IMG/VR virus record: IMGVR_UViG_3300020578_000237
Coordinates: 1-35,181 of that record
Length of the DNA stretch: 35,181 bases
Source: a virus
Reading direction: 5' to 3' (one strand)
The translations under genes and the position numbers were made by a program. This document shows positions 1-35,181 of the stretch, piece by piece. The notes under the pieces are model-generated. The model saw only the letters and a list, made by a program, of their open reading frames with translations, did no database searches and was not told where the DNA came from. Positions within the stretch are counted from its first letter, which is position 1; every line of letters starts with the position of its first letter.

Positions 1-1019
1 TAATAAGAAAATTTTCTATTTTCGCCTAATGGATCTTTTAAATAACTAGTTCTAGTATTCTGTATTGCTATATCTTCAAATATATACTTGTAGTTATTTG
101 CTTTTTCAATATCTTTTTCTAAATATAAATTTTCTGTAGACTTATTTTTTACATTTAAAATAAAAAAATTTAAATAACTTAAAATAGGTTTTTGAAGAAT
201 TTGATCTTTTATTAAATTATTTTTAAATTTTATTATCACTTTTTTCAAGTAAAAGTCTTCTGAAATATAATCTCCCATATTTATTTCATGATCTTCATTT
301 GGCTGAAATTTTACATCAAATGGAAATCCAAAAGTAGTTACAGGTTTTCCTCCAATATCGTGTTTTTGTGTTTGATCTATTTTTTCTGGATAATAACTTA
401 AGCAATTAAATGCAATAGGTGCTTCTAAGAATTTATTAATATTACTAAAGTAATTTTCAGTAATATCACCTACATAATCCCATCTATTATTCTTATTCCA
501 AAATACTGTAGGACCGTTGATACATTCATATGTTTCACTATTAAAAACAATATTTTCACTTTCATTTAGTGTTTTATTCATTGATAATTTTAAATTATCA
601 AATTTTAATTCTATATCAAATACATCATAACCGTCATATAGCTTGTCTTTATCTTTAAACGGTTTTGTCTGTATTTGATATGTAGTCTTTATTTCATTAT
701 TTTTATTAATAGTATTTGTATCTAATTTTTTAACATTAAAAATTCCTCCTTCTGTATCACAAGGAGTATGAACAATATTGTTCGTCCCTATACCAATAGA
801 AGAGTGTATTAACTGTTTTTTAAATACTAGCGCTTCATTATCGTTATAAGGAACCAATATATTTTGTGAATTTGTAGTATCTTTTCCTTCAACTAAAGCA
901 AAAAAACCCTGTTCGTTTTCATTGTCTTGAATTATTTTTTTGTATGCTTTAGTTAAATTTCCTGATTGTCGTTTTTCAAATTTTGATATTTCACTTTTTT
1001 TATTTCTTATTTTTGGCAT
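1..1019 (-). CDS. Virion protein of unknown function, C-terminus cut by window edge
   Basis: The frame is open to the left edge, giving 339 codons without a stop, so the C-terminus is missing. The start is the ATG directly abutting the stop codon of the upstream gene, with an AGGA-type ribosome site about 12 nt before it inside that gene. The protein begins MPKIRNKKSEISKF and is rich in Asn, Lys, Asp and aromatic residues, with many short beta-prone stretches and no signal peptide or membrane segment. I recognise no domain. As the last gene of a baseplate operon (gp25, gp6, large LamG protein) it is most likely a baseplate-peripheral, neck or fibre-attachment protein; this is inference from position only. 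Confidence 0.6.
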   Translation of the reverse strand, partial: MPKIRNKKSEISKFEKRQSGNLTKAYKKIIQDNENEQGFFALVEGKDTTNSQNILVPYNDNEALVFKKQLIHSSIGIGTNNIVHTPCDTEGGIFNVKKLDTNTINKNNEIKTTYQIQTKPFKDKDKLYDGYDVFDIELKFDNLKLSMNKTLNESENIVFNSETYECINGPTVFWNKNNRWDYVGDITENYFSNINKFLEAPIAFNCLSYYPEKIDQTQKHDIGGKPVTTFGFPFDVKFQPNEDHEINMGDYISEDFYLKKVIIKFKNNLIKDQILQKPILSYLNFFILNVKNKSTENLYLEKDIEKANNYKYIFEDIAIQNTRTSYLKDPLGENRKFSY

Positions 1020-1970
1020 TTAATTTATTAATCCTTCATAAGATATGCTTTCAGAAAAATTAGATAAATTATAATCTATATTTCTTCCAGAATTAGTATA
1101 TTTGATATTATTGTTAAATATACCTTTTAAATTAAAGTCAATTTTTTCTTCTTCTTTGTCGATATAAGCAGAGATATTTCTTTCATTTTTTGTAAAAAAG
1201 TTTTCTTTATTTGAAATAAAACTTTTTGTCTTGTTATGATTAAATAAAAGATCAGGTATTATTCCTTCGTCATAATACTTAACATTATTTTCTGTTTCTA
1301 ATATTTTATTGTCTATTGTTTCGTTAAATGTTCTTGTTACTGCAGATAAATTAGATTTTATTCCACGTAAAGTGTAATCACCATTTGTTCCATAATTTTT
1401 TATTTGTTTTATTACATCAAATACTTCTATTCTTCCACCCTGTCTATGTAATGCACTATTCGTAAATTCTATAGGATAAGATAAAATAGGGTCGTCTACA
1501 TTTTCACTTAGAATTTTTAATGCAGTATTAGAAGTATCTTCATCAAAAAAATATAATAAACTTTTTTCGTTAAAAAATTCTTCTCTATCAAAAAGATTTA
1601 TTTTATATGAATTAAAAATATTTAATCTTATTTTATTTTCATATTCTATTTCTTTTTTATTTCTAAAATTTGTTTCACTATTTATGCTAGCATCAATGCT
1701 TTTCGCTGAAAAGACTGGATATGTTCTACTGTTATATTTTCTATTAATAGTTCTTCCTGATTGTTGTTTACTATCAAAAAAACTTTTATTTTTAAAAAAT
1801 ATTTCATCAACATTTTCTATTCTTTGTATAAACTTATTTAATTTAGGATTTATATATACACTTCCAGTAAAAACAGCCTTTTTATTAGCTAAACTAGATG
1901 GTTTTAACTCTTCAGCAGGCAATATATTGTTTACTATTATTATATCGTCACATTGACATTCACAAATCAT
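1020..1970 (-). CDS. Hypothetical virion protein in baseplate operon
   Basis: A 316-residue protein starting MICECQCDD; the CECQC cluster at residues 3-7 is unusual for an otherwise Cys-poor phage protein and could be a metal or disulfide site, but that is a guess. The rest is polar, Asn/Lys/Asp/Ile-rich with no membrane segments and no domain I can name. Its ATG overlaps the stop of the preceding large baseplate gene by four bases, so translation is probably coupled. Position between a giant LamG-containing baseplate protein and another virion-like gene suggests a tail or baseplate component. Confidence 0.6.
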   Translation of the reverse strand: MICECQCDDIIIVNNILPAEELKPSSLANKKAVFTGSVYINPKLNKFIQRIENVDEIFFKNKSFFDSKQQSGRTINRKYNSRTYPVFSAKSIDASINSETNFRNKKEIEYENKIRLNIFNSYKINLFDREEFFNEKSLLYFFDEDTSNTALKILSENVDDPILSYPIEFTNSALHRQGGRIEVFDVIKQIKNYGTNGDYTLRGIKSNLSAVTRTFNETIDNKILETENNVKYYDEGIIPDLLFNHNKTKSFISNKENFFTKNERNISAYIDKEEEKIDFNLKGIFNNNIKYTNSGRNIDYNLSNFSESISYEGLIN

Positions 1971-4900
1971 TTTATAACTCTACTATACTGTCTATTAAAT
2001 GTATTGTAATTAGAATATACTTTTTTATATATTTCTGGATCTGATATATCAATACCTTCTATTCTAGAATTTGACATTTTATATTCATATTTATGTCTTT
2101 CTAAAATATGCGATTCAACTATAAAATTAAAACCAGAATAATTTACCTTATCAGGAACAATATCAAACAGTATATTCTGTGTTATATTTTCAAAATATTT
2201 ATAAACTTGCAGCAAAGGTTTAAAATTTATTTTTTCATTTAAAGTATCGAAATAAATATCTCTCATATTTTTTAAAATCTTATATTCATAAGCATAAATA
2301 TTTGAACTATCTGCCAAGTATTTTGAATATAAAGAATAAATATCTATTATTTTAGATATATCTTCATTAAGTATCTTTACCATTGAAAAGTCAATATCTA
2401 ATCTATTTTCATTATTAAATGAAGTTAAATATTTGCTAGTATGTAAATCATAATAGTTAAAATTATCTTCTTCTATTGAATAATATTGTTCTTTATACGA
2501 ATTTATATTTATTTTGTTAAAATTAGAAGGATTATCTACTTTTATATTTTGTCGAAGTATTATTGCAGATGTATTTTTAATAACATCTGATACTTCTGTG
2601 CTATCATAGATATAAATATAAGGATTTATTTTGTCTCCAAGTATGTAATTAAACAGAGGTAAATTTTTTTCAAATATGCTTTGATTATAATTGTTTAAGT
2701 CTTCTAAAAGATTAATATTTAAAATTAGTCCTTGTTTAATATTTTTAAAAACTGATTTATATTCTAATATATTTTCATCTGCTACATTTTGAAGATCTTT
2801 TTTATGTAGAAAAATTTCACGTTTACTTAAAGCCTTATTCCACAATCTTATATTTGATACTTCACCTTGAAATTCTACTGTGTTGTCATATTCATATAAA
2901 TTTGTTGGCCCAATAAACATATAAGAATTTGTTATATTTATGTTCTCTGTTAAATAAATTTCTTTTTCTTGACTTTTTATTCCAATACTACTTGCATTAC
3001 AGCAATTAGAAATAATTAATTTATATTTTGAAGTTTCTTCATTTGTTTTGTCTTTTATTATACAAATATAAAATAAGTCTCCGCTAAATAAATCAACATT
3101 TTCTATTTTTAAATCATAAAAACTATTATCTAAGTTATTATTTATTTTTAATATTAAGTCTCCAGTAAAGTCTTCTGATTTTTTATTAAAAACAAGATTA
3201 ATAAAGTCACTATACTTTTCATTATCATCTATATAAGACAGTCTTATTAAAGACTGGTCGCTTTTAAAATTTATTTTATTAAAATTGTTAAATCTATAAA
3301 AAGCTTCATAACTAAAACAGCAGCCTAGATTTATTTGACAATCATCAATATTGTTTATATATAATAAAGGCTTATTAGTAGGCAATAAATCTTCACCAAA
3401 TAAAGTATCTTTATTAGTATATTTTATATTTCCAAAGTCAATTGTTCTATAAGACTTATGAAGCTGCGTTGATTGTTTATTATAATTCACTATATTAAGC
3501 GCAGAATATTCTCTTATATCAATGAATTTATCTACATCTATTCCAAAAGAATTAAATGTAGACCTTATAGAAGAAATAGTTCCTTTAGACTTTAAAATAT
3601 CTTGAGAATTTATTAATAATCTTTTCCATAAAGTATTTTGTATTTGTCTTATTTTTTTGTCATCATTTACATCAAAATATTGTAAATTTCTTCCTTCTAA
3701 TTTATCAATTGTAACATTTTTAAAAATTTCTTCAAATTCAAATCCAATATTTTTTAAAGCAATAGGAAGAATTATTCCTAAAGCTTCTTCTTTATTTATT
3801 GAGTCATAATCTAAAGATAGGAATTCTGACATGCTATCTATATAACATTTTATTTGATCAAAAAATCTAGCCCAAATTAAAATTAAATTAATAAAAGTTG
3901 TATTTGCTTTTGTGTCTATTTTGTTTTTATTTATTGTAAAATCTTTATTTTGCATAAAGATATTATTTATACCATCAAAATCAGCGCTAGCAGCAAATAT
4001 ATACTGAGGAAACAGATTCCATATTACGTTTGGGTTTATTGCATCATATTTTTCTGCTTCTACCGTTATTTTTCTTAATTCGTATAAAATACTAGGATAG
4101 GTGGAAAAAAGAACAGGATTATCTGAGGATTTTTCATGCAATAAAGGTGGCAAAATTCCTTCATTATCTCTTAATTCTAGCAATTCTTCGTCTGTAATTT
4201 CAGAATTTATTGCCATTATAATTCCGTGCAATTTTTTTCCACTATGATCTATGCATATAAAATTATTTGTATATGTGCCTTTAGGTTCATTAAATCTAAG
4301 ATAAAGCAATAAATAATCATTTGTTTGAATATTTTTATTAAAATTATCAACTATCTGTTCTTGTGTTAAAATCTTATTAAAATATTTAAATTCATCTATT
4401 TTACCTATAAATTGTTCCATCTCATATTCATCGTGATTTTCGCCATAGCCAATATAAAAAGGATTTTTACTAAATTCAGATTTAAATTTTTTTAAATTTA
4501 TAACACCCGTTGTATCTACATTCACTTTAATACAATTAACGAATGCTGAAATCTTTCTTTTAAAACTTTGTGAAAATACATTTATAACTACATTACAGAA
4601 AACATTTGTTTTTATATCGAAAGATGAAATAAGTAATTCATTTTCAGAAGTTATAAGAAAATTTGCTTTAACTTTTTCATCTTCTTTGTTTATAAAACAA
4701 GTAAAACCTTCATTATTTATACTATCATATTTTTGAAATATTATATGATTTGCTGTTACATTTTCATCTTCAACATATAACCAAAAATCAAAAGAAAAAT
4801 TATTTAATTTAGGATCTAACGTACCTATTTCTTTTTTATCTAAGTCATTAAATATAACGCCTGTTATATCTTCTATTTTTACATAATTATTTCCTTTAAA

Positions 4901-5308
4901 ATTTAAATAGTTTATACTTTTAGGAAATACATTTTTTAAAATATGATTGCTATAACCATCTAAGTTATTTAAATAATTTTGATATTCAATATCTGGCTTA
5001 TCATATGGAAATTCATTTATTATTTTCTTAAAAGCATAGTTTGTTTTGTCTACTGCTGAATCAAAAAAAACATGATTTTCAAATTTAGAAAAATCTAAAT
5101 TAGTTAATTGTGAAGTTGAAAAAATGCCTTCATAATCGTCTTGACGTTTTAAATAAAAAGTTTCTGAATTTTCTGCGTTTGTTAAATTTTTTATTTCGCT
5201 GATTGTTCTCGAATATTTTTTTTCAACGTCAACATTTAGTATATTTTTTTTATTTATTTTTCTTACATATCTTTCAAATGAATTACTTAAACTCGTTTTA
5301 ATTGACAT
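1967..5308 (-). CDS. Giant baseplate protein with P2 gpI-like core and two LamG-like lectin folds
   Basis: 1113 residues. Residues about 132-325 have the layout of a LamG/concanavalin-A-like jelly roll (FSFDFWLYV near 171, FYIGYG near 284, GKIDEFKYFNKILTQEQI near 302-319). A second jelly roll lies at about 640-870 and ends GEVSNIRLWNKALSKREI. Between them, about 430-595, is a helical segment ending LKSKGTISSIRSTFNSFGI, which resembles the 'tail protein I' motif of P2-type baseplates (KSKGT..SI..L...FG). Size and place after a gp6-like gene match T4 gp7 (1032 residues), so a gp7-like wedge role is likely, with LamG domains as possible glycan-binding additions. The exact orthology is inference. 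It lies three bases after the preceding gene. Confidence 0.65.
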   Translation of the reverse strand: MSIKTSLSNSFERYVRKINKKNILNVDVEKKYSRTISEIKNLTNAENSETFYLKRQDDYEGIFSTSQLTNLDFSKFENHVFFDSAVDKTNYAFKKIINEFPYDKPDIEYQNYLNNLDGYSNHILKNVFPKSINYLNFKGNNYVKIEDITGVIFNDLDKKEIGTLDPKLNNFSFDFWLYVEDENVTANHIIFQKYDSINNEGFTCFINKEDEKVKANFLITSENELLISSFDIKTNVFCNVVINVFSQSFKRKISAFVNCIKVNVDTTGVINLKKFKSEFSKNPFYIGYGENHDEYEMEQFIGKIDEFKYFNKILTQEQIVDNFNKNIQTNDYLLLYLRFNEPKGTYTNNFICIDHSGKKLHGIIMAINSEITDEELLELRDNEGILPPLLHEKSSDNPVLFSTYPSILYELRKITVEAEKYDAINPNVIWNLFPQYIFAASADFDGINNIFMQNKDFTINKNKIDTKANTTFINLILIWARFFDQIKCYIDSMSEFLSLDYDSINKEEALGIILPIALKNIGFEFEEIFKNVTIDKLEGRNLQYFDVNDDKKIRQIQNTLWKRLLINSQDILKSKGTISSIRSTFNSFGIDVDKFIDIREYSALNIVNYNKQSTQLHKSYRTIDFGNIKYTNKDTLFGEDLLPTNKPLLYINNIDDCQINLGCCFSYEAFYRFNNFNKINFKSDQSLIRLSYIDDNEKYSDFINLVFNKKSEDFTGDLILKINNNLDNSFYDLKIENVDLFSGDLFYICIIKDKTNEETSKYKLIISNCCNASSIGIKSQEKEIYLTENINITNSYMFIGPTNLYEYDNTVEFQGEVSNIRLWNKALSKREIFLHKKDLQNVADENILEYKSVFKNIKQGLILNINLLEDLNNYNQSIFEKNLPLFNYILGDKINPYIYIYDSTEVSDVIKNTSAIILRQNIKVDNPSNFNKININSYKEQYYSIEEDNFNYYDLHTSKYLTSFNNENRLDIDFSMVKILNEDISKIIDIYSLYSKYLADSSNIYAYEYKILKNMRDIYFDTLNEKINFKPLLQVYKYFENITQNILFDIVPDKVNYSGFNFIVESHILERHKYEYKMSNSRIEGIDISDPEIYKKVYSNYNTFNRQYSRVIK

Positions 5309-5311
5309 AAT

Positions 5312-7297
5312 TTATACAAACCTGACTTTTTGATTTTTATCATCTATAATTATTTTTTCTTTATTTTCATCGTAAAAATAGAATACAAATCTTAGTATTT
5401 TATTTTTGTATATAGCTGAATTATAAAAACTAAACGTATAGCAGTCACCTAAATATAGAAGTTTGCTATCTTTTATTTGTTCGTCAGACTTAAATAACAA
5501 AGTATTATTAATATCATCATAAATATCGTAATAAACTTCACCTAAATTTTCACATTCTAGATCAAATTTATGTTTAGAAGCAGAATAATGTCTATTTTTA
5601 TCAAAAAACATAACCTTAAAAGAAGAAACACTATCATTAGCAGAGCATGTTAAAGAAGATGTAGATAATGAGCATCTTAAATTCATTAATCGATATTCTG
5701 TTTCTTTATCATGAATATAAAAAGTATAAACTTCTGAAAGTATGTCTATATACTCTGTTGTTTCAGCAACTATATCAAAAATTTTATATTTCCACAATAT
5801 GTTTATATCTAAACTTTGTTTATTTACCAGATTATTAAGTATTAAAGAATCAAATCTTGATATTAAAGTATCATTAATTTGAATCATTTTTAATCCTTTT
5901 ATTCTTTCACCTTTAAAATCATCAACATCTTCTGTCAGTTCATCTTCAAGTATATAGTTTTCTACTTCATTAAGTTCTTCATCTATATAATTAAAATATA
6001 CATCTGCTACTACTGTTATATTTTTATTTGGGTTAATAATTTGTGAATCTAAAAAGTCTGTTTGAATTCCATTTTTTATATTTTTAATATAAAAATATTC
6101 ATTATTATCAAAATATCTTTTAAGTTTTTTAGATGGAATATTTTTATATTGCAAACTTTCTTCATTTATTTTTATGATAAGCTTAGGAACAAATTTTTTA
6201 TTTGTTAAATGTCTGCTACCAAATCTTTTAACAAAATAAGTGTAATAATTATAAATATACTCGTCGTCAAACGATATTAAAAATCCTTTATTAGGAATAT
6301 ATGCATTTGTATTGTCTGATTTGTACTTAAAATAATTTTTAATATATTTTGTAATGTCAAAAACAGCATTTTGATCAGGTTCTGTAATAAAACATTCTGA
6401 AATATAACTTTCTTCATCTTCATCATTTATAAATGTATCGATACTGTCAGTTACAAACCCTTTGTTTTCCCATAAAATATTATTTTCATTTTGATTACTT
6501 AAAGTTTCAAAATTGCATATTCCAAAATCAGAAAAGTGTATTGTATCTTTACCAAATCCTTCATCAAATATTTTATTCATTGGCTTTAATACTAATTTAT
6601 AATTAAAAGGCTTTATATTTCCTGATGTAACGTCATGTAAAACTATTTCACATTTAAAATTATCTGTATTAAAAATACTTTTATCATAATCATAAACAAG
6701 CTTTTCAAATAAATCATCTATGTCAAATGAAACAAGAATATTTGAATTTTCTAAACTTGCAAATTCACTTATTTCAATATTACTTGTTTCATTTAAAATA
6801 AAAACATCACTGACAGTATAAGTTAAATGTTGAAGCACTATAATATTATTTACATTAATTGCATTTATATTTAATTTTAAATTACCAGAAGGACCGTTTT
6901 GTTCAACAGAATTTACTGAATTTATTGCTAATACAATAAACTCAATTAATTGATCTTGTGTATATTCACTATTTTCTAAGCCTAATCCTATATAAATAGA
7001 GTCACTGGAGTTATCTAGATTATTTCCTAATGTAAGTTCTGTGTTTTCGGTATTACTTACAAAAATAAAATTAACAGAGTTATTATTTGCATCTGTTATT
7101 GTAAAATTTTCAAGATCTTGTGGCGTTGATTCATTAGTAAATTTTAAAAAAGAAATTTTTTCTTTTTTGTTTTCATTAAATAATTTAAATAAATCTAAAG
7201 TTGCTGCTTTACCTACGTTTGAATAAATTCCATCGTTATAAGATGTTTTTCTATTATTTACGTATGTGTCTTTATTAGCTTCTTTTATTATTAACAT
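5312..7297 (-). CDS. Baseplate/virion protein with N-terminal DNRLRE-like domain
   Basis: 661 residues. The N-terminus (about 1-260) carries DTYVNNRKT, GKAATLDLFKL and ISFLKFT, followed by YKLVLKPMN and a KDTIHFSDFG segment. This is the pattern of DNRLRE-type beta-sandwich modules found in secreted and phage surface proteins (an 'adTyv...n.g....L.lg' start, 'llkFdl', then an 'eegtG' strand). The C-terminal half is beta-rich and unrecognised. The start codon abuts the stop of the gp6-like gene with no spacer, so the two are probably translationally coupled. It is likely a baseplate or fibre-attachment protein; the sandwich may bind glycans. Confidence 0.6.
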   Translation of the reverse strand: MLIIKEANKDTYVNNRKTSYNDGIYSNVGKAATLDLFKLFNENKKEKISFLKFTNESTPQDLENFTITDANNNSVNFIFVSNTENTELTLGNNLDNSSDSIYIGLGLENSEYTQDQLIEFIVLAINSVNSVEQNGPSGNLKLNINAINVNNIIVLQHLTYTVSDVFILNETSNIEISEFASLENSNILVSFDIDDLFEKLVYDYDKSIFNTDNFKCEIVLHDVTSGNIKPFNYKLVLKPMNKIFDEGFGKDTIHFSDFGICNFETLSNQNENNILWENKGFVTDSIDTFINDEDEESYISECFITEPDQNAVFDITKYIKNYFKYKSDNTNAYIPNKGFLISFDDEYIYNYYTYFVKRFGSRHLTNKKFVPKLIIKINEESLQYKNIPSKKLKRYFDNNEYFYIKNIKNGIQTDFLDSQIINPNKNITVVADVYFNYIDEELNEVENYILEDELTEDVDDFKGERIKGLKMIQINDTLISRFDSLILNNLVNKQSLDINILWKYKIFDIVAETTEYIDILSEVYTFYIHDKETEYRLMNLRCSLSTSSLTCSANDSVSSFKVMFFDKNRHYSASKHKFDLECENLGEVYYDIYDDINNTLLFKSDEQIKDSKLLYLGDCYTFSFYNSAIYKNKILRFVFYFYDENKEKIIIDDKNQKVRFV

Positions 7298-9169
7298 TTA
7301 ATTATTCCTTACGACTATGTCAAACATAGAAAATTTAAGTTCAAAAAGTCCGCCATTAGGAGGATAAATATACCCGTCTTCATAAGAATCTTTTACTGAA
7401 AATAAAATATTTGAGTATTGTATTTCTTTATTTAGTTCTTCGCTGAAGAAGTTATTTGATTGCGTTTTGTTTGTTATTAGTGATTTTTGATCAGTAACAA
7501 TATTTGCTACACCTTCTACAGATAGTATTATTTTTATTATTTCATTTGTATTTATTGCTTCTCCAATTTGTAAATTTTCAAATCTATAATTTCTAGCAAT
7601 AGCATATAATGTTTTATCTAAAACACTTTTAATATTATAACCCTCTTTAATTTTAATCATTGCATCAACTCCAATATTAATAATTGGAACATCAACTATA
7701 TTTAATTCATCGCCTACGATTCTTAGAGTATTAAGATAATTTTTTAAATTTATTTTAATTGAATCACTAGCGTGTATATAACTGCCAGTATTATCTTTAC
7801 ATACAACAAATAAGTCTCTTGTATTACTATTAAATTTATTATTAGCAATAACTGCCTTATTAATTCTTCCAAAATTAGAAGGCATAGTATATATTCTTGC
7901 TAAAAGATCTTCATTATTTATAACTCTTGACTGCATTTTCAAATATGCAGGAATTAAACTTCTTAATTCTTCAATACTCAGCTCATTAGCTCCTCCAATT
8001 GCATCATCTTCGTTGTTTACACTTAGAGTATTTATTATTATATTTTTTATATTTTCTGTATCTACAACCTCAGAATATTCATGTATTTTTGGAAATATTA
8101 TAGAAATATTTTTTATTTGATTTATTGTGTTTTTTTGTACATTATGAGAAATACCACCACCATATCTATATTTAATTGTTAATAATTTAGTTGCAGGGCT
8201 TACGCCTAATGAATTTGTTATCAATAATTTTCTAGGATCTAAGCTATGAGATGTAACATAATTTCTACTCATAATAGGCAAAGAAATTTCATCTGGATTT
8301 ATTAGAATATTATCTAAAAGTGTTTTTCTTTCACCATTTCCAAATCTTAATGTTGTAAATTTCGTTAAAAAGTCTTGTTCTATTTTGTATCTAAATGGTG
8401 CAATAACTACTTGATAATAATCTTGTTTTGCATTACTTATTTTTTTATAAACAGTATCTTGACTAAGATGCTCTACTTCATAATATTCGTTACCTTCGTT
8501 ATCAAATACTGATATTATTTCTGTGACATCTTCATTTTGAAGAGTATAATTAATAAATCCGTCAACCGTTAAATTAAAATTTGCTATTTCTAAAACAATA
8601 TTTCCAGAAGAACATATTCCTTTTTTTGTTAAAAAAACTGTGATAGGGTTTCCATTGTCATCTATTATACCCGTTGTTATAGTAGCATCTTTACTAAAGT
8701 CTACATCTTCTTGTAATATAAAATTTATATTGTTGTTAGACGCTAATTGCGTATCTTTTTTTATTATAGGCAATGTTCTATAGTCTGGTTCTATTGATCC
8801 AGTTAATAAAAATTTTTCTTCATCTATTGAAGTCTCTATTGTAAATAGTACTTCTGCTATAGAAGGTGAAACGCTATTTTTAGTAATACCTGCTTTTAAT
8901 AGATGTTTATTAATATTATCTGGATTTGATGCTGTTGTATAGTCTAATTCATTTAATTGCTGCTCTGTATAGAACGACATAGATTCACCAACAATTGCTG
9001 CAAAATCAAGCAGCATACCTCCTAATGACGATTCAGAAAAATCTGATATTTGATCTTTAAAATTTGATTTTGCATAATTTAATAATTCATTTCTAAAATC
9101 ATTAAAGTTTTTATTTATTGTCTTAGGTCTTCTCTCATTTATTAGTTTTTTATTAATGTTAATAGACAT
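7298..9169 (-). CDS. Baseplate wedge protein, gp6/baseplate J-like
   Basis: 623 residues, close to T4 gp6 (660). Family features include an N-terminal helical region (FRNELLNYAKSNF, then SSLGGMLLDFAAIVGESMSFYTEQQLNE near 64-91), the YRYGGGISHNV motif in the middle, and the baseplate-J signature GANELSIEELRSLIPAYLKMQSRVINNEDLLARI with MPSNFGRINKAVIA after it. In contractile tails two copies of this protein clamp gp25 and gp7 to form the wedge core that triggers sheath contraction. It directly follows the gp25-like gene, as in many contractile injection systems. The assignment is strong at family level; the symbol is withheld because orthology to T4 gene 6 was not tested. Confidence 0.85.
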   Translation of the reverse strand: MSININKKLINERRPKTINKNFNDFRNELLNYAKSNFKDQISDFSESSLGGMLLDFAAIVGESMSFYTEQQLNELDYTTASNPDNINKHLLKAGITKNSVSPSIAEVLFTIETSIDEEKFLLTGSIEPDYRTLPIIKKDTQLASNNNINFILQEDVDFSKDATITTGIIDDNGNPITVFLTKKGICSSGNIVLEIANFNLTVDGFINYTLQNEDVTEIISVFDNEGNEYYEVEHLSQDTVYKKISNAKQDYYQVVIAPFRYKIEQDFLTKFTTLRFGNGERKTLLDNILINPDEISLPIMSRNYVTSHSLDPRKLLITNSLGVSPATKLLTIKYRYGGGISHNVQKNTINQIKNISIIFPKIHEYSEVVDTENIKNIIINTLSVNNEDDAIGGANELSIEELRSLIPAYLKMQSRVINNEDLLARIYTMPSNFGRINKAVIANNKFNSNTRDLFVVCKDNTGSYIHASDSIKINLKNYLNTLRIVGDELNIVDVPIINIGVDAMIKIKEGYNIKSVLDKTLYAIARNYRFENLQIGEAINTNEIIKIILSVEGVANIVTDQKSLITNKTQSNNFFSEELNKEIQYSNILFSVKDSYEDGYIYPPNGGLFELKFSMFDIVVRNN

Positions 9170-9170
9170 G

Positions 9171-9662
9171 TTATCCTGATACCTTTACATTTAATTTTAC
9201 ACTATACTCTTGCTCAGAATTTACTCTATATTTTATATTAATAACTTTTGTTTTTTGATTCACCGAATCGGCTGGTATAGTCTCAGATGTAAATTCAATT
9301 ATTTGTATATATGGGATATATTTTTTAGTGACTTCAATTATTTCATTTAACACGATATTATCAACATCTTCTACATTTAATGAATTATAAATTTCAGAAA
9401 TATTAATACCAAAATCTGCGAAACCTAATCTCTCACCTTTTCTTGTTAATAATAAAAGTTTGAAATTATTTTCAATCATTTTTTCTATATCATAACTCAT
9501 CTTAAATATAGAAGAATTCGCTTGATAGTCTTTTTCAAGCGGAATCATTATTCCAAAAGGTTTTTTATTATCAATATTTAATAAATTTTCTTCTTTTTTT
9601 ACAAGCTTTTTTATTAAATTTAAATCATGTCCGACATTTTTAAACTTATACTCTTCAGACAT
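9171..9662 (-). CDS. Baseplate wedge protein, gp25-like
   Basis: 163 residues. The core shows KPFGIMIPLEKD, then IEKMIENNFKLLLLTRKGERLGFADFG, which is the gp25/GPW signature (N-terminal strand, helix, 'l.t..GER.f.p.fG' loop), followed by a helix and a final beta-hairpin ending YSVKLNVKVSG. About 35 extra N-terminal residues precede the usual start. gp25 nucleates the sheath and sits between the hub and gp6. A good AAAGGAAATG ribosome site lies before the ATG, in a 36-nt spacer after the spike gene. Confidence 0.85.
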   Translation of the reverse strand: MSEEYKFKNVGHDLNLIKKLVKKEENLLNIDNKKPFGIMIPLEKDYQANSSIFKMSYDIEKMIENNFKLLLLTRKGERLGFADFGINISEIYNSLNVEDVDNIVLNEIIEVTKKYIPYIQIIEFTSETIPADSVNQKTKVINIKYRVNSEQEYSVKLNVKVSG

Positions 9663-9698
9663 ATATTCATTTCCTTTTTTAATATATTTATTATAAAA

Positions 9699-11423
9699 TC
9701 ATGAATTCATAACAAGTTTACTTAAAATATTATCAAGAGAATTTATTAAACTAGTTAATTTATTTTGTATTTCACTCTCATCATTTATGTTGCTTTGCGA
9801 AGTCTCGTTATTTAAAATATCAGTTACTGTTTGTGTTTCTGCAATCGGTAAAGAATTAGAAACTAATGCAAAAGGCATTGGTGATCCAGTAGGTATATTA
9901 ACAATTTGTAAACTTGAAAGAAGCAATTTATGAGTATGTTTTTCATCTGCTTTAATAAAGTCTGAAATTATTGTCAAAGACTGCTTATTTAAATTAATAA
10001 GCTGAGTCAATACTTCCTTTAGATTATCACCTAATACAGCGTGATTTAATTTGTCTGAGTTTCCTAATATAACTAATGGACTACTACTTAATTTATTTGC
10101 GCTGCCTATTTTTATTATATTTGCATCTATATTTATTTGTCCATCATTGTCTAAAGTAATAGAAGACTGATTTCTTATATCTGTAGACGCTTTTATTAAT
10201 TTTATACTTCCATCTGCATATTCATTCAGACCTTTTGAACCTTTTTTTGCAACTATTCTTATTTCATTTGATATTAAACCAATACATGGACTATCACTTA
10301 AATAATTACTTTGTCTTCCTAAACTTAATGACTTAGCTTTTAATTCTAATTTATCATCTGAATAAAAAATATTTTCATTATTTTGAATACTTTTAGCATC
10401 TATTAGACTTTTATTTGCTGAATATTGATCATACAGCTTTTCGTCTATATTATCTAATTCTGAAATAAAGATTCTCGAAGCATCATTTGAAAAATTTTCT
10501 TTTTGATTATTTATAAAACGTAATTTTCTATTTTTTAAATGAATATATTTTTCAGGATATTTTAGTGTTTCAAAATGTATTCCGTTAAAAATAATTTTTT
10601 CTTCTAAGTTAACCTCTGTTGCTACATCTTTAATTAAAGTGTTGTTTTTAACAGTTGATAGATTTAAAAAACTATTGTCAGTTTCAATATTTTTTTTATT
10701 TTCATTATTTCTACCAACTACTATGTCAATATTAGCAGAACTTTTTTGCTTATTTTTTGACATAACTATGTTATTATTAAATGAACCCTGAATTACAGTA
10801 TCATCATTTTCAAAATTAAATTGAGCAATTGGCTTTTTTAATAATGAAGCATATTGTTTTATTTTAATTCTATTTGTTTCTGAGCCTATCATATTCGTTT
10901 CAGGAATAATTGCAAAATTTTTATCATAAAACAATTTTCCTTCTAAATATTCTTTTTTAAGCTTTGGATTTTTATTAATAGAATCTATTTCTTCTTCTAC
11001 TGTTTTTTCATTAAAACTTTGCAAATAGTCTCTATCGTTATAGCAATAATTTACGTCTTCTGATGCTAGCAATCCATGGACTCTTGAAATCCAATAACCA
11101 TTTATTTTGTATAACGAGTTATTTGAATGATTTTCTTCAAAAGGGAAAACCCATATAAATTCTCCTGCTTTTATAGGACATTTTATATGTGAAGAAAAAA
11201 GTGGAAGACAAAAATATATTTTATTTTCCTTTATGCCTTTTGAAATAACTGTATTGATAGGAAGACTTTTTAAAAAAAGAATTTCTTCTCTTTTAAATTT
11301 ATTTAAATCAATATTAAAAAAATTATCAAAAATTTCAGGTATATTACTTAAACTATTTAATAAAAAGTCTAAATCATAGTCTTCTTTGTTTAAAACATAT
11401 AGGCATCTTGTCTTAATTAACAT
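9699..11423 (-). CDS. Baseplate central spike/hub protein, gp5-like OB-fold, no lysozyme domain
   Basis: 574 residues. Residues about 65-125 look like the spike OB-fold: IYFCLPLFSSHIKCPIKAG, EFIWVFPFEE, YWISRVHG. Around 207-235 is the stretch VIQGSFNNNIVM then ANIDIVVGR. The C-terminal part has short repeating strands (DNDGQINIDANIIKIGS, then AVLGDNLKEVLTQLINL and HTH), the style of the beta-helix end of gp5/VgrG-like spikes in marine T4-like phages. I see no T4-type lysozyme motif (E...D...T) between the OB-fold and the helix. It likely forms the trimeric membrane-piercing tip. It sits immediately upstream of gp25 and gp6. Confidence 0.7.
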   Translation of the reverse strand: MLIKTRCLYVLNKEDYDLDFLLNSLSNIPEIFDNFFNIDLNKFKREEILFLKSLPINTVISKGIKENKIYFCLPLFSSHIKCPIKAGEFIWVFPFEENHSNNSLYKINGYWISRVHGLLASEDVNYCYNDRDYLQSFNEKTVEEEIDSINKNPKLKKEYLEGKLFYDKNFAIIPETNMIGSETNRIKIKQYASLLKKPIAQFNFENDDTVIQGSFNNNIVMSKNKQKSSANIDIVVGRNNENKKNIETDNSFLNLSTVKNNTLIKDVATEVNLEEKIIFNGIHFETLKYPEKYIHLKNRKLRFINNQKENFSNDASRIFISELDNIDEKLYDQYSANKSLIDAKSIQNNENIFYSDDKLELKAKSLSLGRQSNYLSDSPCIGLISNEIRIVAKKGSKGLNEYADGSIKLIKASTDIRNQSSITLDNDGQINIDANIIKIGSANKLSSSPLVILGNSDKLNHAVLGDNLKEVLTQLINLNKQSLTIISDFIKADEKHTHKLLLSSLQIVNIPTGSPMPFALVSNSLPIAETQTVTDILNNETSQSNINDESEIQNKLTSLINSLDNILSKLVMNS

Positions 11424-11427
11424 TATT

Positions 11428-11796
11428 TTAAATTTCGTTTATTTTATTAAATATTTCTTCGTCAGGCATATTCTCTAATTTTTCTTCTTCTTGAGCAATT
11501 AACTCTACAAGTTTCAGTATTTGATCATTTGATTTTGACATTCTTTCTATATATTTTGCCATAGTTCCGCCAATATTCATATGATCCATTGCACCATTTG
11601 TCATAGATAAAAATGCATTATCGAATAATATTTTAGCTTTTTCTCTATCTTCTATTGAATTTTGATAAATTTCCTTCCATAAAACTTTTTTCTTATTATC
11701 AATTGTGTTTATTGAATCAAGTAATTTTATAAAAGATTTAATTTTGTCTTCTTGATTGCTCAAATTATTATATTTTTTTAATATATCTTCTTCCAT
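11428..11796 (-). CDS. Conserved small helical phage protein
   Basis: 122 residues, predicted almost wholly helical and charged. The middle reads EIYQNSIEDREKAKILF, then a glycine break (MNIGGTMAKYIERMSKSNDQILKLVELI), a pattern I recall from uncharacterised proteins of marine T4-like phages near the late sigma factor. No catalytic or metal motif is visible. Its ATG starts one base after the sigma factor stop, and the spike gene follows after four bases, so it is expressed with them. A role in late transcription or in packaging/assembly is possible but unproven. Confidence 0.65.
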   Translation of the reverse strand: MEEDILKKYNNLSNQEDKIKSFIKLLDSINTIDNKKKVLWKEIYQNSIEDREKAKILFDNAFLSMTNGAMDHMNIGGTMAKYIERMSKSNDQILKLVELIAQEEEKLENMPDEEIFNKINEI

Positions 11797-11797
11797 T

Positions 11798-12538
11798 TTA
11801 TTCCTCGTTAAAATTTAAAAAATCGATTTGTTTATTAAAACCGACATATTTTCTATAACACTTTCTTATTGTAGAAAGAGAAGAACTTAGCTCTACGCTG
11901 TTTAAACCAGATATTTCTCTTAAATAAACAAATATCGCTCTTTTATTGAAAAATTCTATATTATCAATATTTTCATATAACTGTTTTATTGCAGAAAGAC
12001 ATTTTATATCTTTTTCTTCTTTTATATTATCATCTAATATCTGAAATATTTTATCAAATGCTTCTTTAATAGGCGGCAAATCGTCATTTATCTCATCCAT
12101 TTCTAGCGTACAATGAAATTTAAGACTTTCTTTTTCTTCTTGCGTCATATGCTCGTTTTCAAAAATATCAATGCTTCTATTAGAAATTTTGTAAAGTCTT
12201 CTAGAATGAATAGTTAACCAATTTTTTGCTACAACGTTAAAATAAGAAAAAGCTTTTGTGCCTTTTTGACTATCCCATTTATTTATTGCTTCAAATAAAA
12301 ATGTAATACAATCATGTTTAAAATGATCATTAATCTCTCCAGAACATTTAAAACCATATACAGTAATTAAATTTGTTGCTAATTCATAAAAAGCATTATG
12401 TATATATTTTTCATATATTCTATTTCTTTTTTTAATATCATTTTCTTTTTGAAATCTTATAATCCAACTTTGAGTTGAATCGCTAAAATAATACTGTTCT
12501 TTTTTTTCATTATTATTTTTTTTTGTTTTATTGATCAT
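11798..12538 (-). CDS. Late-transcription sigma factor, T4 gp55-like
   Basis: 246 residues. Residues about 75-116 carry a sigma region 2-like stretch: CITFLFEAINKWDSQKG, then KAFSYFNVVAKNWLTIHSRRLYK, matching the T4 gp55 layout in which an aromatic/basic helix contacts the -10 element and the RNA polymerase coiled coil. The C-terminus (VELSSSLSTIRKCYRKYVGF) could hold a short helix-turn-helix. gp55 directs host RNA polymerase to TATAAATA late promoters; TATAAA-type boxes are present in this window. It is embedded in the tail operon and its start overlaps the end of the small membrane protein gene by 11 bases. Confidence 0.8.
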   Translation of the reverse strand: MINKTKKNNNEKKEQYYFSDSTQSWIIRFQKENDIKKRNRIYEKYIHNAFYELATNLITVYGFKCSGEINDHFKHDCITFLFEAINKWDSQKGTKAFSYFNVVAKNWLTIHSRRLYKISNRSIDIFENEHMTQEEKESLKFHCTLEMDEINDDLPPIKEAFDKIFQILDDNIKEEKDIKCLSAIKQLYENIDNIEFFNKRAIFVYLREISGLNSVELSSSLSTIRKCYRKYVGFNKQIDFLNFNEE

Positions 12539-12824
12539 TATCTGTCTTTCTATTGCCGATATTTGTAGAATTATTTAATGAATCAGCAATAAATTCAACA
12601 GCTTGTCTTGCTTCTTTTAAATCACTTAAAACTTTTCTAACTTCTCTACTATCATAAAATAAAGGAATATTTAATATTTCATTTATAGACTCATATTTTT
12701 CATCTAATATGTCTAGACTGTCTTCTATAATGTCCTTAATATTTAAAATAATAATAGCAAATCTAAAACAAATAAAAGTAGAAATACAAAACAATAAAAA
12801 CATTAGTACTAATGCTATAATCAT
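12528..12824 (-). CDS. Small single-pass membrane protein with coiled-coil tail
   Basis: 98 residues. Residues 1-27 (MIIALVLMFLLFCISTFICF...) form one strongly hydrophobic helix, followed by an amphipathic, Glu/Lys/Asp-rich helical tail that likely forms a coiled coil. There is no cleavage site, so it is probably an N-terminally anchored inner-membrane protein. The ATG overlaps the stop of the upstream glycosyltransferase by four bases and the 3' end overlaps the sigma gene. Similar small anchored proteins next to gp55 occur in related phages, but their function is not known to me. Confidence 0.65.
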   Translation of the reverse strand: MIIALVLMFLLFCISTFICFRFAIIILNIKDIIEDSLDILDEKYESINEILNIPLFYDSREVRKVLSDLKEARQAVEFIADSLNNSTNIGNRKTDNDQ

Positions 12825-14008
12825 AATAAATCTAATTTCTTATATATATTATCTATAATATAATTTGAATTATATTTTTGTTTAATTTCTAAAGAAAGAT
12901 TATGAGATTGTTTTCTATAATGTTCTTTATTTTTAATAAAATCTTTTATTTTTAAGATTAAATCTTCTTTTACAAAATTTGACCATTTCATTTGCTTTGT
13001 AAACAAATCATTAATTTCAAAATTTGTTTCATCTAGTGTATAATCAACCTTAATAAATTTATTATTTAAAAATTCAGTATAAGCAGACCAATTATTTGCA
13101 ATAATAGGCAACTCGCATATTGCAGCCTCTAAAAAGCATAGACCGAATCCTTCTCCGCGAGAACCAGATATAAAACAATCTATTTTTTTAGATCTATATA
13201 AACTATTAAGCTCGCTAGTAGATAAATTACCATTAACTAAATAAATACTAATATTTTTCAGATTTAAATTTGTTTTTAGATTTTCATACAATTTATTTTT
13301 ATAAATAGAAGAAAAAGAACCAATATTTGTTTTTAAAACTATAGCAATACTATCTTCTTTAGTAAATGAATCATCTATTGCTTTTATTAAATTATAAGAA
13401 TTTTTTCTATCATTAGCAAAATTAACAGAAGTTATTTGTCCATTTATTAAAAAAACATTTTTTTCTGAAATTATATCTAGTTGTTTTAATTCTTCTATTT
13501 CTTTATTTTCAAACTCTTTACCATACCACTCAGGAATAACTTCAATTTTTGTTTCTATTTTTTTGTTTTTATTTTTAAAACCATTAATAATAGAATTTTT
13601 TGAGAATTCTGAAGGTGTTATTAATTTGTCACATAAATTTATTTTATCTAGCCAGCTTTCGTGACAAAAATCTGCTTCTATTCCTGCAGTCACGCCTATA
13701 TATTTAGAATATTTTTCGTGCTTAAAGAATTCATTTGGAACAGAAATATGTATACATATGTCAAAATTATTTACATTTTTGTTATTTAAATCAAAATTAA
13801 TATTTGATTTTTGAATTTTTTGTATAATATCTTCTTCATTTTCATCTTTTAGAATCCAAGAAGAATTTCCCCAAGGTAAAGATACACTAAATATATTAAT
13901 ATTATTGTTTTTATTTAACGAATCAATATATTTAAATATTTGTCTTGAATGATTTCCATAACCTGATTCTGATAGAAGCGGCCCTATAATTAGTATATTT
14001 CTAGTCAT
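12821..14008 (-). CDS. GT-B glycosyltransferase (GT4-like)
   Basis: 395 residues. The N-terminus reads NILIIGPLLSESGYGNHSRQIF, the glycine-rich acceptor loop of GT-B enzymes. The C-terminal domain has SRGEGFGLCFLEAAICELPIIANNWSAYTEFL at about 282-313, the EX7E nucleotide-sugar motif (E285 and E292 region) of GT4-like enzymes. It would transfer an activated sugar to an unknown acceptor, such as phage DNA bases, a virion protein or a host glycan. It overlaps the upstream glycosyltransferase by ATGA, so the pair is co-translated. Position upstream of gp55 and the tail genes favours late expression; DNA modification is an alternative seen in T4 relatives. Confidence 0.8.
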   Translation of the reverse strand: MTRNILIIGPLLSESGYGNHSRQIFKYIDSLNKNNNINIFSVSLPWGNSSWILKDENEEDIIQKIQKSNINFDLNNKNVNNFDICIHISVPNEFFKHEKYSKYIGVTAGIEADFCHESWLDKINLCDKLITPSEFSKNSIINGFKNKNKKIETKIEVIPEWYGKEFENKEIEELKQLDIISEKNVFLINGQITSVNFANDRKNSYNLIKAIDDSFTKEDSIAIVLKTNIGSFSSIYKNKLYENLKTNLNLKNISIYLVNGNLSTSELNSLYRSKKIDCFISGSRGEGFGLCFLEAAICELPIIANNWSAYTEFLNNKFIKVDYTLDETNFEINDLFTKQMKWSNFVKEDLILKIKDFIKNKEHYRKQSHNLSLEIKQKYNSNYIIDNIYKKLDLL

Positions 14009-15243
14009 ATCTTTAAAACCTCAAATCTTTTGTAATTCTTTTTCCAATTTTCAATAGTATAATTTAATGAATCACTCCATAAATTAATAGTTTTATCATA
14101 GTCAAACTCTTCATGAACATAATTCATTGCTCTATCGCCTATCTCCTTTATTTCTTGTTTATCTTTTTTATACATTTCAAAGAAAGCATCAGAAACTTTT
14201 TGAATTGAAACATAATCTTCATATAATATCGGTATTTCTTGATTTCCTACTATTGTTGTAAAGTCTATATCTAAACATATACCATTTATAGAATGGTCTT
14301 TATGATTTATAACTTGTCTTATAAGACCACCTGTTTTTGCTGCTATTATTGGATTACCACACATCATTGATTCAAGTGTTCCTAATCCAAATCCTTCATT
14401 ACAGCTAATATTAATAAAGCAGTCGCTTATATTATGCAATATGTTTATATTGTTTGCATCTACTTTTTCTACTGAAAAAAGAACTGTATCACTTGTTTTA
14501 AAGTAATTGTTTAATTCTATTAGATTGTATCCTTCTCTGTCTTTAGGATCTGTATGCATAATCAATACTGAATCGTTTTTTCCGTATAAAGATTTTACCT
14601 TTTCATCAAATAATTTCCATGCATGTAATAAATCTGCTGCTCTTTTTCTTTTACAGTTTCTATTAATCCAAAGAAATACAAATTTATCTTTATTTTTTCC
14701 TAAAATACTCTCTCTATTTTTGCTAATCGATTCTTCATCTAGCTTATAAAAAATACTTTTAGGAACAGCATGAGGTATAAAATTAGTCTTTTCAGGATAC
14801 ATTTCTTTACACATCATATAAGTTAAATAAGAATGACAATTTATTGCATCAATACTCTCAAGAAAACTTTTATTAAAATATGGAGTAGGTCTATTATCCC
14901 AAACGTGCCAATATAATATAGGACAAATTTGGTGTATTTCATCTTCCATTTCAAATATATGATTAAAAAATCTAGGATCTGTAAATAGTATTAATGCATC
15001 TGGTTTATATTCTATAAGTACTGATCTTATTAGTTTTCTATCACCAAATCCATTAATAGGTAAAATAATAAAATCGTCATTTACCTTTACTGTATTTAAA
15101 TTTTCATGTTTAATTGCTGCTCCTAATTGCAAAAATTTAAATTTTCCTGTTTTAATTAAACCAGCAATTAAATATTTTGTTTGAGTAGCAACTCCACTTG
15201 AATATAACGCATGATCACTTATTATTAATATTTTCTTTTTCAT
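14005..15243 (-). CDS. GT-B glycosyltransferase (GT4-like)
   Basis: 412 residues. The start MKKKILIISDHALYSSGVATQTKYLIAGL is a GT-B N-terminal Rossmann fold with its acceptor loop; FVFLWINRNCKRKRAADLLHAWKLF marks the entry of the second domain. NISCNEGFGLGTLESMMCGNPIIAAKTGG at about 282-310 is the classic GT4 nucleotide-sugar site with two glutamates. It is distinct in sequence from the downstream glycosyltransferase, so the two probably add different sugars or act in sequence. It lies ten bases after the nuclease gene and overlaps the next gene by four bases. The acceptor is unknown. Confidence 0.82.
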   Translation of the reverse strand: MKKKILIISDHALYSSGVATQTKYLIAGLIKTGKFKFLQLGAAIKHENLNTVKVNDDFIILPINGFGDRKLIRSVLIEYKPDALILFTDPRFFNHIFEMEDEIHQICPILYWHVWDNRPTPYFNKSFLESIDAINCHSYLTYMMCKEMYPEKTNFIPHAVPKSIFYKLDEESISKNRESILGKNKDKFVFLWINRNCKRKRAADLLHAWKLFDEKVKSLYGKNDSVLIMHTDPKDREGYNLIELNNYFKTSDTVLFSVEKVDANNINILHNISDCFINISCNEGFGLGTLESMMCGNPIIAAKTGGLIRQVINHKDHSINGICLDIDFTTIVGNQEIPILYEDYVSIQKVSDAFFEMYKKDKQEIKEIGDRAMNYVHEEFDYDKTINLWSDSLNYTIENWKKNYKRFEVLKI

Positions 15244-15253
15244 TTATCACCAT

Positions 15254-16090
15254 TCATTTACAATAATCTGTATTAGCATATTCACAAAACATACAATTTG
15301 TTTTATTTTTTAAATATAAGTTTTTAGATAATGTATTAATCATACTATAGACAAGCTTTTGTGATCTTTCTAATAAAACAGGTCCTGCAGAAACCTTTAT
15401 TAACTGACATACTTTTTCTTGATTTTTTGTTTTCTTCAATAATACAAATGCACAACTTATATCTTTCATATCTATATTATTTTTAGAACCCCAAAAATGT
15501 TTATATAATATAAGCTGAGATTGTACAAGAAAATCTCTTTGTTTTTCTAATGACCAACCTCTTGCAGATGCTGTTTTCCAATCTAAAATCCAATACTTAT
15601 ATTTATTATTGTCTTTTGGTATCTTTATTATACAGTCTATAAATCCTTTAAACTTAAGTGAATTTTCGCTTATATTCTCATATAATGGCTCTTCTGCAGA
15701 AACTATTTGCCAATTAGGGAAATTTTCCTCCATAAAACTAGGCAAAGATTTAATAGATGTTTTTGCCCACTCAATCCACTTATCGACTTTATCGTGCTTA
15801 TACTCCCAACCATTAAGCTTTGCTCTATTAGTTTGCAAAATTATAAAATCTTCAGAATCAAAACCATTATTGTTCCAAGCTTCTAGTATCTTATTTTCTG
15901 TTTCTTCTAACAATAACTTTCTAGTTTTTAAATACTCCTCACAAGCACTATGTACTATTGTTCCAAAATGTAGATGCGGAGATTCTTCAAATGTTTGAAT
16001 TTTATCAACATAAATTAACTTATGTCTCCACCCGCATTCCTTCCAAGTTTTAACTTCTGAATATGAAATGTGTTCTTTTAAAGAAGTCAT
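15254..16090 (-). CDS. Cas4/RecB-like PD-(D/E)XK nuclease with Fe-S cluster cysteines
   Basis: 278 residues. Motifs run in the RecB/Cas4 order: SYSEVKTWKEC (residues 9-19), GTIVHSACEEYL (43-54), KGFIDCII (148-155, Asp152), YWILDWKT (166-173, Asp170/Lys172) and QSQLILYKHFW (190-200). Cys19 together with CMFCEYANTDYC (Cys266, Cys269, Cys277) gives the four-cysteine pattern of the Fe-S cluster in AddB/Cas4-type nucleases. It likely acts as a single-strand DNA exonuclease in recombination or host DNA degradation. It heads the long minus-strand operon and is preceded by a TATAAAAA box and an AAAGGA ribosome site. Confidence 0.82.
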   Translation of the reverse strand: MTSLKEHISYSEVKTWKECGWRHKLIYVDKIQTFEESPHLHFGTIVHSACEEYLKTRKLLLEETENKILEAWNNNGFDSEDFIILQTNRAKLNGWEYKHDKVDKWIEWAKTSIKSLPSFMEENFPNWQIVSAEEPLYENISENSLKFKGFIDCIIKIPKDNNKYKYWILDWKTASARGWSLEKQRDFLVQSQLILYKHFWGSKNNIDMKDISCAFVLLKKTKNQEKVCQLIKVSAGPVLLERSQKLVYSMINTLSKNLYLKNKTNCMFCEYANTDYCK

Positions 16091-16107
16091 ATTTGACTTT
16101 TTCCTTT

Positions 16108-16115
16108 TTTTTATA
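16108..16115 (-). promoter_or_regulatory. Candidate late-type promoter box TATAAAAA
   Basis: TATAAAAA reads toward the nuclease-headed operon and ends exactly 17 nt before its ATG, with AAAGGA lying in between. The same box-to-ATG spacing occurs before two other operon-leading minus-strand genes (20249 and 27280). It resembles the T4 gp55 late consensus TATAAATA. If used in the T4 way, the transcript would begin close to the ribosome site. Chance matches are common in DNA this AT-rich. Confidence 0.3.
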
Positions 16116-16163
16116 TATTATAAAAAAATTTTTAAATTTATACACTTAATTAATATTTATTAA

Positions 16164-16171
16164 TATAAATT
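16164..16171 (+). promoter_or_regulatory. Candidate late-type promoter box TATAAATT
   Basis: TATAAATT lies 15 nt before the ATG of the fibre/decoration gene, followed after four bases by AGGGG, a strong ribosome site for a gene that looks highly expressed. It differs by one base from the T4 late consensus TATAAATA. It lies in a 96-bp divergent spacer that also holds the minus-strand box for the nuclease operon. Confidence 0.33.
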
Positions 16172-16186
16172 ACATAGGGGAAAAAA

Positions 16187-17566
16187 ATGGCAACTTATAC
16201 AAATCAAATTGTAGTCATAGACAGCGGAAAACTAAAGAAAATATCTTCAAATGACTTTTTAGAAATAGCACATACAAGCGTTACAGGTAACGTATTACAT
16301 ATAACTACTGGTTCTATGTTAATGAGCAGCGGTAACTTAGAAGTAAACGGTAACGTTACTATAACCGGAAGTCTAACTCTTAATAATGCAAATATAGGAG
16401 TAGGATCAGGTTCAATCACAGGTGGCACTGGTACATTTAATGAATTACATGTTTCTGGCAGTACTACTATTATGGGAGACTTAACTGTCAACGGTACTAC
16501 AACAACAATAAACTCGTCTGTTATCACAATTGATGATCCTGTATTTATGGTAAATAAATTTAATAATATTTCAAATACAGGATCATTACCTTCAGCAATT
16601 GGTGAATTAGAAGGTATCGGATTTGATTATTGGAAACAAGAATCAGTAGGTTCATCATTAATAACTTCAGGAAGCGTTTATCTAATAACTGCAACTGGAA
16701 CTTTTGATTGGTCAACCAATACTTTTGGAGCTCCTACAGGTTCTATTGTTGAAGGTCAAACTACTTTTACTGCAACAACAGGAGGTTCTATTTCAGGAGT
16801 GCATAGTGCCGCTGTTAGACAAAGAGTTGAAAGTGGATTCTTTGGTTTTAGCAATGAATTAAATGCATTTACAGTTGTAGAAGGAGACTATAGCGGAGTA
16901 GGTGAATTAGTAGCAGGTTCATCTTCTTTAGGACAAGTTGTAGTAGGAAAAGTTAAAGCTTCTAGATATGATTCATCTGAAGGTATTTTAGATGGTTCTA
17001 ATTTGTACTTATATCCTAGCGGTACAAATGAAAGTGAAGTTTTAAGCTTATCATTTACAGGTGGAGCTTTTAATATAACAACTAATATAACTTCTGATTT
17101 AGAATTACGCGTTGGTTCTCAATCTATACTTAAATTAGACAGTGCAACTAATAGCGTTGTATTTGAAAAAGAAGCAGGAGTTTTATTACCTACTACTAGC
17201 AGCAACGAAATAGTAGGTAATAGAGTATTATGTCTTGACACTGCAGGTAAATTAAAACATTCAGATGCTGATAACACTGCTGTACAAGAATTAATTGGTG
17301 TATCATTAGGTGCTTCATCTGGTGATGATGGATTATTGGTTCATACTATTTTCGGAGCAAAAGTAGGAATTGAAAAAGATCCTGGAGCAACAGGATCTTA
17401 TACAGTAGGTCAACCTGTTTATTTATCAACAGATGATGCAGGAGGATATGTTACAAATGTTGCTCCAACTGGAGGTTATGTTTACAGAGCAGGTATTGTA
17501 GTTGCAGATGATTTAGAATTCACAACAGTTTTATGGATGCCTAAGCTTGTTGCTGACCTTGGTTAA
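16187..17566 (+). CDS. Probable abundant fibre or capsid-decoration protein
   Basis: 459 residues, clearly richer in G+C and in Gly/Ser/Thr/Val than its neighbours, with a strong AGGGG ribosome site six bases before the ATG, all signs of high expression. Residues about 45-115 build a ladder of short strands (GNLEVNGNVTITGSLTLNN, LHVSGSTTIMGDLTVNG, then TTTTINSSVITIDDPVF), the signature of marine T4-like phage fibre proteins. The C-terminal 100 residues include TVGQPVYLSTDDAGGYVTN and AGIVVADD, a beta-domain layout found in virion decoration-type proteins. It is alone on the plus strand and followed by a hairpin terminator, so it forms its own transcription unit. Confidence 0.72.
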   Translation: MATYTNQIVVIDSGKLKKISSNDFLEIAHTSVTGNVLHITTGSMLMSSGNLEVNGNVTITGSLTLNNANIGVGSGSITGGTGTFNELHVSGSTTIMGDLTVNGTTTTINSSVITIDDPVFMVNKFNNISNTGSLPSAIGELEGIGFDYWKQESVGSSLITSGSVYLITATGTFDWSTNTFGAPTGSIVEGQTTFTATTGGSISGVHSAAVRQRVESGFFGFSNELNAFTVVEGDYSGVGELVAGSSSLGQVVVGKVKASRYDSSEGILDGSNLYLYPSGTNESEVLSLSFTGGAFNITTNITSDLELRVGSQSILKLDSATNSVVFEKEAGVLLPTTSSNEIVGNRVLCLDTAGKLKHSDADNTAVQELIGVSLGASSGDDGLLVHTIFGAKVGIEKDPGATGSYTVGQPVYLSTDDAGGYVTNVAPTGGYVYRAGIVVADDLEFTTVLWMPKLVADLG

Positions 17567-17591
17567 TATATTAATTAACTAATTTTACAAA

Positions 17592-17640
17592 TAAAACCTC
17601 GCTTTAATATAATTAATTTTATATAATTAAAGCGAGGTTT
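17592..17640. terminator. Bidirectional hairpin terminator that also masks a ribosome site
   Basis: Perfect 16-bp inverted repeat, aaaacctcgctttaat at 17592-17607 and its complement at 17625-17640, with a 17-nt loop. The plus-strand stem ends GCGAGGTTTT and runs into TATGTTTTTA, a U-rich tail; the minus-strand copy also ends in TTTTATTT, so it can stop transcripts from either side. It follows the abundant fibre gene. The only good Shine-Dalgarno for the next gene (GAGG, eight or nine bases before its ATG) is inside the right arm. Confidence 0.8.
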
Positions 17641-17641
17641 T

Positions 17642-17950
17642 ATGTTTTTAAAAGAATTAAATATAGGATTAGGAGAAGCAATAAAGAGATTACTAGTATT
17701 AGAGCAGAAAAAAATAACAGGAATGTACACAAATAGAGAAGAAGAGCTAAAAGAACTAAAGATGATATTTGACGCATTAAACAAAATGAAAATAAATTTA
17801 AATTTTGAATGCGAAGATGATGTAATGCCAGAAAAAAACATAGATATATTTAAAAAAAGCGTAGAAGATAATTGCTGTAGAATTACTGAGCAAGATGAAA
17901 TTAAAAACACTACTTCAAATAGGATTTCTTCAAGTAGAAAAAAGAAATGA
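17642..17950 (+). CDS. Hypothetical small charged protein
   Basis: 102 residues. The first half is helical (MFLKELNIGLGEAIKRLLVLEQKKI, then EEELKELKMIFDALNKMKINL) and the second half is polar and ends in SSSRKKK. No motif is recognised. Start choice: the ATG immediately after the terminator hairpin, with GAGG in the stem as ribosome site. Its end overlaps the next gene by ATGA. It is the only long plus-strand frame here with a coupled downstream partner, so I prefer it to the antisense frame. Confidence 0.55.
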   Translation: MFLKELNIGLGEAIKRLLVLEQKKITGMYTNREEELKELKMIFDALNKMKINLNFECEDDVMPEKNIDIFKKSVEDNCCRITEQDEIKNTTSNRISSSRKKK

Positions 17951-18207
17951 ATATATACGATTTATTTTTTTGTTATGGCTTGACTTTTGCAATAATGAAT
18001 AAAATAAAAATCCTATACAATACAAAAATAAATTTATTAAACGATCTAATAAAATGTTCTTATTGTGTAGGATTTCACTCTGGCTGGATTTGTTTTTTAT
18101 TTAAATACAAACATATAGAATTATATAATATGTTTTACTGCGGATTAATGGCAGCTGCATTTTGCTATGTTATTGATAACATATGCATAAAGCTAGAAAG
18201 CAATTAA
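17947..18207 (+). CDS. Small membrane protein, DUF1360-like
   Basis: 86 residues with two or three hydrophobic segments (about 5-17, 44-56 and 64-80). The motif KCSYCVGFHSGW at about 36-47 matches the 'C.yC.GFw.g' signature of the DUF1360 family of small bacterial and phage membrane proteins. ATGA overlap with the upstream gene suggests coupled translation. It ends eight bases from the oppositely oriented fibre gene. Function unknown; the two cysteines may bind a metal or heme-like ligand, which is speculation. Confidence 0.6.
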   Translation: MNIYDLFFCYGLTFAIMNKIKILYNTKINLLNDLIKCSYCVGFHSGWICFLFKYKHIELYNMFYCGLMAAAFCYVIDNICIKLESN

Positions 18208-18215
18208 ATTATTAC

Positions 18216-20249
18216 TTATCCACAATGATAAGTGCAACCAACAAAAGACATTAAATATGTATTTCCTTCATGAATTACTTCTCTTGTAATATAACGCGTA
18301 TCATTAATATCAAAATTACAATCTTGCGTTATTTTTGCAACAGTATAATTTCTTAATATATCATCATCTTGCTTCATTCCTAATCCAGGAATCTCACAAG
18401 TTGTTATATAATCACCATTTTCAAAATTACCATTTATATTACAAACCCAAACAGCACCTTCACCTAAAGAATTTATTATAGCTCTATTAATCCCATCTGT
18501 AGCTTCGAAAGTAGATACAAAATTTCCTACAGAATAAAATCTATTTCCATCAGAATTATCTTCTATTCCAGAATAAACACCAAATACTCTTTTATCATTT
18601 CTTTTATTAGACTTTGTTACTATAGGTAAAGACTCATTTATATTAGGTTTTTCTACCAACACATCAGATATATTACAATAATCACCACTTGATATTACTA
18701 TCATTCCTTCTTCTATAATTTCTTCTAATTTTTTACATCTATGCTGGCCTGTAAAATTTATATCGTTTATATTAGTATTATGTGAAATATATCCACCATT
18801 CGATGTTCCGTTATATTTAAAATATAAATTTTTTATATGGTTATATATGTCCCAATAGTCTATATTATTTAATTCTTCTAATCTAATTCCTCCAGCACTT
18901 CCAGCCGTTGTGCCTACTGCAGTACTCTTAATATGTAAAGTTGCAGCTGGTGTAAATTTATTTATTCCTGTATATGTCATTCCATTTGTTTGTGATTTTA
19001 TAAAAATTTTATTATAAGGTAAATTTATATTAGAATTAGTTATTGCATTTCCTCCAATTATATTTATTCCAGTATTAGATCTTATAGTTAAATTATTATC
19101 ATAGCTATTTAAATCTGTTCCTATACTAGAAGTTGTAGATGCAATTATGCCATTGTTTAAATAAAAATTTGCAACTGTTCCTGTTGAATAATGTCTTATA
19201 TTTAAATAAGTATCTTCATTTATTAAAGCTTCGGTACCTTTACTGATAGATGAAGTACTTAATATTCTAAAATCTTTATCTTCAAATAATATAAAATTAT
19301 AATCTTCTGTTGTAAATTCAACAAAAGAAGAAGAATTGCTTAATTGTAAACCAACATTAGATCCAAAAGCGCCAGTTGTGATAATTTCTACAGTTGTTGC
19401 AGGATTTCTTAGCACGTCTTTTTGTATTCTTAAGCTAGATGAAGTTCCTAAAGTAGTTAATATTGAATTACTGCCTGAAAGTGAGGTGATTGATTTTTGA
19501 AAATTACCTATTGAAAAATCTATTTTATCGTGAAAAATACTTTTGTTAAGTAAAAGAAAATTTGATCCGCTTGACAGCAAACTTATTGCACCGCTTGCTG
19601 ATATAGTAAGATCAGAATTTTCGTTACTTACTATGCTATTTATTATTAATGTTTCAGAAGTAGTATTTCCTGCTTGTAGCACATCATCTATAGTTGGAGT
19701 CTGAACATTTAATTCTAATATATTTGCTACTTCATCTTTAAAAGATTGGTTTGCAGCTAATGCTAATGCTATTAATGCATTATCAGCATCTAAACCATCA
19801 TTTCCTGCCGCTCCTTGAGGTCCTGTAGCACCTGTAGCGCCTGTAGCGCCTGCCTCTCCTTGAGGTCCTGTAGCTCCTGTAGCGCCTGTAGCGCCTGTAG
19901 CGCCTGTAGCGCCTGTAGCGCCTGCCGCTCCTTGAGGTCCTGTAGCGCCTGGCGCTCCTTGAGGTCCTGTAGCACCTGTAGCACCTTGTGGGCCTTTTGA
20001 ATATCCTGCGTTTATTTCTGTATTATCTGACAGAGTTATAATTAGATTGCCATTATTATTTATTGAAGCATCTGTTACATATAAAGGATTTAAAATTAGA
20101 GGTTGACCATTTTCATCTAATAATCCTGCAGAATTTACTTTTATTTGATTTGCTTTAATATTATAAGCGTTTACTTCGTGCCATTTTTTTGTTTCTCTTC
20201 CAATACCACCTTCACCATCAGCGCGTGGTACTAAATATTTAGTTGACAT
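18216..20249 (-). CDS. Collagen-like tail fibre with C-terminal chaperone/autocleavage-type domain
   Basis: 677 residues. Residues 1-40 ([28 protein letters not shown]) form a typical fibre anchoring head. Residues about 86-154 are 23 Gly-X-Y triplets (mostly GAT and GPQ), predicting a collagen-like triple helix. A beta-rich shaft follows to about 490. The end, from about 498 ([12 protein letters not shown], then [44 protein letters not shown]), matches the intramolecular chaperone/peptidase G2-like domain that trims itself from trimeric phage fibres. It probably binds the host surface. Preceded by TATAAAAA and GAGGA. Confidence 0.75.
19788..19994 (-). repeat. Collagen-type triplet repeat, 9-bp DNA unit
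   Basis: On the plus strand the DNA reads as near-perfect copies of the 9-mer gcctgtagc (minus strand GCTACAGGC, encoding Gly-Ala-Thr), with longer units where ccttgaggt (encoding Gly-Pro-Gln) is inserted. The longest uninterrupted run, around 19870-19925, repeats the 9-mer about six times. It is much more GC-rich than its surroundings and prone to slippage, which would lengthen or shorten the fibre in whole Gly-X-Y triplets without a frameshift. Confidence 0.85.
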
Positions 20250-20266
20250 AATTAAATTATTCCTCT

Positions 20267-20274
20267 TTTTTATA
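20267..20274 (-). promoter_or_regulatory. Candidate late-type promoter box TATAAAAA
   Basis: Identical to the box before the nuclease operon and at the same 17-nt distance from the ATG, here of the collagen-like fibre gene, with AGAGGA between box and start. It lies between the stop of the preceding structural gene and the fibre gene, so it would give the fibre its own transcript as well as readthrough from upstream. Confidence 0.3.
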
Positions 20275-20284
20275 TAAATATATT

Positions 20285-20818
20285 TTATTTAGGTATTATA
20301 TCACCATTTTCGTCATATTCGAAATTAATATCAAGCGCGTTATCTCTTAACGTAGTAGTATATTCAGAAAATAAACTAAGTACGTTATCTTCTTCAGAAA
20401 TATTTACACTTTGATTATCAATATTTAAAGCCCACATTCCAGTATCTCCATCTATAAAATTCGTTGGAATAATTTCATCGCCTATATTTTCAAATAGAGA
20501 GCTTATTCCTATATTTTCTATATTATCTAATCTTCTTCCAAAATAAGAATAAATAGAGCCTGATGATATAACATCTCCTCCAAAAAGAACGTTTCCATCT
20601 TGTAAATTGTTATTTTTCTTATTTAATTTTGATCCACTTATAAAAAGATATACGTCTGGGCCAACGCCTGAAGTTACTGTTTCAGATATATTTCCGATAT
20701 CGTCTACTCCTGCAGAATCATCTGAATATACCATTAATTTAATTGATGAAAGTTCAGATGATTTTGCAATTAATGCATTTGTTTTTACTCTTTTTGCTAT
20801 AAAATCTTTAGTTGACAT
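20285..20818 (-). CDS. Fibre-type virion protein
   Basis: 177 residues. The N-terminus ([20 protein letters not shown]) resembles the anchoring heads of the neighbouring fibre. In the middle [12 protein letters not shown], then [19 protein letters not shown], is a motif I associate with small fibre proteins of marine T4-like phages ('fGGDvvvSGtly'). The C-terminus is acidic. It sits between two small virion-type genes and the large fibre, so it likely belongs to the same adhesion complex. No enzymatic motif. Confidence 0.6.
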
Positions 20819-20831
20819 AAATAATTGCTCT

Positions 20832-21065
20832 TTAAACTACTTCACAAACTGAAATAAGTATCGTTATATTATACTTATCATCAGATCTTTTTAAATTAAA
20901 TTTTTGATTGTCTATTTCTGATATAAATATATTTTGGTTAGTATTACCTAAAATGTTTACAGCGGGTGAAGCATCATATTCATTATCGAAATAAATTATT
21001 TTTGATAATTCTCCTTCTATCATATTTATTTTTTTAAATTCTATAAATGGTATTTTATTTCTCAT
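20832..21065 (-). CDS. Small hypothetical virion-operon protein
   Basis: 77 residues, beta-prone (IPFIEFKKINMI, LSKIIYFDNEYDASPAVNILG, YNITILISVCEVV). No family recognised. It starts one base after the stop of the preceding 106-residue gene and is followed by a fibre-type gene after 13 bases, so it belongs to the PhoH-headed operon. By size and strand content it could be a tail-fibre accessory or small capsid/tail component; not more can be said. Confidence 0.55.
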   Translation of the reverse strand: MRNKIPFIEFKKINMIEGELSKIIYFDNEYDASPAVNILGNTNQNIFISEIDNQKFNLKRSDDKYNITILISVCEVV

Positions 21066-21066
21066 A

Positions 21067-21387
21067 TTAATTAGCTTTATATAGATGAATGTGAATATAA
21101 CCAGTAAAATTTTCTGATGTTGTTAGTACAACATATGTATTTGTAATTTCTTCTATATATATATTTGCATTTTCAGTTGGTGTAGCTACGCAAACAGGTA
21201 TTTCAGTATAAGTTTTAGAAAAAGTATAAGTTACAGTATTTTCATCATCTAGATAAACAATTTTTGCTTCTAATATGTCAAACATGCTTGTAGCACTTGT
21301 GATTAGAGTTTCTTTTGGCTTTAATCTATAGATAGGATAATTTTTTTGTGTTCTATTTGCATCATAAAATTTTATAAATCTAGGCAT
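21067..21387 (-). CDS. Small beta-rich hypothetical virion protein
   Basis: 106 residues. It reads as a run of beta strands (RFIKFYDANRTQ, YPIYRLKPKETLI, AKIVYLDDENTVTYTFSKTY, EIPVCVATPTENANIYIEEI, NFTGYIHIHLYKAN), the look of a small jelly-roll or fibre-tip domain. An AAGGA ribosome site lies before the ATG, 13 bases after the PhoH gene. It is probably structural because it is followed by fibre-type genes. The family is not recognised. Confidence 0.55.
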   Translation of the reverse strand: MPRFIKFYDANRTQKNYPIYRLKPKETLITSATSMFDILEAKIVYLDDENTVTYTFSKTYTEIPVCVATPTENANIYIEEITNTYVVLTTSENFTGYIHIHLYKAN

Positions 21388-21400
21388 TTTTAATAATTCC

Positions 21401-22708
21401 TTATAAAAGTTTAGCTGCTATATTTGCCAATTCTGATCTATAACCTTTTTCAAAATTAACATGTGAAGTTAATTCTTCATTTTTCATTTTTTCTATTACT
21501 ATTGTTAATCCGTTTGAAAATTTATCAACATATTGTAAATCTATTTGGTCTGTGTCGCCAATTAATATTATTTTTGAGTTCTTACCCGTTCTTGTTATAA
21601 CAGTTTTTAATTCATGTATAGTAGCATTTTGTGATTCATCTACTATTATTATTGCATCATTAAAACTTCTTCCTCTAATATAACTTAAGGGAGCAATGTC
21701 TATTGTTCCTTTTTCCATTAATAGGTCAAAATAAGTTAAATCACCGAACTGATTTCTAAAATTGTCTACTATAGGTGCCAACCATGGAGCCATTTTTTCA
21801 TTTATATCGCCTGGAAGAAATCCTATATCTTTTCCTACAGTTTGAATAGGTCTTGTAAATATAATTCTCTTATGCGACTTTTTCTCAATAAATTTTAATG
21901 CACACATTAATGCAATAAATGTTTTACCGCTTCCTGGAACACCTGTCATTGTTATTAATGGTATATCTTCATACATTAAAGAATATAAAGCAAATATTTG
22001 TTCTTTATTTTTTGGTTCTATTCCGCATTTTTTATATATTTCATCTTTACTTGGTAAAAGATTTAAACAACCTTTTTTATAAATACATAATGCAGATTGA
22101 CCTCCGCTGTTTTTTAATACTATAAACTCATTTTCATTTAGATTTCCGCTATAATATTCTACATATTTTTTTGAATATAATTCGTTTAAAATACCAATTT
22201 CATCATGTATTTCACTATAACCTTTATATAAATTATCTTCTTTTATAAATTTATAATCTTCATAATAATCAAATGCTTCTATATCTAAAGCATCGCATTT
22301 TACTCTAAGATTTATATCTTTTGTAATTAATCTAACAATACTTTCAGGATATTTATCTTTTAATTTTTTTACTGAAGATAAGATCATATTGTCATTTGAA
22401 TCATTATTTAATTTAAGAAATTTTATATTTTCATCAAATTCAGACCAAACATAAAGAAGTATATCTTGCTCTTGGAAATAAATACCTGATGATAGCGAAC
22501 CTTTTTGTCTTGCTTCATCAAGAAATCTATTTATAAATCTTGCATTTTCGCCTATTATTCCTTGTTTATCTTTAAACTTATCAAGTTCTTCTAATACAAT
22601 TATAGGAATATAAACATCGTTTCCTACAAAATTCAATAATGAATTTTTATCATATAACAAAACGCTAGTATCTATTAGTAATTTTTTTCTTTTTTTTGTT
22701 TGTGTCAT
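21401..22708 (-). CDS. phoH: PIN-PhoH fusion ATPase/RNase (PhoH2-type)
   Basis: 435 residues with two domains. The N-terminal PIN domain (about 8-150) has LIDTSVLL (Asp13), LEELDKFK (Glu40/Glu41) and TKDINLRVKC (Asp131), the acidic residues of PIN ribonucleases. The C-terminal PhoH P-loop domain has TGVPGSGKT (residues 255-263, Walker A) and IIIVDESQNA (353-362, Walker B), with IIFTRP and LIGDTDQIDL typical of PhoH. PhoH2-type proteins unwind and cleave RNA; phoH is a common auxiliary gene of marine phages. It heads a minus-strand operon of small virion genes and is divergent from the mini sigma-like gene. Confidence 0.88.
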   Translation of the reverse strand: MTQTKKRKKLLIDTSVLLYDKNSLLNFVGNDVYIPIIVLEELDKFKDKQGIIGENARFINRFLDEARQKGSLSSGIYFQEQDILLYVWSEFDENIKFLKLNNDSNDNMILSSVKKLKDKYPESIVRLITKDINLRVKCDALDIEAFDYYEDYKFIKEDNLYKGYSEIHDEIGILNELYSKKYVEYYSGNLNENEFIVLKNSGGQSALCIYKKGCLNLLPSKDEIYKKCGIEPKNKEQIFALYSLMYEDIPLITMTGVPGSGKTFIALMCALKFIEKKSHKRIIFTRPIQTVGKDIGFLPGDINEKMAPWLAPIVDNFRNQFGDLTYFDLLMEKGTIDIAPLSYIRGRSFNDAIIIVDESQNATIHELKTVITRTGKNSKIILIGDTDQIDLQYVDKFSNGLTIVIEKMKNEELTSHVNFEKGYRSELANIAAKLL

Positions 22709-22769
22709 TGTAAAGTTCCATTTGTTTTGTTATTATTAATTATATCAGCAATAACAAAAAGGAAATTAA

Positions 22770-23009
22770 ATGTCAGAAATAAATAAAAACACAACTTGCT
22801 TCCAATGCCATCAAGATCTAAATAAAAGCTGCAATAAAACAAGCTGCAGATACTGGGATGGCGATTTAGAAAAAAATTGTGTTATTATCCAAACAAACAA
22901 TAAAACACACACTCTTCAGCAAATAGGAGAAATTTTAGGGATAACTAGAATGAGAGTGTGTCAAATTGAGAAAAATATAATGAATAAAATTAAGAAACTA
23001 GTTGATTAA
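22770..23009 (+). CDS. Mini sigma region 4-like DNA-binding protein with Cys cluster
   Basis: 79 residues. Residues 10-37 hold CFQC, SCNKTSC and a later Cys (C10, C13, C21, C26, C37), a likely zinc-binding knuckle. Residues 46-79, THTLQQIGEILGITRMRVCQIEKNIMNKI, match the helix-turn-helix of sigma-70 region 4 ('tLeeIG..lgvtreRvrQIe...l.kl'). It could bind a -35 element or dock on RNA polymerase beta flap. Good AAAGGAAATTAA ribosome site. It is a lone plus-strand gene between two minus-strand operons, so it is separately controlled. Confidence 0.72.
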   Translation: MSEINKNTTCFQCHQDLNKSCNKTSCRYWDGDLEKNCVIIQTNNKTHTLQQIGEILGITRMRVCQIEKNIMNKIKKLVD

Positions 23010-23014
23010 ATAAA

Positions 23015-23239
23015 TCAAGCTTCTTCTGGCTTTACCAAAGAAAACCTAACAAAATCATGAGTCATCTTTTTAAGAAGCCTTCCAGCTTTTCTTGCTCTTG
23101 CTCTTGCAGACTTTACTCCACCATCTGCTTTCAAACAATCCTCATGCATACTTTCTACTAGTGCCTTAAGCAATTCAAAATGCTCTGTCATTGTTGTGGG
23201 TACATGTTCTTGGGTCTCTTGTGTTACTGGTTCTGTCAT
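23015..23239 (-). CDS. Small basic histone H1-like (Hc1-type) protein
   Basis: 74 residues. The core EHFELLKALVESMHEDCLKADGG, then VKSARARARKAGRLLKKM, resembles bacterial Hc1/histone H1-like helices ('l..li..i..D..ka..g...a..R.Rk....Lkk'). The N-terminal 18 residues are a polar Thr/Glu/Pro tail, the C-terminus acidic. About 40% G+C against roughly 25% around it, and it uses codons such as GCA, AAG and CTT not favoured nearby, so it is probably a recent acquisition or under strong expression selection. It likely binds nucleic acid. Preceded by AAAGGTAATAAAA. Family assignment is tentative. Confidence 0.55.
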   Translation of the reverse strand: MTEPVTQETQEHVPTTMTEHFELLKALVESMHEDCLKADGGVKSARARARKAGRLLKKMTHDFVRFSLVKPEEA

Positions 23240-23253
23240 TTTTATTACCTTTC

Positions 23254-23481
23254 TTATACGTGTATTATATTTTGCTTATTTTTTGTGTTAATATCTAAAT
23301 TGTTATTTTTTTCATTATTTTCAATAACTGAATTTATTTCTTTCATTAAAACTATATCTTCTAGTTCAAGCGTTAAAAGTTTTATTAATTGTAATGTTTC
23401 AAATTCATTTATTCCAAAGTTTTTAATTTCATTAATTATTTCTCTGCATTTTTTTATTGATTTTAATTCTTTTTCATTCAT
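23254..23481 (-). CDS. Conserved small helical hypothetical protein
   Basis: 75 residues. REIINEIKNFGINEFETLQLIKLLTLELEDIVLMKEI reads as two amphipathic helices, a pattern I have seen in uncharacterised proteins of marine T4-like phages. The last 25 residues are Asn/Lys-rich and probably disordered. The ATG overlaps the stop of the upstream 165-residue gene by four bases. No functional motif. Confidence 0.6.
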   Translation of the reverse strand: MNEKELKSIKKCREIINEIKNFGINEFETLQLIKLLTLELEDIVLMKEINSVIENNEKNNNLDINTKNKQNIIHV

Positions 23482-23975
23482 AGCATTAAATCTTTCTGAT
23501 ATATTTCTTTTTTTATTTTAAATTTTTTATCTTTTAATTCAATATATTTTACTGATACGTTATTTTCTATTTCTTGACTTTCTATTACTATTATTTGATC
23601 TTCTATATTATTCTCAAATACATAATTAGTTAATTCCCATATTGAAACATCACAATCTGCAGAATATAAAAGATTAACAATATCAGTCAAGCCTTCTTGC
23701 TCTAACGTTATTCTTATGTCATCTTTTGTTATAACATATGTTTTATATCCTTCTTTTCCCCACATTATATTACTTTTGTTTATATCAAATACCTTATGAA
23801 TAATATCACAATTATTGCATGAAACATATTTATGTTTTAATGTATTGCTTTCTTCGTCTATTAGACTAAATACAGGAAATTTATGATAAATAATTTTTGT
23901 ATTTTTTTTAAAAATTGGTAATACACATTGACATTCAATTAAATGTCTTATATAATTTTTATTTTTTATTGACAT
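23478..23975 (-). CDS. Conserved hypothetical protein with zinc-ribbon-like cysteines
   Basis: 165 residues. HLIECQC (Cys15, Cys17) and SCNNC (Cys53, Cys56) form a probable zinc ribbon enclosing a beta-rich segment (YHKFPVFSLIDEESN). The rest, DDIRITLEQEGLTDIVNLLYSADCDVSIWELTNYVFENN then IIVIESQEI, is alternating helix and strand. I recall close patterns (the 'HliECqC.LP' start) in marine T4-like phages, always uncharacterised. Two bases separate it from the chaperonin-like gene upstream, and it overlaps the next gene, so it is in the helicase-Nudix-chaperonin operon. Confidence 0.65.
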   Translation of the reverse strand: MSIKNKNYIRHLIECQCVLPIFKKNTKIIYHKFPVFSLIDEESNTLKHKYVSCNNCDIIHKVFDINKSNIMWGKEGYKTYVITKDDIRITLEQEGLTDIVNLLYSADCDVSIWELTNYVFENNIEDQIIVIESQEIENNVSVKYIELKDKKFKIKKEIYQKDLML

Positions 23976-23977
23976 TT

Positions 23978-25192
23978 TTATACCTTAATCACAAAACTTA
24001 TTTTATTTATATTTTCATATAAACTTTTACCTAAATTATTAGTAGATATTTCTACATTATAAGGTACTATATCATTGTTTATAGTATCATTTATAAGGCC
24101 GTATTTACAAATATTTTTATAACTTAATAAAAGATCTTTTAGACTCTGAAGAAGTGTTGTATTAGTATTTGATACTTTTACAATTACTTTTTTTGATGAT
24201 AATCTTCTTTTTCTTTCTAATAAGTATTTACATAATTCTATGTCATCTTTTTTTTCTTTTAACATAGAATCAATATTATTAATTAAATTTTTGTTTTTAT
24301 TTTGAAATAAAATTTTATTTGAGAATAATTTTATATCATTTATACTTTTTGATTTTTGAATTCCATCTTTTAGTAAACTTGTTTGTGTTTCTATATTAAT
24401 AACACTTAATTCTAGACTTTCTGCTAAATCATTAAATTTAAATGGATCATTATTCTGAAATGAGTCTGTATAAATATATATTAATATTTTATTGTATAAC
24501 ATAATCTTTTTTATATTTTCAATAGCATTATCAGATACTCCTCTGCAAAATATTACTAATGATTGTTTATTTAACACACACTCTTCTATTAAGTTTACTA
24601 TTTCAGATTCTCTTTCTATAAATGTATCTGAAATAACAAATCTTGCATTTTTATTTTTATATTTATTTTCTTCTGAAAATAGAATCTTAGATAATTTAGG
24701 GTGAATACTAATATTAAATTCACAATTATCTATCCTTTCTATAACAGTTTCATTTTTTTTGTTTTCCTCACATATTATCGTAGAATCAGGTCCTCCTAAT
24801 TCAATAGCATTTAATATAATTTCACCTGTTAATTTATCGCTGTTTTTAAAAATAAATTCTTTTAATAAAAACATATTAGGTATTATTTTATTGTTCAATG
24901 CGCTTAATTCTGCAGTATTATTTTTAAACATATGAACTATTTTTTTTGCCAAATAATAACTTGCGCCTGGAGAATTCATTTCTGCAGTTTTAAATGAATT
25001 TATAAAAATATTTTTTAGACTGCAGTTTTCAAGTATTTTGCTTGCGATAAGAAAATAAAAAAACATAAAATTAGATTTGTAAACTTCTTTTTCTAGACGA
25101 ATTACTCTAATTTTATGTTTTTCGAATTTTTTAATAAATTTATCTAATAACAGTATTGTTTGAATTACATTTTCATTATGATTTTTATACAT
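23978..25192 (-). CDS. Divergent GroEL-like chaperonin, probably ATPase-defective
   Basis: 404 residues (GroEL about 545). Segments align by eye in GroEL order. FKNSDKLTGEIILNAIELGG and STIICEEN (115-143) match 'SANSDE.VG.LIA.AM.KVG....ITVED'. ARFVISDTFIERESEIVNLIEEC then SLVIFCRGVSDNAIENI (183-227) match the apical 'L..D.KI....LP.LE......PL.I.AEDVEGEAL'. KKDDIELCKYLLERKRRLSS then VIVKV (314-340) match 'D...L.ERLAKL.GGVAVIKVG'. LKDLLLSYKNICKYGLI (351-367) matches 'VEDAL.ATRAAVEEGVV', keeping the Asp equivalent to GroEL D398. The GDGTTT phosphate loop is replaced by NSPGASY and the late GGG loop is absent. It overlaps the Nudix gene by eight bases. Confidence 0.55.
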   Translation of the reverse strand: MYKNHNENVIQTILLLDKFIKKFEKHKIRVIRLEKEVYKSNFMFFYFLIASKILENCSLKNIFINSFKTAEMNSPGASYYLAKKIVHMFKNNTAELSALNNKIIPNMFLLKEFIFKNSDKLTGEIILNAIELGGPDSTIICEENKKNETVIERIDNCEFNISIHPKLSKILFSEENKYKNKNARFVISDTFIERESEIVNLIEECVLNKQSLVIFCRGVSDNAIENIKKIMLYNKILIYIYTDSFQNNDPFKFNDLAESLELSVINIETQTSLLKDGIQKSKSINDIKLFSNKILFQNKNKNLINNIDSMLKEKKDDIELCKYLLERKRRLSSKKVIVKVSNTNTTLLQSLKDLLLSYKNICKYGLINDTINNDIVPYNVEISTNNLGKSLYENINKISFVIKV

Positions 25193-25610
25193 TTCTTTTC
25201 TTTAATATATTATTTGCCCATATTATAGATCCTCTTAGATAATAAAGTAAATCTTTTTCTGCAGATTTTTCTGAAAGTAGTAATATTTTTTCGTGTTCTA
25301 ACTTTCCTGTCTTATCATTTCTTTTTATTTTTAGTGTTTTAAAGACACTTTCGTCTATTACACACAAAAATAAGTAAATACTTTTACCTAAAATAGGAGT
25401 ATAGACTCCACAATCCGTAATTAATATAACATCTTCTCTTAAAAGATTTATTTCTTCAAAAGCTTCTCTAAATGCGCAATCAATAATAGATTCCTTTTTT
25501 TCAATTTTTCCCTTTGGCAAATCAAGTTTGCCGTTTTTCTTTAAAAGGCAAACGTATTTATATTTTTTATCATCAGTTTTAACAGCTAAAATTATACCTG
25601 CGCCTGCCAT
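25185..25610 (-). CDS. Nudix hydrolase
   Basis: 141 residues. The Nudix box is at residues 34-56: Gly34, Glu40, Arg48-Glu49, Glu52-Glu53, reading GKIEKKESIIDCAFREAFEE. The glycine usual in the EExG part is Asn55, a mild departure. LKKNGKLDLPKGKIEK before it is the typical strand and loop. It hydrolyses a nucleoside diphosphate linked to another moiety; likely substrates in phages are ADP-ribose, dinucleotide polyphosphates, damaged dNTPs or RNA caps, and the sequence does not tell which. A strong AAAAGGAAAAAAA ribosome site precedes the ATG, and the end overlaps the chaperonin-like gene. Confidence 0.85.
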   Translation of the reverse strand: MAGAGIILAVKTDDKKYKYVCLLKKNGKLDLPKGKIEKKESIIDCAFREAFEEINLLREDVILITDCGVYTPILGKSIYLFLCVIDESVFKTLKIKRNDKTGKLEHEKILLLSEKSAEKDLLYYLRGSIIWANNILKKRNV

Positions 25611-25639
25611 TTTTTTTCCTTTTGACTTTTAAATAAGTA

Positions 25640-27280
25640 TTAATATTTTATGTAACAGTCAAAAAAACCTTCAGGAAAATAATCATTACACCTTGATTTT
25701 ATTTTATCCCAATCATTATCAAGTATATAAGTCATAGCACTATCAGTTTCAGATCTTATGCTTCTTCCAACACTCTGAACTATTGTTCTAATTGTTTGAG
25801 TATTATACCACCAATCCCACTTATTCATTTTCTTTATTGTAACCTTGTCACCAAGATAAGGATAAGGCATTTTACAAAGTATCTGAAATTTACTTAGATC
25901 ACCTTTTAAATCTACGCCTTCTGCCATTGAAGGTGTAACTAAAACTGTATTATTTTTACTTTTTACATGTTTTTCTAATTGATCATCTCTATTATTTCCA
26001 TACGCTAATAAAAGTCTGCTATCCTTTATATTGCTACAAATATATTCAGCTATTTTTGTATTATGAGTATGAATAATACCTTTTTCGTTTTTGTGAATAT
26101 CTAACAATTCTTTTATTGTTTTTAACATATTAGGTAAAGTATTATCTATAGATTTAGATCCCATACTGCCACAATTATAAAATATAATAGGTCTATTTTC
26201 TGCTAAGAAAGGTGATTTTTCTTTAACACAAATAGTTTTATCCCAATCAATTCCAATAGTTTCTGAAAATCCTTTATGATTTATAATTGTTGCTGACATA
26301 AAAATAATATAATCTGCATATTTGAATAAATAATCATTTGCATATTTCGATATGTCAATAGGCTTAAATATAAATTTTCTAAAACTCTTTTCGCCTTTTT
26401 CTAAATAGAAAACCCAATTATCTTTGTCATAAATACTGATAAATTGTGTTATTTTTAATTCATGTGCCTTTAACATGTCTAATTGCGAAGATATTGACTT
26501 ATAGTCATCTAGCTTTTCACTTATACCTAATTTTAGTATTTGTGCCTCAGTAAATGTTATTTTTTCTCTTAACTTTTTAAGATATTCTTCTTTAATAAAC
26601 TTAAAAACCTGAAGCTGTGTTTTAATATTTTCGTCTATTTTTATTTTTAATATTTTTTCTGAAAAGTATTCAGATACTGATATTTCAATGAACCTTGTTA
26701 ATTCATTTTCTAAATTATGAGCTTCATCAATTATTAGAACCTTTTTGCTGGGTAATGAATTTTTAGTTTTATTGAAATTCTTCTCAGTAAGAAAATAACT
26801 GAAATTTGTAATTCCAAGACTTTTTTCTACAAACTCTTGTTTTTTCTTTTTATAAACACAATCAAATTTACAGCTATTAAATTTATCATCAGCAGAATCA
26901 GCTCTTATATCTGTTGATACTTCTTTACAAGATAATTTATTATTAGATCTACTACACATATAGTTAGAAGAACTATATAGTGATACTAAACCATTATTAG
27001 AAAAATCTTTCTCATATTGATCCTGAAGGATCTTTTGTGTTGTTAGAAAATAAGCACCATAGTTAAATGAACTATCAGTGTCATCTTTACTATTTTCTAG
27101 TAATGTTTTAGCTAACGTAAAACCTATTGCAGATTTACCAACACCAGTTCCACACTCAATTATAGCATATTTCTTTCCTACATTAAATCCACTTAAAACT
27201 TTATTTATTACATTAGTCTGTTGAACTCTTGGAGAATTCATTGGAAAATTATGTAACCACTTAATATTTTCAGCTTCCAT
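25640..27280 (-). CDS. DinG/XPD-like superfamily 2 helicase with Fe-S cluster
   Basis: 546 residues. Walker A GTGVGKS at 44-50 and DEAH box at 185-188 (IIDEAHNLE). Between them are four cysteines (109, 118, 137, 141) with the XPD/DinG Fe-S spacing. The C-terminal half has FMSATI, GIIHTHNT, VTPSMAEGVDLKGD and IVQSVGRSIRSETDSA, helicase motifs III-VI. Such enzymes unwind DNA 5'-3' and resolve R-loops. It leads a minus-strand operon with the Nudix and chaperonin-like genes and is preceded by TATAAATA 17 nt before the ATG and by AGGAAG. Confidence 0.87.
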   Translation of the reverse strand: MEAENIKWLHNFPMNSPRVQQTNVINKVLSGFNVGKKYAIIECGTGVGKSAIGFTLAKTLLENSKDDTDSSFNYGAYFLTTQKILQDQYEKDFSNNGLVSLYSSSNYMCSRSNNKLSCKEVSTDIRADSADDKFNSCKFDCVYKKKKQEFVEKSLGITNFSYFLTEKNFNKTKNSLPSKKVLIIDEAHNLENELTRFIEISVSEYFSEKILKIKIDENIKTQLQVFKFIKEEYLKKLREKITFTEAQILKLGISEKLDDYKSISSQLDMLKAHELKITQFISIYDKDNWVFYLEKGEKSFRKFIFKPIDISKYANDYLFKYADYIIFMSATIINHKGFSETIGIDWDKTICVKEKSPFLAENRPIIFYNCGSMGSKSIDNTLPNMLKTIKELLDIHKNEKGIIHTHNTKIAEYICSNIKDSRLLLAYGNNRDDQLEKHVKSKNNTVLVTPSMAEGVDLKGDLSKFQILCKMPYPYLGDKVTIKKMNKWDWWYNTQTIRTIVQSVGRSIRSETDSAMTYILDNDWDKIKSRCNDYFPEGFFDCYIKY

Positions 27281-27297
27281 TGTTAAACTTCCTATTA

Positions 27298-27305
27298 TAT
27301 TTATA
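27298..27305 (-). promoter_or_regulatory. Candidate promoter box TATAAATA
   Basis: Exact T4 late-promoter consensus TATAAATA, reading toward the helicase operon and ending 17 nt before its ATG, with AGGAAG between. The 118-bp divergent spacer it lies in is over 80% A+T, so a chance match cannot be excluded, and a helicase would more often be an early or middle gene. The other half of the spacer, toward the protease gene, has TTGTAA and TATTAT 17 bases apart, a weak host-type promoter candidate. Confidence 0.28.
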
Positions 27306-27398
27306 TTATATAATCAAATTTATTTTTTACATTTTTTGTAAATTTATTTTATTACTTATATTATTAATAAGTACCAGTAACACATAAGAATAATTAAT

Positions 27399-28223
27399 AT
27401 GATAAATAAATACTTAATAATACTTCTAATACTATTATCTTTTATAAACATAAAGAATACTGAAGATAGTATTATAAATACTAAAGTTATAAACAACTCA
27501 GTATTATCTATTACTTCTAAATTTGAAATAGATAAAGATGCTTCTTTTATAAACTGTATAACAGATAATATAACTTCAGTACGTGATTCATCTTATTGTT
27601 ATGATACTTCATTTATAACTACTCTATTATTAATTGAAAATCTACTAAATAATAATATAACTACTGCTTCTATAACAGCAATTAAATATAAAAATAATAT
27701 AAGATACTTAACCTCAGATCATGTATGTGAAGAACTAGTAAAAGATAAAAAAAGAATAGAGACGCTTTTAAACAATGAAGAATTATTTCAAGATATGCAA
27801 TATGTCAAGATAAATAACGTCAGCAAAATTAATAGCATTGACGGAAAAAACACTAATTTCATTTCTGTTATAAACAGAAATGAAAAATACGATATATGCG
27901 AAATAAAAATAGAAAAAGATATTGTAAAAGGAACAGAATTATCAAATAAAAATATTTTTTACGGAATCAATATTTATAATGCTTCTTCACCTAGAAACTT
28001 ATTATCTAATAATAGAGTTTATATAGAAAAAGGTCTTTATTTAGGAGATAAAAATAATAATAATTTATTTAATCTAAGAATATACGAAGGATCAAGTGGC
28101 TCACCTATTTTTTATAAAAATGAAATTATTTCAATAATATTTGCGTATAATAGAAAAATGAAAAATGTAAGCTATGGAACAAAAAGATCAGATATATTAG
28201 AATTTATTTCCAATAAGAATTAA
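27399..28223 (+). CDS. Secreted trypsin/chymotrypsin-like serine protease
   Basis: 274 residues. The N-terminus MINKYLIILLILLSFINI is a signal peptide or signal anchor. The catalytic triad can be read as His108 in RYLTSDHVC, Asp165 in NEKYDICEIKI and Ser233 in YEGSSGSPIFYKNEIISIIFAY, the last matching 'GdSGgP.f....vvGi'. FIN-C-ITDN near 50-56 and other Cys residues (53, 67, 110, 168) could form disulfides, consistent with export. Length and motif spacing fit the S1/S46-like two-barrel fold. It would act in the periplasm or envelope, perhaps in lysis, superinfection exclusion or degradation of host surface proteins. Weak ribosome site; its end overlaps the convergent next gene by 20 bases. Confidence 0.72.
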   Translation: MINKYLIILLILLSFINIKNTEDSIINTKVINNSVLSITSKFEIDKDASFINCITDNITSVRDSSYCYDTSFITTLLLIENLLNNNITTASITAIKYKNNIRYLTSDHVCEELVKDKKRIETLLNNEELFQDMQYVKINNVSKINSIDGKNTNFISVINRNEKYDICEIKIEKDIVKGTELSNKNIFYGINIYNASSPRNLLSNNRVYIEKGLYLGDKNNNNLFNLRIYEGSSGSPIFYKNEIISIIFAYNRKMKNVSYGTKRSDILEFISNKN

Positions 28224-28938
28224 TATAATTTTTGTTTTCTTTATTATTGTAAAAACCTTCATATTTTCTTATTATATTGTATAAATCAGAAGACTTCCAC
28301 GCATCTAATTCTTCCTTTGTAGCAAAACTCTTAGTAATTACACTCTTTTTAACAACAACACCGTCCTCTATATATTTTATATAAACTCTAATCATATAAT
28401 CACCAGTAAAACTATCAGTTTCTTCCTCTATATTCCAATCAATCTCATTATTATTTATTGTGCTATATATATTATGTCCTCTAAACATACCTGGCGAATC
28501 TTGTTGCTGATATGTTACGTTCTTTTTAATAGATCTTGCTGGAATATCACTTCCAGCTCTTAAAAATGTCTCAAATACTCGCTTCGTTTCAGCGTTTTCA
28601 TAAAAACAATCCTGCAAAAATCTATCATTAATTTTAGAAATAATTAAATTTATTTTTTTAAAAAAATCTTTATTTGTTAATTCTTCTTCCTTATTAGTAG
28701 GATACTCTATATACTTTAAATATAAATTTGTAGAACTAAAAAAATTTATAAATTTTTTTCTAATATCATCAATATCCTTCCAATTAGCATTTTTAAAAAG
28801 TCTTTCTAAAAAATAAATCTCTTCATTTTTAAAAGAAACATCAGCAAAATTTAAATTGTCGTCTTTTATTTTTTTTAAGAATCTTAAAGGATCTACATGC
28901 TTATATTTAAGATATTCTTCTAATAAAAATTTTTTCAT
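28204..28938 (-). CDS. Hypothetical protein, lone minus-strand gene
   Basis: 244 residues. The N-terminal half is helical (MKKFLLEEYLKYKHVDPLRFLKKI and onward). In the second half FLRAGSDIPARSIKKNVTY is followed by a beta segment (GHNIYSTINNNEIDWNIEEETDS, MIRVYIKYIEDGVVVKKSVITKSF), reminiscent of a small beta-barrel. The start FLLEEYLKY loosely resembles the capsid-targeting-like leaders of the next genes, but the match is weak. It is convergent with the protease gene and divergent from the head-protein cluster. Function not recognised. Confidence 0.6.
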   Translation of the reverse strand: MKKFLLEEYLKYKHVDPLRFLKKIKDDNLNFADVSFKNEEIYFLERLFKNANWKDIDDIRKKFINFFSSTNLYLKYIEYPTNKEEELTNKDFFKKINLIISKINDRFLQDCFYENAETKRVFETFLRAGSDIPARSIKKNVTYQQQDSPGMFRGHNIYSTINNNEIDWNIEEETDSFTGDYMIRVYIKYIEDGVVVKKSVITKSFATKEELDAWKSSDLYNIIRKYEGFYNNKENKNYINSYWK

Positions 28939-28983
28939 ATAAAACTCTTTTATTTAATAATTATAAAAAAAAAAGAATTTTTA

Positions 28984-29628
28984 ATGATAAATTATATAAA
29001 AAAGTACTTAAGCTTCATTATAAGAAATCAAAATATAAAATTAGTTTCTGAAAATAAAAAAATAAATGAAGGACTAGATTTTCATATAAAATACGATATA
29101 CCAATATACCAAAATGTTTATAGACAAGGCTCTGAATCGTATTTTAGTATGATAAATGAATGTAAAAGTCTTTACTTTAATAAAGAGCTAATATTAACTG
29201 AGGCGGATAAAGAACTTTTAGAAAGTGATATTGGTGATTTCGTAATAATAAATAATAAAAAAGTTTCTCTTGATTTTCCTTATGAATATTCACATAATGA
29301 AATAATAGAAGAAAGTTTTATATACGAAGATTCATGCTGCAGAATAGATGAAGTCAAATACCAAAACAAAGAAGTAGAATTAAATAAACCAAAAAGAGGC
29401 GGAACAAAAAAATTCTATGTATACGTAAGAGACCCCAAATCAGGAAATATAAAAAAAGTTTCATTTGGTGCTAAAGGAATGACAACAGGAATAAACAATC
29501 CTGAAAGAAGAAAATCTTTCGTAGCTAGACATAGATGCAAAACTCATGCAAATGACAAAACAAAAGCAGCATATTGGTCATGTAGATTACCTAGATATAT
29601 AGGTAATAGCAATCATAAATGGTGGTAA
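28984..29628 (+). CDS. Phage protein with conserved C-terminal Arg/Cys/His/Trp domain
   Basis: 214 residues. Residues about 137-214 form a domain shared by many large phages: RGGTKKFYVYVRDPKSG, KKVSFGAKGMTTG, then ERRKSFVARHRC and KTKAAYWSCRLPRYI. The His/Cys set (RHRCKTH, YWSC) suggests metal binding. The N-terminal part is variable; the first residues MINYIKKYLSFIIRNQNIKLVSE could be a capsid-targeting-like leader with a Leu-Val-Ser-Glu end, but less clearly than in the next genes. It ends in NHKWW and overlaps or abuts the following gene. Probable virion or head-associated protein; function unknown. Confidence 0.65.
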   Translation: MINYIKKYLSFIIRNQNIKLVSENKKINEGLDFHIKYDIPIYQNVYRQGSESYFSMINECKSLYFNKELILTEADKELLESDIGDFVIINNKKVSLDFPYEYSHNEIIEESFIYEDSCCRIDEVKYQNKEVELNKPKRGGTKKFYVYVRDPKSGNIKKVSFGAKGMTTGINNPERRKSFVARHRCKTHANDKTKAAYWSCRLPRYIGNSNHKWW

Positions 29629-29633
29629 AAAAA

Positions 29634-30122
29634 ATGAACAGAAAACAATACGAAAAATTATTCTTAAAATGGAAAAAAAATTTAATAAATGAAAATAGTG
29701 TTCTTGTTATAAGCAATCAAGTACAATCACCTGAACATCGTTTTGACCTATCACTAGGCGAACTAATTCCAGCATTATTCTTTATTAGAGATCAATCACA
29801 CCTTTTTCACTGGCAAACATTTTCATATTCTACTCATGTTGCCTTAGGAGAATTTTACGAAGAATATCTGGAATTATTAGATGAACTAATGGAAGGTATT
29901 ATAGGTGCCTACAAAATAAGACCAGTTATATCACAAGAAAATAAATTTCAAATCAACAATTTCTCAGAACAAGCTTTTCAAGAATTAATTGATTTTTCTT
30001 TAAAAATATTTACATCTGATATAAGAGTTTTAATAGATGAAAGTCTAACAGAAATACATAATAAAATAGATGAAATAGTAGAACTAATAAACATTCTTTC
30101 ATATAAATCGAGCTTAAAATGA
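29634..30122 (+). CDS. Helical-bundle phage protein (Dps/ferritin-like appearance, DUF5856-type)
   Basis: 162 residues from the chosen start. An earlier in-frame ATG at 29619 would add MVVKK but lies inside the end of the preceding gene; the start MNRKQYEKLFLKWKKNLINE fits related proteins better. The middle, LIPALFFIRDQSHLFHWQTFSYSTHVALGEFYEEYLELLDELMEGIIG, has the H-W-x-T...H..L..F Y.....L.D...E layout of phage DUF5856-type proteins, which look like a Dps/ferritin four-helix bundle. Its leader ends L-I-N-E, compatible with the I/L-x-E rule of T4-type prohead protease sites. It is followed by an ATGA overlap. Function unproven; an internal head protein is plausible. Confidence 0.65.
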   Translation: MNRKQYEKLFLKWKKNLINENSVLVISNQVQSPEHRFDLSLGELIPALFFIRDQSHLFHWQTFSYSTHVALGEFYEEYLELLDELMEGIIGAYKIRPVISQENKFQINNFSEQAFQELIDFSLKIFTSDIRVLIDESLTEIHNKIDEIVELINILSYKSSLK

Positions 30123-30355
30123 TTTCTTATAAATTACTAAAAGAATATGTAAATAAAATTTTAATAGAAGCAAAAAAGAAAAATAAAAAAAAGAAAAAAC
30201 CTGGAAATAAAAATTACTATAAAGGAACTAAAAAAAGTAATTCACAAATGGAATATGAAATAAATAAATGCTCAAAAACACCAAGACCAAAATCTTGCTA
30301 TGATTACTGGTCAGCTGACAAAACATACGATAAATCTAGAAAAAAACAAGGATAA
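30119..30355 (+). CDS. Small basic protein with capsid-targeting-like leader
   Basis: 78 residues. Starts MISYKLLKEYVNKILIEAKK, an amphipathic helix ending L-I-E, close in pattern to the MNIQLLKEYIYDIILSE leader of the next genes and to T4 internal-protein capsid-targeting sequences. The mature part would be very basic (KKKNKKKKKPGNK) with two Cys (NKCSKTPRPKSCYDYW), suited to packing with DNA in the head. Its last codons and stop (AAACAAGGATAA) form the upstream end of the 102-bp repeat that recurs twice downstream. ATGA overlap with the preceding gene. Confidence 0.6.
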   Translation: MISYKLLKEYVNKILIEAKKKNKKKKKPGNKNYYKGTKKSNSQMEYEINKCSKTPRPKSCYDYWSADKTYDKSRKKQG

Positions 30356-30443
30356 TAAAAATGAATATTCAATTACTAAAAGAATACATATATGATATTA
30401 TATTATCTGAAAATATATCAAAAGAAACACGCGCTAAATTAAG
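30342..30443 (+). repeat. Leader/capsid-targeting repeat, copy 1
   Basis: 102 bp made of a 19-base leader (aaaaacaaggataataaaa) and the ATG plus 27 codons of a peptide starting MNIQLLKEYIYDIILSE. Identical to copy 2 (30673-30774) and differing from copy 3 (30782-30883) by one leader base. The leader contains the last codons and stop of the 78-residue gene only here, so this is the ancestral location. Confidence 0.95.
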
Positions 30444-30651
30444 CAAAAAAGCAAAAGATGCAAATATGCCGCTATCAGCGCTAACAAGCGTTTATAGAAA
30501 AGGATTGAGCGCATGGTTAACAGGTCATAGACAAGGAACACCACAACATGCATGGGCAATGGGAAGAGTTAATTCATTCATAAGAGGCGGAAAAACAAGA
30601 AAAGTAGATAAAAAAGAATGGGAAAAAGTAAAAAAACATAGAAGCAAATAA
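30361..30651 (+). CDS. Capsid-targeting-like leader fused to DUF5824-like phage domain
   Basis: 96 residues. Residues 1-28 are the repeated leader (MNIQLLKEYIYDIILSENIS...AKL), with an L-S-E end like T4 gp21 prohead-protease sites. Residues about 33-90 read NMPLSALTSVYRKGLSAWLTG, HRQGTPQHAWAMGRVNSFI and GGKTRKVD, a conserved phage domain ('giP.svL..VY.RG..AWrtGHRpGt...qWa.aRVnSF') of unknown function, which I recall as DUF5824. It would be an internal head protein, cut after the leader and injected or packed with DNA. Start preceded by CAAGGATAATAAAA. Its end lies in the second repeat. Confidence 0.7.
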   Translation: MNIQLLKEYIYDIILSENISKETRAKLSKKAKDANMPLSALTSVYRKGLSAWLTGHRQGTPQHAWAMGRVNSFIRGGKTRKVDKKEWEKVKKHRSK

Positions 30652-30681
30652 TAAAATAAATTATAGAAAAATAAAAACAAG
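30622..30681 (+). repeat. Cassette-closing direct repeat, upstream copy
   Basis: 60 bp covering the last codons of the 96-residue gene and a fossil of the start of the 92-residue gene. It matches 31647-31707 with one single-base gap and about four mismatches. The 3' end, ataaaaacaag, overlaps the leader of repeat copy 2. Confidence 0.9.
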
Positions 30682-30774
30682 GATAATAAAAATGAATATT
30701 CAATTACTAAAAGAATACATATATGATATTATATTATCTGAAAATATATCAAAAGAAACACGCGCTAAATTAAG
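30673..30774 (+). repeat. Leader/capsid-targeting repeat, copy 2
   Basis: Base-for-base identical to copy 1 over 102 bp. It begins inside the closing repeat at the shared ataaaaacaag and is followed after a run of A by copy 3, giving a 109-bp tandem period between copies 2 and 3. Confidence 0.95.
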
Positions 30775-30835
30775 AAAAAATAAAAACAAGAATAATAAAA
30801 ATGAATATTCAATTACTAAAAGAATACATATATGA
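30692..30835 (+). pseudogene. Orphan capsid-targeting leader without cargo
   Basis: 47 codons: the 28-residue leader peptide, then RKNKNKNNKNEYSITKRIHI and a stop, where the tail is just copy 3 read in another frame. It has the AAGGAT ribosome site and could be translated, giving a targeting peptide with a basic non-functional tail. It looks like a leftover from tandem duplication of the leader module, although a translated decoy or coupling peptide cannot be excluded. Confidence 0.6.
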
Positions 30836-30883
30836 TATTATATTATCTGAAAATATATCAAAAGAAACACGCGCTAAATTAAG
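30782..30883 (+). repeat. Leader/capsid-targeting repeat, copy 3
   Basis: Same 102 bp as copies 1 and 2 except one base in the leader (aaggat to aagaat), which weakens the Shine-Dalgarno. The coding part carries no change, synonymous or otherwise, so the copies are recent or kept alike by gene conversion. Confidence 0.95.
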
Positions 30884-31511
30884 AAAAAAATCCCTACTTA
30901 ATCCTCATGCCAGTATGAGGGTAGTACGAGAGGTAGATGAAGAAGGTAGAGATATTATGGCGAGTGTTTCTAGCCTTTCAAAAAGTTCTTATATTCATTT
31001 ACCTAAAAATACTTGGACTTCTGTGTCAGCAGATGATTTGTCTGAGACTCAGATGCAAGAAATATGGAGTCTATTCAAGAGGACATATTTTTCTATAGGT
31101 ATGCACATAAGCAGCCTCGAAGAGTTATTCTTGAAGTGTCCTCATCTTATAATACTCGACAATGACGGTGACCAAATCATTAATGCCTTCATTGCTATGA
31201 CAAAAACAAAATGGGGCTACAAGCTCAACGCCCTAGGACATGACGGTACTAGACTTTCAAAGGATGCTATTATTAATAAACATTATGAACTACTTACAAC
31301 GAGCGGGTACTTTGCGGCTCTATCTGAGAAAATGGAGAGCGTAATGCGTGATAGAGGTCTCGAAAACGTGAAGGATTCACGCGTCTTATACTCTATTTTT
31401 GGAGACAAAATAGAAGTCGTTGAAGACGGATACTACATGAAGTACGTTGACTTAGTAGGTCTTAAGCGTAAATGTATCTTTGGTCTGCCTGTTATTCCTG
31501 AAAGTGTATGA
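30801..31511 (+). CDS. Imported head-cargo protein fused to capsid-targeting-like leader
   Basis: 236 residues. Residues 1-28 are the repeated leader; from about LRKKS the sequence changes abruptly to a body of about 39% G+C (235 of 600 bases over 30901-31500) with mixed codon use, against roughly 25% in the neighbours. The body has MQEIWSLFKRTYFSIGMHI, INAFIAMTKTKWGYKLNALGHDGT, SEKMESVMRDRG and DGYYMKYVDLVGLKRKCIFGLP. This resembles an uncharacterised phage family I recall with the pattern 'eiW..y..tY..iG.hl...FGhp', which looks GNAT-like in layout; no activity is shown. It is probably packed in the head and delivered with DNA. Confidence 0.68.
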   Translation: MNIQLLKEYIYDIILSENISKETRAKLRKKSLLNPHASMRVVREVDEEGRDIMASVSSLSKSSYIHLPKNTWTSVSADDLSETQMQEIWSLFKRTYFSIGMHISSLEELFLKCPHLIILDNDGDQIINAFIAMTKTKWGYKLNALGHDGTRLSKDAIINKHYELLTTSGYFAALSEKMESVMRDRGLENVKDSRVLYSIFGDKIEVVEDGYYMKYVDLVGLKRKCIFGLPVIPESV

Positions 31512-31593
31512 GACATAAAACTAGTAATAACAAGAGCGTCCTATACATACACAGCAATGAAGTCATATTTGAGTTTTGTAGTTCCTGTCCATT

Positions 31594-31638
31594 ATTTATC
31601 TTGTATTCCTTTTTAAAAATATGCGATACAAGATAAAT
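31594..31638. repeat. 13-bp perfect inverted repeat downstream of imported cargo
   Basis: atttatcttgtat at 31594-31606 and its exact complement at 31626-31638, with a 19-nt loop containing ttttaaaa. Neither side has a T-run, so it is not a typical intrinsic terminator. It lies in the 135-bp non-coding stretch between the imported cargo and the closing repeat and was probably brought in with the cargo. It may be an mRNA 3'-end stabiliser or an old mobile-element end. Confidence 0.7.
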
Positions 31639-31646
31639 ATGCATAC

Positions 31647-31707
31647 GAAAAAGTAAAAAAAACATAGAAGTAAATAACAAAATGAATTATAGAGAAATAA
31701 AAACAAG
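31647..31707 (+). repeat. Cassette-closing direct repeat, downstream copy
   Basis: 61 bp matching 30622-30681. Here the 3' part is the real start of the 92-residue gene (ATG at 31682, first codons to Thr-Ser), while the 5' part is an untranslated fossil of the end of the 96-residue gene. This shows that the original locus ran directly from the DUF5824-like gene into the 92-residue gene. Confidence 0.9.
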
Positions 31708-31960
31708 CAATGTGAATAACACAATTAGAATTTTTTTCTATGAAACATACAATAATAACAATTGGCACATGGATAAAGAAGATAGAATAATTAAAGTTTT
31801 ACATGGCGAAAACTGGTTTATTCAATTCGAAAATCAAATACCAAAGCTACTTATTAAAAATAATAATTATTTTATAAATAAAAATATCTATCACAGACTA
31901 CTAAATATAAATAGTAATAAAAATTTAATTCTTTCTATTAAAAAAACTAATTTATTTTAA
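31682..31960 (+). CDS. Small hypothetical protein, possibly cupin-like
   Basis: 92 residues. RIIKVLHGENWFIQFENQIPKLLIKNNNYFINKNIYHRLL has the strand order and His position of small cupin-like barrels ('vl.G.gw.fqf....p..l..g...fI....yHrl'), but only one of the usual metal ligands is plain, so the call is weak. The first ten codons are part of the closing repeat. It ends one base from the convergent giant gene. The leader lacks a capsid-targeting-like helix, so it is probably not a head cargo protein. Confidence 0.5.
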   Translation: MNYREIKTSNVNNTIRIFFYETYNNNNWHMDKEDRIIKVLHGENWFIQFENQIPKLLIKNNNYFINKNIYHRLLNINSNKNLILSIKKTNLF

Positions 31961-31961
31961 A

Positions 31962-34900
31962 TCAAAACAATAAAGCCTTAACATACTTTCTTATAAAACC
32001 ATCAGCTAATAAAAATTGCTTAGCTTCATTTAATTCTTTAATAAAATGTTCTTTATTACTATTGCAATATTTATTAATAATCTCTTCAACGTAATCAAAA
32101 AATTCAGAACTACAATCTTTATTTAATGATTCGATAAGAGACTCAAAAAAATATGTAAATATACTTGCATGTTGTTCTTCTCTTAATTTAATAAGAAAAA
32201 AATTATCTAAAATAGCATCATTGTCCTTTTTATCGTAATATTCAAAATTATTATTTAAATTATGTAATAAATAATCACCTAAAGCATATTTTGAAACTCC
32301 AGCTTCTCCATATAATTTCATTAAAATTAATATATTTTCTAAATTAATTGAATTTATATTACGTCTAATATAATTATATACTAAACTATCAAAACTAATA
32401 AAATCAAAATATCTTCTAATATTTTTACTAATGTTAACAATTACTTCATCATCTAATAAGTTTTTTTCATAATTTTTAAAAATATTAAAATAAAATGAAA
32501 CAAACTCTCTAGTAGATAAAAACTCTCTTTTATTAATTAATGAATTATTTGTTAAAACAATATAATCAATCAATGCTGAATGTAATATTAAATTATTAGT
32601 GCTACCATTTAATCTAAAATTAAACACACCACCATCACATGTAAAAATTTTAGAAAATAATTCTTTTAAAGTATGAACATCTATGAAATCAATAACTTCA
32701 ATCAAAATATTAATATCTTGAGAAGAACTATTTAATTTTGAAAAAATACTATATATCAAATAAATAAAATATTCAGTGCCTTCATTAAAATCAATATAAT
32801 ATAAAAAATATTCATTCAAAAAATCTTTTAATATTTCATTATATTTTTTACTAGCTAATAAATCTAATATTTTATCATAATCTATTAATTTTTTTATAAC
32901 TTCTTTACCAAAAAGAGCATTTGCTCTAATACCAACATAATCACTAAATAATAAAAATTGTTCAATATCATAATTTCTAGTCAATAAAGTTGTAACTTTA
33001 TATACAGTATTATCATCTATTTCTTCAATAAGCTTATAATAATTATTTAAATTAATTTTTCCAAAATTAATTTTTCTTATTTGTTTAAACGGTCTTCCTT
33101 TTATTTTAAATAAAGCAATATCAATTAACCTATAAATAAAATTATTAGAATACTGATAAATATTTGATATATCTATTTCATTATTAAAAAACTTCTTTTT
33201 AAAATTAATATAAGACTGTTGTGTTATTCCTAAAAATTCATATTTGCTTACATCAATATTACATGTAAAAAAATAGTCTTCATTAATTGGAAAATCACAC
33301 TCCTTAAACATAATATCAATATAAAATATTTTTTTGTCCAAACTAAACTCAGCTGTACTATCATACATTTCAGGACATTTTTCAAAAATAATAGAATTAA
33401 AATAATCAATATTATTAAAATAATATCTATTAATTAAACTATATCCATTAGTTACTTTTTCCTTAAAAAAATTAATCATCTCAAAAAAATTTGATTTATT
33501 TTTTATATCAAATATTGTTTTAAACAATCTAGTATTTTTTATTATATCAAAATACTCGTCACTTAATAATAATTTTTCAAAATTGATTTTGTCACCAATA
33601 TCATAATCTTCTTTATTTAAATCAAATTCTGAATCGTTTGCAGTCAATACGTTTGTTAATATATTATACAAATGATTATTATTGTTGCTACCATTTAAAC
33701 TATTTCTTAAAATTATTTTAAAAGTATCTTCTTCAAACGGTACATGCTTTAAATACTTTAAATTCAAAAGACTATAAGAATACTTAAAATCAGAAGCTTT
33801 TCTCTTAGCTTTTTCAATTATTTTATTTATTACAGAAATAGCAATATCACTGTCTATTTTTTTAAAAAATTCTTCAAATGTAATATAATCTTCATATAAA
33901 CCAATATTAGACACATACTCACTCATAGCCTCGACAAATAAACCTTCCTTTCTGTCAAAACTTTTAAATATACGATAAATGTAATCTACATAATCAAAAT
34001 ACTGACTACGAGATTTTAACTGTTGACTTTCTATAAAATAATTTATACTTTCTATATCATTTAAATCTATCAATCCTGATAAACTATCTAGAAACTCTGT
34101 CTCTGTTATATTTGCATTAATTTGATTATTATCAATAGAATACTGAGTTAATTTTCTTTGTATCTCACTAATATCCGCTTCAGACAATATTCCAAGAAGC
34201 TTTAATTCATCCATATGATGATTTAAATAATCACATGTTTCATCTGCAATTATTTCACATTCGTCATTTACACCAGATTGAATTTTTTTAACTTTTAAGC
34301 TTATTAAATAATTTACATTATTAGTATCTACATTTTTTGAATGCAATAAACATAAAAACATGTTTTCATTGTACTCCTTCCAAGTAGTTATCTTTTGAGT
34401 ACACCAAGAAACATTTGCATTAAAACTCTTTATACCACACTTAAAATCATACCCGGTAAAAGGCAAAACAACAATAACTTCACTATTCTCAAATACTTTA
34501 AAATAATTTACATTTTCAACAAACTGCTTCTTCACATTATACTTTTTATAAAAATCTTTATAAAAATTAATTCTATGAAATATAAAATTAAAATCAAAAT
34601 TACCTAAATCAATCAACCTCTTCTCGTCAGACTCAGAAATATTATAAAAATTCTTAATATATAAATCTCCAGCAAGTATACAGTCAACAGCTGAAACTTC
34701 GTCTCTTGTCTCCAAATACTTTATTATACTATCATACAACGGCAATACGCTTCTCAACTCAATAAATGTCCCGTCAATATTTCTATGTTTTCTACACTGC
34801 TGAATTATTAAATCCTCTTTTTTCTTTCTATCAATATCTAAACCACTACGCCTTATAACATGCTGACACTTTAATATCTCAACAATTACATTCTTCTCCT

Positions 34901-35181
34901 TTTTCTCTAACTTACGAGTCAAATCCCACTGCTTTTCAAACTCATCTCTATCAAAAACTATCTCTCTTTTTAAAAAATCATCAATATCTAACCCTTTCTT
35001 CCTCTTAATATCAATCTCCTTCTTTCTCTTAACCTCCATCTTCTCAATATCATCTAAATACAATAAATAATAATCACGCTTACGAACATCAGAATCACCT
35101 TCTAAAAAACTACTTTCTAAATTTTTTAAAAACTCTTCCTTGCTACTAACACCCGCCTCTAACTTCTTAATATCTCTAAAA
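31962..35181 (-). CDS. Giant helical phage protein, N-terminus beyond window
   Basis: The frame is open to the right edge, so the gene starts outside; at least 1072 residues are visible. A TTG at 35063 lies in this frame but in-frame codons continue upstream of it (FRDIKKLEAGVSSKEEF...), so it need not be the start. Around 34380-34410 the protein reads GIKSFNANVSWCTQKI then WKEYNENMFLCLLHSK, a 'WCT...Y...LY' element I recall from uncharacterised proteins of large phages. The remaining 800 residues are helical repeats rich in Ile, Asn, Phe and Tyr, with no other motif. The N-terminal 150 visible residues use AAG/GAG codons far more than the rest. Function unknown; internal virion or very large accessory protein possible. 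Confidence 0.65.
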   Translation of the reverse strand, partial: FRDIKKLEAGVSSKEEFLKNLESSFLEGDSDVRKRDYYLLYLDDIEKMEVKRKKEIDIKRKKGLDIDDFLKREIVFDRDEFEKQWDLTRKLEKKEKNVIVEILKCQHVIRRSGLDIDRKKKEDLIIQQCRKHRNIDGTFIELRSVLPLYDSIIKYLETRDEVSAVDCILAGDLYIKNFYNISESDEKRLIDLGNFDFNFIFHRINFYKDFYKKYNVKKQFVENVNYFKVFENSEVIVVLPFTGYDFKCGIKSFNANVSWCTQKITTWKEYNENMFLCLLHSKNVDTNNVNYLISLKVKKIQSGVNDECEIIADETCDYLNHHMDELKLLGILSEADISEIQRKLTQYSIDNNQINANITETEFLDSLSGLIDLNDIESINYFIESQQLKSRSQYFDYVDYIYRIFKSFDRKEGLFVEAMSEYVSNIGLYEDYITFEEFFKKIDSDIAISVINKIIEKAKRKASDFKYSYSLLNLKYLKHVPFEEDTFKIILRNSLNGSNNNNHLYNILTNVLTANDSEFDLNKEDYDIGDKINFEKLLLSDEYFDIIKNTRLFKTIFDIKNKSNFFEMINFFKEKVTNGYSLINRYYFNNIDYFNSIIFEKCPEMYDSTAEFSLDKKIFYIDIMFKECDFPINEDYFFTCNIDVSKYEFLGITQQSYINFKKKFFNNEIDISNIYQYSNNFIYRLIDIALFKIKGRPFKQIRKINFGKINLNNYYKLIEEIDDNTVYKVTTLLTRNYDIEQFLLFSDYVGIRANALFGKEVIKKLIDYDKILDLLASKKYNEILKDFLNEYFLYYIDFNEGTEYFIYLIYSIFSKLNSSSQDINILIEVIDFIDVHTLKELFSKIFTCDGGVFNFRLNGSTNNLILHSALIDYIVLTNNSLINKREFLSTREFVSFYFNIFKNYEKNLLDDEVIVNISKNIRRYFDFISFDSLVYNYIRRNINSINLENILILMKLYGEAGVSKYALGDYLLHNLNNNFEYYDKKDNDAILDNFFLIKLREEQHASIFTYFFESLIESLNKDCSSEFFDYVEEIINKYCNSNKEHFIKELNEAKQFLLADGFIRKYVKALLF

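Follow-up and report, generated by a model that had tools for sequence, protein, structure and literature searches.

The window, that is, the full 35,181-base IMG/VR record analysed here (24.6% G+C), encodes on its minus strand a 404-aa GroEL-like protein without ATP site (23978..25192, ATG start), referred to as pseudo-GroEL in the following. Sequence profiles, structure prediction and conservation all support its identity as a large-phage relative of GroEL that is degenerate, ATPase-dead and dominated by the apical domain. In our best explanation, which has about an even chance of being correct, it is a conserved pseudo-chaperonin in one lineage of uncultivated large myophages, serving as an ATP-independent apical-domain binding protein beside a phage GroEL. 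Assignment of the window to the genome of a large myophage is based on its genes for a baseplate wedge, a collagen-like tail fibre, PhoH, an exonuclease and a helicase.

The 404-aa protein is a true relative of GroEL. Among PHROGs, phrog_5725 ('chaperonin groEL') was matched over residues 113-342 with E=2.8e-11, and phmmer retrieved GroELs from the PDB at E about 1e-3, while the threshold of PF00118 was not reached in the Pfam search. With a 12-sequence family profile, chaperonins rank top in the PDB (best E=3.2e-6). Profile-profile alignment of the 24-member family described below with canonical GroELs (hhalign) likewise recovers the chaperonin family at a probability of 94.9 and E=4.7e-8, and the blocks follow each other as intermediate, apical and second intermediate segments, the order that the original prediction had proposed when assigning this ORF to GroEL. 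For a more distant clade, the corresponding values are 99 and E=2e-18 against canonical GroELs and 98.8 and E=5e-17 against the 24-member family. A profile including the distant members, applied to six-frame translations of whole contigs of 211-284 kb, matched only pseudo-GroEL and true GroEL.

The AlphaFold2 model of the window protein, calculated with a 12-sequence alignment, reached a pLDDT of 84.8 and a pTM of 0.71. Its best Foldseek match in the PDB has E=3.2e-18, all 50 matches listed are GroEL/Hsp60, and the search against viral models returned phage GroELs. VIA-align superposes 395 residues of the whole chain (model 4-404 against GroEL 9-523) with Z about 20 and an rmsd near 8 Å, a value to be expected if domain orientations differ. 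The apical domain alone (residues ~151-334, 24191..24742, minus strand) aligns over 173 residues at 3.0 Å with Z 18.3 (5cdk) and with Z 17.4 to 1la1. Hence, the model (pLDDT 85 in round figures) has the apical-domain fold of GroEL, the absence of which would have spoken against the assignment. The model of a distant member (L014; pLDDT 72) is also a GroEL (Foldseek E=7.9e-23), its underlying alignment including rows of the window family.

In direct searches with the window protein, neither GenBank phages (tblastn, E up to 10) nor IMG/VR viral contigs (single-protein scan) gave a relative. Orthologues were reached via the neighboring helicase, by which 24 related contig stretches were fetched; 13 of these carry a pseudo-GroEL orthologue (28-35% identity, E down to 1e-54) and, where covered, show the gene order helicase, NUDIX, pseudo-GroEL, g165 and PhoH. 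A later profile search yielded 27 loci, partly on the same contigs. After removal of identical proteins, the family comprises 24 members, the window protein and 23 further orthologues from IMG/VR, all of them intact ORFs of 385-404 aa. In a sister clade with helicases 44-48% identical (L014, L018, L020, L022 and L023), pseudo-GroEL versions of 382-480 aa are found at the corresponding place. The longest of them matches PHROG groEL at E about 1e-19, and a 466-aa member retrieved only ordinary phage GroELs from GenBank phages by tblastn. Scanning contigs of GTDB r220 (one genome per species) with the family profile revealed no member, thus, no bacterial source of the family is seen. Neither GroEL nor pseudo-GroEL was detectable in the huge phages LR745206, LR756502, LR756504, LR756511, phage G and Tunturi_5, although the helicase or the SpoVR gene is present in them. 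In a midpoint-rooted tree carrying a long-branch warning, the pseudo-GroELs are located on long branches apart from the GroELs of the same lineage, which cluster together (support 99/98); the tree does not place the family.

Close pairs (identity of at least 0.71) show dN/dS values of 0.05-0.13 (Nei-Gojobori), indicating a functional gene, and no frameshifts were found among the orthologues. Between G001 and G002, pseudo-GroEL evolves faster than its neighbor genes, with an identity of 65% compared to 86% for the helicase, 78% for PhoH and 79% for g165; GroEL is 91% identical between these two contigs.

Residues were compared in E. coli GroEL numbering across the 24 orthologues, and the roles of GroEL residues in nucleotide site, groove and inter-ring contacts are those of the GroEL literature. 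The nucleotide site is lost in 24/24 sequences, affecting GPKG 32-35, D52, D87/T89/T90 of GDGTT, GGG 414-416 and D495. At the position of GDGTT (GroEL 86-90), the window protein has PGASY (residues 75-79, 24956..24970, minus strand) and most of the family PG[SGAC]S[YFL], with G76 being invariant and S78 present in 23 of the 24 orthologues. The original prediction of a degenerate, ATPase-dead protein had pointed to the missing GDGTT, the missing late equatorial glycine loop and a deficit of about 140 residues (404 versus 548 aa). All three observations are borne out, the first two by absence in every orthologue. It had also listed an equivalent of the catalytic Asp398 as retained, which does not extend to the family: D353, aligned with GroEL D398 (24134..24136, minus strand), is an Asp in 1/24 orthologues, namely in the window only, hence this position does not count as a retained catalytic residue and the Asp in the window is a chance match. 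An ordinary active chaperonin whose ATP site has diverged, or a decaying pseudogene, could likewise have retained the fold. However, every nucleotide-contact motif is absent in 24/24 sequences, and a pseudogene or frameshift is ruled out by the intact ORFs and the dN/dS values of 0.05-0.13, which leaves this pair of readings with next to no probability.

Besides the nucleotide site, about 80 C-terminal equatorial residues (GroEL ~417-496) are deleted in all 24 sequences, as is the N-terminal strand (GroEL 1-8). The deleted segment includes the inter-ring contact residues E434, R452, E461, S463 and V464, and the A109 region is likewise missing from the family. What is kept of the equatorial domain includes a stem-loop in shortened form (E30-31, E37-38) and, at the end of the chain, the last helix and strand (GroEL ~497-522), hence the complete equatorial domain of GroEL is not found in this family. 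Pseudo-GroEL as modelled consists of apical and intermediate domains on a minimal equatorial core. By means of this core, it might insert into a phage or host GroEL ring and create some ATP-silent positions, just as rings of plastid Cpn60 alpha and beta mix subunits. The kept stem-loop, helix and strand, the extent of the VIA-align superposition and the full-length GroEL co-encoded in relatives could accommodate such a mixed ring. Nevertheless, the loss of about 80 equatorial residues plus the N-terminal strand in the whole family does not favor it; furthermore, the N- and C-terminal equatorial segments hold only 5 of the 29 near-invariant residues, and evolutionary rates of pseudo-GroEL and GroEL are unmatched (65% versus 91%). 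Altogether, we consider mixed rings unlikely.

Conservation is concentrated in the apical domain: of the 29 positions shared by 23 or all 24 sequences, 23 lie there, corroborating the predicted apical-dominated character. On the client-binding side, aromatic and hydrophobic positions are kept: Y199 is replaced by F in 23/24 sequences, position 203 is Y or F in 22/24, F204 is found in 24/24, and L237 is hydrophobic in 24/24. Helix I, on the other hand, is recharged. V263 of this helix, which belongs to the client- and GroES-binding groove of GroEL, is replaced by K or R in 24/24 (K228 in the window protein, 24509..24511, minus strand), and V264 is mostly polar. The combination of kept aromatic positions with a recharged helix I suggests a changed binding specificity, and the latter would make a specific partner likelier than plain hydrophobic binding of clients or GroES. 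Two further motifs are family-specific, with canonical GroEL having neither of them: R217-G218 (24539..24544, minus strand) in place of GroEL E252-D253, being RG in 24/24, and the invariant D249-P250-F251 (24440..24448, minus strand; 24/24). At the RG position, R is found in three and G in four of the five distant members, thus, this feature is shared between the clades.

An alternative use of this apical domain would be that of a natural minichaperone, a stand-alone ATP-independent holdase solubilising one abundant phage protein without any contact to GroEL. Isolated GroEL apical fragments fold independently (1la1 and 1kid are among the structural matches), the aromatic binding ridge is retained, and the phage EL chaperonin prevents aggregation without encapsulation or GroES (PMC7185714). 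However, Lys or Arg in place of V263 and the mostly polar position 264 lower classical hydrophobic client binding, and the retained equatorial core is left unexplained; we rate this alternative as rather improbable. In the preferred explanation, pseudo-GroEL would likewise act without ATP via its apical domain by binding a phage protein. It might hold a particular client and then pass it on to the phage's own GroEL, or dock on the latter as adaptor or regulatory subunit.

New is the finding that each relative over 200 kb pairs pseudo-GroEL with a full-length, ATP-motif-complete GroEL. The latter is encoded in G001 (239.5 kb), G002 (211 kb) and G004 (284 kb), that is, in 3/3 relatives of this size, at E values of about 1e-58 (PF00118) and about 1e-130 (PHROG), and keeps GP[RM]G, KDG, GDG[TS]T, DDA, GGG and D495. 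In one profile run, exactly two chaperonin-type matches were obtained in each of these contigs, pseudo-GroEL and GroEL. This co-occurrence rests on relatives, the record of the window itself being a 35-kb fragment. The two genes lie about 157, 73 and 160 kb apart in G001, G002 and G004, respectively, and at such distances there is no operon link. Together with the differing rates of evolution of the two proteins, this counts against the preferred explanation. The 5'-3' exonuclease gene located beside GroEL is, except for a second paralogue, absent from the shorter contigs, and the missing GroEL there fits their incompleteness. In G017 and G018, GroEL is found 10-20 kb from the helicase, both contigs breaking off before the expected position of pseudo-GroEL can be assessed. 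At L055:438-4119, the GroEL locus consists of the 5'-3' exonuclease, a 72-aa ORF, GroEL, a 66-aa ORF and a sigma-70 factor, an order that G001 and G002 share and that G004 shows with little change. For the 72-aa ORF, no Pfam match was obtained, and GroES was not detected in ten related contigs.

As the most complete relatives co-encode a normal GroEL, the shortened copy is probably a retained and repurposed binding partner and not a decaying gene. With an ATP-competent GroEL co-encoded in relatives, a role as partner gains in plausibility, and the first candidate would be the GroEL of the phage rather than that of the host. Going one step further, a two-chaperonin virus can tentatively be proposed, in which an ATP-driven GroEL is assisted by the silent copy as dedicated adaptor or regulatory subunit, a possibility that we rate as somewhat doubtful. 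If true, the phage evolved a chaperonin division of labour otherwise known only from cells. Another possibility would be an anti-host factor that joins or caps the GroEL of the host and thereby poisons or blocks it. In principle, an ATP-dead subunit could be dominant-negative, but the GroEL of the relatives could then be poisoned too, and large phages usually need chaperonin capacity; we hold this activity to be very improbable.

In the window, pseudo-GroEL sits inside a run of minus-strand genes. Its start overlaps by 8 bases with a NUDIX hydrolase gene (25185..25610), which is preceded by a gene for a DinG/XPD-type superfamily 2 helicase (25640..27280). Two bases past the pseudo-GroEL stop, g165 starts (23478..23975), which encodes a 165-aa protein and is a neighbor in both clades, and a PIN-PhoH protein gene is located at 21401..22708; helicase and PIN-PhoH are kept as neighbors in relatives. 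From its conserved Cys/His pattern (CxC...CNNC, more fully CxC...H...CNNC..H), the g165 product is probably zinc-binding; significant matches to PDB or Pfam were not obtained. Considering this neighborhood, pseudo-GroEL might also be a repurposed scaffold without chaperone role, with a single binding partner, perhaps the g165 product or an operon protein acting in nucleotide metabolism. Scaffold use has a precedent in the chaperonin-like domain of PIKfyve/Fab1, the operon order with NUDIX, g165, PhoH and helicase is conserved in the core clade, g165 is still nearby in the distant clade, and the invariant RG and DPF motifs are absent from canonical GroEL. Phage synteny, however, often persists without functional coupling, and we deem a scaffold improbable, albeit the function of pseudo-GroEL could be unrelated to protein folding.

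To our knowledge, the known phage chaperonins are ATP-driven rings. The GroELs of phages VP4B, Miami, phiRU, JM-2012, Calle_2, Vibrio 1.255.O and AH12 keep GDG[TS]T and the equivalents of D52 and D398. Pseudo-GroEL shares with GroEL/Cpn60 the overall fold, the apical and intermediate domains with their order along the chain, and the C-terminal helix and strand, but differs by the missing nucleotide site, a chain shorter by about 140 residues, the loss of the N-terminal strand and ~417-496, and the recharged helix I. Having no nucleotide site, it stands outside the functional group I chaperonins. With EL gp146, OBP gp246 and AR9 gp228 it has in common that a chaperonin is encoded by a large phage and that no GroES family gene was found in the contigs either, and the phage EL chaperonin is among its structural matches (Z 17.7). 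The EL and AR9 chaperonins, however, are full-length proteins that form rings and depend on ATP (PMC7185714, PMC9598537), whereas pseudo-GroEL has no ATP site, is about 140 residues short and, in relatives, accompanies a second, full-length GroEL.

Divergent paralogues beside the original GroEL, with diverged client-binding regions, are known as chlamydial GroEL2 and GroEL3 (PMC1892554), which are bacterial chromosomal genes and are likened to pseudo-GroEL by description only. In BBS6/MKKS, BBS10, BBS12 and the CCT-like domain of PIKfyve, the ATP hydrolysis motif is degraded or absent, or only the apical part is present (PMC2846930); these are eukaryotic relatives of group II chaperonins, whereas pseudo-GroEL is group I-like and viral. 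Two features of an ATPase-dead paralogue beside an active chaperonin are found here, the co-encoded GroEL (3/3 relatives over 200 kb) and purifying selection. By analogy, the working mode of pseudo-GroEL is probably closest to that of ATP-degraded paralogues beside an active chaperonin, such as chlamydial GroEL2/3 and the BBS proteins. A viral family lacking the ATP engine but keeping the client-binding domain under strong selection represents a natural test of an apical domain without ATPase cycle and a route to understanding how phages specialise the folding of very large particles. Moreover, the distant clade (382-480 aa) and the core clade (385-404 aa) form a chaperonin reduction series. 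A degenerate GroEL in phages had not been described before in the literature searched. The survey of Marine et al. 2017, which reportedly deals with virioplankton chaperonins and could hold related sequences, lay outside this search.

Some neighboring genes deserve mention in their own right. In the distant clade, a triad of DUF444 (YhbH/YeaH), SpoVR and PrkA (YeaG) genes directly precedes pseudo-GroEL (L014:12718-17223, also in L018 and L022), so that a phage here carries a stress operon of bacteria. SpoVR is also encoded in G005, G016 and G020, and SpoVR or PrkA homologues are likewise encoded by some phages of Thermus and by uncultured huge ones. Beside the helicase at L019:11640-13294, ORFs resembling a TilS-type ATP pyrophosphatase and an IMPDH/GMP reductase were recognized by eye. 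In the window, very large ORFs (1072, 1113 and 661 aa) without PHROG match are located at 31962-35180 and 1967-7297, and the collagen-like repeats of the tail-fibre gene at 18216-20249. Two glycosyltransferase genes (phrog_2170) lie side by side at 12821-15243 and are probably tandem duplicates, and a 167-aa protein encoded at 29619-30122 matches phrog_858, labeled as starvation-inducible and Dps-type, as well as Pfam DUF5856 (E=2.9e-13).

Follow-up and report, generated by a model that had tools for sequence, protein, structure and literature searches.

Why does a phage genome carry nearly identical stretches of leader-coding DNA, one behind another and in front of different gene bodies, and what would such a leader do? 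The question is raised by a 35-kb viral fragment (hereafter the window, i.e. the whole stretch of 35,181 nucleotides that was analysed; 24.6% G+C) with T4-like baseplate genes (phrog_6 and phrog_43), to which no near-identical phage DNA was found. A run of small plus-strand genes spans positions 28984-31960. The conserved first gene of this cluster encodes a DUF5754-domain protein (28984-29628, +) and is followed by the gene of a Dps/ferritin-like protein (29634-30122, +; phrog_858, E 5e-15; DUF5856) with a leader-like N-terminus (NLINE), for which a single-protein scan returned no direct relatives. The neighbouring gene (30119-30355, +) joins a related leader, MISYKLLKEYVNKILIE, with leader DNA 80% identical over 35 nt, to an unrelated basic body and is conserved in relatives, and the last gene of the run (31682-31960, +), of the 'WHRDxEDR' family, is likewise a conserved cluster member there. 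Elsewhere in the window are a histone H1-like Hc1 gene (23015-23239, -; PF07432, E 1.3e-07, over the cut-off), an open reading frame (27399-28223, +) with a signal-peptide-like start, a GSSGSP motif as in trypsin-like proteases and no significant Pfam match, and the gene of a 1033-aa protein (31962-35063, -) that has no match in Pfam and none of significance in PHROG.

The repeated module is 108 nt long and occurs three times as a direct repeat on the plus strand, at 30342-30449, 30673-30780 and 30782-30889, the other two copies being 99% and 98% identical to copy 1. All three modules encode MNIQLLKEYIYDIILSENISKETRAKL, and copies 1 and 2 are identical across the first 102 nt. The threefold leader module of the original prediction is thereby confirmed; the single change that it placed in the leader of copy 3 does exist within the first 102 nt (AAGGATAAT to AAGAATAAT), but it affects a Shine-Dalgarno-like stretch ahead of the ATG and not the leader codons. 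In a comparison of 18,558 within-locus pairs of open reading frames (about 155 loci), the start regions of the three window leaders, which precede different bodies, have 94-95 nt of DNA in common at 97-100% identity; the runner-up among all pairs has 32 nt at 97%. The shared leader DNA is far beyond chance, and near-identical tandem leader DNA is unique to the window among these pairs. DNA-level sharing of leaders, weaker than that of the window, is present in the loci L037 and L180; the L037 genes at 6175, 7186 and 7621 have unrelated bodies and leaders (MKHIKTYEAFLNE and similar) that are 80-82% DNA-identical over 45-49 nt.

A second repeat, of 59 nt and 88% identity (30623-30681 versus 31649-31707), had been taken for a constant element that closes each cargo gene. 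The joint sequences led us to reject an independent element of this kind, as the repeat consists of the 3' end of the first cargo gene, which encodes a DUF5824 protein, and the beginning of the next gene (31682-31960). The joints at 30342, 30673 and 31699 have in common a 9-bp microhomology, AAAAACAAG. The upstream gene (30119-30355) ends in ...AGAAAAAAACAAGGATAATAAAAATG, the downstream gene (start at 31682) begins ...AGAGAAATAAAAACAAGCAATG, and where copies 1 and 2 meet, the left-hand part of the second of these sequences is fused at AAAAACAAG to the right-hand part of the first, which implies that the DUF5824 gene was tandemly duplicated between the 9-bp homologies as a 331-bp unit. The repeats are real, but, as read from these joints, they are a tandem duplication and not a designed cassette array. 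Copy 1 (30342-30672, +) represents the 331-bp unit, with a spacer, the complete leader-DUF5824 gene and a 3' spacer ending in a remnant of the start of the next gene. By direct-repeat comparison, copy 2 (30673-30781, +; 109 bp) has its body deleted, 222 bp being missing relative to the unit, and holds a leader-only stub reading frame of 47 aa with no cargo (30692-30835, +). Copy 3, as delimited by the repeat and joint sequences (30782-31698, +; 917 bp), has its DUF5824 body replaced by foreign DNA, 741 bp standing where about 156 bp of that body would be expected, and behind the stop of the second cargo gene a leftover of the DUF5824 3' end persists out of frame, continuing into the beginning of the next gene (31631-31707, +).

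The first cargo (30361-30651, +; 96 aa) consists of the leader MNIQLLKEYIYDIILSE and a basic helical DUF5824 domain, as judged by Pfam match, alignment and structural model. Its match to Pfam DUF5824 (PF19141, E 6e-12; 46.2 bits against a curated cut-off of 25) agrees with its earlier description as DUF5824-like. In the predicted structure, the leader is modelled as a helix with a pLDDT of about 65, while the body reaches about 90. A sigma-factor region 2 fold was considered for DUF5824 and is not claimed, the best PDB matches being weak (Foldseek E 0.8; Z 6.6) and obtained partly via the leader helix.

The second cargo (30801-31511, +; 236 aa) places the common leader before a predicted GNAT-fold domain (approximately residues 68-235). 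That its body would be distinct in G+C proved correct: the foreign insert, recognized by its composition (30890-31630, +; 741 bp), has 37.5% G+C in a window of 24.6%, and GC3 in its coding part is 0.35 as against 0.15-0.19 in the neighbouring genes. At its right edge, the insert has a perfect inverted repeat of 14 bp (31593-31639), a hairpin that is possibly the donor's terminator; inverted repeats of at least 13 bp are also present at 16533, 17591, 25063 and 27857 of the window, with mononucleotide shuffles giving 0-1.

No Pfam, PHROG or NCBIfam family matched cargo 2, a single-protein scan returned no direct relatives, a sequence search of the PDB gave insignificant matches only, none was found in plasmids, and none was confirmed in bacterial genomes by a weak procedure in which confirmation was by one sequence only. 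A 27% match in a 635-kb uncultured phage genome served as the seed of an alignment, by which 69 loci were found in viral contigs, with GHD and WG-K positions invariant across the family. The best PDB matches of its AlphaFold model (pLDDT 85.5) are GNAT proteins (Z 10.5, rmsd 3.5, 139 residues aligned), NatD and, tied with it, aminoglycoside 2'-N-acetyltransferases, and on this model cargo 2 has a predicted GNAT fold. The canonical acetyl-CoA motif A (Q/R-x-x-G-x-G/A) is not present, the family having QGIGHDGxxxSK and the window NALGHDGTRLSK in its place, and for this reason enzyme activity is not claimed. Reading frames that open with an intein-C-terminus-like segment (YANGILVHN) adjoin relatives of cargo 2 in L176 (at 4806) and L148 (at 4031); terminase-like and portal-like reading frames are also nearby in L176.

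The anatomy, the microhomology, the foreign composition and the intact in-frame fusion can be read from the DNA as it stands, and from them we infer an order of events. In a first step, the 9 bp AAAAACAAG in the 3' end of the upstream gene would have recombined with their second occurrence, where the downstream gene starts, and so have duplicated the leader-DUF5824 gene in tandem. The body of one copy would then have been exchanged for a foreign GNAT-fold gene body, fused in frame to the leader already present, with the former DUF5824 3' end left behind as an untranslated remnant. Finally, the leader segment would have been re-duplicated or converted, giving rise to the leader-only stub. With at most 2 differences in 108 positions, the leader modules have diverged less than the 3' segments, with 7 in 59 (p 0.01), and re-duplication or conversion of the leader part is therefore probably the more recent event.

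The same difference in divergence is also what gene conversion would leave if the array were a true exchange cassette, its flanks maintained as homology arms and its cargo repeatedly swapped between phages by recombination. T4 is able to amplify genes via recombination between short homologies (PMC9391042), and the weaker leader sharing in L037 and L180 points in this direction as well. However, duplication accounts for the 3' arm, a later re-duplication of the leader accounts equally for the leader identity, and no other cargo between the same flanks was found in the relatives, of which only L182 is close. This closest relative (79% identical in the basic gene, 71% in DUF5824) has one DUF5824 gene followed by unrelated sequence for 150 bp, where the contig ends. 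The original prediction that identical flanks serve homologous cargo exchange gained no clear support, the flanks having arisen by a duplication, and we consider an exchange cassette very unlikely.

The array could also be a decaying tandem duplication without functional weight, whose leader was copied passively, whose second copy is a pseudogene and whose second cargo is a transient, chance in-frame insertion. The stub in copy 2, the frameshifted DUF5824 3' remnant, the 7 differences in 59 positions of the 3' segments and the short A-rich microhomologies at the joints are all in keeping with decay, as is the weakened ribosome site of copy 3, at which the altered Shine-Dalgarno-like sequence suggests that cargo 2 may be poorly expressed. 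Yet cargo 2 is an intact reading frame of 236 aa that keeps the conserved core of a family present in 69 viral loci, and relatives attach leaders of their own to its domain. Given these properties, passive decay seems to us unlikely, and we proceed with duplication followed by capture of a foreign body.

What would the leader of such a captured body be for? By analogy with the internal proteins of T4, the leader is most likely a propeptide for capsid targeting. The T4 internal proteins IPI, IPII, IPIII and Alt carry capsid targeting sequences that are cut by gp21 (PMC9026906, PMC3012670), and this targeting sequence is all that the internal proteins have in common (PMC3012670). The window likewise has a short N-terminal leader ending in hydrophobic-x-Glu, MNIQLLKEYIYDIILSE, before the unrelated DUF5824 and GNAT-fold domains. 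A protein with such a leader would enter the prohead core and would be expected to be cut by an S77 prohead protease behind L-S-E (residue 17), the cargo leaving together with the DNA upon infection. The T4 IPIII-like core [FYL]xx[FY][ILMV]xE is matched by several leaders of Synechococcus phage S-CREM2 and of phage C48C1 but not by the window leader, which would thus work like that of T4 without being the same leader; the helical amphipathicity of the window leader is not above that of shuffles.

The 35-kb fragment does not cover the head region, and no S77 protease or head gene was found within it; the head context comes from relatives. DUF5824 relatives share the cluster of DUF5754, 'WHRDxEDR', basic protein and DUF5824, in which many genes begin with a short stretch that closes on L/I-x-E. 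In contig G005, the cluster is followed by a terminase (phrog_2, E 1.6e-50), a portal-like reading frame, an S77 protease, a scaffold-like reading frame and a Gp23 capsid protein (PF07068, E 2.4e-75) whose N-terminus is MANLVQSLLTESA. S77 was found in 13 of 31 DUF5824 contigs, a lower bound as these are fragments, and five of the eight related DUF5824 contigs that have a homologue of the window's gp6-like baseplate protein encode it. Genes of the head cluster are fused into single reading frames in L025 (5119-6261), L030 (4867-6276), L035 (5245-6282) and L048 (4930-6261), and these keep leader-like L-x-E segments (e.g. KIISETLELFLEKRG) between domains, as expected if a protease separates the domains; judging from their sequences, the fusions are possible protease-processed polyproteins. 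Across the relatives' reading frames, [LI]xE shows a roughly threefold enrichment at N-termini over positions further in. Strong N-terminal similarity between unrelated reading frames of the DUF5824 set is about 20 times more frequent within a contig than between contigs (1.0% versus 0.05%), with no within-contig excess for internal control segments; a slight excess was seen in the cargo-2 set (0.23% versus 0.13%).

Among complete genomes, a leader on the DUF5824 protein goes together with S77. It is present in all three genomes with the protease, C48C1, Melnitz and HTVC008M, where the protein starts MITFKKYLEE, MKKFSEIIEA and MKTLKELL respectively (DUF5824 being one domain of a longer protein in the latter two), and in none of the four genomes without it, HTVC026P, HTVC202P, MED4-184 and MED4-117, of which the last two are identical in this protein and count as one. 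Cargo-2 homologues are, in their first 12 residues, more similar to other N-termini from their own genome than to N-termini from different genomes (similarity 23.4 versus 19.4, p 1.5e-4), the internal control being flat (15.4 versus 15.2). Examples of same-genome leader pairs are MKHLKAFE beside MKYLKTFE in L084 and MKSFKTIYIE beside MKSFKTYITE in L180. By this measure, the cargo-2 family mostly carries the leader of the respective genome.

Virion proteins of S-CREM2 have been determined by mass spectrometry, the authors warning of possible contamination, and no mention of capsid targeting was found in the text of their paper (PMC10665884). In this list the T4-type leader core is present in 5 of 13 non-tail virion proteins, namely a SAM hydrolase, a Cas9-like nuclease, a kinase, a cytidylyltransferase and one hypothetical protein, as against 3 of 119 other reading frames in the two genome stretches examined (p 2e-4); since this core was taken from T4 IPIII when an initial pattern had matched only 1 of 13, the test is partly after the fact. 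That the other 8 of 13 have no such motif indicates that the leader is not the sole route into the virion. The virion Cas9-like nuclease (PMC10665884), gp12 (L240, 7704-10313, -), has the leader core RFASFMAEA near its N-terminus and, on this sequence feature, may be head-delivered.

A hydrophobic leader that is not identical to the T4 signal, and that is modelled as a helix, could conceivably be a docking peptide for a membrane, a replication centre, the tail or some other target outside the head, or simply part of the DUF5824 fold. The leader is, however, modelled with a confidence of about 65, versus about 90 for the body, DUF5824 proteins from phages without S77 have no leader, and leaders are found in head operons and on virion enzymes. 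We give these alternatives little credence. The capsid targeting put forward in the original prediction is supported in relatives, by head-operon context, by S77 and its co-occurrence with the leader and by S-CREM2 virions; for the window phage itself, whose fragment is without head genes, packaging, cleavage and injection are what we infer.

The locus resembles the T4 internal proteins in its short N-terminal propeptide ending in hydrophobic-x-Glu, in its unrelated small basic or enzymatic cargo and in the S77 protease and Gp23-type head of the window's relatives. It differs from them in a leader that is longer than that of T4 (MKTYQEFIAE) and of other sequence, targeting being argued by analogy, in its DUF5824 and GNAT-fold cargo, in the near-identical leader DNA in tandem, and in an insertion caught inside a leader-bearing gene, with packaging and cleavage predicted. 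Segmental amplification of T4 dmd-tifA by recombination at short homologies (PMC9391042) is similar in that a phage gene is tandemly duplicated between short flanking homologies. In contrast to dmd-tifA, the window copy then received a foreign body, and the events are reconstructed from one sequence rather than watched. Mobile regulatory cassettes of T4-type phages, reportedly described by Arbiol et al. in 2010, share with the window the modular shuffling around small genes and the hairpin at one edge of the insert, whereas the shared part in the window is a coding leader, with no promoter-stem-loop unit established. S-CREM2 is comparable in having enzymes in its virion and five virion proteins with T4-type leaders (present analysis of PMC10665884), but the cargo and leader sequence of the window are different.

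Taken together, the explanation that we favour, and consider probable, is a capsid-targeting leader of the T4 internal-protein type in an array that arose by duplication, capture of a foreign body and re-duplication or conversion of the leader. A constant leader with variable cargo was already known from T4 and noted for T-even phages; new here are the captured insertion event, the leader type and a family of GNAT-fold cargo that databases do not list, and the S-CREM2 comparison suggests in addition that leader presence predicts virion association in a marine T4-like phage. What the locus seems to capture is the process through which phages of this kind acquire new proteins for packing into the head and injection along with the DNA. 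A broader reading, speculative and on balance doubtful, is that leader capture is a standing route to head-delivered proteins in T4-related and very large phages, by duplication and then a foreign body in one copy, with leader-only stubs as landing sites and each genome building a private protein set under one leader. The first to act against host defences are proteins injected along with the phage genome; T4 IPI does so, and probably IPIII as well (PMC3012670, PMC9391042). Should packaging be predictable from the leader in T4-related and giant phages at large, which the S-CREM2 proteome suggests, sequence alone would suffice to list injected proteins, and this locus would show how a phage can add one.
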